DNA of 39,800 nt. Origin: Salinivenus iranica (GTDB taxonomy: Bacteria > Bacteroidota > Rhodothermia > Rhodothermales > Salinibacteraceae). Within the stretch, counting starts at the first letter, position 1. Each line of letters starts with the position of its first letter. Below the pieces are notes generated by a model that was not told the origin of the DNA, made no database searches, and worked only from the letters and a program-made list of their open reading frames with translations. The stretch covers positions 1-39,800 of the forward strand of contig NCRB01000032.1 in assembly GCA_002894665.1 (NCBI GenBank), written 5' to 3'. Shown piece by piece: positions 1-39,800 of the stretch. The position numbers and the translations under genes are program-made.

Positions 1-3000
1 CCCCGGAGGCGCGCGAGGCGCCCCCCGAGCAGCCGGCCCCGGGCGATGGGGCCGCCCCGCCGCTCCGCCCCGCCTCGGCGCCCTCCGTCGATGAGGACGC
101 GGTCGAGGTGCAGGCCCTTCGCGGCCCGTCGGGCAAGATCGTCGAAAACATGGAGGACAGCCTCGGGATTCCCACGGCGACCTCCGCCCGCACGATGCCC
201 GTAAAGCTGCTCCAGGAAAATCGGGCCCTTCTCAACGACTACCAGAAACAGGTCGGGGGCGAAAAGGTCTCCTTCACCCACCTCATCGCCTACGCGGTGA
301 TTCGGGGACTCCAGAAATTCCCCGACATGAACAGCACCTTCCGGCGCGACGACGAGGGCACGCCCCAGCACGTGAAGCCGGACCAGATCAACCTCGGCCT
401 CGCCATCGACATTGAGCGGCGGGGCAAGCGCACCCTGCTGGTCCCCAACGTCAAGGACGCCGGCAGCCTCAACTTTGCCGAGTTCCTGGGGATCTACAAC
501 GACATCATCGACCGGGCGCGGAACGGCGACCTGGACCTTTCGGACTTCCAGGGCACCACCGCCACCCTCACAAACCCGGGCATGATCGGCACGTCGATGA
601 GCGTGGCGCGGCTGATGCCGGGGCAGGGCGTAATCGTGGGCGCCGGGGCCATCGGCTACCCGCCCGAATACCGGGGCTACGACTCCTCTGTCGTGAGCCA
701 GGCCGGCGTCTCGCCCGTCATGACACTCACCTCCACCTACGACCACCGCGTGATTCAGGGCGCCACCAGCGGCGGCTTCCTCAACTACATCGAGGAGCTG
801 CTGATGGGGCAGCACGACTTCTACAAGGAGGTCTTTTCCGACCTGGGGGTCTCGCACCAGCCCTTCGGCATGGCCCTCGACTCGACCCCCCAACTCGGCC
901 AGCCCGAGCCGCAGGACGAGCTCGACATGACGGAGAAGCAGGCCGCCGTGCTCCAGCTCATCCGGGCCTATCGGGTGCGCGGCCACCTGCAGGCCGACAT
1001 CAACCCGCTCGGCTACGAGTGGCAGTACCACCCCGAGCTCGACCCCGCCACGTACGGCCTCACGGTGTGGGATCTCGACCGCGAGTTCATCACCGGCGGC
1101 CTCGGGGGCGAGGAAAAACTTCCCCTCCGCGAAATCCTGTCCATCCTGCGGAAGGCGTACAGCCACAAGGTGGGCACCGCCTTCATGCACATCTCGGACC
1201 CGGAGGAGAAGTCGTGGGTCCAGAACCGCATTGAGCCGATGCGCGACGCCGAGCCGCCCTCGACCGAGGAGCGGCACCGCATCATGCGGAAGCTGAACGC
1301 GGCGGAGGCGTTCGAGCGCTTCCTGCACACCAAGTACATCGGGCACAAGCGGTTCTCGCTGGAGGGCGCGGAAACGATGATTCCCATCATCGACACGCTC
1401 TTCTCCGACGCGGCGGACGCGGGCGTGGACGACGTGGTGATGGGCATGGCCCACCGCGGCCGCCTCAACGTACTGGCCAACATCATCGGGAAGCCCTACG
1501 AGGAGATCTTCTCCAAATTTGAGGGCAACATCGACCCCAACACTACGCAGGGATCGGGCGATGTCAAGTATCACCTCGGCGCGGAGGGCACCGTCACCTC
1601 GCCGAACGGCAACGAAATCGACGTCACCCTCGCCTCCAACCCCAGCCACCTGGAAGCGGTGAACCCGGTGGTGCAGGGCATGGCGCGCGCCAAGCAGAAC
1701 CTGATGCGCGACCACTACCCCGAGGCCGAGGAGGACGACTACCACGACGCCGTGATGCCCTTCCTCGTCCACGGCGATGCGGCCTTCCCCGGCCAGGGCG
1801 TGGTCGCGGAAACGCTCAACCTCAGCAAGCTGCGCGGCTACACCACCGGCGGCACCGTGCACCTGGTCATCAACAACCAGATCGGCTTCACCACGCCCCC
1901 GGGCGACGCGCGCAGCTCCACCTACGCCACCGACCTCGCGCAGGCCATCGAGGCGCCCATCTTCCACATCAACGGCGACGACCCGGAGGCCTGCGTGCGC
2001 ATTGCGCGGCTGGCGTTCGAGTATCGCCAGCGCTTCAACAAGGACGTGGTGATCGACATGCTGTGCTACCGCGTCCACGGCCACAACGAGGGCGACGAGC
2101 CGACCTTCACGCAGCCGCTGCTCTACGAGAAAATCGAGGAGAAACGCTCCCCGCGGAAGCTCTACACCGAGATGCTGCTGCGCCGCGGCGACATTGAGCC
2201 CGACGAGGCCGAGCAGATGCTCGACGACTACCGCGGGCGGCTGCAGGAGGCCTTCGACCGCACGAAAGACCTCGAAGAAAAGGACGCGGACGAGGCCCTC
2301 GAGAAACGCACCGAGCGGAAGGACGACACGCGCCTCCCCTCCGTCGACACCCGGGCCGACCGCGAGCACCTGGAGCAGGTCGTGGAGGTGCTCACCAACT
2401 TCCCCGACGACTTCAACGTCCACCGCAAGCTCAAGCGGCAGTTCGACAAGCGCGACGATCTGTTCTACGAGCAGGAGCGCATCGACTGGGCGTTCGCCGA
2501 GGCCCTGGCCTTTGGCTCGCTGCTGCAGGAGGGCACGCGGGTCCGCCTCAGCGGGCAGGACTCGCGCCGCGCCACCTTCAGCCAGCGCCACGCCGTGCTC
2601 ATCGACCAGGAGACCGGCGAGGAGTACACGCCGCTCAACAACCTGGCCGACGACCAGGCCCCGCTGCTCATCTACGACAGCCTGCTCTCGGAGTACGCTG
2701 TTCTCGGCTTCGAGTACGGCTACTCGGTAATGGACTCGGACGCCCTCACCTGCTGGGAGGCACAGTTTGGCGACTTTGCGAACGGGGCGCAGATCGTGTG
2801 GGACCAGTTCGTGAGTGCCGCCGAAGAGAAGTGGGGCCAGACCTCCAGCCTCGTGGCGCTCCTGCCGCACGCCTACGAAGGCCAGGGGCCGGAGCACTCC
2901 TCGGCCCGCCTGGAGCGATTCCTGCAGCTCTGCGCCGAGCAGAACATGACCGTCGCCAACTTCTCCACCCCGGCCAACTACTTCCACGCCCTGCGCCGGC

Positions 3001-3524
3001 AGGTGAAGCGCGACACCAAGAAGCCGCTGATCGTCATGACGCCGAAGAGCCTGCTGCGGCACCCGAAGTGCGTGTCGACCCCGCAGGAGCTGACAAAGGG
3101 CGGCGTGCAGGAGGTCCTCCCGGCCGATACCGATCCGGCCGACACCACGCGGCACATTCTCTGTAGCGGCAAGGTGTACTACGACCTCGTGAAGGCGCTG
3201 GAGGAGGACGACCGCCGCGATGAGGTTGCGATCACACGCCTCGAGCAGTTCTATCCGTTTCCGAAGCAGGAGGTGCAGGACGAGCTGGCGCGCTACGCCG
3301 ACGCCGACGAGACGGTGTGGGTGCAGGAAGAGCCGAAAAACATGGGCGCCTGGACGTTTGTCCGCCCGCGGCTCGACGACCTGCTCGAAGCGGTGCACGG
3401 CCCGTGCGAACAGCGCGTGCAGTACGTGGGCCGGCCCGCCAGTGCCAGCCCGGCCACCGGCTCGGCCAAGGTGCACGATCGCGAACAGGAGAACCTGGTG
3501 GAGGACGCCATCGGCGGGGCGTAA
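1..3524 (+). CDS. kgd: Kgd-type 2-oxoglutarate dehydrogenase/decarboxylase (E2-like acyltransferase fused to E1), 5' end outside window
   Basis: The frame is open from base 3 with no start, so the gene begins upstream. The first codons encode an Ala/Pro/Glu-rich linker typical of the lead-in to the acyltransferase domain. Next comes a 2-oxoacid dehydrogenase acyltransferase domain (about 110-830) with the active-site motif DHR at 741-749. A complete E1 component follows: the DLDR-type start region near 1070, the TPP/Mg motif GDAAFPGQG at 1773-1799, NNQIGFTT, and HGHNEGDEP near 2080. The E1 C-terminus ends with EEPKNMGAW near 3335. This E2-E1 order is the one of the mycobacterial Kgd family, which converts 2-oxoglutarate in the TCA cycle and works with lipoamide dehydrogenase and a lipoyl-carrying E2 encoded elsewhere. 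A plain SucA would lack the acyltransferase domain. A strong terminator lies 24 bp after the stop. Confidence 0.95.
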   Translation, partial: PEAREAPPEQPAPGDGAAPPLRPASAPSVDEDAVEVQALRGPSGKIVENMEDSLGIPTATSARTMPVKLLQENRALLNDYQKQVGGEKVSFTHLIAYAVIRGLQKFPDMNSTFRRDDEGTPQHVKPDQINLGLAIDIERRGKRTLLVPNVKDAGSLNFAEFLGIYNDIIDRARNGDLDLSDFQGTTATLTNPGMIGTSMSVARLMPGQGVIVGAGAIGYPPEYRGYDSSVVSQAGVSPVMTLTSTYDHRVIQGATSGGFLNYIEELLMGQHDFYKEVFSDLGVSHQPFGMALDSTPQLGQPEPQDELDMTEKQAAVLQLIRAYRVRGHLQADINPLGYEWQYHPELDPATYGLTVWDLDREFITGGLGGEEKLPLREILSILRKAYSHKVGTAFMHISDPEEKSWVQNRIEPMRDAEPPSTEERHRIMRKLNAAEAFERFLHTKYIGHKRFSLEGAETMIPIIDTLFSDAADAGVDDVVMGMAHRGRLNVLANIIGKPYEEIFSKFEGNIDPNTTQGSGDVKYHLGAEGTVTSPNGNEIDVTLASNPSHLEAVNPVVQGMARAKQNLMRDHYPEAEEDDYHDAVMPFLVHGDAAFPGQGVVAETLNLSKLRGYTTGGTVHLVINNQIGFTTPPGDARSSTYATDLAQAIEAPIFHINGDDPEACVRIARLAFEYRQRFNKDVVIDMLCYRVHGHNEGDEPTFTQPLLYEKIEEKRSPRKLYTEMLLRRGDIEPDEAEQMLDDYRGRLQEAFDRTKDLEEKDADEALEKRTERKDDTRLPSVDTRADREHLEQVVEVLTNFPDDFNVHRKLKRQFDKRDDLFYEQERIDWAFAEALAFGSLLQEGTRVRLSGQDSRRATFSQRHAVLIDQETGEEYTPLNNLADDQAPLLIYDSLLSEYAVLGFEYGYSVMDSDALTCWEAQFGDFANGAQIVWDQFVSAAEEKWGQTSSLVALLPHAYEGQGPEHSSARLERFLQLCAEQNMTVANFSTPANYFHALRRQVKRDTKKPLIVMTPKSLLRHPKCVSTPQELTKGGVQEVLPADTDPADTTRHILCSGKVYYDLVKALEEDDRRDEVAITRLEQFYPFPKQEVQDELARYADADETVWVQEEPKNMGAWTFVRPRLDDLLEAVHGPCEQRVQYVGRPASASPATGSAKVHDREQENLVEDAIGGA

Positions 3525-3547
3525 CTGCTCCCCTCTGTCGAAAACAG

Positions 3548-3588
3548 AACGCCCTCCGCGGCCCATCGGCCGGGGAGGGCGTTTTGTT
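3548..3588 (+). terminator. Intrinsic terminator of kgd
   Basis: A 10-bp perfect stem (3548-3557 with 3574-3583) encloses a GC-rich loop and runs into a T-rich tract. It lies 24 bp after the kgd stop. The other strand also has T's after the stem, so it may serve the convergent oxidoreductase gene as well. Confidence 0.9.
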
Positions 3589-3620
3589 GTTGGGGGCAAC
3601 CGATGCGATCGGCCGGACGG

Positions 3621-4256
3621 TCAGGGCCGAAGGGCATCTGCAATCGGGGTGTCGCCGCCGTACAGCTCAATCGCACGCCCGACGGTCGCCTCGTCTTGGA
3701 GGCACGCAACAACGGCCTGGGCCACATCGGCACGGGGAATGGCGTCGCCGTCCGTCGTCGCCACACGGCCGGTGCCCTCCGCCTCTGTGAGGCGGGTGGG
3801 GCGGAGAATGGTCTCGGCGAGCCCGGACTGGCGCAGGTAGCGGTCGGCAAAATGCTTGGCGACGAGGTACGGCCGGAGCGGCGCCCGCCCCGCCTGCGGA
3901 TTGTCGGCCCCGCGCGAACTGATCATCACAAACCGATCGGCCCCCTCCTGTGCAGCGGCGTCGACCGCCCGCTTCGCCCCCCAGAGGTCGACCATGAGCG
4001 TCTTGTCCCAGCCGGTCCCGCCGCCGGACCCCGCGGTGAACACGACGGCGTCGGCCCCATCCAGCGCCGGCGCGAACGTTTCCTCAAGATCGCCGAGCCG
4101 GGGCTCCGCCCCCGCCTCCCGTATACGCTCGACTTGGTCTTCGGACCGCACCACCCCAATCGGGTCGTACCCGGCCGTGGCCAGCCTCGGAAGGAGCCGT
4201 CGGCCAATTCCGCCGTTGGCCCCGAGAACAGCAACGCGAGAAACGGAATCAGACAT
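3621..4256 (-). CDS. NAD(P)-binding atypical short-chain dehydrogenase (NmrA/YwnB-like)
   Basis: The 211-aa protein has an N-terminal Rossmann nucleotide-binding motif VLGANGGIGRR, an acidic GDLEE segment at the end of the second strand region, AVVFTAGSGGG, and a YLVAKHFAD segment where SDRs carry the catalytic Tyr-x-x-x-Lys. This fits the atypical SDR/NAD(P)H-binding family (PF13460), cytosolic proteins of mostly unknown substrate. An upstream in-frame ATG would add ten residues. I chose the ATG at 4256 because the Rossmann strand follows it directly, as in the family. The gene converges on kgd. The specific reaction cannot be told from sequence. Confidence 0.85.
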   Translation of the reverse strand: MSDSVSRVAVLGANGGIGRRLLPRLATAGYDPIGVVRSEDQVERIREAGAEPRLGDLEETFAPALDGADAVVFTAGSGGGTGWDKTLMVDLWGAKRAVDAAAQEGADRFVMISSRGADNPQAGRAPLRPYLVAKHFADRYLRQSGLAETILRPTRLTEAEGTGRVATTDGDAIPRADVAQAVVACLQDEATVGRAIELYGGDTPIADALRP

Positions 4257-4306
4257 GCATCCGGATGTTGGTTTTGAGACAGACAAAAACTGTCATACAC
4301 GTCCCC

Positions 4307-4343
4307 CCAAAAGAAAAGGGACGGACCCAGTGGGACCGTCCCT
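4307..4343 (-). terminator. Intrinsic terminator of rpsU
   Basis: An 8-bp perfect stem (4317-4324 with 4336-4343) is followed on the minus strand by a tract of T's with one interrupting C. It lies between the rpsU stop and the next minus-strand gene. Confidence 0.85.
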
Positions 4344-4362
4344 GAACCTGAATGACAGTCAG

Positions 4363-4375
4363 CCCCCCCCCCCCC
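4363..4375. repeat. Run of 13 C residues
   Basis: This is an uninterrupted homopolymer in the 3' untranslated part of rpsU, between its stop codon and its terminator. No coding region is affected. Confidence 0.9.
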
Positions 4376-4407
4376 AAGTCGGGGCGCCTGCGATCGTTGG
4401 GCACAGG

Positions 4408-4620
4408 CTACCGACGCTTCCGGTTGTTGCCCCGCTTGCGCTCGCGGTGGCGGCGCCGGCGCGCCTGCTTCTTCTTCATGCGCTTCTCTTCCGACGGCTT
4501 CATGTACGCCATGTTTTCCCGGTACTCCCGCAGAATGCGGCTGCGGTTCACCTGCCGGCGGAAGCGTTTGAGCGCGCGATCGATGTCTTCGTTGTTTCGG
4601 ACTTTAACACCTACGGCCAC
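4408..4620 (-). CDS. rpsU: 30S ribosomal protein S21 (bS21)
   Basis: The 70-aa protein matches bS21: an N-terminal strand with KVRNNEDIDRALKRFRRQ, then YRENMAYMKPSEEK and an extremely basic Lys/Arg C-terminal tail. It is a small-subunit protein that helps initiation by contacting 16S rRNA near the anti-Shine-Dalgarno end. The start codon is GTG. A near-perfect Shine-Dalgarno (AAGGAGGAG at about 4628-4637) lies eight or so bases upstream and decides the start. The gene is monocistronic, with its own terminator. Confidence 0.95.
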   Translation of the reverse strand: MAVGVKVRNNEDIDRALKRFRRQVNRSRILREYRENMAYMKPSEEKRMKKKQARRRRHRERKRGNNRKRR

Positions 4621-4766
4621 AATAGATCTCCTCCTTGAGAAGTCTGGTTCGGGGAATTAGCTTTCGGGCAGTTGCTGCCATGGGCTGGCGACTCCGTAGA
4701 ACGAGACGGGGGGAGGCGTGTTTCTTTTTCGTCATTCCTCTTCGTTTTTGGATCTGCTTCCGCACC

Positions 4767-5372
4767 ATGGCCCCCGTCGATCCCCTCGTCCTCGCCACCC
4801 GCAATCCGGGAAAAGTGGAGGAGCTGCGTGCCCTCCTCTCGGACCTGTCCCTCACCCTGCATCCGTCGAGCTCACTTGACGCCCCGCCCGACGTGGTGGA
4901 GGATGCCGATACGCTCGACGGCAACGCCCGCAAAAAGGCCCGTGCGTTCCACGAACACACCGGCCACGCCGCCCTGGCGGACGACACGGGGCTGGAGGTG
5001 GCCGCGCTCGACGGGGGCCCGGGTGTGCACACCGCCCGCTTCGCCGGACCCAATGCCACGTCGGAGGACAACAAGAAGAAACTCCTGGAGGTGCTGGAGG
5101 GGGCGTCGGACCGGCACGCCCGATTCCGCACCGTCGTGGCACTTGTGGACGCCAACGGCGCCGTGCATACGTTTGAGGGCATCTGCACCGGCACGATCAC
5201 CACCGCTCCACGCGGCGAGGGCGGCTTCGGCTACGATCCGCTCTTCCAGCCTACCGGCTACGAGCACACATTTGCCGAGATGCCTGCCGAGACGAAAAAC
5301 GAAATCAGCCATCGCCGCAGGGCCCTCGACGCCCTCCGCACGTTCCTAAGCGGTGCCACGGACATACCGTAA
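4767..5372 (+). CDS. rdgB: XTP/dITP diphosphatase (non-canonical purine NTP pyrophosphatase, RdgB/HAM1)
   Basis: The 201-aa protein begins with the family signature LVLATRNPGKVEELRALL and contains ADDTGLEVAALDGGPGVHTARFAG, GYDPLFQPTGYEHTFAEM and the C-terminal SHRRRALDAL. These are the nucleotide- and metal-binding motifs of the Ham1/RdgB family. The family hydrolyses dITP, XTP and ITP to the monophosphate and so keeps deaminated purines out of DNA and RNA. I chose the ATG at 4767 because the signature strand starts four residues later. The longer open frame upstream would add an unrelated basic stretch. An intrinsic terminator starts at the stop codon. Confidence 0.95.
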   Translation: MAPVDPLVLATRNPGKVEELRALLSDLSLTLHPSSSLDAPPDVVEDADTLDGNARKKARAFHEHTGHAALADDTGLEVAALDGGPGVHTARFAGPNATSEDNKKKLLEVLEGASDRHARFRTVVALVDANGAVHTFEGICTGTITTAPRGEGGFGYDPLFQPTGYEHTFAEMPAETKNEISHRRRALDALRTFLSGATDIP

Positions 5373-5397
5373 AGGCGTCTCGGCGAGACGCCTTTTT
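5372..5397 (+). terminator. Intrinsic terminator of rdgB
   Basis: A 10-bp perfect stem (5372-5381 with 5385-5394), a 3-nt loop and a run of T's start at the last base of the rdgB stop codon. Confidence 0.92.
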
Positions 5398-5446
5398 CGA
5401 CGCCTCCCTCCCATGCTTTAATTCAACATCCACGCCCTTTTTCCAC

Positions 5447-5902
5447 ATGGTTGCTCTGGTCCAACGCGTCTCCGAAGCATCGGTCGACATCGACGGCGAG
5501 ACTGTTAGCGCAATCGACGACGGCCTGCTCATCCTGCTCGGCGTGCACGAAGACGACACCCGGTCGGAAAGCGAATGGTGTGCCGAGAAGTGCGCACACC
5601 TGCGCGTCTTTCCCGACGCCGAGGGCAAGATGGATGAATCCCTTCTCGACACCGGCGGCGAGGCCCTCGTGGTGCCGCAGTTTACGTTATATGGCGACGT
5701 GACGCGCGGCAACCGCCCCTCGTTCGACGAAGCGGCCCCGCCCGACCACGCCGACCGACTTTACCAGCATTTCGTCGATCAGCTGGCAAACGAATTGGGG
5801 CATGCCGTGCCGACTGGAGAGTTCGGCGCAATGATGGACGTGCACCTCACGAACGACGGCCCCGTCACGCTGTGGGTAGAGCAGCGGGCCAACGATGCAT
5901 AA
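5447..5902 (+). CDS. dtd: D-aminoacyl-tRNA deacylase
   Basis: The 151-aa protein has the usual length and motifs of Dtd: MVALVQRVSEASVDIDG at the start, GLLILLGV, FPDAEGKMD, PQFTLYGD and the C-terminal NDGPVTLWVE. The last contains the Gly-cisPro motif that reads chirality. The enzyme removes D-amino acids (and glycine) mischarged on tRNA. The usual Ser of the SQFTL motif is Pro here, while the Thr is kept. The next gene follows within about 17 bp or overlaps slightly, so the two may be co-transcribed. Confidence 0.94.
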   Translation: MVALVQRVSEASVDIDGETVSAIDDGLLILLGVHEDDTRSESEWCAEKCAHLRVFPDAEGKMDESLLDTGGEALVVPQFTLYGDVTRGNRPSFDEAAPPDHADRLYQHFVDQLANELGHAVPTGEFGAMMDVHLTNDGPVTLWVEQRANDA

Positions 5903-5918
5903 CATTTTCCCTTTCCGA

Positions 5919-7553
5919 ATGGCCTCGCCCTCGCCCGACTACCTCCTCCACAACGCTCGGATCTATACGGTCGACGACGCCCGCCCCACCGCCACCGCGC
6001 TCGCCGTCCGGAACGGGCAATTCGTAGCGGTGGGAGCAACGGAGGATCTTCTGCAACAATATCCGTCGAGCCGCCGCATCGACGCCGAGGGGCGCACTGT
6101 CGTCCCCGGTTTCATCGACGCCCATGCCCACCTGCAGGCCCTGGGACACAGCCTGCGCCGCGCCGACCTGTCCGGCACGACCTCGGCCTCCGAGGTGGTA
6201 GATCGGCTCGTGGCCTTCGCCGAGGATCGCGATCTTCCCGAGGGCGCCTGGCTCCGCGGGCACGGCTGGAACGAAGCAAAATGGACCGATCGGCAGGCCC
6301 CAACCCGGGCGCTCCTGGACGAGGCGTTTCCCCGCCGTCCCGTCTGGCTCACCCGGGCCGATATCCACGCCGGCTGGGCCAACACGGCGGCCCTGGAGGC
6401 CACCATCGGACTCGACCGCCTCGGCACGATGAGCGCCCCGGACGGCAGCGCCATTCGCCGCACCGCCGATGGGGAGCCCACCGGGGTCCTCGTCGACACC
6501 GCGATGGATTTGGTAGAGGATCACCTCCCGCCCCCTACTACCGAACAGCACGAGCGCGCCCTCTCGACGGCCCTCGACCACGCCGCGCAGCGCGGCCTCA
6601 CCGGCCTCCACGACGCCGGCGTCGGCCTCGATACGATGCACCGATTCCGGCGCTTCATCGACGACGACCACTTTCCCCTCCGCGTCTACGCCATGATCGA
6701 CGGGCGCGGGGCCACCTTCGACCACTTCTGCGACCGCGGACCGTACCACGGCCCGAACGACCGGCTTCGGGTGGAGGCCGTTAAGTTTTTTGCCGACGGG
6801 GCCCTCGGCAGCCGCGGGGCCGCCCTCCTGGACGAGTATGCAGACGCCCCAGGCACTCGAGGCTTCCTCCTGCAGTCCCCCAAGGAGCTCCAACACAACG
6901 TGCGGGCCGCCGTCGACTGCGGCTTTCAGGTGTGCACCCACGCCATCGGCGACCGGGCGAATCGGCTCGTGCTGGATGCCTACGCGGCGGCGATGGAGGC
7001 TTCCGAGGCGCCGCTCCGCCGCCCGCGCCTCGAACACGCCCAGATTCTGCATCCGGACGACCGGGCCCGCCTGGCCGGACTCGATGTCATTGCGTCCGTT
7101 CAACCTCTTTTTGCCACCAGCGACAAGGCGTGGGTGGCCGACCGCCTCGAGCCGCAGCGTCTCTCCCGCGCCTATGCCTGGCGCAGCCTCCAGGACGCAG
7201 GCGCCCGACTGGCCTTTGGCTCCGACGCCCCCGTCGAGCCCATCGACCCGATTCGCGGCTTCCACGCCGCGGTCACTCGTCAGGATGCAGCCGGCCAGCC
7301 CTCAGACGGCTGGCGCCCCGAGGAGTGCGTCTCGCGGGAGGCCGCGCTGCACGCCTACACCCAGGGGGCCGCCCACGCGGCCTTCCAGGAAGACCGGGTC
7401 GGCTCCATCACGCCGGGGAAGCTCGCAGACTTCGTGGTGCTGTCGCACGACCTCCTGGAGGTACCGGCCGCCGACCTGCTCGACACAGAAGTCATCGCCA
7501 CCTATCTGGGCGGCCATCCGACCCACGCGACCAGCGACTGGCCCGCCGGATGA
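5919..7553 (+). CDS. Amidohydrolase family 3 protein (YtcJ-like metal-dependent hydrolase)
   Basis: A protein of about 544 aa with the amidohydrolase layout: an N-terminal beta strand region (ARIYTVDDARPTATALAV), then VVPGFIDAHAHLQ with the metal-binding His-x-His. It continues with KFFADGALGSRGA (metal/substrate loop of family 3), CTHAIGDRANRLVLDAY, LEHAQILHPDD and FGSDAPVEPIDPI near the C-terminus, and ends in a second beta strand region with GSITPGKLADFVVL. Substrates of this family vary widely and cannot be read from sequence. An ATG at 5895 is also in frame and would overlap the dtd stop by eight bases. I prefer 5919, where the conserved region starts. It converges with the peptidase gene, 12 bp away. 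Confidence 0.88.
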   Translation: MASPSPDYLLHNARIYTVDDARPTATALAVRNGQFVAVGATEDLLQQYPSSRRIDAEGRTVVPGFIDAHAHLQALGHSLRRADLSGTTSASEVVDRLVAFAEDRDLPEGAWLRGHGWNEAKWTDRQAPTRALLDEAFPRRPVWLTRADIHAGWANTAALEATIGLDRLGTMSAPDGSAIRRTADGEPTGVLVDTAMDLVEDHLPPPTTEQHERALSTALDHAAQRGLTGLHDAGVGLDTMHRFRRFIDDDHFPLRVYAMIDGRGATFDHFCDRGPYHGPNDRLRVEAVKFFADGALGSRGAALLDEYADAPGTRGFLLQSPKELQHNVRAAVDCGFQVCTHAIGDRANRLVLDAYAAAMEASEAPLRRPRLEHAQILHPDDRARLAGLDVIASVQPLFATSDKAWVADRLEPQRLSRAYAWRSLQDAGARLAFGSDAPVEPIDPIRGFHAAVTRQDAAGQPSDGWRPEECVSREAALHAYTQGAAHAAFQEDRVGSITPGKLADFVVLSHDLLEVPAADLLDTEVIATYLGGHPTHATSDWPAG

Positions 7554-7565
7554 CCCCGGGCGTCG

Positions 7566-9623
7566 TCACTCACTCCCGGCGCCGCCGTGGCGCTTAAACC
7601 ACTCGAGCACGTGAGCGGCCTTTGCCGCCAGGTGGCTCGGCCGCGCCGCAATGCCGTGCGAGGCCCCCGGCACGCGCACGAGCGCCGCGTCCACCTCCCG
7701 CAGCTTGAGCGCCTGGTAGAACTGCTCCGACTCCGACATCGGCGTACGGTAGTCCTCCGTCCCCGTCAGCAGCATGGTCGGCGTCGTCACGTTGTCGACG
7801 TACGACAGCGGCGAGCGGTCCATGTAGTGGTCGCGGTGATTCCACGGCGCGCCCGGGAACCAGTACTTCACCCCCGTGGGATACATGTCGGCCGTGAGCG
7901 CCCAACTGTACCAGTTGATGACCGGTTTGGCGGCCACGGCCGCCCGGAAGCGGTCGGTGTGCCCCACAATCCAGGCCGTGAGCACGCCACCCCCGCTGCC
8001 CCCGGTCACGTACAGCCGGTCCTCGTCCACATGGCCGCGCTCCAGCACCGCATCGACCCCGGACATCAGGTCGTCGTAGTCGTGGCCGGGGTAGTCGTGG
8101 TGAATGGCGTTTCCAAAATCCTGGCCGTAGCTGGTTGAGCCGCGCGGGTTCGTGTAGAGCACCACGTAGCCGGCCGAGGCGTACAGCTGCACTTCCGCCG
8201 AAAAGTGCGGGCCGTACGCGGCAAACGGACCGCCGTGGATCTCCAGAACCATGGGATAGTCCGCCGAGGGATCGAAGTTGGGCGGCTTCACGATCCAGCC
8301 CTCAATCGTGCGGCCGTCGTGGGACGACTCGTACGTGATCTCTTCGACCTCTCCGATGGCCGTTTCGTCGAACAGGTCGTCGTTCAACGACGTGAGCACC
8401 TGTGGCGCCTGGCCGGCGCGTGCCACGGCCACGTCTGCGGGGCGCTCCGTCGTACCGTGCGTGTAGGCCACCTGCCCGTTCGTCGCCAGGCTGAACGACC
8501 CGCTCGTGTACGGCCGCCCGATGGACGTGCCCCCCACACGTTCCGCGACGACGCTCCGCTCGCCCTCCAGGGTAACGCTCCCAATCTTGGTTTCTCCCTC
8601 GTCGTCGTACTGAAAGACAATGCGCTCCCCGTCGGCCGTAAACATGGGGTCCTGCACATCCCGGTCCAATCCCTCCGTCAGCAGGCGCTTGTTTTGCCCG
8701 TCCCGATTCATCACGTACAGCTTCGTCACCTGATACCCCTGCTCCCGATCGTCAAACCCCGTGTAGGCCACCCGATTGCCGTCCGGGGAGACCGCCACGT
8801 CCCCGTCCGGCCCCTCTCGGCTGGTGAGCGCCGTCACCGACTTAGAGTCCAGATCGATGGCGTAGGCCTCCGAGTTTCCGGGGTCGAGGCGCCAGTCCTC
8901 GTGTCGGTTGGCACTGAGGAGAAGCGTCTCGCCGTCGGGCGTCCACTGGGGCGTGCCGTCGTGGTTGTAGGGGGCCGACGTGATCTGGCGAGGCGTCCCC
9001 CCGGTGGCCGGAATCGTAAAGACCTGCGTGTAGCCCTCCTCCTGGTCGCCGCCCCCGTCCGATCGGTAATAGACCTGATCGGTATAGTCGGGCCGCTCCG
9101 CCCAGTCGCTCCCCTCCGGCGGACGCGGCATGTCGGCGAAGGGCTCCTCCGGCGCGTCCACAAACAGAGTGAAGGCCAGTCGCTCCCCTTCCGGTCCCCA
9201 CGAGAGCCCATTGGGCGATGCCTCGAGCTGGGTCAGGCGCGCCGTCTCGCCCGTCTCCATCCACCGGACGAAGATCTCCGCCCCCTCCTCCGTCGACGCC
9301 ACGTAGGCCACCCGATCGCCGCTCGGCGACCACCGGGGCTGCGACGCGTTCACGTTCGGGTCGGTGATCGGGCGGTGCGACTCGCCGTCCGCCCCCACCA
9401 GCCAGAGGCGCGAGACCCGCCGGTCCTTCATCTTATCCATCGACGTACGCGCATACACGACCTGCTCCCCGCTGGGGGCAATTTGGGGATCCGAGGCGTA
9501 TTCCAGTTCGAAGACGTGTTCGAGATCGAAGGCGAGCGAGTCCTGGGCGTATTGGGCCTGCGCGGGCAACGCAATCGCGACGCCGAGGACGGCGCAGAAG
9601 AGAAGACGAGTGAGCCGGGCCAT
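7566..9623 (-). CDS. Secreted S9-family serine peptidase (prolyl oligopeptidase/acylaminoacyl-peptidase type)
   Basis: The 685-aa precursor has a signal peptide (about residues 1-23, ending ALPAQA). Then comes a beta-propeller region with repeated WSPSGDRVAYV / WTPDGETLLLS / VSPDGNRVAYTG units (PD40/WD40-like, about 45-380), then an alpha/beta hydrolase domain. The catalytic triad is visible: Ser543 in GGSGGG, Asp624 in GTEDYR and His656 in PGASHG. HGGPFAAYG forms the oxyanion region. Exported S9 peptidases cleave short peptides in the periplasm or medium and are common in Bacteroidota. The gene stands alone and converges with the amidohydrolase gene. Confidence 0.93.
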   Translation of the reverse strand: MARLTRLLFCAVLGVAIALPAQAQYAQDSLAFDLEHVFELEYASDPQIAPSGEQVVYARTSMDKMKDRRVSRLWLVGADGESHRPITDPNVNASQPRWSPSGDRVAYVASTEEGAEIFVRWMETGETARLTQLEASPNGLSWGPEGERLAFTLFVDAPEEPFADMPRPPEGSDWAERPDYTDQVYYRSDGGGDQEEGYTQVFTIPATGGTPRQITSAPYNHDGTPQWTPDGETLLLSANRHEDWRLDPGNSEAYAIDLDSKSVTALTSREGPDGDVAVSPDGNRVAYTGFDDREQGYQVTKLYVMNRDGQNKRLLTEGLDRDVQDPMFTADGERIVFQYDDEGETKIGSVTLEGERSVVAERVGGTSIGRPYTSGSFSLATNGQVAYTHGTTERPADVAVARAGQAPQVLTSLNDDLFDETAIGEVEEITYESSHDGRTIEGWIVKPPNFDPSADYPMVLEIHGGPFAAYGPHFSAEVQLYASAGYVVLYTNPRGSTSYGQDFGNAIHHDYPGHDYDDLMSGVDAVLERGHVDEDRLYVTGGSGGGVLTAWIVGHTDRFRAAVAAKPVINWYSWALTADMYPTGVKYWFPGAPWNHRDHYMDRSPLSYVDNVTTPTMLLTGTEDYRTPMSESEQFYQALKLREVDAALVRVPGASHGIAARPSHLAAKAAHVLEWFKRHGGAGSE

Positions 9624-9764
9624 GGGAGACGGAGCAGTGGTGAGCAGTCGGTTGACGTGTTCAACATAAGCAACCGGACGGGGCGAGTGCGAACCGTGTG
9701 CGCACTGATTTCAAGGAACACGCCGGGGCATTCCGGGCGTACGGGAATATCCACATATCGACAT

Positions 9765-9851
9765 GCCCGAGTGGCGGAATTGGTAGACGCGCGTGATTCA
9801 GGGTCACGTGTCCGCAAGGACGTGGAGGTTCGAGTCCTCTCTCGGGCACCA
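9765..9851 (+). tRNA. tRNA-Leu (anticodon CAG)
   Basis: The 87-nt gene folds as a class II tRNA. The acceptor stem GCCCGAG pairs with CTCGGGC. There is a D arm with GG, and the anticodon stem CGTGA/TCACG carries loop TTCAGGG, so the anticodon is CAG. A long variable arm is followed by a T arm with TTCGAGT, and the 3' ACCA is encoded. The long variable arm plus CAG means leucine (CUG codons). Its 3' 54 nt are the attachment core of the downstream element. Confidence 0.96.
9796..9849 (+). repeat. attL core (54-bp direct repeat, copy 1)
   Basis: It is identical over 54 bases to 17929-17982. It covers the anticodon arm, variable arm, T arm and acceptor 3' strand of tRNA-Leu, so integration restores a complete tRNA. 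Confidence 0.93.
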
Positions 9852-9859
9852 AGAAAAAC

Positions 9860-9902
9860 GCCCCTCAGAGCCTTTAAGTGGTGTTCTGAGGGGCATTTTC
9901 TG
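9860..9902 (+). terminator. Intrinsic terminator after tRNA-Leu
   Basis: A 10-bp perfect stem (9860-9869 with 9885-9894) is followed by ATTTTCTGTTT. It lies inside the element, so the element supplies a new terminator to the tRNA it interrupts. Confidence 0.9.
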
Positions 9903-9962
9903 TTTAGGCCGCTGACTCGATTTTGCACGAAATCGTGAGATATCGCAGCAAATCGAAAAGTT

Positions 9963-9993
9963 GTGGGGGAATTATGGGGGAACGCTCCCCCAC
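9963..9993. repeat. Arm-type integrase sites / int terminator-like hairpin
   Basis: Two direct copies of TGGGGGAA (9964-9971 and 9975-9982) are followed by an inverted copy, so GTGGGGGA (9963-9970) pairs with TCCCCCAC (9986-9993). A near-identical double copy occurs at 17839-17860 beside attR, which suggests integrase arm-binding sites. On the minus strand the hairpin lies just after the int stop and is followed by ACTTTT, so it may also end int transcription. Confidence 0.55.
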
Positions 9994-9996
9994 ACC

Positions 9997-11130
9997 TTAC
10001 GAGCTTCCGAACGTCTCCTCCATCGCCCGATCCATCACTTCCGGGCTGAGGTGGCTATACATCTCCGTCACTTGCGTACTGGAGTGTCCAAGAATTTCTG
10101 AAATCACACGGAGCGGAACGCCTTGCATCGAGAGCCACGAGCCGGTCGTGTGTCGGCACGAGTGAAAAGACAGTTCCTCCCGATCTGACAAACCCGCCTT
10201 ACGGACGTAGAACTTGAACCGCTTGGAGACCCGATCCGGCTTGGGCACGTCGTCATTGGCGTCTATAAACACTGGATCGTTGTCCAGCGGGCTTCGTGCC
10301 TCATGTATCTCTCGAAGCGTCTCCAGTGCATCTCCACGAAGCGGCACCGTCCGCTCGCGTCCATTCTTAGCGGTGAAGCCATCCCGGTTGCGGACCACGA
10401 GGCGCCCGGATTCGAGATCAACGTCTCCCCACCGGAGGTTCAGGAGCTCCCCGCGCCGTAGGCCGGTGCCCACCGCAACGCGAATCATCTCCTTCAACCA
10501 CATGTCTCGTGGGGTTGGCCCCGGTTCTCCCTCTCTCATCTCCCGATGGGCGTCCACGGCACGGAGGATTCGCTTAATGTCGTCCGGTTTGAGGAAGGCT
10601 TTCTCCTTCTCTTCCTTCCGAGGCTTGGATACGTCATCCACCGGGCTCTCGTCCACAAGCTCGTTCTCGACAGCCCACGAGAAGAACGCCCGCACGTGCC
10701 GGTAGCGGCTCCGCTTCGTAGCATTGGAGGGCTCCCCCTCGTTTGCCTGTCCCTCATTGACGCGGGCGTGAATGTAACTGTGGACGTGATCCGGCAGCAC
10801 GTCCCGAACCATAGCCCCGGTAGGCGTGTGCCCCACGAAGTTACTGAGCTTGTATTCGTACCCGTCGAGCGTGCTTTCTTGCAGGCCGTCTCGCTCCCTC
10901 GCCTCCAGAAACCGATCCACTGCGTCAGATACGGTCTCATTTTCCATGAGCCACCCGCCGCTCCAGGGATCGTAATCGCCCCGGGCGTACGCCTCTTCCA
11001 GACGGCGCAGTTTCGGTTCGGCTACCGACTTGCGACTCGTGCCGAGGGCCACCTCCTTCCGTTTCGGGGATCGATCGCTATCGTAGAATCGGGCGCTATA
11101 ACGCCCTTTGTGCTTCCGTAAAGAGGCCAT
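9997..11130 (-). CDS. int: Tyrosine-type site-specific recombinase (integrase)
   Basis: The 377-aa protein has an N-terminal arm-binding-like domain (about 1-60, ASLRKHKGRYSARFYD), a SAM-like core-binding domain (about 62-160) and a C-terminal catalytic domain. The catalytic residues are visible: Arg225 in GTGLRRGEL, Lys255 in the beta hairpin AKNGRER, His323 and Arg326 in HSCRHTTG, His349 in LGHSS and the nucleophile Tyr358 in MYSHLSP. It should catalyse integration at tRNA-Leu and excision with the excisionase. I chose the ATG at 11130, which fits the N-terminal domain. The longer frame overlaps the xis gene. A truncated relative lies at 28060-28389. Confidence 0.95.
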   Translation of the reverse strand: MASLRKHKGRYSARFYDSDRSPKRKEVALGTSRKSVAEPKLRRLEEAYARGDYDPWSGGWLMENETVSDAVDRFLEARERDGLQESTLDGYEYKLSNFVGHTPTGAMVRDVLPDHVHSYIHARVNEGQANEGEPSNATKRSRYRHVRAFFSWAVENELVDESPVDDVSKPRKEEKEKAFLKPDDIKRILRAVDAHREMREGEPGPTPRDMWLKEMIRVAVGTGLRRGELLNLRWGDVDLESGRLVVRNRDGFTAKNGRERTVPLRGDALETLREIHEARSPLDNDPVFIDANDDVPKPDRVSKRFKFYVRKAGLSDREELSFHSCRHTTGSWLSMQGVPLRVISEILGHSSTQVTEMYSHLSPEVMDRAMEETFGSS

Positions 11131-11158
11131 AACATATATGTTTAGATGTGAGAAACCC

Positions 11159-11374
11159 TTATTCGTCGCCATCCTCGTCTTCCAGCTTCCGCGCCCGGGC
11201 ACCTACGAGATTCGGTTCGAAATCCTCCCACTTCTCATTCTTGAGGATCATCCGGCGCCCACCGATCTCAACGTCCTGTAGGCGGCCATCGTCGGCCGCA
11301 CGATACAGGGTTGTTCGGCTGCAACCGACCTCTTCCGCTGCGTCGCTGAAGGAAATTACGTCGTCTGGCCTCAT
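11159..11374 (-). CDS. Excisionase-like helix-turn-helix DNA-binding protein
   Basis: The 71-aa protein carries a MerR/excisionase-type helix-turn-helix: ISFSDAAEEVGCSRTTLYRA followed by the wing DGRLQDVEIGGRRMIL. An acidic tail follows. Such proteins bend att DNA and direct the integrase towards excision, or regulate int. The stop is 28 bp before int, so the two form an xis-int operon. The ATG at 11374 gives the family length; the open frame upstream has no recognisable domain. A different role as a transcriptional repressor is possible. Confidence 0.75.
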   Translation of the reverse strand: MRPDDVISFSDAAEEVGCSRTTLYRAADDGRLQDVEIGGRRMILKNEKWEDFEPNLVGARARKLEDEDGDE

Positions 11375-11383
11375 TCGTCGTGT

Positions 11384-12535
11384 ATGTTGATTCCAAATCC
11401 TGCGCACTCCATCATTGATATCGGAACAGCGTGTTCCGTTATAGATGTCGCTTGCTCTGTCTGCTCTCACCAAACTTTGCAGCCCGTGAAATTCGTCGAG
11501 CCTGCTGAGCTCTATTCTCCGACCCAACCAATATTGCCACCCCGCTTCCTATTTACAGACGACGACGGAAATGTACATCCGGAGCGCGAGACTGAAGTCA
11601 TTGAGGAGAATTACAACGAACTGGTGAGCCTCCTACAAAATGGTGAGGGGTACGAGACACTTTTGGCTATAAAGAAACGTCTGGAGGAATCCGCTCAGAG
11701 CTCGGAAGCGGAAGCTGCTGAGTCCGAGAGCCGGTTCAATTACCTTCAAAGTCAGCTCTACGGAATCCAAAGACGAGTTGTCAAGATCGCAAATTCGGAA
11801 GCCTCCGATAAGCAAGACTTGAACAGCGTTCGCGATCATATTCTTGAACGTCCCATGGGAGAACATTGGCGTTCAGAGGACGGCAAATTTCGGCATGAGT
11901 CTAAAACAGGGGAATGGTCTGTCTATACTGACCAGGCAGAGGACCACAACCGAACATGCAAAGCAACAACAGAACTATCAGAACTCCGAATCACCTACAC
12001 ACCGCAAAGTGGTCAGTGGGGCTACGAATTCAATTCAGACTACCTAACCCAGTATGAGACAGTTATCTGCGGGGGTTACGAAACTTGGCAGGAAGTAATT
12101 GACCTCCTAAAGAGGAGATTGCAGAATCAGGAACACGAGTACGACCAGAAAAGAAGGGCGAGGGATTACCTACTTTTTAGAATATCTGTGTTGGACAGAG
12201 TTCTCTACCGCTTTGAAGCCTTTGGATCTGTGGAGCCTATGGAGAAAGAAGCCAAACGTCAATCTCTTGAGACGTTACCTGATATCTTCGAGGGACGACG
12301 GACGCTGTTGCGGCACGCCGAGAAAGTTGTTGAAAAGTACAGAGCCGAACCAAAGAGCTTACCCGAAACGATGAGTGACCTAAAGGCATGGATCGGAAGG
12401 GATGGCGAAAACGCAGTCACACAACTACAGAGCGCGATTCGGGAGGCGGACTTGGCACATCGATACAAGGACGGCCATCCTGAATCCTTCTGTGAGCTTG
12501 TTGAAGACCTCGTATGCCAGTCTATCAAAGAATAA
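11384..12535 (+). CDS. Unrecognised protein with helical, charged N-terminal half, orphan of the element
   Basis: I do not recognise this protein of up to 383 aa. It is soluble, strongly charged, and predicted to be largely helical (residues about 70-150 and 230-380), including a likely coiled coil around EESAQSSEAEAAESESRF. A central beta-like stretch contains EDGKFRHESKTGEWSVY and TPQSGQWGYEF. It has no signal peptide, TM segment or catalytic motif I can name. Base composition is clearly richer in A/T than the core genes. The start is uncertain: the ATG at 11384 is only 9 bp from the divergent xis start and would place a palindromic operator inside the coding region. A GTG at 11486 is in frame and leaves room for a divergent promoter. 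Confidence 0.65.
   Translation: MLIPNPAHSIIDIGTACSVIDVACSVCSHQTLQPVKFVEPAELYSPTQPILPPRFLFTDDDGNVHPERETEVIEENYNELVSLLQNGEGYETLLAIKKRLEESAQSSEAEAAESESRFNYLQSQLYGIQRRVVKIANSEASDKQDLNSVRDHILERPMGEHWRSEDGKFRHESKTGEWSVYTDQAEDHNRTCKATTELSELRITYTPQSGQWGYEFNSDYLTQYETVICGGYETWQEVIDLLKRRLQNQEHEYDQKRRARDYLLFRISVLDRVLYRFEAFGSVEPMEKEAKRQSLETLPDIFEGRRTLLRHAEKVVEKYRAEPKSLPETMSDLKAWIGRDGENAVTQLQSAIREADLAHRYKDGHPESFCELVEDLVCQSIKE
11422..11438. promoter_or_regulatory. Palindromic operator candidate upstream of xis-int
   Basis: CGGAACA and TGTTCCG form perfect 7-bp arms around a 3-bp centre, 48 bp upstream of the xis start and at the head of the divergent orphan gene. The layout suits a repressor site controlling xis-int or both directions. 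Confidence 0.45.
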
Positions 12536-12635
12536 ACTGTTCTCTACAGACATAACTCATCTGCCTTCACGGATAAACTTTTTTACCCGTGCACATATCC
12601 CCATTCACACGGCGTGAGAGGCCATAACATATGTT

Positions 12636-12700
12636 TCACGCGTGATCTCATGCACATGTGCATGCACACCACACGTGGGTATCACTTCGTGTGTGCACAC
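12636..12700. repeat. Cluster of perfect palindromes
   Basis: TCACGCGTGA (12636-12645), CATGCACATGTGCATG (12649-12664) and GTGTGCACAC (12691-12700) fall within 65 bp, all built from CA/TG/GTG steps. They may be binding sites for the element's HTH protein or initiator. Confidence 0.6.
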
Positions 12701-12770
12701 TGGCTATGTGGGGAGACATAACATGCTCCGGCCCGGGATAGGCCGTCCGTTTCGGAAGTGTTAACGCACG

Positions 12771-12794
12771 ATATTCCAAAATAATCTGGAATAT
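12771..12794. repeat. AT-rich inverted repeat
   Basis: ATATTCCA and TGGAATAT form perfect 8-bp arms around AAATAATC. This is the most AT-rich spot of the block and a plausible duplex-unwinding or initiator site. Confidence 0.6.
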
Positions 12795-12801
12795 TTTGAC
12801 C

Positions 12802-12843
12802 TTCCGGCCTGATGCGTGTGAAAGGGCCTGCATCGGGCCGGAA
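12802..12843. repeat. Long hairpin, 14-bp stem
   Basis: 12802-12815 pairs with 12830-12843 over 14 bp with a single G-T mismatch and a 14-nt loop. No T-tract follows, so it is not a terminator. It could be part of a structured RNA or a single-strand initiation site. Confidence 0.6.
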
Positions 12844-12881
12844 ACCGGATGTAAACATTGAATCAGCCGTGTCCCGGCGGT

Positions 12882-12890
12882 TGTGGATAA
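12882..12890 (-). promoter_or_regulatory. DnaA box (perfect consensus)
   Basis: The plus strand reads TGTGGATAA, the complement of the consensus TTATCCACA. Next to AT-rich and palindromic DNA and upstream of primase-like genes, it suggests host DnaA helps start replication of the element. Confidence 0.55.
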
Positions 12891-12897
12891 CAGAAAA

Positions 12898-12935
12898 GGG
12901 GCACCCTCTTTCCGGCCCGAGGGTGCCCTTTTTCT
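12898..12935. terminator. Bidirectional intrinsic terminator
   Basis: GGGCACCCTC (12898-12907) pairs perfectly with GAGGGTGCCC (12919-12928). T-runs follow on both strands (TTTTTCTGTTT on plus, TTTTCTGTTA on minus). No coding region ends here, so it must end a non-coding transcript or insulate the origin from the replication genes. Confidence 0.85.
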
Positions 12936-13018
12936 GTTTCGGAGCCTGGAGAAATCGATCTGTATAGTTCTCTTATCGAATACCTAAAGGCCGGGGTCGG
13001 CATAGACCGAATCACACC

Positions 13019-13354
13019 ATGGAAGCCCCCCAAGTAGAAGAGAAAATTTCGAATCCCAAAGAACCAGACAGTCTCGAAGGTGAAATCTGCGCTCTAATCG
13101 ATGGGCTGAGAAGCGAGGTTCAATCTCTCCGTAATGAAATCACAGCTCTTCGAAAGAAGGAATCGCCCAATGGACCGGATACTCTTCTTACGCGAGAGGA
13201 AGCGGCGCACCGGCTCTCCATCTCGACGCGGACACTCGACGACATGGCCGACGCTGGAGAAATACAGCCGGTTCGCATACGGGGACGCGTCCTATACGCG
13301 CCTGAGACCCTCCAGGCATACATCCGGCGTCAAGCCGAGGAGGGTAGCAAATAA
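13019..13354 (+). CDS. Helix-turn-helix DNA-binding protein (excisionase/MerR-like HTH)
   Basis: The 111-aa protein has an N-terminal coiled-coil segment (about 20-48, LIDGLRSEVQSLRNEITALR) and a C-terminal HTH (about 55-105, LLTREEAAHRLSISTRTLDD followed by the wing VRIRGRVLYAPETLQAYI). This resembles the HTH_17 group found in element-encoded regulators and excisionases. The coiled coil suggests a dimer. It heads a three-gene set: its TAA overlaps the ATG of the next gene (TAATG), a sign of translational coupling. It likely regulates the replication genes or binds the adjacent palindromes. Confidence 0.75.
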   Translation: MEAPQVEEKISNPKEPDSLEGEICALIDGLRSEVQSLRNEITALRKKESPNGPDTLLTREEAAHRLSISTRTLDDMADAGEIQPVRIRGRVLYAPETLQAYIRRQAEEGSK

Positions 13355-13587
13355 TGAATACTCTTCAACCCAGCAAGCAAAATCAGCAGCAGGAGGAGCG
13401 AAAGACCCTGTCCGATCCACTACTGAATCGCCCAACGCATCCGATAGATGCCTTCGAATTTGGTCGGCGATGGGGACGTAGAATGAAGGTGATTTTTCCG
13501 GATCACCTCATGCACATCCTCCGGGGCGTACGGGCCGGGATTAAGGAAATCCGCCAACGACGCGGGGAGGTGAAAAATGTCTCTTAG
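13354..13587 (+). CDS. Small unrecognised protein coupled to replication genes
   Basis: The 77-aa protein is not recognised. It is polar and Gln-rich at the N-terminus, with a basic helical C-terminal half (FGRRWGRRMKV ... IKEIRQRRGEVK) that could bind nucleic acid. The ATG overlaps the previous stop by one base, and the purine-rich GGAGGGTAG lies about 10 bp upstream. The 3' end overlaps the primase gene by 11 bases, so all three genes are translationally coupled. The context suggests a replication accessory or regulatory role, but no domain supports this. Confidence 0.65.
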   Translation: MNTLQPSKQNQQQEERKTLSDPLLNRPTHPIDAFEFGRRWGRRMKVIFPDHLMHILRGVRAGIKEIRQRRGEVKNVS

Positions 13588-16009
13588 TGCAGAACGAATC
13601 CGCTCTCATCTAAATGCCCACGACTGCAGACGCATTCTGAAACGGTGCGGATTCCAGCTCAATGGTGATCACGGAACCAAACTCTCAGGTGTCCTCGGGC
13701 CGACGGAGTTAGGGGAAGGTGACGCAGGCAATTTTTCCATTGATCTGGAGAAGGGCCTGGTCAAGGACTGGGGGTCTTCTCATTACAAGGGAGATATATT
13801 TAGCGTCGTCCAGGACGTGCACGGCCTCGACTTTCCCGAGGCCCTGGAATGGATCGTGAACGAGCTCAATCTCGACGTGGAATCCGATGGATGCCCGAAC
13901 GTACAACCCACCGACGCCTCCTCCCCGGAATCGAACCGGTCGCCAAACGAGGAATCCGAACCGGAGCCGGTCGTCTCCCACGAACACGCCCGCCGCTGGC
14001 ACGAGCGGTTGATGAGCGACACGGACGCGGCCCAAGCCGCCCGGTCGTATCTGACAGATGAGCGCGGGCTCACAAGGGACGTTCTGAAGGCCGCCCGCAT
14101 TGGCCTTGCCCACAGTCCGGGCGACTACCGGGCAACGTGGTGGATCATGATTCCGGTGCTCCATCGGAGCGGTGGGAATCCGCCCCCGATTGTTGCCGTG
14201 AAGGGATTCGGCTTCAACCCGGCCGCTACGGATTGGAAGCGCACGGATGACGGGGGCAAGATCCCGCGAAATGCCGGTTCGGCTGCCCTCTACGACCTCG
14301 TGCCGTCCGATCCGTTCAACAGTCCGGTCGTCGTGTGTGAGGGGGAGCTCGACGCGCTTTCCGCCCTCTCTCACGGCTTTAACGCCGTAACCGGAACGAG
14401 CGGTGCAGGCACCTTCCGTGACGAATGGGCCGTGTGTATGTCACGCCTTGCCCCGGCGCAAGATCACGGAATTGTCGTCGCGTTCGACGGAGACGAGAAG
14501 GGCCGCAAGTGGGGACCTGAGCACGCCGCAACACTTCACGAGGCCGGTCTCAACGTTTGGGTTGCCTCCCTCCCCGATGGCCGGGACGTGAACGACGTGC
14601 TCGTGAGCGGCGGGCGTGACGCGCTGAAATCGCATTTCGCACAGGCCGAACCCTTTTCCCCCACGGAGGAGGCGCCCGCTTCTGAGGAGACTGTAGACCG
14701 GGCAGAAGTGGAGGAGACAAAAGCGGATTCCGTCCCCTCTTACGAGCCGTTTCCCCTCCGTGCGCTCCCCGGCCCGGTGCGTGCCTACGTGCGGGCCGCT
14801 TCCGAGGCCCTTCCGGCGCCCCCGGCAATGGTTGCCGTGCCCACGCTGTCCGTGTTGAGCGGTGCCATTGGGGACGCTGCCCGCCTCCAACTGAAACGCT
14901 CGTGGACGGAGCCCGCGACGCTGTGGACGGTGCTCGTGGCCCCTTCGGGCTCTACGAAGTCCCCCGCCTTCAAACACGCGGTGCGGCCCATCTTCCGCCG
15001 CGAATCGGAGGCCCGGGACGAGTACGAACAGGCCCTTGCCGATTGGAAGGCACAGGAGGAGCCCGAGGAACAGGACAAGCCCACGCGGGACCGCTATCGA
15101 ACCGGCGACGCAACGCCGGAAGCAATCGTCAAGATTCTGAACGAGAACCCGCGCGGGATTCTACTCGCACGGGACGAGCTGGGAGCATGGTTTGGCTCGT
15201 TCGACCGCTACGTGAATGGGGCCGCCGATCTCCAGTTTTGGGTTGAAGTTTGGCAAGGAATCCAGGCGTCCCGGGACCGCGCCGGGGAAGGCAACACGAC
15301 GGTAGACACGCCCGCCGTGCCCGTGACTGGGACGATCCAACCGGGCACCCTCACGGAGAAGTTGGACGAGATCCATTTCGACACCGGATTCGCCGCCCGC
15401 CTCATCTTCTGCCAGCCGCCCCCCAAACCGAAGCGGTGGACCGAAGCGGACGTGAGCCGGGAAGTACGGGACCGTTACGACCGTCTGTTGGGGCGCCTCT
15501 ACGGAAAGGACTGGCAACAGTCTGTCTCCTTAGAGCCGTACACGCTCGTCTCTCTGAGCCCCGACGCGAAAGCCGCGTGGATCGAATACTACAACGAGGC
15601 GAACCGCTCACTGGAGGCCCGCCCGGAAGGCCCCGCGAAAGCCGTTGCCGCGAAAGGGATCACACACACCGCCCGCCTTGCCCTCATTCTGCACCTTTGC
15701 CGGAAGGCCAATGGGGAAACCGACTCGAACGAGGTGGACGCCGCAAGCATGGAGGCCGCCCTCGAAATTGGACAGTGGCTCACATGCGAGACATTGCGCG
15801 TCTACAAAGAGATGGGTCTCGACGACGCAGCCCTGTCCCCCAAACGCCGGTTACTGCAACGCCTCCCTGACCGATTCGAGACAGCAGAGGCGATAGAAGT
15901 TGCAGAGGAAGAGGAAATTCCTGAACGTACGTGCAAAAAGTGGCTGCGGGACCTCGTGGACGGTCCCAACCTGGAGAAGATCAAACGGGGGCTCTACCTA
16001 AAATCCTAA
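13577..16009 (+). CDS. Toprim/DUF3987 primase-helicase-like replication protein
   Basis: The 810-aa protein has three parts. Residues about 15-100 resemble the DnaG zinc-binding domain fold (FSIDLEKGLVKDWG ... KGDIFSVVQDVHG ... FPEALEWI) but lack its zinc ligands. A Toprim domain (about 185-355) shows EGELDALSA with Glu255 and FDGDEKG with Asp304/306, then DVNDVL. A DUF3987 helicase-like domain (about 390-720) has the P-loop-like APSGSTKS (455-462) and the Walker B-like ILLARDELG (Asp533-Glu534). A C-terminal winged-helix-like region ends the chain. Such proteins prime and unwind element DNA. GGGGAGGTG six bases before the ATG is a strong ribosome site and fixes the start, within the previous gene. 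Confidence 0.88.
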   Translation: MSLSAERIRSHLNAHDCRRILKRCGFQLNGDHGTKLSGVLGPTELGEGDAGNFSIDLEKGLVKDWGSSHYKGDIFSVVQDVHGLDFPEALEWIVNELNLDVESDGCPNVQPTDASSPESNRSPNEESEPEPVVSHEHARRWHERLMSDTDAAQAARSYLTDERGLTRDVLKAARIGLAHSPGDYRATWWIMIPVLHRSGGNPPPIVAVKGFGFNPAATDWKRTDDGGKIPRNAGSAALYDLVPSDPFNSPVVVCEGELDALSALSHGFNAVTGTSGAGTFRDEWAVCMSRLAPAQDHGIVVAFDGDEKGRKWGPEHAATLHEAGLNVWVASLPDGRDVNDVLVSGGRDALKSHFAQAEPFSPTEEAPASEETVDRAEVEETKADSVPSYEPFPLRALPGPVRAYVRAASEALPAPPAMVAVPTLSVLSGAIGDAARLQLKRSWTEPATLWTVLVAPSGSTKSPAFKHAVRPIFRRESEARDEYEQALADWKAQEEPEEQDKPTRDRYRTGDATPEAIVKILNENPRGILLARDELGAWFGSFDRYVNGAADLQFWVEVWQGIQASRDRAGEGNTTVDTPAVPVTGTIQPGTLTEKLDEIHFDTGFAARLIFCQPPPKPKRWTEADVSREVRDRYDRLLGRLYGKDWQQSVSLEPYTLVSLSPDAKAAWIEYYNEANRSLEARPEGPAKAVAAKGITHTARLALILHLCRKANGETDSNEVDAASMEAALEIGQWLTCETLRVYKEMGLDDAALSPKRRLLQRLPDRFETAEAIEVAEEEEIPERTCKKWLRDLVDGPNLEKIKRGLYLKS

Positions 16010-16027
16010 GCTTTTCGCCGCTTGCAC

Positions 16028-16094
16028 TTTGCATTTGCTGCATGAGTCTTCACATAACCCCCGATTTTATGAAGAGAAGTGCAGTAAATGCAAG
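16028..16094. repeat. Large imperfect hairpin after the primase gene
   Basis: Outer arms 16030-16042 and 16080-16092 match with one mismatch over 13 bp and can be extended by one or two pairs. An inner stem (TCTTCA 16047-16052 with TGAAGA 16070-16075) continues the fold. The arms contain repeated TGCA/TTTGC steps. It lies 19 bp after the stop. It could end the transcript or act as a single-strand replication site. No T-tract follows. Confidence 0.5.
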
Positions 16095-16213
16095 ATGCAA
16101 TCGAACTCGCCGACGATTAAGGTTATTCAATTTGTCTCAGAAGAGAACTCGGTCTGTAGGTCGTGTGAGCTTACGCCTACCCTAAATATACATACGTATT
16201 GATATTACACCTT

Positions 16214-16654
16214 CTAATCATTTTCATCATTGACAAAGACCCCAGCATCGACTGGAGGAAGAATAACTTTCTGAAGCGTAGTACCTGATGTTTTCTCTAT
16301 AATTATACCTCTTGTGGTAGATATTGCCAACGAAGCTATTTTGATACCGAAATCATCCGGCACCTGCACAGATTCGTCGTCTTGACGCAATTCTTCTAAG
16401 TTTTCAATTTTAAATCCAGTCTCAGTATCTATTTCAATTATCTCTTCATCTTCTTTTGTTGCCTCTACAATCACACGCACCCAAATAATTTTACTATCAA
16501 TGTCTACCCTAAACCCAACCCTGACCGTAAAATTGGGGAATTCTTCTCTTTCCGGTTCACGATCTGGCTCGTTGAACTCAAAGCGACGAGTACGTACCTC
16601 ATCGAACCTAAACCTAATATCCCTTTCGTTATCCTCTTCCAATACGTCTTCCAT
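16214..16654 (-). CDS. Possible SecB-like protein, last gene of the attR-side cassette
   Basis: The 146-aa protein is acidic and beta-rich, with no signal or TM segment. Strands include FPNFTVRVGFRVDID and KIIWVRVIVEATKED. The C-terminal ISTTRGIIIEKTSGTTLQKVILPPVDAG resembles the end of SecB-fold proteins, where a Thr-x-Arg-Gly helix is followed by a Leu-Pro-Pro motif. SecB-like proteins outside the export pathway act as chaperones, for instance in toxin-antitoxin-chaperone systems. The resemblance is by eye and is weak evidence. Only two bases separate it from the preceding gene, so they are co-translated. Composition is AT-rich compared with the chromosome. Confidence 0.6.
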   Translation of the reverse strand: MEDVLEEDNERDIRFRFDEVRTRRFEFNEPDREPEREEFPNFTVRVGFRVDIDSKIIWVRVIVEATKEDEEIIEIDTETGFKIENLEELRQDDESVQVPDDFGIKIASLAISTTRGIIIEKTSGTTLQKVILPPVDAGVFVNDEND

Positions 16655-16656
16655 CG

Positions 16657-17070
16657 CTATGAAAGGGCTCTTTTAGCAGCATTTCCTTCTGTATAGCTTT
16701 CATATCTACCCTCTTGCATAATATCTTCTATGCTACAGTCTATCTCCCACTGATTATAATTACCCTGTGGTATATTAATATTTTGGGTGTAACTATTTTC
16801 CATGAATGAAAAAAATGGATAAATAATAGTGGTAATGCTCCTATTTAGAACACCTTCAGGAGACCTGAAAATTACGGTCTTTTCAACTCCATTGGAGTTG
16901 TTGATATTCGACAAATCATATTCTGGATCGGCGCTATAGCTGCTCTCCTTTTCAGGAAGATCAAGGTCGTAACAAAAGACATAAATCGAAACGAGAGCGT
17001 ACAAGACCCCGACGCCTACGGCCAATGAAGCTGCCCAGAACACAAACTGACTAAAGCTGATAGCGTCCAT
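16657..17070 (-). CDS. Single-pass membrane protein of unknown function (attR-side cassette)
   Basis: The 137-aa protein has one N-terminal TM segment (about 7-33, FVFWAASLAVGVGVLYALVSIYVF) and a polar, Asn/Ser/Tyr-rich domain of about 100 residues. I recognise no family. AAGGT five bases before the ATG supports the start. The gene is between the four-TM gene (30 bp away) and the SecB-like gene (two bases). A pairing of a membrane-anchored substrate and a cytosolic SecB-like partner is conceivable but is inference. Confidence 0.65.
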   Translation of the reverse strand: MDAISFSQFVFWAASLAVGVGVLYALVSIYVFCYDLDLPEKESSYSADPEYDLSNINNSNGVEKTVIFRSPEGVLNRSITTIIYPFFSFMENSYTQNINIPQGNYNQWEIDCSIEDIMQEGRYESYTEGNAAKRALS

Positions 17071-17100
17071 ACCTTGCGGCGATTATGCCTGTGATGCTGC

Positions 17101-17535
17101 TCAACTCTGTTCGAGCCGCAGCAGCGAATTGTGGGCGAGTGCGCTGAGTACCGTCATTGTGGCAGTTAGTATACCCGGGAAGATGAGGTTAGGATTCTCA
17201 TAGGTCGGGTTTCCTATTCGATTTCCTCGCAAGTCTCCGTACACGGCGGCTGAGACTATAACGAGAATCAGCAGCAACCAGTATAGACCGGTGTGGAAAC
17301 GCGTAGCTGCGTCGGCCTTTCGGATATCCGATATATCCTTAAGCCCAGAGGCGCTGATCACAATCCCGAGGTATAGAATCTCCGGGGCCTGGAGGATCGA
17401 GGTCCACTCAAGCTGGAGAAATCCAGACCATGACAGCCCGCCCGCTTCTGTCAATATTAAGGCTGCAGCGATGACATATGGGAGGAGGGGGAAGATGATT
17501 CGAAAGAGAGACCAGCGACCGAATCCTGTAGGCAA
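17101..17535 (-). CDS. Four-TM membrane protein of unknown function (attR-side cassette)
   Basis: The 144-aa protein has four predicted TM helices (about 10-30, 47-65, 82-100, 117-136) with short loops and a basic N-terminus (GRWSLFR). This puts the N-terminus most likely inside the cell. No family recognised. The best start is a TTG at 17535, with no clear ribosome site, so the true start could differ by some codons. It is the first gene of a compact three-gene minus-strand unit ending against the element boundary. The gene content is compatible with an accessory defence or exclusion function, but no motif proves it. Confidence 0.62.
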   Translation of the reverse strand: MPTGFGRWSLFRIIFPLLPYVIAAALILTEAGGLSWSGFLQLEWTSILQAPEILYLGIVISASGLKDISDIRKADAATRFHTGLYWLLLILVIVSAAVYGDLRGNRIGNPTYENPNLIFPGILTATMTVLSALAHNSLLRLEQS

Positions 17536-17928
17536 GGCGACCGACGAGCCTGAAGTGTAGAGTGATTGCTACGTTGGTCGAAAAGCACGCAAGAGGAGCA
17601 TCTCCTAAGCGTGTTTCTATCACAAATCAAGCAGAATGCACCGAGAAATGCAATACGTTTTTCCTGCCTCCAGCATATGCGGGATCCCACTGATTAACTC
17701 TATCGAATCCACTGATTCCTCGCCACTTGAGATGACCAGGGCCGCCTACAATTCGCTGAGAGATCCTTCGGAGAGAACGGAAGCTCGGAGTAAAATCCGT
17801 GAATTGGTGCGCTGCGAGACAGCGAAAATATAGTGTACTGGGGGAAATATGGGGGAAACGATCTTAATGAACGCCCAAAATCGGCGTTTTGAGCTTACAA
17901 GCATCGTTTTACAACAACCCTGCACATT
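17536..17928. other. Non-coding stretch between cassette and attR
   Basis: No supportable gene in 393 bases. It probably holds the cassette promoter, near the 17535 end, and the integrase arm repeats at 17839-17860. Short open frames here have no domain or ribosome site. Confidence 0.6.
17839..17860 (+). repeat. Arm-type integrase sites near attR
   Basis: Two direct copies of TGGGGGAA (spaced TATGGGGGAA), 69 bp before the attR core, match the pair at 9964-9982 beside attL in sequence and orientation. Shared sites at both ends are typical of lambda-like integrases. Confidence 0.6.
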
Positions 17929-17982
17929 ATTCAGGGTCACGTGTCCGCAAGGACGTGGAGGTTCGAGTCCTCTCTCGGGCAC
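17929..17982 (+). repeat. attR core (54-bp direct repeat, copy 2)
   Basis: It is identical to 9796-9849. It carries the 3' 54 nt of tRNA-Leu up to the first two bases of the ACCA end but not the 5' acceptor strand or D arm. It is the displaced original tRNA end, not a tRNA gene. Confidence 0.93.
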
Positions 17983-17990
17983 GACACCTC

Positions 17991-18027
17991 CCCCTCTGGG
18001 TCCGTTGACCTGGAGGGGTTCCTTTTT
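17991..18027 (+). terminator. Displaced original terminator of tRNA-Leu
   Basis: A 12-bp stem (17991-18002 with 18007-18018, two G-T pairs) with a CGTT loop is followed by TTCCTTTTT. It lies directly after attR, as expected for the terminator that served tRNA-Leu before integration. Confidence 0.75.
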
Positions 18028-18028
18028 C

Positions 18029-18070
18029 CGCGGGCTGAGAGGGCCGTTTTACGCGGGCTGAGAGGGCCGT
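18029..18070. repeat. 19-bp tandem direct repeat
   Basis: The same 19 bases occur at 18029-18047 and 18052-18070 (period 23). The rest of 17983-18484 holds only this, the terminator and a gene remnant. Confidence 0.75.
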
Positions 18071-18267
18071 GGGGAACGAAAGTGATCGAAATTTGGAGGT
18101 TCAAATCTTCCCTTAAGCACTATTCACGAGGCTCGCCCGACAGGTCGCCGATCGGGCTGTTTTCAGTGCTCGCAGCGCTGAAAGATGGTCCAAGCATCAC
18201 TTCTGCCAGTGCACGGCATCCCAGTGTCAGTGGAACTGTCAGGGTTGAATTCACAATCAGAGTGGGT

Positions 18268-18350
18268 CACGACCTGGACCGGCCAAACGGCCTGATTGTA
18301 GTCGCGGAAAACGTTCAGGAACCGCTCGGTTGTAAAAGGAAGATCTATTG
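18268..18350 (-). pseudogene. Remnant of a DUF6064-like membrane protein N-terminus
   Basis: The minus strand encodes LPFTTERFLNVFRDYNQAVW then PVQVV, which closely resembles the conserved start of DUF6064 integral membrane proteins as I recall it. The similarity stops abruptly after about 25 residues, the TM helices are missing and no start codon is in place. It is therefore a decayed fragment between attR and the metal-resistance genes. Confidence 0.4.
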
Positions 18351-18484
18351 AGCAGAGCGCAGATGGTGAATCGCGTCGCCCCGGTTCTCCAAAAATGCCT
18401 GCACCTTCTCGAGAACGCTTACAGAAATCGGTCGCCTTGGCGTAGGGGAATCCCTCCGACCGGTGATCCGGGACTGCCCGCCCA

Positions 18485-21400
18485 TCACACCGAAAGCTCC
18501 TGCGCCTGCTCCTTCCGAAGCTGCTCCGCATCGCCGAAGCGGTCGAAGAGAACCGGAACGACAACCATGTTGAGGAGGGTGGAGGTGAGGAGCCCGCCGA
18601 TCGTCACGATGGCGAGGGGCGTCTGGATCTCTTTTCCCGGCTCCCCGCCGCCCAGAGCGAGAGGAACGAGCGCGAGGCCCGCCGTGAGGGCCGTCATCAG
18701 GATGGGGTTGAGCCGCTCCATCGAGCCCTGCACCACGGCCTCGCGGAGGGACTTGTCCTTCTGTAGCAGGGTGATGTAGTGGCTCACAAGGAGGATGCCG
18801 TTCCGCACGGCAATCCCGAAGAGCGTTACGAACCCGACCATCGCCGCGATGTCGAGCGTGCCGCCCAAGAAGAGGAAGAGGGCGGCCACCCCGCCGGTGA
18901 GAGCAAGCGGCAGATTTACGAGGACGAGACCGGCGGCTCGTGTGCTGCCAAACTCCTGGTAGAGGAGGAGGAAAACCACTAGGAACGCGACAAGGGAGAG
19001 CCACCCGATCCGCCGGGAGGCCTGTCGGGCGTTTTCGTACTGCCCGCCCACCTCGTAGTAGTAGTTCTCGGGCATCTCGACCTGCCCCGAGATCCGCCGC
19101 TGCAAGTCGGCCACGACGCTCCCCACGTCGCGTCCGCTCGTATTAGCCGAGACGACGATCTTGCGCTGCACGTCCTCCCGGCTAATCGTGTTGGGCCCGC
19201 GCTCGTGCTGAACAGTGGCAAGTCGGGAGACCGGCACTGTCGGCCCGGTAGGCGTGTCAATGAGAACGTTGCGAATCGACTCGGCCCCGGCCCGGCGGGC
19301 AGAGTCAAGCCTCACAGTGAGGCCAAAGGCCAACTGGCCCTCGCGCACCTGGGAGACGACTTCGCCGCCTACCAGCGCCTCGACGGCGTGGTTGAGATGG
19401 CCGGGGGTAACGCCGTATTTCGCCATCTCTTGGCGCTTCGGATAGAGGCGAAGCTGGGGCACATCGGCCTGTCGGGCCACGGAGAGGTCGACGAGGCCGG
19501 GCGTGCCCTCGATGGCTCCTCGCACCTGCCCCGCCAGGTCACGCAACTCGTACAGCTCCGGCCCAAAGATTTTGAGGGCGATATCCGTCCGCGTCCCCGA
19601 GAGCATGTGATCGATGCGGTGCCCGATGGGCTGGCCGATCGTGATGTTGGTCCCCGGAATCGATGACAGACGAGCGCGCACGTCGGCGGTGACCTCGCTC
19701 ATTTCCATCTCCGAGAGGTCCACCTGCACGTCGATCTCCGACGCATTCGCCCCTTGGGCGTGGGCGCTCAGCTCGGCGCGGCCAGTGCGGCGGGAGGTGG
19801 CCTCGACGGCCGGGTGCTGCAGGAGACGATCTTCGATTTCCTTGGCGATGCCCGTGGAGGCCTGTAGCCCCGTGCCCGGCGCCGTGACCGCGCTAATCAC
19901 AAGCGTCCCCTCTTGGAACTCCGGCAGGAAGCCGCGCCCCATGAAGGGGAGCGTCGCCAGCGTGGCCGCGAGAAGCACGGCGGCCGCCCCGAGCACAAAT
20001 CGGGAACGGCCCAGCACCCAATCCAGCGTGGAGCGATATGCGCTGTGCAGTCGCCGGACGAGCCACGTGTCCTCTCCTTCCTGGACCGTCGAGGACTGTG
20101 GGAGCAGGTAGTAGCAGAGGACCGGCGTCACCGTCACCGCCACGAAGAGCGAGGCGAGAATGGCGACGATGTAGGCCAGCCCGAGGGGCTGGAGGAGCCG
20201 CCCCTGCACGCCGGAAAGGAAGAAGAGGGGCACAAACACGACGCTAATGATGAGCGTCGCGTTCAGTATGGGCCCGCGCACCTCCATCGATGCCTCATAG
20301 ACCACCCGGAGGACCGGCTTCTGCTCCCCATCGGGCGCCTGCGCATTTTCCCTGAGCCGTCGGAAGACGTTCTCTACGTCGATAATCGCGTCGTCGACGA
20401 GCGCCCCGATCGCGATCGCCAGCCCCCCGAGCGTCATGGTGTTGATCGTGATGCCGAGCCCGTACATCACCACCAGGGCGACCGACAGCGAGAGCGGAAT
20501 GGCCAGAATTGAGATGGCCGTCGTCCGCACGTTCCACAGAAAGAGAAACAGAATAAGGATCACGAGGAAGGCCCCGTCCCGCAGCGCCTCGATCACGTTG
20601 CTGACGGCGAGGGAGATAAAGTCGGCCTGCCGGAAAATGGAGCGATTCACCTCCATCCCCGCGGGAAGCTGTCCCTCGATCTGGTCGAGTTCGGATGAGA
20701 CCCGCTCGGTGAGTTCGAGGGTATTGGCACCGGGCTGCTTCTGGATGGAGACGATGACGCCCGGCTCGCCGCTTACCGATCCGGTGCCGAGGCGGGGACG
20801 CTGGGTGCCGATCTTTACCTCGGCCACGTCCCGAAGCCGGATCGGTGCCCCATCCCGGCTCGTCACCACCGTGGACCCAATCTCTTTGATTTCATTGGTC
20901 CGCCCGACGCCACGAATGAGCACCTCGCGCCCATCCTGCTGGTAGACGCCCCCCGCCGCGTTCTCGTTAGAACCCTCCGCCGCCTCCATCACCTGCGACA
21001 AGGAAATCCCGAGCGCCCGCATCCGCTCCTGGTCGACGATCACCTGATAGGCCTTCACCTCGCCCCCATGCGGGATCACCTGCGCGACCCCGTCGACGGC
21101 CAGCAGGCGGCGGCGCACGACGCGATCGGCGGCGGTCCGCACCTCGCGCATCGAGTGGTCCTCGCTCGTGAGGCCCACCAGTAGGATTTCGCCCATGATG
21201 GATGTGATCGGCGCCATCACGGGCGCGTCCACCCCCTCCGGCAGCTGGCCGCCTACGAGCTGGAGCTTCTCGCTCACAATCTGGCGGGCCTGGTAGATGT
21301 CGGTCCCCCACTCGAACTCGACCCACACGATAGAGTAGCCCTGCGCGGAGCTGGACCGCACGCGCCGGACGCTCGCCGCCCCGTTCACGGCCGTCTCGAT

Positions 21401-21604
21401 GGGGTAGGTCACCAGCTTCTCCACCTCCTCGGGGGCCATGCCGTGCGACTCGGTAATCACTGTCACGCGCGGGGCCGTTAGGTCCGGAAACACGTCCACC
21501 GGCATCGTGAGGGCCGCGTATCCGCCCGCCGCGAGAAGAAGCGTCGCGCAGGCGAGCGTCACGAGCCGGCTGGTAAGGGCCCATTGAATCGTACGATCGA
21601 GCAT
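18485..21604 (-). CDS. cusA: CusA/CzcA-type heavy-metal efflux RND pump
   Basis: The 1039-aa protein has the RND layout: TM1 (about 13-32), a periplasmic loop, TM2-6 (about 340-490), a second loop, and TM8-12 at the C-terminus. TM4 carries AIGALVDDAIIDVEN (398-412), which fits the AxGxxxDxAxxxxEN pattern described for monovalent Cu/Ag-type pumps better than the Zn/Co/Cd pattern. Other family stretches are MPVDVFPDLTAPRV, FLSGVQGRLLQPL and GHRIDHMLSGTRTDIALKIF. It exports metal ions by proton antiport from the inner membrane through the adaptor and TolC partner. It is the last gene of the leftward operon. The metal is not certain. Symbol given by family. Confidence 0.9.
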   Translation of the reverse strand: MLDRTIQWALTSRLVTLACATLLLAAGGYAALTMPVDVFPDLTAPRVTVITESHGMAPEEVEKLVTYPIETAVNGAASVRRVRSSSAQGYSIVWVEFEWGTDIYQARQIVSEKLQLVGGQLPEGVDAPVMAPITSIMGEILLVGLTSEDHSMREVRTAADRVVRRRLLAVDGVAQVIPHGGEVKAYQVIVDQERMRALGISLSQVMEAAEGSNENAAGGVYQQDGREVLIRGVGRTNEIKEIGSTVVTSRDGAPIRLRDVAEVKIGTQRPRLGTGSVSGEPGVIVSIQKQPGANTLELTERVSSELDQIEGQLPAGMEVNRSIFRQADFISLAVSNVIEALRDGAFLVILILFLFLWNVRTTAISILAIPLSLSVALVVMYGLGITINTMTLGGLAIAIGALVDDAIIDVENVFRRLRENAQAPDGEQKPVLRVVYEASMEVRGPILNATLIISVVFVPLFFLSGVQGRLLQPLGLAYIVAILASLFVAVTVTPVLCYYLLPQSSTVQEGEDTWLVRRLHSAYRSTLDWVLGRSRFVLGAAAVLLAATLATLPFMGRGFLPEFQEGTLVISAVTAPGTGLQASTGIAKEIEDRLLQHPAVEATSRRTGRAELSAHAQGANASEIDVQVDLSEMEMSEVTADVRARLSSIPGTNITIGQPIGHRIDHMLSGTRTDIALKIFGPELYELRDLAGQVRGAIEGTPGLVDLSVARQADVPQLRLYPKRQEMAKYGVTPGHLNHAVEALVGGEVVSQVREGQLAFGLTVRLDSARRAGAESIRNVLIDTPTGPTVPVSRLATVQHERGPNTISREDVQRKIVVSANTSGRDVGSVVADLQRRISGQVEMPENYYYEVGGQYENARQASRRIGWLSLVAFLVVFLLLYQEFGSTRAAGLVLVNLPLALTGGVAALFLFLGGTLDIAAMVGFVTLFGIAVRNGILLVSHYITLLQKDKSLREAVVQGSMERLNPILMTALTAGLALVPLALGGGEPGKEIQTPLAIVTIGGLLTSTLLNMVVVPVLFDRFGDAEQLRKEQAQELSV

Positions 21605-21673
21605 CTTTCTGCCTGTGTGGCTTGAAAACGATGAGCCGATTCCCCACTCCGAATCCCGCCCTCTGAACTCCAG

Positions 21674-23257
21674 TCAGTGCGTATGCCCGTGGCCGATCTG
21701 ACTGGTGTTCAGCGAAGCGAGGTAGACCTGGTAGGCGCCGCTCGTAACGACGTGCTCTCCCGCCTCGACGCCCCGCTCGACGAGGGTGTATTGCCCATCG
21801 GTGGGACCCAATTGGAGAGGCCGTCGCTCGAACGATTCGCCGCCGGTTTGCACGTAGGCCGCCGGCTGGCCGTCTTCGGTCTGGATGGCTTCATTCGGGA
21901 TGGTGATCCCCGTCGTACCGTCGTCGAGAAGAAGGCGGGCATCGGCCATCATGCCGATTTTGAGAGCGCCGTTCGGGTTGGGCGCCTCAAGGCGAACGGG
22001 GAGCGTGCGCGTATCGGCATCGATGGACGCCCCCGTCGAGACGACTTGGCTTGCCTCGTAGGCAGTGTCGCTGCCCTCGACGGTGAATACGGCCCCGGTC
22101 GCCCCGCTCGCGCCAGCCGCGTGCTCGGCGGGCACCCGAAGGCGGAGCCACACGCGGCTCGGGTCCACAATGGTGTACAGGACCGTGCCGACCTCCACGC
22201 GGCTTCCGGGCGCGAGATGGCGCTCCTGAACTCGTCCGCTGATTGGGGCCTTAAGGTGGTAATTGAACCCGGAGTCGCCCTTGGGCCTCCCAATGGAACC
22301 CGACGCCGTTTCGGGCACCGCCCCTCCGCTGGCTCCCCCCATCGATTCGAGCGCGGCCCGGGCCAGTTCCAGGTCGTGCCGCGTCTCGACGAGCCGCTTC
22401 TCCGGGATCGCCTCGGCCTCGACCAGCCGCTCGGCCCGGCGCACCTCGCGCTCCAGGCGTTCGACGCGGCCCATTAAATCGGCGTAGGAGCCCTCTCCGC
22501 CGGAGGGACTAAGGATGCCCAGCGTTTGTCCTTCCTGTACCCGGTCGCCGGGAGCGGGCATGTCCAGATTTGCCTGGGCGGGCGTGAGGCCGCTCACCGG
22601 CGCCGACACCTTCGCGTGGCGCCCCGCGACCGGCTCAATCGTACCGTGAGCCTCAATGGACCGGCGGACCGTCCGTCCCCGCGCCTCCGCGACGCCAAAG
22701 GCGGTTTCCCACTGCTGCTCCTTGAGGTACGAGATCTCGGCCGTACTGCCGCCGGGCGCAGGTGCCGCCGAGGCGCTCTCATAGACAGTCAGGTCGCCAA
22801 CCTCAACGGTGTCCTGCGCCTGCGGTCCCTCCACGACCGCAAAGAGGCGAAACGTCCCGGTCTCCGGGATCGTGGGCTGGGGCGTGAAGATGCCGGGCTC
22901 CGGCGGCCCCTCCACCGTATGCACGTATGCCGCGCCGTCCGGGCGGCGGAAGCGAAGCGTGAGCGTCCCTTCTGTGAGCGGGCGGGAGCCGTCCAGATGC
23001 GTCACGTGAACGGCCCACGGCGCGCTTTCCTGCCCCGCCACCATCACGGGATGCTCAGCGAATATTTCGAGACGGTCGGACCACGCGGTCGTAGTGATTC
23101 CGCTTCCGTGGGCACTCTCCGCCGTCGCCTGGGATGCGGAATGGCTGTGGGCGTCTCCTCCGTGCGAGTGGTCCCCGGAGGAATCCCCATTGCAGCCAAG
23201 AAGAAGCGCGCCGGTGCTAAGGAGGGCGGCAAGTGCCAGGCGAAAAGCCAGAGTCAT
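21674..23257 (-). CDS. cusB: CusB-type RND periplasmic adaptor, lipoprotein with His-rich N-terminus
   Basis: The 527-aa protein starts with a lipoprotein signal (lipobox LLLGC, about residues 20-24) and then DHSHGGDAHSHSAS, a likely metal-binding stretch. A beta-rich extra domain (about 55-160) resembles the N-terminal domain of some CusB/CzcB adaptors. It is followed by the membrane-fusion core: lipoyl-like and coiled-coil segments (about 190-320), then beta-barrel and membrane-proximal domains. The start at 23257 places the signal peptide correctly; the longer frame upstream reads the His-rich gene out of frame. It links the CusA-type pump to the outer-membrane channel. It lies 69 bp before cusA and 52 bp after the His-rich lipoprotein. 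Confidence 0.88.
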   Translation of the reverse strand: MTLAFRLALAALLSTGALLLGCNGDSSGDHSHGGDAHSHSASQATAESAHGSGITTTAWSDRLEIFAEHPVMVAGQESAPWAVHVTHLDGSRPLTEGTLTLRFRRPDGAAYVHTVEGPPEPGIFTPQPTIPETGTFRLFAVVEGPQAQDTVEVGDLTVYESASAAPAPGGSTAEISYLKEQQWETAFGVAEARGRTVRRSIEAHGTIEPVAGRHAKVSAPVSGLTPAQANLDMPAPGDRVQEGQTLGILSPSGGEGSYADLMGRVERLEREVRRAERLVEAEAIPEKRLVETRHDLELARAALESMGGASGGAVPETASGSIGRPKGDSGFNYHLKAPISGRVQERHLAPGSRVEVGTVLYTIVDPSRVWLRLRVPAEHAAGASGATGAVFTVEGSDTAYEASQVVSTGASIDADTRTLPVRLEAPNPNGALKIGMMADARLLLDDGTTGITIPNEAIQTEDGQPAAYVQTGGESFERRPLQLGPTDGQYTLVERGVEAGEHVVTSGAYQVYLASLNTSQIGHGHTH

Positions 23258-23309
23258 GGGCGGACGGTCGTTGACGTTGGAGGGCGGCAATCCGAAAAGG
23301 GCAAGCTCA

Positions 23310-23645
23310 CTACTCGTGAGAATGCTCCTCACCATCATGGGAGTGACTGTCCTCCCCGTGACTGTGGCCGTCTCCACTCGCCTCCGTGCTGCCGGTGTCC
23401 ATGCCGGAGGTATCGAGGCGGGTCTCGGCGGTATCCTGGTGGGCATGATCCCCGTCGTGGGCGTGGTCCCCATCGTGGGCATGATCGCCATTTTCATGGC
23501 TCTGCGCATTTCCCTCGGCATGGGTGTGAGAATCCTCGCCGTGCGAATGGCTCCCCTCACTGTCGCCCCCGCAGGCCGGGAGCGTGAAGGCAAGCGCGAC
23601 GGCAAGAAGAACGGTGATCATCGAAGAGGTCCAGGTGCGGTTCAT
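23310..23645 (-). CDS. Small histidine-rich lipoprotein, probable periplasmic metal binder
   Basis: The 111-aa protein has a signal peptide with lipobox LPAC (about 22-25). After it comes a low-complexity tail with 17 His among many Asp, Glu, Gly and Ser residues. GDHAHD is repeated in tandem (three units), and HSH and SHTH motifs occur around it. No folded domain is visible. It lies between the TolC-type gene and the adaptor gene in the metal-efflux operon, so a role as metal buffer or as a feeder of ions to the adaptor is likely. The adaptor's N-terminus has the same His-rich style, so the two may share origin. I do not know a named family. Confidence 0.75.
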   Translation of the reverse strand: MNRTWTSSMITVLLAVALAFTLPACGGDSEGSHSHGEDSHTHAEGNAQSHENGDHAHDGDHAHDGDHAHQDTAETRLDTSGMDTGSTEASGDGHSHGEDSHSHDGEEHSHE

Positions 23646-23693
23646 GTCGGAAGGCGTTCGTGGTTGGAAAGCAGCTTGAAACGAAAGGGCGTG

Positions 23694-25028
23694 CTACGGC
23701 AGGTCGAGGGGCCGACCCATTGCTCGGAGGAGTTGGAAGTACCGGCTCCACAGGTCCGCCCGGAGATCGATGCTCGTGAGGCGAGCGTCGCGGTACGCAT
23801 CCGCCGCGTCGAGGAGTTCAACGAGAGACATTTCCCCTTCGCCGTAGCTGGCCTGGGCGATGCGGAGCAGGTCATCGGTGCCTCGCAGCAGGTCGCCTTC
23901 GAGGAGCTGGTCCTGGCGGCGCGCAGACGTGTACGCCGCGTGGACCCGGCGCACCCCATTGCGGATCTCGCGGCGGGCGAGGATCTGTTGCGTTTGGGCG
24001 GCGTCGAGGCGCTCGGATTCGGCCTCGGCGACGCCCCGGTTGCGATCAAACACGGGAAGCGGGATGCCGACGCCAAGAAAGGCGCCCTCGAAGCCGTCGG
24101 ACTGCCGCTTGTACCCGGCGGTCACGGATGGGTCCGGCCACGCCTCTTGGCGGGCGGCCCGGCGGGCGGCCTTCTGGGCCTCAACGGCTGACTGCCAGCG
24201 GCGCAGCTCCGGGCGCAGCTGCAGGGCCGCTTGGAGGGCCACTTGCATGGAAATGGAAGGCGGCCTCTTCGATGGAAGGGGCTCGGCCGCTACCGACGGC
24301 GTTCCCTCCGGAAGAACCAGAAGCGCGAGTTGCTCTCGGGCGTTTTGGACCTCCAACCGGGCCGCGGCCAGGCGCTGCTCGTACCGGGCCCGCTCCAGGC
24401 GGATGCGCCGGGCGGCGTAGCCGGACGCCTCGCCCTCCCTTCTCCGCTTGGCCATGCTGGAGTCGGCTTGCCGGAATACGCGGGTTACCTGCCGCAGTCG
24501 ACGGAGCCGCGTCTCGGCGGTGGCAGCCTCGACGTAGGCCTCGGTCACCTGGAGGGCCAGCCGGGCACTGTCCGCCGCGGCGCGGGATCGGGCGGCCGCC
24601 GCTCTCTCCCGTGCAGACCGGATCCGGGCCGATCGGCCGCTCCACTCGATTTGTTGACTGACGTTCAAGTAGGTCTCCGATTGACGTTCCCCACCCCGCC
24701 AGAGCGGCTCGTGCGTGGCTTGAAGCGTCGGGTTGGGGTAAGTCCTCGCCTGCCGGGCCTCTCCCCGAAGCGCCTGCGCTTCCGACTGGGCCCTGCGGAG
24801 GGACAGGTTGTTCTCCCGAAAGAGGCGAAGGGCCTCCCGGAGCCCGACCGTCCGCAGGGAGTCGGCCGCTTGCACGAATTGGGCGCGGGTTGAGGTGGGG
24901 TTGGGGGAACTGGCATTCCCGCTCGACACGTGGGGCTCCGGTTGGGCATCTGCCGGAGGGGCCGTCGTGCCAAGCAGGCCCGCAACGGCCACCAATAAAA
25001 CAGAAATCCGAGAAGAAAAGTGGGACAT
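23694..25028 (-). CDS. cusC: TolC/CusC-type outer-membrane efflux protein
   Basis: The 444-aa precursor has a signal peptide (about 1-28, ending PPADA). Two long helical repeats typical of the outer membrane efflux family follow, each starting with a GLREALRLFRENN or SMQVALQAALQLRPEL segment and containing Ala/Arg-rich coiled coils. YPNPTLQATHEPLWRGGERQ and GVGIPLPVFDRNRG are the conserved turns of the CzcC/CusC branch. It forms the trimeric exit channel of the metal RND system. It begins three bases after the stop of a small TM gene and is followed by the His-rich lipoprotein gene. Confidence 0.9.
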   Translation of the reverse strand: MSHFSSRISVLLVAVAGLLGTTAPPADAQPEPHVSSGNASSPNPTSTRAQFVQAADSLRTVGLREALRLFRENNLSLRRAQSEAQALRGEARQARTYPNPTLQATHEPLWRGGERQSETYLNVSQQIEWSGRSARIRSARERAAAARSRAAADSARLALQVTEAYVEAATAETRLRRLRQVTRVFRQADSSMAKRRREGEASGYAARRIRLERARYEQRLAAARLEVQNAREQLALLVLPEGTPSVAAEPLPSKRPPSISMQVALQAALQLRPELRRWQSAVEAQKAARRAARQEAWPDPSVTAGYKRQSDGFEGAFLGVGIPLPVFDRNRGVAEAESERLDAAQTQQILARREIRNGVRRVHAAYTSARRQDQLLEGDLLRGTDDLLRIAQASYGEGEMSLVELLDAADAYRDARLTSIDLRADLWSRYFQLLRAMGRPLDLP

Positions 25029-25031
25029 CCG

Positions 25032-25217
25032 TCAGTCGTGAGAGGTCGTCGGAATCACATTGTCGGAATCGCGCTCCCTGTTGCCTTCGGGAATCCCCAG
25101 TCCCGTTTCCGCGGTCATCTCGTTCAGAACCGGACCGCTGAGCGAGCGTCCGACCTGGATCCAGCCCCAGAGCAGAAGGGCCGTCCAGCCCAACAGCCCC
25201 AGCAAGAAGGGCCACAT
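25032..25217 (-). CDS. Small single-pass membrane protein heading the metal-efflux operon
   Basis: The 61-aa protein has one TM helix at the very N-terminus (about 3-20, PFLLGLLGWTALLLWGWI) and a polar tail. No family recognised. It ends three bases before the cusC-type start, which suggests co-translation and is the main evidence that it is real. There is no strong ribosome site in front of its ATG. It could also be a leader peptide or a chance open frame. Confidence 0.45.
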   Translation of the reverse strand: MWPFLLGLLGWTALLLWGWIQVGRSLSGPVLNEMTAETGLGIPEGNRERDSDNVIPTTSHD

Positions 25218-25282
25218 GACAAGTAGCTGTGATCAATGGAGCAGCGAGCGCGTGGGTAACATATGTCCCGGCGGCTGTTGCC

Positions 25283-25315
25283 AGGTTGTCGTCAACCTTA
25301 GAAATCCCAAAGGTT
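25283..25315. promoter_or_regulatory. Operator candidate between the metal operon and its regulator genes
   Basis: AGGTTG-TCGT-CAACCT is a perfect 6-bp dyad (25283-25298). A third half-site AAGGTT at 25310-25315 forms a second dyad with AACCTT at 25294-25299. It lies in the divergent gap (25218-25332) between the efflux operon and the response regulator, where an OmpR/CusR-type regulator would bind. Confidence 0.4.
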
Positions 25316-25332
25316 CGGCCTTGTCCCCTCCC

Positions 25333-26106
25333 ATGCCTATGAACACTTCGTCCCAGACCCGGCGGCTCCTGTTTATCGAAGATGAGGAGGACGTGGCCGG
25401 GCCCATCAAACGGGGACTCGAAGAAGAGGGCTACCTCGTCGACTGGACGAGGGAGGGCGAAGACGGACTGACCGAGGCGCTGGCCGGAAGCTACGTCGCC
25501 CTCATCGTGGACTGGCGGCTGCCGGGCATGGACGGGCGCACGCTCATCGAGCAGCTGCGGGCCGAGGGAGACACGACCCCAGTGCTCATGCTCACGGCCC
25601 TCCAGGACGTGGACCACCGGGTCGCCGGTCTCGACGCTGGAGCCGACGACTACCTGACCAAACCGTTTTCCTTTGAAGAGCTGCTGGCTCGCCTCCGGGC
25701 CCTCACCCGGCGCGCCGAGCAGGCGTCCGCCTCCCCCGACACCCAGAAGACGCACCTGCAGGCCGGGGCCCTGACGGTGGATACCGCCCGCCGAACCGTG
25801 CGCTACGGGCCCGCCTCGCTGGACCTGCGGCCGAAGGCGTATCGCCTGCTTGAACTTCTGCTCCGCCAGAAAGAGACGGTCGTCACCCGAACGACCATTG
25901 CCGAGCGCGTCTGGGGCTCCCCCTACGACGTGACGGCCAACGCCATCGACGTGACGGTATCGAGCCTCCGGCAGGCCCTCGGCGAGGTCGAGCTTGGCGA
26001 CGGCGACCTCTCCGAGATCACGATCGAAACCGAGCGGGGGATTGGGTACCGGCTCAGCGTAGCGCCTTCATCCGATGAGCAGGCGCCGCCCAACCCGTCC
26101 GAGTAG
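25333..26106 (+). CDS. OmpR/CusR-family response regulator
   Basis: The 257-aa protein has an N-terminal receiver domain (about 10-125) with the acidic pair Glu16-Asp17, phospho-acceptor Asp60 in LIVDWRLPGMDG, and Lys110 in YLTKPF. A C-terminal winged-helix DNA-binding domain (about 145-245) shows LDLRPKAYRLLELLLR, VWGSPYDVTANAIDVTVSSLR and RGIGYRL. It most likely activates the divergent metal-efflux operon when the partner kinase senses metal. An ATG two codons later (25339) is an equal candidate start. The kinase gene follows 31 bp downstream. Confidence 0.92.
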   Translation: MPMNTSSQTRRLLFIEDEEDVAGPIKRGLEEEGYLVDWTREGEDGLTEALAGSYVALIVDWRLPGMDGRTLIEQLRAEGDTTPVLMLTALQDVDHRVAGLDAGADDYLTKPFSFEELLARLRALTRRAEQASASPDTQKTHLQAGALTVDTARRTVRYGPASLDLRPKAYRLLELLLRQKETVVTRTTIAERVWGSPYDVTANAIDVTVSSLRQALGEVELGDGDLSEITIETERGIGYRLSVAPSSDEQAPPNPSE

Positions 26107-26137
26107 TCTGCAGCGCCACTTTCCGCGAGCCTGCCCC

Positions 26138-27538
26138 ATGCAACTACGTCCTCTTCTTTCCCGGCTGTCGATCTCCACGCGCCTGGCGCTGTGGTTTGGC
26201 CTGAGCCTCCTTGTGTTGCTTACCCTCTTCGTTACGGGGTTCTACGTGAGCGTGCATGTGGGTCTGCACCAGGACCTGGAGACCCGGCTCCGCGAGGAGG
26301 CGAAGGCGGTACAGGCACACCTCCGTGCTCACGGCGGATCGCCCCCATCGTCTCCCCCCTCGACCCACGCACTTCGGGCCGCGCCCGGCACGTTCGTTCG
26401 CCTGCTCGGACCCGACGGGGAGGTGACCCAGGCAAGTCCGGCGTTCCAGTCGCGGCCGGTCCTCCCTGCCGATCTGCCCCAGCCGGGCACCACCACCCTG
26501 CAAACGAGAACGTGGGGGGAAACCTCGGCCCAGTCGCTGTACCTGCCCTTTGAAAGCGGGTCGCAGCCTGCGTCTTGGCTCGAAGTGACGAAGCTCCAGT
26601 CGCCAATCCACCGCCAGCTTCATTCGCTCCGCTGGTGGCTCGCGCTTGGCATCCTGGGGGGCGTCGGCCTCGCCATGGTCGTCGGATACGGGCTGGCCCG
26701 CCGGGCCCTCCGTCCGGTCGCCGCGCTCACGGCGGCCGCCCAGGAGATGCAGACGCGGCCAACGGGAAAACTGCCCACCGACTTTGGCGTTGAGGATGAA
26801 CTCACGGGCCTGGCCGAAACGTTCAACGGCCTCATCGAGCGGCTTCGTTCGTCCCTCCGACGCGAGCGGCGGTTTCGGGCCGACGCCGCCCACAACATGT
26901 TCACGCCGCTCACGGCGATCCAGAGCGAACTCGACGTGACGCTCCGCAAGCCGCGCTCCGAGTCAGAGTATCGGGAGGCCCTCCATGCCGTGCGGCAACA
27001 CACCGAGACGCTCTCATCGCTCTTGGATGAGCTTATGACCCTCTCCCGGATTGAGGCCCGCGAGGGCCGCCCAACGCCCTCATCCATTGATGTGTGTACC
27101 CGCATCCGCGATCGTGTCCGTCGGGTGGAGCCCCGCGCCGACGCGAAGGAGATTTCGATTGAGTGGACCGGGGCCACGGCGGCCGAGGCGCCGGTCGATC
27201 CCGAAGATCTCGACCTCATTGCCGATCACCTCCTCGACAACGCGCTCAAGTACACACCCGAAGGCGGAACCATCCAGGTGCACGTCGGCCAGGAGGACGG
27301 GGCCGTCGTCGTTCGGGTCTCCGATTCGGGGATGGGCTTCGACCCCAATCAGTCCGAACGTTTGTTCGATCGTTTCTACCGGTCGAACGATGCCGAGCAG
27401 AGCGCGGATGGGGGCGGGCTCGGATTATCGATCGTGAAGGCTGTCGTGGAGCAGTATGGAGGAACTGTGCGCGCCGAACGCCGGGGTTCGGGCCAGGGAA
27501 GTACGTTCGAGGTGCGTTTTCCCCGACACAGGGGGTAG
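26138..27538 (+). CDS. Sensor histidine kinase, partner of the response regulator
   Basis: The 466-aa protein has TM1 (about 16-38), a periplasmic sensor region (about 39-165) with no His or Cys cluster, TM2 (about 166-187) and a HAMP domain (188-240). The HisKA domain follows, with phospho-acceptor His252 in ADAAHNMFTPLTAIQSE. The ATPase domain has the N box HLLDNALKYTPEGG, G1 DSGMGFD and G2 GGGLGLSIVK. The H box reads HNMFTPL where most kinases have HELRTPL. It is transcribed with the regulator, next to the metal-efflux operon, and by context resembles CusS/CzcS. The signal is not proven by sequence. Confidence 0.92.
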   Translation: MQLRPLLSRLSISTRLALWFGLSLLVLLTLFVTGFYVSVHVGLHQDLETRLREEAKAVQAHLRAHGGSPPSSPPSTHALRAAPGTFVRLLGPDGEVTQASPAFQSRPVLPADLPQPGTTTLQTRTWGETSAQSLYLPFESGSQPASWLEVTKLQSPIHRQLHSLRWWLALGILGGVGLAMVVGYGLARRALRPVAALTAAAQEMQTRPTGKLPTDFGVEDELTGLAETFNGLIERLRSSLRRERRFRADAAHNMFTPLTAIQSELDVTLRKPRSESEYREALHAVRQHTETLSSLLDELMTLSRIEAREGRPTPSSIDVCTRIRDRVRRVEPRADAKEISIEWTGATAAEAPVDPEDLDLIADHLLDNALKYTPEGGTIQVHVGQEDGAVVVRVSDSGMGFDPNQSERLFDRFYRSNDAEQSADGGGLGLSIVKAVVEQYGGTVRAERRGSGQGSTFEVRFPRHRG

Positions 27539-27919
27539 GGGACTCTGGCAGAGATACCGTTTCGCGAGGTTGTTACTGTCCCCGATAACGGCCTCACACT
27601 GTAAGCGAGTGATAGGGGTGCTCGCAATCTTGGACCCGCCGACCAGCCTCTTTTCGCCCCCTTTCTTTGGCAATGATCAGGTTTGATTTGACTGTATCGC
27701 ACGAAATGAGACTCAGTGCATTGCCAATTGGCAACCTTTAGACTATCATCCCTACTGTCAGGGTTGAGTTCTCATAAGTCCTCTGCGATGGCCCAATCCG
27801 TTTTGGCACGCAACGTCCCATTTCTCCACTCAACCGCTACAGAGGCCGATACCCCGTCAATCCTCGGAACTTCTCGGCGGTTGCGTTTACCACGAATCCC
27901 ATCTCGGGCACCCCGCCAC
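27539..27919. other. Non-coding stretch after the kinase gene
   Basis: No supportable gene. It contains a perfect 14-bp palindrome (27721-27734) and a 14-base match (27754-27767) to 18235-18248 on the other side of the metal-resistance region. It ends in a tRNA-3'-end-like stretch at 27888-27911. Confidence 0.6.
27888..27911 (+). repeat. Remnant attachment core (tRNA 3'-end-like)
   Basis: The stretch ends in TCTCGGGCACC, the same eleven bases as the 3' end of tRNA-Leu at 9840-9850. It is preceded by CGAATCCCA, which resembles a T-arm. There is no 5' tRNA half. An intrinsic terminator, arm-like repeats and an integrase fragment follow at the same distances as in attL, so it reads as an old integration junction. 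Confidence 0.5.
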
Positions 27920-27969
27920 AACCTGCCTGAGTGCCTATAAACGGCGATTCAGGCAGGTTTTTCTTTTCG
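27920..27969 (+). terminator. Intrinsic terminator at the integration scar
   Basis: An 11-bp perfect stem (27920-27930 with 27949-27959) is followed by TTTTCTTTTC. No gene ends just before it. It corresponds in position to the terminator after tRNA-Leu at 9860-9902. Confidence 0.88.
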
Positions 27970-28026
27970 GTCCTCGTTCTCTGATTTCGCGAGAACTCGA
28001 AAGATATTGCACGAAGTAGCGGATGA

Positions 28027-28056
28027 CTTGGGAATATATTGGGAACGGTTCCCAAG
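28027..28056. repeat. Arm-type repeat set at the scar
   Basis: TTGGGAA occurs twice in direct orientation (28028-28034 and 28039-28045) and once inverted, so CTTGGGAA (28027-28034) pairs with TTCCCAAG (28049-28056). The layout equals 9963-9993, but the repeat sequence differs. Confidence 0.5.
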
Positions 28057-28059
28057 TGA

Positions 28060-28389
28060 CTACTCGCCACCGAACGTCTCCTCCATTGCGCGGTCCATCA
28101 CGTCGGGACTGAGATGGCTATACATCTCCGTCACTTGCGTACTGGAGTGTCCAAGAATCTCTGAAATCACACGGAGCGGCACGCCTCGCATCGACAGCCA
28201 CGAGCCTGTTGTGTGTCGGCACGAATGGAACGACAGTTCCTCCCGATCTGACAGGCCCGCCTTGCGGACGTCGACCTTGAAACGCTTGGAGACCCGATCC
28301 GGCTTGGGTGCGTCCCCGTCGGGATCCACAAACACCGGCTGGTCATCTCGTAGGACCGGTCCCTCGTTCATTCCCCGAAGCCTCTCCAT
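28060..28389 (-). pseudogene. C-terminal fragment of a tyrosine recombinase
   Basis: 109 codons correspond to residues about 269-377 of the integrase at 9997-11130. They include HSCRHTTGSWLSM, LGHSS and the Tyr in MYSHLSP, with roughly nine in ten bases alike. The catalytic Arg and Lys of the missing N-terminal two thirds are absent, so it cannot recombine. The break is abrupt near 28389, and 28390-28560 shows no gene. This is the remains of a second, related element. Confidence 0.88.
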
Positions 28390-28560
28390 GGAATTGTTTG
28401 GCCTTGTCGCCTCTCGGCTCGGCTGTGAGCGCTACCGGCCTGTGGTCTGCTCTCTACATCAATTTTTCTCATGGGCATCCCGTCCCGTACAGAAGTGAGC
28501 ATGCAGCCGGACCTCCGGTCCATGGGTTCAGACCAGTCTCAACCAGAAAGGCCCCATCAC

Positions 28561-28923
28561 TCAAAACGTCATTGTCGTGTCGTGGGCGTTGGCCTGGCGG
28601 GCCAGGTCTCCCGCCCCACCGAACGTAGCCCAATCGGCCAGATCCGCCTCCGCAATCCCTCGGGCCTCCGCGCACGGCTTGCACACGAGGAACTCGGCCA
28701 GGGCCTCCTCGGCCAGAAGGTCGTCGAGAACGGCCTGCACGGTCGGCAGTCCGGGGGCCTTCAACTCTGACAGGTCCGCGTGTCGCGTGGAGCCGAGATA
28801 CGTGGCCTCCTGCATCGCAAAAAAGGCCGAGCGCTGGCCCCGGCTCATCGCCCCTTTCGCCGCGACGAACGGCAACACGGCGTTGGTGCTATTGTCGGGG
28901 CCGATGGTCGTGAGAAAATGCAT
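28561..28923 (-). CDS. DsrE-family protein
   Basis: The 120-aa protein has the DsrE/DsrF-like fold pattern: an N-terminal strand HFLTTIGPD, NAVLPFVAAKGAM, LKAPGLPTVQAVLDDLLAEEAL, then VCKPCAEARGI with Cys residues where the family carries its sulfur-binding Cys, and a last WATFGGAGDLARQA segment. Members act in sulfur relay or are of unknown role. The start overlaps the end of the preceding gene by 35 bases, so the pair is translationally linked. It is the last gene of the bioY operon. The function here is not certain. Confidence 0.82.
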   Translation of the reverse strand: MHFLTTIGPDNSTNAVLPFVAAKGAMSRGQRSAFFAMQEATYLGSTRHADLSELKAPGLPTVQAVLDDLLAEEALAEFLVCKPCAEARGIAEADLADWATFGGAGDLARQANAHDTTMTF

Positions 28924-29407
28924 GGGTCGCTGAAATCAATGGAATGGGCGTGTCCCCCGAAGATCTGTATTGGCGCCCCCAGTGGCAACCGGGGCCCGCC
29001 TGCGCGCCTGCCTCCGCCACGTACGCCCGCCAGTCCCCCTGGGGCACCCGCGGTCGGTTCGCCGTCGGCCCCGTGTACCCGTAGACCCAGGCGGTCGTCT
29101 CGGCCGCGACCCGAAGCGGGGGGCGCCGTGGCACAGAGAGGGACCGGTGCTCCGCCCCGGACACATAGCCCTCGTACCGGTCGAGGACGGGCCACACGTC
29201 GTCGGAGCGAAGACAAAACAACTCGGCCTGCACCGTCCCCTCGTCCGGCCCCGCCCCCGGGAACGAGTCCAGCGCGTACCCCCCGTCAAACCGGCACGGC
29301 GCAACGAAGGAGAATGCATCGGACCCTCCGAGTCTCTCCTGCCACCCCATGCCTCGCAGGAGCGTCCCGTACGTCGCCAGCAAGGGCCCGTCCTGCGCCT
29401 CGTCCAT
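28889..29407 (-). CDS. Gamma-glutamylcyclotransferase-family protein
   Basis: The 172-aa protein has the AIG2/GGCT fold marks: the N-terminal YGTLLRGMGWQERLGG (glycine-rich substrate loop), FPGAGPDEGTVQAELF, then WPVLDRYEGY with the Glu at the place of the catalytic acid, and TTAWVYGYTG. Such enzymes release 5-oxoproline from gamma-glutamyl compounds, but many relatives have no known substrate. It starts five bases after the bioY stop. The last residues run into the dsrE start and look poorly conserved, so the C-terminal tail may be an extension. Confidence 0.8.
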   Translation of the reverse strand: MDEAQDGPLLATYGTLLRGMGWQERLGGSDAFSFVAPCRFDGGYALDSFPGAGPDEGTVQAELFCLRSDDVWPVLDRYEGYVSGAEHRSLSVPRRPPLRVAAETTAWVYGYTGPTANRPRVPQGDWRAYVAEAGAQAGPGCHWGRQYRSSGDTPIPLISATHAFSHDHRPRQ

Positions 29408-29412
29408 CGCCG

Positions 29413-30012
29413 CTACTCCGTGTCGCGGGCCAGGACGCGCGTGCCCTTGTAGAGGAGGCCGACGCCGATCACTTTCAGCAGGTCGATCCCCACAAATCGG
29501 AGAAAGCCCTTGTCAATCGACTCCATCCAGGTGGCGTGGTCGGCAACAAAGTGGAGCCACACGACGCCGGAGGCGAAGACAATGGCCGCCCCCGTAAGCG
29601 AGGCCAGGGTGCTCCCCGAAAAGCTGTTCCATTGCTCCGAGAGCGCCCCGATTGTCGCGGCCGCCACCGGATACGAAAGCAAGTAGCCCGCCGACGCGAC
29701 GCCAAAGAGGTACCCGGCCCCGTATCCGTCTCCCGCAAACACGGGCAGGAAGAGCCCCAGCGTCAGGTACAGCAGCTGGGCCAACAGGCCATTGCGCCAG
29801 CCGAGATAAAGCCCGCTCGCATACACCGCGGCGGTCTGGAGTGTGATGGGCACCTCCCAGAGATAGAGGCGGAACTGGGTCTTCGCCGCCAGCACCGTGA
29901 GAAACGCAAACCCGACGACGCCGGCCACCTGCGTCAGCACGGAGGCGTCTCCCGCACGGAGTCGATCAACGAGCGCCGAGTACGAAGAACGAAGCGAAAG
30001 GGCGTCGGTCAT
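29413..30012 (-). CDS. bioY: Biotin transporter S component BioY
   Basis: The 199-aa membrane protein has about six TM helices and the BioY signature: EVPITLQTAAVYASGLYLGW, then GLLAQLLYLTLGLFLPVFAG, GYGAGYLFGVASAGYLLSYP, and the C-terminal FVGIDLLKVIGVGLLYKG. BioY binds biotin and works alone or with the ECF energy-coupling module (EcfT/EcfA), not encoded nearby. It is the first gene of the bioY-GGCT-dsrE set. I found no palindromic BirA operator in the 30013-30255 gap. Confidence 0.9.
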   Translation of the reverse strand: MTDALSLRSSYSALVDRLRAGDASVLTQVAGVVGFAFLTVLAAKTQFRLYLWEVPITLQTAAVYASGLYLGWRNGLLAQLLYLTLGLFLPVFAGDGYGAGYLFGVASAGYLLSYPVAAATIGALSEQWNSFSGSTLASLTGAAIVFASGVVWLHFVADHATWMESIDKGFLRFVGIDLLKVIGVGLLYKGTRVLARDTE

Positions 30013-30255
30013 GGGATGCGACTAGGGATGGGACAGTTGTGCAGACGTCAAGTAGACATGAATAGGGTAGCCAGAGCAGCGTACAATACCAAGGCGGGCC
30101 CAGAACGTTTTGCAGAATCCTCTGCTTTCGCGCGGCCCGAGATTCCTCGGTGCAGGGGCTGAATTCTTCAATAACAACGGGACCTCCCGTTTGCGCCCCC
30201 CGTGTTATTCGCTATCCTTTAACCCGTTGATTTTTCGCGACAAAGGCCCCGCCTC

Positions 30256-30519
30256 ATGAAGCGTTTCGAGGAGCTGTTCGCCGAGTTGAAGGAAAAAGTA
30301 GACCGGCAAGACCCCACGTCGGGCACCGTAGCGGCCGTCAACGAGGGGCGTCACGCCATCGGGAAGAAAGTGCTGGAGGAAGCCGGCGAGGTGTGGATGG
30401 CCGCCGAGCACGAAGGCCGCGACCGCACCGCCGAGGAAATCTCCCAGCTCCTGTACCACCTGCAGGTCTTGATGATTGCCTGCGACCTGGACCTTGACGA
30501 CGTGTACGAGCATCTTTGA
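30256..30519 (+). CDS. hisE: Phosphoribosyl-ATP diphosphatase
   Basis: The 87-aa protein is a stand-alone His[41 protein letters not shown] with the conserved Lys-Lys-Glu-Glu-Ala-Gly-Glu metal-binding helix, and the [19 protein letters not shown] helix. It carries out the second step of histidine synthesis, removing pyrophosphate from PR-ATP. It is not fused to HisI, as it is in many Bacteroidota. hisG follows after 132 bp, so first and second steps are encoded together. Confidence 0.93.
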
Positions 30520-30651
30520 GGCCCCAAGGGCGCGTGAGCATAGATGAGAACGCGTCCTCGGCACTGCGTCGCGACGCCGAATCCCCCGCTCGCATCGTTT
30601 GCATATCGGGCGGACGCGACACCGCCCCCCATCCACCAGCCATTCCGTTAC

Positions 30652-31503
30652 ATGATACAGATTGCACTCCCCAACAAAGGGGCCCTCTCGGACGGCGCCG
30701 CCGAACTGGCCTCCGAGGCCGGCTATCAGTGCCGACGCCGGGGCCGCGAACTCACGGTCCGCGACCCGGACCACGATGTTGAGTTCGTCTTTCTGCGTCC
30801 CCGCGACATTGCCACCTACGTAAGCAAGGGCATCATCGACCTCGGCGTCACGGGCCTCGACCTCACGTACGACAGCGGGGCCGACGTGGAGCACGTCATG
30901 GACCTCGGGTTTGGCAGCGCTCGCTTCTGTTACGCCATTCCAAAGTCCAGCGACGCGACGCCGTCTGACTTTACGGCCGACACCCGCATCGCCACCTCCT
31001 ACGGCAACCTGGTCCGCCAGGACCTGGCCCAGCGAGGCGTGGATGCGCAGGTCGTAAGCCTCGACGGGGCGGTGGAGGTCTCCATCCAGCTCGGTGTGGC
31101 CGACGTGATTGCGGACGTGGTGCAGACCGGCCGCACCATCGACGAGGCCGGCCTCAAAACCACGGGGGATCCCATCCTGCGCTCCGAGGCGGTGCTTGTC
31201 GCCCAGAACGGCGACACCATGAACCAGGCGGCCGCCGAGCACTTCGCGGAGCGCGTCCATGGCATCATCGTGGCCCGCGAGTATCGGGTGGTCGAGTACG
31301 ACCTGCCGGAGGATCGTCTGCCGGAGGCCCGCGAGATTACGCCCGGCATCGAGTCGCCGACCGTCTCGCCCCTCAGCAAGGACGGCTGGGTGGCCGTGAA
31401 GGCAATGGCCCGGAAGGACGACCTCAACGCCATCATGGACGAGCTGACGGGGATCGGGGCCCGCGGCATCATCGTGACAAGCATTGAGACCTGTCGCATA
31501 TAG
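30652..31503 (+). CDS. hisG: ATP phosphoribosyltransferase, long form
   Basis: The 283-aa protein is a long-form HisG: IQIALPNKGALSDGA at the N-terminus, FVFLRPRDIATYVSKGIIDLGVTGLDL, RIATSYGNLVRQ, the PRPP-binding stretch VEVSIQLGVADVIADVVQTG, and a C-terminal PII-like regulatory domain (about 210-283) ending IEDELTG-like and IIVTSIETCRI. It joins ATP and PRPP, the first and feedback-controlled step of histidine synthesis. The length means it needs no HisZ. The ATG at 30652 is chosen because the first conserved strand follows directly. Confidence 0.95.
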   Translation: MIQIALPNKGALSDGAAELASEAGYQCRRRGRELTVRDPDHDVEFVFLRPRDIATYVSKGIIDLGVTGLDLTYDSGADVEHVMDLGFGSARFCYAIPKSSDATPSDFTADTRIATSYGNLVRQDLAQRGVDAQVVSLDGAVEVSIQLGVADVIADVVQTGRTIDEAGLKTTGDPILRSEAVLVAQNGDTMNQAAAEHFAERVHGIIVAREYRVVEYDLPEDRLPEAREITPGIESPTVSPLSKDGWVAVKAMARKDDLNAIMDELTGIGARGIIVTSIETCRI

Positions 31504-31515
31504 CCCCCGAGCGGG

Positions 31516-32895
31516 CTACGGCGCCGGGCCCCCGCCCTGGACCCGATCCAGGAGCTGCCCGCTGAGGCGCAAGAGCTCCACCTCGGCCCGCTTCGCCTCA
31601 AACTGCGCGGTGAGGAGGTCGCTCTCGGCCCGGACGCGCTGCTCCTGTACCTCGCGCAACTCCACGCTCGTGATCGTCCCTACCTCGAACTGTTTCAGGG
31701 CCACGTCCACGTTCTCCGTCGCCGCCGCCAGGTTGTCCCGCTGCAGATCGACCAGCCGGAGGCGGTTGCGGTAGTCTTCGTAGGCGCTTGCCACCTCCGT
31801 CGTCAGCCGGGCGCGGACGTCGTCCACCACCGTCTCGGCGTTCGCCGCCCGCAGCTCGGCGTTCTGGCGCCGGCGGCGCTGGTCGAAGCCGTCGAAGAGG
31901 TCAAAGGTTAGCGATACGCCGTACGTGAAGTCGTAGCTGGTCTGCCGCTGCAGAAAGCCGCTCTCCGAATCGAGCTGAGAATAGCCGTAACCGGCCGTCA
32001 GATCGATGCTCGGGAACCGCTCGGCCCGCACCTCCCGCTGCTCCGCCTCCGCCGCCCGTCGGGCCTGCCGGGCCTGCTGGAGGGCCGGACTGGTTTGGGC
32101 GGCGATTTCGCGCAGGGCCTCCGGGCGCAGGGTCGTGTCCACCTCAATGGAGGCAGTGACCGTGTAGTCGGTCGACGACTCGGCCCGCCCCAGCAACCGG
32201 TTGAGCCGCGCCTTTGCGTTGGTCAGTTTCGTGGCCTGCCGCAGGACGTCGGCCGAGTCGGCGTTCAGGTCGACCCGCGCCTGCCGCACCGCCAGGTCCG
32301 AGGCGCTTCCCACCTCGCGCCGCGTCTGGGTGATGCGGAGCCGCTCGCGCGAAAGGGCCACGGCCTCCCGAAAGACCCGAAGCTGCCGCTGCTGTCGCGC
32401 GACGTCGTAGTACCCCTCAATGACATCGGCCACGACCGCTTCTATTTGCTCCCGCGTGGCGGCGCGCTGCTGGTCGGCCTGCGCCGCCAGCCGGTCGTAC
32501 GTCGCGAACTGTCCCAGCCCATCGAACACCGTCCACCGCAGCGACGCGTCGGCACTCGTGTTCGTCGACTCGGCCCCATCGATCGACTCCTCCGGCCGGT
32601 CGACGAACTGCTGCGTGGTGTTACTCACGGTGGTGTTGTAGCCCCCGTTCAGGGACAGCGTGGGCAGGAAGCCGGCGTTGCCCACCGTGGCGTTGTTTTC
32701 GGCGAGGGCCGCCTCCCGCCGTGCAATCTCCGCCTGGACGTTCTCGTCCAGCGCCCGCTGCACGGCGGCGTCGAGTCGGAGCGTATCGGGCGGCATAGCC
32801 TGGGCGTGGGCCGAGGGTGCGAGCAGGCCCCCCGCCCCCACTGACAGGAAGAGCAAACAGGCGAAGGAATGCAACGGACGCAGAAGGGAAGGCAC
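31516..32895 (-). CDS. TolC-family outer-membrane efflux protein
   Basis: The 459-aa precursor has a signal peptide (about 1-31, ending APSAHAQA) and two helical efflux repeats beginning with DTLRLDAAVQRALDENVQ and LREIAAQTSPALQQA. Conserved stretches include PTLSLNGGYNTTVSN and YGVSLTFDLFDGF. It ends with RVQGGG. It is the channel partner of the RND pump just upstream, last gene of the adaptor-pump-channel operon. The start codon is GTG at 32895; the signal peptide begins there and supports it. Convergent with hisG, 12 bp apart. Confidence 0.9.
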   Translation of the reverse strand: MPSLLRPLHSFACLLFLSVGAGGLLAPSAHAQAMPPDTLRLDAAVQRALDENVQAEIARREAALAENNATVGNAGFLPTLSLNGGYNTTVSNTTQQFVDRPEESIDGAESTNTSADASLRWTVFDGLGQFATYDRLAAQADQQRAATREQIEAVVADVIEGYYDVARQQRQLRVFREAVALSRERLRITQTRREVGSASDLAVRQARVDLNADSADVLRQATKLTNAKARLNRLLGRAESSTDYTVTASIEVDTTLRPEALREIAAQTSPALQQARQARRAAEAEQREVRAERFPSIDLTAGYGYSQLDSESGFLQRQTSYDFTYGVSLTFDLFDGFDQRRRRQNAELRAANAETVVDDVRARLTTEVASAYEDYRNRLRLVDLQRDNLAAATENVDVALKQFEVGTITSVELREVQEQRVRAESDLLTAQFEAKRAEVELLRLSGQLLDRVQGGGPAP

Positions 32896-32957
32896 CAGAA
32901 TGGACAGATCGGTGGAGCAAGAACGGAGAGAAAGGGGATCGGCCGACTAGTAGAGTG

Positions 32958-35900
32958 TCAAGTGTCATTCTTTGGGTATCGAGGCGAACTCAAAATCCCG
33001 AAAATCCAGCACGTCATTTCGAGCAACGTCGAGAAATCTCCACGTCCCTCACTGGTGAGGTACGTGTAGGTGGCCGGGATGACGTAGAGCGCCAGCGCCG
33101 TCCCAATGACGAGTCCCCCAATCACCGCCAGACCCATCGGGATCCGACTTTCGGCTCCCGCCCCCAGGGCCAGGGCAATGGGCAGTACGCCGAGGACCGT
33201 CGAGAGCGCCGTCATGAGAATGGGGCGGAAGCGGGCCACGGCAGCATCCTCAATCGCCTCGCGAATCGACCGCCCGGCCGCCTTCCGCTGGTTGGCAAAC
33301 TCAACAATCAGGATGCCATTTTTGGCCACCAGCCCAATCAGCATCACCATGCCGATCTGGCTGAAGATGTTGAGCGACTGATTGAAGTACCAGAGGAACA
33401 GGAACGCCCCCGCCAGCGCCAGCGGCACCGTAAAGAGAATCGTCAGCGGGTCGCGGAAGCTCTCAAACTGGGCCGCCAGGACGAGGTAGATGAGCAGAAG
33501 CGCGAGCCCGAACACATAGAGCAGCTGGTTTGAGGTCTCCTGGTAGTCGCGCGACTGCCCCGAGAGCGTGGTGCTGAAGGAGGGGCCCAACACGTCATTC
33601 GCCACGCGATCCATGGCGTTGATCCCGTCCTCGATCGTGTACCCCGACGCGGGGCGGGCGCTCACCGTAGCCGATCGGTACCGGTTGAAACGAAACAGCT
33701 GCGGCGGCGTGGCCTGCTCGTTCACCGTGACCAGGTTGTCGAGCATCACGGGCTCCCCACTGGCCGAGCGCACGTACAAATTTGTAAGGTCGGTCGGATC
33801 ATTTCGCTTCTCTCCGTCCACCGCCGCAATCACCTGACGCTGCTCCCCGTCCCGCACAAAGAACCCCACGCGCTGCTCCGCAAGGGCCAGCTGCAGCGTC
33901 TGGGCGACGTCGAGCGGCGAGACGCCCACATTGTCGGCCTTGTCCCGGTCAATCGACACCCGCAGCTCCGGCTTGTTAAACTTGAGGTTCACGTCCACGA
34001 ACGCGATCTCGTCCTGTGCCCGTGCCTGCTCCAGGAAGGTGGGCAGCGACTCGCGCAGGTTGTCCAGGTTTGCAGTCTGCAGAACGTACTGCACCGGCAG
34101 GTCGCCCCCGCCGCCCCCCACCGAAAGGGTGGGCTCCTGCGCCACGAAGGTGCGTGCGCCCTCCCTGCGCGAGAGCGCAGCCTGCAGACTGTCGGCGTAG
34201 GCCATCTGCGAAACGTCGCGCTCGTCCGTGTCCACCAGCCGCATAAACATGAACGCGGAGTTGAGCGAGCTCGACGCCCCGAAGCCGGGGGAGGTCACCG
34301 ACACCACCGACCGCCGGTGGTCCGCCGGAATGGTCTCGTTCACGGCCTCGTACATCTCGTCGACGTACTGACTCATGTACTCGTAGGTCGCGCCCTCCCG
34401 CCCCGTCGCAAACACGCGGAGCAGCCCCCGATCCTCCAGCGGCGCCAGCTCCTGCGGGAGCGTGAAGTAGAACCCACCGATGAGTACGGCACAGCCCCCC
34501 ATGATGACGAAGGCGACCCATCGGTACTGCATAAACGACTGCAGGGAACGCCGGTAGGCCGCCGTCAGGCGCTGGAAGTAGGGCTCGGTCACGCGGTAGA
34601 TCCACGGCTTCTCGTCGTGCTGCTTCAGCAGGCGCGTCGAGAGCATGGGCGTGAGCGTGAGGGCCACGAACGAAGAGATGGCCACCGCCCCCGCGATCAC
34701 GAGGCCAAACTCCTGAAAGAGCTGGCCGGTGAGGCCGCCCATAAAAATGATGGGCGTAAAGATGACAACGAGCGAAATGGACGTGGCGACCACGGCAAAG
34801 AAAATCTCGCGCGTGCCCTCCAGCCCGGCCTGCATCAGCGGCATGCCTTCCTCGATTTTGGCGTAGATATTCTCCAGCACCACGATCGCGTCGTCCACCA
34901 CCAGGCCGATGGCCAGGACCAGCGCCAGCAGCGTAAGTACGTTGATCGAGAAGCCGAAGGCGTACATCACGAAGAAGGACCCGACCAGTGCAATCGGCAC
35001 CACCAGCAGCGGGATGAGGGTGGAGCGCCAGTCGCGCAGAAAGAGGAAGATGATCGCCACCACGAGGAAGAACGCGATGAAGATCGTCTGCTGCACCTCG
35101 CCGATGCTGTCTCGAATCGGCTCGGTGTTGTCGAAGCCGATGCCCAACTCCAGGTCGGTGGGCAGGTCGGCCTCAATCTGGTCGACGCGGCGGTAGAACT
35201 CATCGACGATGTCGATGTAGTTGGCGCCGGGAAGCGGGCGGAGCACCACGCCCACCATCGGAATGCCGTCGCGCTGCAGGAGCGTGCGCTGGTTTTGCGG
35301 CGCGATTTCGGCTCGCCCCACGTCGCGCAGCCGCACGGTCTGGCCATCCGGCGTCTGCTTCACGATCATGTTATTGAAGTCCTCCGTCGTTTCCAGACGG
35401 CCCATGGTGCGGACCGTAAGCTCGACGGACTTGCCCTCGATGCGGCCCGAGGGCAGCTCCACATTCGAGCGCTCCAGGGCCCGCTGCACGTCGAGCGGCG
35501 TGAGGTTGTAGGCCGCGAGCTGCTGCGGTTCGAGCCAGAGGCGCATCGCGTACGTCTTGTCGCCCCAGATGTCGACCCGGCTCACTCCTTCGATCGTCTG
35601 GAGCCGCTCCTTGAAGCGGTTGTCCGCAATCTCGGTCAGCTCCATCAGGCTGCGCGTGTCCGACCGAATGTTGAGGAAGACGATGGGCGGGGCGTCGGCG
35701 TCGGACTTGGAGACGGATGGAGGATCCGCGTCGGGCGGCAGCTGCTGCTGGGCCCGGCTCACTCGGTCGCGCACGTCGTTGGCCGCCCGCTCCAGGTCGG
35801 CCCCCAGGTCGAACTCGACGGTGATCGTGGAGCGTCCCTCCCGGCTCACCGACTGAATGGTGCGGATGCCGTCGATGCCGTTAATCTGCTCCTCCAGCGG

Positions 35901-36095
35901 CTCGGTGATCTGTGAGTCGATCACGTCGGCGTTGGCCCCGCGGTACTCGGTCGCCACGCTAATCACGGGCGGGTCCACCGCCGGGTACTCGCGAACGCCC
36001 AGGAAGTAAAACCCGACGGCGCCGAAGATAAAAATCACCAGTGCAAACACCGTCGAGAGAACGGGACGGCGGATACTGATGGAATACAGACTCAT
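32958..36095 (-). CDS. HAE1/AcrB-type RND efflux pump, inner-membrane subunit
   Basis: The 1045-aa protein begins MSLYSISIRRPVLSTV, followed by TM1, FPAVDPPVI-like loop, and the porter domains. TM4 carries ALVLAIGLVVDDAIVVLENI with the proton-relay Asp pair (DD), and GLVAKNGILIVEFAN lies in TM10. FMGGLTGQLFQEF matches the family too. This is the drug/hydrophobe type rather than the metal type. It starts 138 bp after the adaptor gene. The ATG at 36095 is chosen because the longer frame adds a non-conserved stretch. The last 28 or so residues (after YTYLTS) are read from an intergenic repeat. Confidence 0.92.
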   Translation of the reverse strand: MSLYSISIRRPVLSTVFALVIFIFGAVGFYFLGVREYPAVDPPVISVATEYRGANADVIDSQITEPLEEQINGIDGIRTIQSVSREGRSTITVEFDLGADLERAANDVRDRVSRAQQQLPPDADPPSVSKSDADAPPIVFLNIRSDTRSLMELTEIADNRFKERLQTIEGVSRVDIWGDKTYAMRLWLEPQQLAAYNLTPLDVQRALERSNVELPSGRIEGKSVELTVRTMGRLETTEDFNNMIVKQTPDGQTVRLRDVGRAEIAPQNQRTLLQRDGIPMVGVVLRPLPGANYIDIVDEFYRRVDQIEADLPTDLELGIGFDNTEPIRDSIGEVQQTIFIAFFLVVAIIFLFLRDWRSTLIPLLVVPIALVGSFFVMYAFGFSINVLTLLALVLAIGLVVDDAIVVLENIYAKIEEGMPLMQAGLEGTREIFFAVVATSISLVVIFTPIIFMGGLTGQLFQEFGLVIAGAVAISSFVALTLTPMLSTRLLKQHDEKPWIYRVTEPYFQRLTAAYRRSLQSFMQYRWVAFVIMGGCAVLIGGFYFTLPQELAPLEDRGLLRVFATGREGATYEYMSQYVDEMYEAVNETIPADHRRSVVSVTSPGFGASSSLNSAFMFMRLVDTDERDVSQMAYADSLQAALSRREGARTFVAQEPTLSVGGGGGDLPVQYVLQTANLDNLRESLPTFLEQARAQDEIAFVDVNLKFNKPELRVSIDRDKADNVGVSPLDVAQTLQLALAEQRVGFFVRDGEQRQVIAAVDGEKRNDPTDLTNLYVRSASGEPVMLDNLVTVNEQATPPQLFRFNRYRSATVSARPASGYTIEDGINAMDRVANDVLGPSFSTTLSGQSRDYQETSNQLLYVFGLALLLIYLVLAAQFESFRDPLTILFTVPLALAGAFLFLWYFNQSLNIFSQIGMVMLIGLVAKNGILIVEFANQRKAAGRSIREAIEDAAVARFRPILMTALSTVLGVLPIALALGAGAESRIPMGLAVIGGLVIGTALALYVIPATYTYLTSEGRGDFSTLLEMTCWIFGILSSPRYPKNDT
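33012..33055. repeat. Palindromic intergenic repeat forming the pump's C-terminal codons
   Basis: The segment CATTTCGAGCAACGTCGAG and its surroundings (33015-33040) form a near-palindrome of the sort that recurs between genes in many Bacteroidota genomes (TCATTTCGAGC...GAGAAATCTC), as I recall it. It lies within the last codons of the pump gene, so the frame reads through it to the TGA at 32958. Confidence 0.5.
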
Positions 36096-36233
36096 GGGCG
36101 TGTGTGCGTGAGAGCGTGAGTGCGAGCCCGGGATGCCCGCCCTGAAAAGGGTCCTATCGGGAACGGAGTCGGGAAGCGTGGTGCCTGAGGCTGGCCCTCG
36201 ACTGTTCACGCTTCACGAAATACGCGGCACAGG

Positions 36234-37343
36234 TCATTCAAGCGTTTCAATCCGAACCGGCAGTCCCGCTCGCATCTCCTGTATCCCGGACGTAATAACC
36301 GTATCGCGGAGCGAGAGGCCGTCGGTGATCTGCACGGTGGTGTCGGTGCGAAGGCCCAACGACACGTTGCGGGGCTGGGCCGTCCCGTTCTGTGCGAGGA
36401 AGACGCGCTGGCCGTCCAGGGTGGGCACGACGGCCATGGCGGGCACGACCAGGGCGTCGTCGGTCGATCCCAGGGTCACGGTCACGTCCGCGAACATGCC
36501 GGGGCGAAGCTGGCCGTCTGGATTCGAGGCACGCGCCCGAAGCTGCAGCGTGCGCGTACTCTCGTTCACCGCTGTGTTGGCGGCGTAGATTGTGCCCTCA
36601 ACCGTGCGGTCGCTGCTCCGAACCGTAAAGGTAATGGACTGGCCCGCCCCCACCCGACCGGCGTACTTCTCCGGCACCGACAGGTCGACTTTGATCGGAT
36701 CGATGCGCTGGAGCGTCGTAATGGGCGTCTCCGGCGAGAGATACGCGCCCTCGCTCACGTTTCGGAGGCCCACCGTCCCATCAAACGGGGCCCGAACCTC
36801 CGTCTTCTCGATTTGAGCGTTCACCAGCTCCAGATCGGCCCGCAGCACTTCTACCTCGTTCACCGTCGCGTCGTACTCCTCCTGACTCACGCCCCCTTCT
36901 TCCAGGAGGCGCTCCTGCCGACCCGCGCGGGCCGTGGCCAATTCCAGTTGATGCGAGAGGCGCTTCTTCTCGGCCTGCAGTTCGGCGTCGTTGATCTTCA
37001 TTAGCAGGTCGCCCCGTTCCACCCGGGCACCCTCCTCGAACCGAATATCCACCACCTTCCCCGCCGTCTCGCTGGTGAGCTCCACCGACTCGTCCGCGCG
37101 GAGCGTCCCCGTGGACTGCAGGCGGTCCGTCATCGAGCTGGTCCGTACCACCGTAGCGTTCACTCCCATCGGGGCGCTGTCCTGCGACCCGCCGGACGCT
37201 GTGTCGTCCGACTCGCTCAGCTTGGGGATCGCGAGACCAAGCAGCAACGCCACGGCTCCCCCGAGCACAATCCACCGGGTCACACGGGGGGAGCTGCTTT
37301 CCGTAGACTCGGCAGCGGACGCTCCGGCGTCGGTATCATTCAT
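36234..37343 (-). CDS. RND periplasmic adaptor (membrane-fusion protein, HlyD/AcrA family)
   Basis: The 369-aa protein has one N-terminal membrane anchor (about 24-40, WIVLGGAVALLLGLAI). It continues with the two half-lipoyl segments (VELTSETAGKVVDIRFEEGA, then VRAPFDGTVGLRNVSEGAYL), flanking a coiled-coil hairpin, and a beta-barrel domain (GAGQSITFTVRSSDRTVEG). A membrane-proximal domain closes the chain. It is not a lipoprotein. It bridges the pump and the TolC channel, and is the first gene of the three. The ATG at 37343 gives a sensible anchor; the longer frame is basic and Gly-rich with no conservation. Confidence 0.9.
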   Translation of the reverse strand: MNDTDAGASAAESTESSSPRVTRWIVLGGAVALLLGLAIPKLSESDDTASGGSQDSAPMGVNATVVRTSSMTDRLQSTGTLRADESVELTSETAGKVVDIRFEEGARVERGDLLMKINDAELQAEKKRLSHQLELATARAGRQERLLEEGGVSQEEYDATVNEVEVLRADLELVNAQIEKTEVRAPFDGTVGLRNVSEGAYLSPETPITTLQRIDPIKVDLSVPEKYAGRVGAGQSITFTVRSSDRTVEGTIYAANTAVNESTRTLQLRARASNPDGQLRPGMFADVTVTLGSTDDALVVPAMAVVPTLDGQRVFLAQNGTAQPRNVSLGLRTDTTVQITDGLSLRDTVITSGIQEMRAGLPVRIETLE

Positions 37344-37607
37344 GGACCGGTACAGGATTGCGAGGCAGAAGGGGGCGTGGCGTTCTCCACGCTGAGGCAG
37401 AAAGCGTGAAGGATTTGTACAACCCGCCGCGCCCCCTTCGGTTCGCTCCGCCGGTACACGCAGGCCCCCTACGAGGGGTTCTTCCCCACGGTGGCCCTCT
37501 CCGCAACCGGCCCTGGGCATTTGCTCCCAGGGCTGGGGGCTCGGAAACAGGACGCGAGGAGCGCACGCGGACTCACGGGTTTCCGCGAGGGCAAGCGTGC
37601 GATCGCA
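37344..37607. other. Non-coding gap with an inverted repeat
   Basis: No gene is visible in this stretch between the adaptor gene and sppA. GCCCTGGG (37510-37517) and CCCAGGGC (37526-37533) form a perfect 8-bp hairpin without T's on either side, so its role (weak terminator of sppA or operator of the efflux operon) is open. Confidence 0.5.
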
Positions 37608-39800
37608 CTACGGGCCTTCGTCGGACGATGCGTAGTACCCGGGCGGAAGTAACAGAAGCGGCGCGGGCTGGTGCTCCACGACGGTCCGGAGAAAGTCACG
37701 CGCCGGCCCGTCGGGCGTCGGGTCCGAGTTCTCTGCCGCCCCTATGAGCGTGCGGAGCCCGTCCGGGAGAAACGACGGAAGGGCCAGGAGTCCACTTGTG
37801 GGGTTCACCTCCCGGATCGTTGCGTCCGTCTCCCCGAGTCCAGCTGTCTGCCGGGCCGCGGCGAGCGCCTCGGAGAGGCCCCCGATCTCGTCGACGAGCC
37901 CCCGCTGGCGGCCCGCGGTGCCGGAATAGACGCGTCCCTCTGCCACCGACCGGACGTACGCCTCGGAGGTGTCGCGCCCCGCCGCGACCTGGCCGACGAA
38001 GTCGTCGTAGGACTGTTCGATGAGCGAGCGGGCCCGGGCGAGCTCCGCTTCGTCCAGCTTGCGGGTGGGCAGGGGGAGGCCCAGGAGGGGCACGCGGTAC
38101 GGAGAAAACAACTCGGCGCGGGCCCCGCGCTGCACCACGTCGTACGAAAAACCGGCCTTGTCGCTCAGCAGTCCGTCGTCGTACACCCAGAGGCCGATGA
38201 CGCCGATCGAGCCCGTGACGGTGTTGGGTCCGGCAAAGATGCGGTCCGCGTACGTCGAGATGAGGTAGCCGCCGGAGGCCGCCACGGTCCCCTGGCTCAC
38301 GATGACCGGCTTCTCCGCGGCACACTCCCGCACCGCCTGCGCCGCCACGTCGGCCGCCAGGGCACTCCCGCCCGGCGAGTCGACCCGAAAGACGACGGCT
38401 TCGACGTCTTCGTCGTCCTTCAGCTGACGAAAGGTGCGGGCAAGGGCACGCGCCTCGAGGCCGCTGTTGAGGGAGGTGGCCCCAATTCCGTACACCACCG
38501 CAATCTGGGGCGCCTCGCCCCACCGGCGCGAGGCCGTTGCGAGGTCGTTGAGACGATCGGAGTCCAGGGCGCGCGTGTCCGTGCCGGCCACGGCCGAGAG
38601 CACCCCGCCTCGCTCGTGCCACCGGGCGAGGGTGTCCACGAGCCCCGCCTGCCGCGCATCGGTCGCCGACAGGAGTGTTTGCTCATCGATGATGCGGTCG
38701 ACAGTATCGGGGGCGAGGTCGCGCCCGTCCGCCATCGCCGACCGCGCGAGGGCGTACCAATCGTCCACCAGCTGCTGCCGCTGCAGGCTATCGGCGGCCG
38801 AGAACCCGCTGCGCGAAAGCGACTCTACGGCCGACTTGTACTCGAAAAACCGAAACGGCTGCACGCCAAGCCCGAGTTTGTCGAGCGTCCCCTTCAGAAA
38901 GGTGCGGCTGGAGGCGTAGCCCGGCAGCTGCAGGGTCCCTTGCGGATCGGCCACCACCTGGTCCGCCGCGCTGGCCACGTGGTAGGTGTCCATGCCGGCA
39001 TTTTCGAGAAAGGCCACGACCTCTTTTCCCGACGCCTGCACGCTCTGCACGGCGGCGCGGAGCTCCCAGGCCTTTTCGCGGGAGACATTCAGGTCCGTGA
39101 GGTCGAGCGCCACGACCGCAATGCGGTCAGTGTCCTGTGCCTGCCGAAGCGTGCGCAGCACCTCGTAGTACCGCGGATCCGCCGTGTCGTCCCCGAACCG
39201 AAACTGCGGCGCCCGGTAGGGCATCCCCCGCGGCTGCACCTCGGCGTGAGACGCTCCGTCCCCCACCGCGTCCCCGATCGCACTCGGCACATCGGCGCCC
39301 ACCCGCACCCGATGGGTCTGCCCGGCATAGTCCCCCTCCGGCGCCACCTCGCTCCGGCTCCCGATGCCCGTGCGCCCGAACGCCACCTGAAGCCCGACCG
39401 ACACCGCATCGCTTTCGAACACACGACCCGTCAGATCAACCCCCGGCACGACCTCCACCGCCGCCCCCGCGCTCCACGGCACATCCACGAGGGCCTCGCC
39501 CTCTCCCCAGGCCGCGTCGGCAAACAGGGTGAGGCGCGAGGTCCCGAACGGCCGCACGCCCAGTTCGCCCACCACCTCACGATCCTTTGTCTCCAGGGCC
39601 ACGTTGCCGATCAGTCCCACCGACAGGTACCGGCTGGGCCGCAGCACCGCCCCCGTCGTCAGCCGGTTGTAGCGACCGAGCGCCGTGGCGTCCCCCGCGG
39701 TGCCCTGATACCCGAGCCCAACCGCCGCGGCATCCGTCCCGCCCCCGAAGCTCACGTGGTAGGTGGTCGCCGACAGTGGGCCCCGATCGCGGTGCACGAC
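37608..39800 (-). CDS. sppA: Signal peptide peptidase SppA (67K type), with beta-rich N-terminal extension, 5' end outside window
   Basis: The 729 visible codons start at the right edge with the frame still open, so the N-terminus is missing. Residues about 1-170 of the visible part are short alternating beta strands (SVGLIGNVALE, TLFADAAWGEG, VSVGLQVAFG), like an outer-membrane beta-barrel or porin-type domain. This part is not usual in SppA. Then come the two tandem peptidase S49 domains (about 205-420 and 430-640). The catalytic Lys321 is in EYKSAVE and Ser508 in GTVAASGGY, matching the Lys/Ser dyad of E. coli SppA. It degrades cleaved signal peptides. The protein is downstream of nothing visible; its stop is 264 bp from the efflux operon. 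Confidence 0.9.
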   Translation of the reverse strand, partial: VVHRDRGPLSATTYHVSFGGGTDAAAVGLGYQGTAGDATALGRYNRLTTGAVLRPSRYLSVGLIGNVALETKDREVVGELGVRPFGTSRLTLFADAAWGEGEALVDVPWSAGAAVEVVPGVDLTGRVFESDAVSVGLQVAFGRTGIGSRSEVAPEGDYAGQTHRVRVGADVPSAIGDAVGDGASHAEVQPRGMPYRAPQFRFGDDTADPRYYEVLRTLRQAQDTDRIAVVALDLTDLNVSREKAWELRAAVQSVQASGKEVVAFLENAGMDTYHVASAADQVVADPQGTLQLPGYASSRTFLKGTLDKLGLGVQPFRFFEYKSAVESLSRSGFSAADSLQRQQLVDDWYALARSAMADGRDLAPDTVDRIIDEQTLLSATDARQAGLVDTLARWHERGGVLSAVAGTDTRALDSDRLNDLATASRRWGEAPQIAVVYGIGATSLNSGLEARALARTFRQLKDDEDVEAVVFRVDSPGGSALAADVAAQAVRECAAEKPVIVSQGTVAASGGYLISTYADRIFAGPNTVTGSIGVIGLWVYDDGLLSDKAGFSYDVVQRGARAELFSPYRVPLLGLPLPTRKLDEAELARARSLIEQSYDDFVGQVAAGRDTSEAYVRSVAEGRVYSGTAGRQRGLVDEIGGLSEALAAARQTAGLGETDATIREVNPTSGLLALPSFLPDGLRTLIGAAENSDPTPDGPARDFLRTVVEHQPAPLLLLPPGYYASSDEGP

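What the first reader, a model, noticed from the sequence alone, without database searches (positions are those of the whole stretch)
16214..17535. Three-gene AT-rich cassette (4-TM, 1-TM, SecB-like) against attR: candidate undescribed system
The genes are packed (30 and 2 bp apart), on the opposite strand to the replication genes, AT-richer than both chromosome and replication cassette, and sit at the element's end where satellites and integrative elements carry cargo. The last protein has a SecB-like C-terminus. SecB-like chaperones occur in toxin-antitoxin-chaperone systems, and small membrane proteins are common effectors of abortive infection. A membrane effector kept in check or delivered by a SecB-like partner is a reasonable guess, no more.
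Basis: inference. Interest (0 to 1): 0.72.

Follow-up and report, generated by a model that had tools for sequence, protein, structure and literature searches.

The report
SecB-chaperone cassette with membrane gene pair
A small mobile element carries a SecB-like chaperone of the kind that normally holds a toxin-antitoxin pair in check and can trigger when phages infect, but here the pair upstream is two membrane proteins with no detectable relatives, so it may be a chaperone-controlled membrane toxin; this has not been tested and is a single example.

Summary
Three co-directional genes (4-TM 144 aa, 1-TM 137 aa, soluble 146 aa; gaps 30 and 2 bp) lie next to attR of an ~8.1-kb tRNA-Leu element. 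The 146-aa protein is SecB-like by predicted fold (best PDB matches all SecB, VIA Z 11.2; M. tuberculosis TAC chaperone 5mtw Z 8.9). Its relatives in Bacteroidota are mostly the third gene of toxin-antitoxin-chaperone (TAC) operons: 64 of 97 surveyed have an HTH antitoxin directly upstream; most of the rest are one Chlorobiaceae clade of solitary SecB. The window's chaperone sits inside the TAC part of the tree, but its element holds no toxin or antitoxin of that kind. The two slots hold the membrane proteins, which have no relative in any collection searched. The 1-TM protein's tail has two features of the antitoxin tails (Trp plus polar residue ~30 from the end; small last residue). Best reading: a TAC variant with membrane toxin and membrane-anchored, chaperone-dependent antitoxin, for phage defence or element maintenance. 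Rivals: an orphaned chaperone beside unrelated genes, or a delivery chaperone for a membrane exclusion pair. New variant of a known kind; function inferred, one instance.

The parts
17101..17535 (-). P0003: 144-aa protein with 4 predicted TM segments (positive-inside pattern fits N-in/C-in); sits in the slot of the TAC toxin; no detectable relatives
16657..17070 (-). P0002: 137-aa protein, one N-terminal TM helix (AF2 helix 6-35) followed by a ~100-residue tail without confident structure; tail has QWEID 30 residues from the end and ends RALS; sits in the slot of the TAC antitoxin; no detectable relatives
16214..16654 (-). P0001: 146-aa SecB-like chaperone, PADLOC PDC-M64C (PDLC04763, E 8.9e-13)
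9765..9851 (+). tRNA-Leu(CAG), integration target / attL side
9789..9849 (.). attL-side direct repeat (61 nt)
17922..17982 (.). attR direct repeat (95% over 61 nt; last 54 nt identical)
9997..11202 (-). tyrosine integrase (PF00589)
11159..11527 (-). HTH_17 excisionase-like protein
13019..13354 (+). HTH_17 protein
13577..16009 (+). Toprim primase / DUF3987 helicase of the element

Best explanation
The cassette is a toxin-antitoxin-chaperone-type module in which the usual soluble toxin and HTH antitoxin have been exchanged for a membrane pair. P0003 (4 TM, first gene) would be the toxin or effector acting on the membrane. P0002 (1 TM, second gene) would hold P0003 inactive; its unstructured tail would depend on P0001, the SecB-like chaperone, for stability. 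When P0001 is drawn away, for instance by an abundant unfolded phage protein as shown for CmdTAC, P0002 would be degraded (its small C-terminal residue resembles the ClpXP-type ends of TAC antitoxins), P0003 would be freed, and the cell would stop growing or die, aborting infection; the same logic would make cells dependent on keeping the element. Shown: gene layout, SecB fold (predicted), descent of P0001 among TAC chaperones, absence of a normal TA pair. Inferred: that P0002 and P0003 are partners of P0001, their roles, membrane damage, the phage trigger.
For: Fold: AF2 model (pTM 0.74) matches SecB first (Foldseek E 3e-5, VIA Z 11.2) and 5mtw, the M. tuberculosis TAC chaperone bound to a ChAD peptide. 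Family: PDC-M64C in PADLOC; 64 of 97 relatives have an HTH antitoxin directly upstream, 51 of them also the toxin, e.g. HigB + HTH_3 + SecB-like in L042. Tree: P0001 is sister (SH-aLRT 90) to 17 Chlorobiaceae TAC chaperones, in a set of 39 rows with 37 TACs. Layout: order, sizes (144/137/146 aa against about 160/137/150) and spacing copy the TAC operons. Tail: 39 of 56 antitoxins end in A/G/S against 124 of 634 other proteins (Fisher 2e-14); Trp + polar/charged residue 24-40 from the end in 8 of 29 antitoxins of this clade against 17 of 352; both together 13 of 66 against 12 of 1080; P0002 has both. CmdA, a known TAC antitoxin, is helices plus a long unstructured tail ending LAA, and antitoxins of that system vary widely (PMC11618068, PMC9519451). 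Same-genus and same-order TACs (L125, L126) lie beside genes that read like type I RM HsdS.
Against: P0002 and P0003 have no homologue anywhere searched, so co-conservation cannot be shown. None of the other surveyed SecB-like loci has a membrane pair. The tail features were noticed with P0002 in view (post hoc) and rest on one protein. Flanking charge of the P0002 helix (about 0 before, -4 after; own count) slightly favours the tail outside the cell, which would hide it from a cytosolic chaperone after insertion. The low AF2 confidence of the tail comes from a single-sequence run and is weak evidence of disorder.
Confidence: 0.45

Rival explanations
1. Orphaned chaperone: P0001 descends from a TAC that lost its toxin and antitoxin, and P0002 and P0003 are unrelated small membrane genes that accumulated in the element's cargo slot.
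For: No TA remnant in the element; P0002 and P0003 without relatives; a related element in G342 at the same tRNA carries different genes in the same slot; P0003 differs from the other two in GC (53 against 40 and 39%).
Against: P0002 and P0001 are 2 bp apart on one strand, as antitoxin and chaperone are in TACs; P0001 keeps an intact frame, the family's conserved residues and a SecB-like predicted fold; P0002 carries the antitoxin-like tail features.
Confidence: 0.27
2. Delivery chaperone: P0001 works like export SecB and keeps the small membrane proteins P0002 and/or P0003 insertable; the pair is a superinfection-exclusion or other envelope function of the element, without a toxin.
For: SecB fold; TAC chaperones complement an E. 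coli secB mutant (PMC5105189); small membrane proteins can be targeted post-translationally (PMC4257090); charge pattern of P0002 allows a tail outside the cell.
Against: P0001 groups with TAC chaperones and not with the solitary SecB clade of Chlorobiaceae; an export role of TAC-type chaperones in their own hosts is not established.
Confidence: 0.2
3. The membrane pair forms the module's sensor rather than its toxin: P0001 together with the anchored P0002 signals to an effector elsewhere in the element or genome.
For: The element has an uncharacterised 383-aa protein (11384-12535) that could take part.
Against: No such split arrangement seen in relatives; the TAC operons surveyed are compact.
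Confidence: 0.08

Closest known systems
PDC-M64 (PADLOC phage-defence candidate, models A/B/C)
   Same: Third gene: P0001 matches PDC-M64C PDLC04763, E 8.9e-13; relatives' toxin and antitoxin match M64A/B and M64B/C models
   Different: No match of P0002 or P0003 to any M64 model; no HTH; membrane proteins instead
CmdTAC (PD-T4-9)
   Same: Three genes ending in a SecB-like chaperone; the antitoxin is not an HTH protein but N-terminal helices plus a long unstructured tail with a degron-like end (PMC11618068)
   Different: Toxin is an ADP-ribosyltransferase; no membrane component described
M. tuberculosis TAC (HigBA1 with SecB-like Rv1957; 5mtw) and HigBAC/MqsRAC
   Same: Chaperone fold (Z 8.9), gene order toxin-antitoxin-chaperone, Trp residues in the chaperone-binding tail (PMC5105189)
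   Different: Toxin is a ribonuclease and the antitoxin is a classical soluble HigA/MqsA-type protein
RosmerTA / PanTA membrane-depolarising toxin-antitoxin systems
   Same: Membrane-active toxin held by an antitoxin, phage defence (PMC10440598)
   Different: No SecB-like chaperone is described there; P0002 and P0003 match no PADLOC model, RmrA models included
Export chaperone SecB
   Same: Fold
   Different: Sequence identity 12-18% in structural alignments, no PF02556 hit, lies on a mobile element, TAC lineage in the tree

Membership tests
TAC (toxin-antitoxin-chaperone) | SecB-like chaperone of TAC lineage as last gene | tested here: met
   fold; lineage; position
TAC (toxin-antitoxin-chaperone) | Three-gene compact operon in the order toxin-antitoxin-chaperone | tested here: inconclusive
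   order, size and spacing match but the identity of genes 1 and 2 as toxin and antitoxin is not shown
TAC (toxin-antitoxin-chaperone) | Antitoxin with C-terminal chaperone-addiction tail | tested here: inconclusive
   P0002 has the Trp+polar site ~30 from the end and a small last residue, joint background 12/1080; post hoc, single case; ChADs show no significant similarity among themselves (PMC5105189)
TAC (toxin-antitoxin-chaperone) | Recognisable toxin (HigB/RelE/MqsR/ART or PDC-M64A/B) | tested here: not met
   Pfam, NCBIfam, PADLOC, PHROGs and own HMMs on stop-to-stop frames
TAC (toxin-antitoxin-chaperone) | Toxicity without chaperone, rescue with it; phage protection | not testable with these tools
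   needs experiment
PDC-M64 | All three components match M64A, M64B, M64C | tested here: not met
   only C matches; not filed as PDC-M64
SecB (PF02556) | Pfam model match | tested here: not met
   no hit at E up to 10; fold similarity only
SecB fold | Four-stranded antiparallel sheet followed by long helix, structural match to SecB | tested here: met
   (predicted monomer; tetramer not modelled)
Integrative element at tRNA | Integrase, attL/attR repeats at tRNA, replication gene, variable cargo slot | tested here: met

The most novel reading that the evidence does not exclude
A chaperone-addicted membrane toxin system: the SecB-like TAC chaperone has been recruited to a membrane pair, so that loss of the chaperone, for example to a phage structural protein, frees a 4-TM pore-like effector. 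As far as the papers searched here show, it would be the first TAC whose toxin and antitoxin are both membrane proteins.
Probability: 0.4. Interest if true: 0.78.

Novelty: new variant of a known kind. Interest (0 to 1): 0.56.

Why it matters
TAC systems sense infection through a chaperone, and the TAC toxins described in the papers read here are cytosolic enzymes acting on RNA or translation. If the same chaperone can control a membrane effector, chaperone addiction is a general plug-in for control, and orphan membrane proteins beside SecB-like genes become searchable defence candidates. The tail features found across the antitoxins give a simple handle for such a search. The survey also documents many TAC operons in Chlorobiaceae and other Bacteroidota whose chaperone Pfam does not recognise as SecB.

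Tried and rejected
Membership in PD-lambda-2: the toxin and antitoxin of L042 match PD-Lambda-2_A/B models, but the third component of PD-lambda-2 is P4-antitoxin-related, not SecB-like (PMC9519451), so dropped. Hidden or decayed TA pair in the element: own toxin and antitoxin HMMs on all stop-to-stop frames of 9600-18100 found nothing. Other loci with a membrane pair beside SecB-like: none in about 98 fetched loci; L045, L048 and L202 checked by eye. Homologues of P0002/P0003 in 296 phylum, 114 order (P0003 only) and 100 class genomes, viral contigs, plasmids, phages (P0003 only) and PDB: only chance-level hits. P0001 in plasmids, phages and viral contigs: none. A literature search for PDC-M64 and for SecB-like + membrane protein + abortive infection returned no papers. 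The class D beta-lactamases and thioesterases lower in the fold lists stand well below the SecB rows and were not pursued. Promoter and terminator scan of the cassette gave no promoter signal above the shuffles.

Full report
Observation. Frames this long are unlikely by chance for P0001 and P0002 (9e-6, 7e-5) and less so for P0003 (4e-3); codon-position GC looks coding for P0001 and P0003 and is weak for P0002. Hydropathy gives 0, 1 and 4 TM segments for P0001, P0002 and P0003. The element is bounded by a 61-nt repeat at tRNA-Leu(CAG) and has a tyrosine integrase, two HTH_17 proteins and a Toprim/DUF3987 protein.

What P0001 is. No Pfam or NCBIfam model matches it, but PADLOC gives PDC-M64C at 8.9e-13. 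An AF2 model from P0001 plus 16 relatives (pLDDT 78.7, pTM 0.74) has four strands and a long helix. Foldseek against the PDB puts SecB, the M. tuberculosis SecB-like chaperone and two streptococcal proteins of unknown function in the first 20 ranks, E 3e-5 for the best; VIA-align gives Z 11.2 for SecB 1ozb and 8.9 for 5mtw, the M. tuberculosis Rv1957 chaperone bound to the ChAD peptide of its antitoxin. The next unrelated rows are at Z 5.6.

Where its relatives sit. P0001 finds relatives in 56 of 296 phylum genomes; a family profile finds them in 79 of 395. In the loci fetched, 97 SecB-like ORFs were classified by gene order and by HMMs made from the neighbours: 64 have an HTH antitoxin immediately upstream, 51 of them with a toxin before it. 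In L042 the toxin is Pfam HigB_toxin and the antitoxin HTH_3; in L031 and L046 toxin and antitoxin match PDC-M64 models. The 33 without antitoxin are mainly a Chlorobiaceae clade of solitary SecB. A same-genus copy (L125) and a same-order copy (L126) are TAC operons next to HsdS-like genes; HsdS identity is read from the sequence, not from a family search.

Tree. With 91 SecB-like proteins, P0001 is sister (SH-aLRT 90) to 17 Chlorobiaceae TAC chaperones within a set of 37 TACs, one solitary protein and the window; the 27 solitary Chlorobiaceae proteins form another, fully supported clade. It is a quick tree with several long branches, so deep placement is provisional. P0001 therefore most likely descends from a TAC chaperone. 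The element holds no toxin or antitoxin of the known kinds, nor a remnant.

What sits in their place. P0003 and P0002 take the toxin and antitoxin slots, with matching sizes and spacing. Neither has relatives in phylum, order or class genomes, viral contigs, plasmids, phages or PDB as far as each was searched. P0002 is one confident helix (residues 6-35) followed by 100 residues below pLDDT 50 in a single-sequence model. Antitoxin tails in this family end in A, G or S in 39 of 56 cases against 124 of 634 other proteins. In CmdTAC the antitoxin ends LAA, a ClpXP signal, said to be like other TAC antitoxins (PMC11618068). Several tails in P0001's clade carry Trp plus a polar or charged residue 24-40 positions from the end (8 of 29, against 17 of 352 other proteins); the M. 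tuberculosis work used a W108A/W137A mutant of the ChAD-bearing antitoxin (PMC5105189). Both features together occur in 13 of 66 antitoxin-HMM hits and 12 of 1080 other proteins; P0002 has both (QWEID, RALS). These criteria were set after seeing P0002, near-copies were only partly removed, and the background may contain P0002 itself, so the weight is moderate.

Mechanism. Known: in CmdTAC the chaperone CmdC holds the antitoxin stable, the phage capsid protein competes for it, ClpP removes the antitoxin and the toxin is freed (PMC11618068). Inferred by analogy: P0001 stabilises P0002, P0002 restrains P0003, and loss of P0001 frees a membrane toxin. Toxicity through the membrane is known for other TA systems (RosmerTA, PMC10440598) but not, in the papers searched here, with a SecB-like chaperone. 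A RelE-fold toxin with a TM domain (ToxM, PMC11980606) is a further membrane TA, of another kind. The main weaknesses are the single instance, missing homologues and unknown topology of the P0002 tail.

Surroundings. A related element in G342 at the same tRNA has a homologous integrase and primase but different genes between primase and attR, so this is a variable cargo slot. The DNA to the right of attR ends in an 88% remnant of the same integrase (28070-28338), and the closest relative (G340) resumes homology at window 28552, so the region 17983-28338 is probably a second inserted segment.

Verdict. It is filed as a new variant of a known kind, works-like TAC, not as a member of PDC-M64 or any named TAC family, because the toxin test was not met and the antitoxin test is inconclusive.

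Noticed in passing
window 17983-28338: Segment right of attR with a metal-efflux-type RND gene and its adaptor ends in a 269-bp, 88% identical remnant of the element's integrase (28070-28338); the closest relative G340 resumes homology at 28552, suggesting tandem or compound integration at one tRNA-Leu.
   Followed up: partly
L224 (G342) 1600-9710: Related element at the same tRNA with homologous integrase and a split primase, but different cargo next to attR, including one protein that reads like a small phage or terminase-type protein.
   Followed up: partly
L125 6606-8145; L126 5541-7055: TAC operons in the same genus and order, each beside a gene that reads like a type I restriction specificity subunit.
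   Followed up: no
L055, L068-L070, L172, L174-L197 (27 rows in the tree): A vertically conserved-looking solitary SecB clade in Chlorobiaceae, distinct from the TAC chaperones; some genomes hold both (e.g. L033 and L185, same genome G201).
   Followed up: partly
antitoxin genes in L031-L070, L125-L142, L164-L203: TAC antitoxins end in A/G/S in 70% of cases (20% background), with AA the commonest end; some carry Trp plus a polar or charged residue about 30 from the end. Useful as a search signature.
   Followed up: partly
window 11384-12535: 383-aa coiled-coil-like protein of the element without any family match.
   Followed up: no
L042 8033-9378, L044: PADLOC PD-Lambda-2_A/B models match HigB/HigA of what is in fact a HigBA-SecB operon, so these labels can mislead.
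   Followed up: yes
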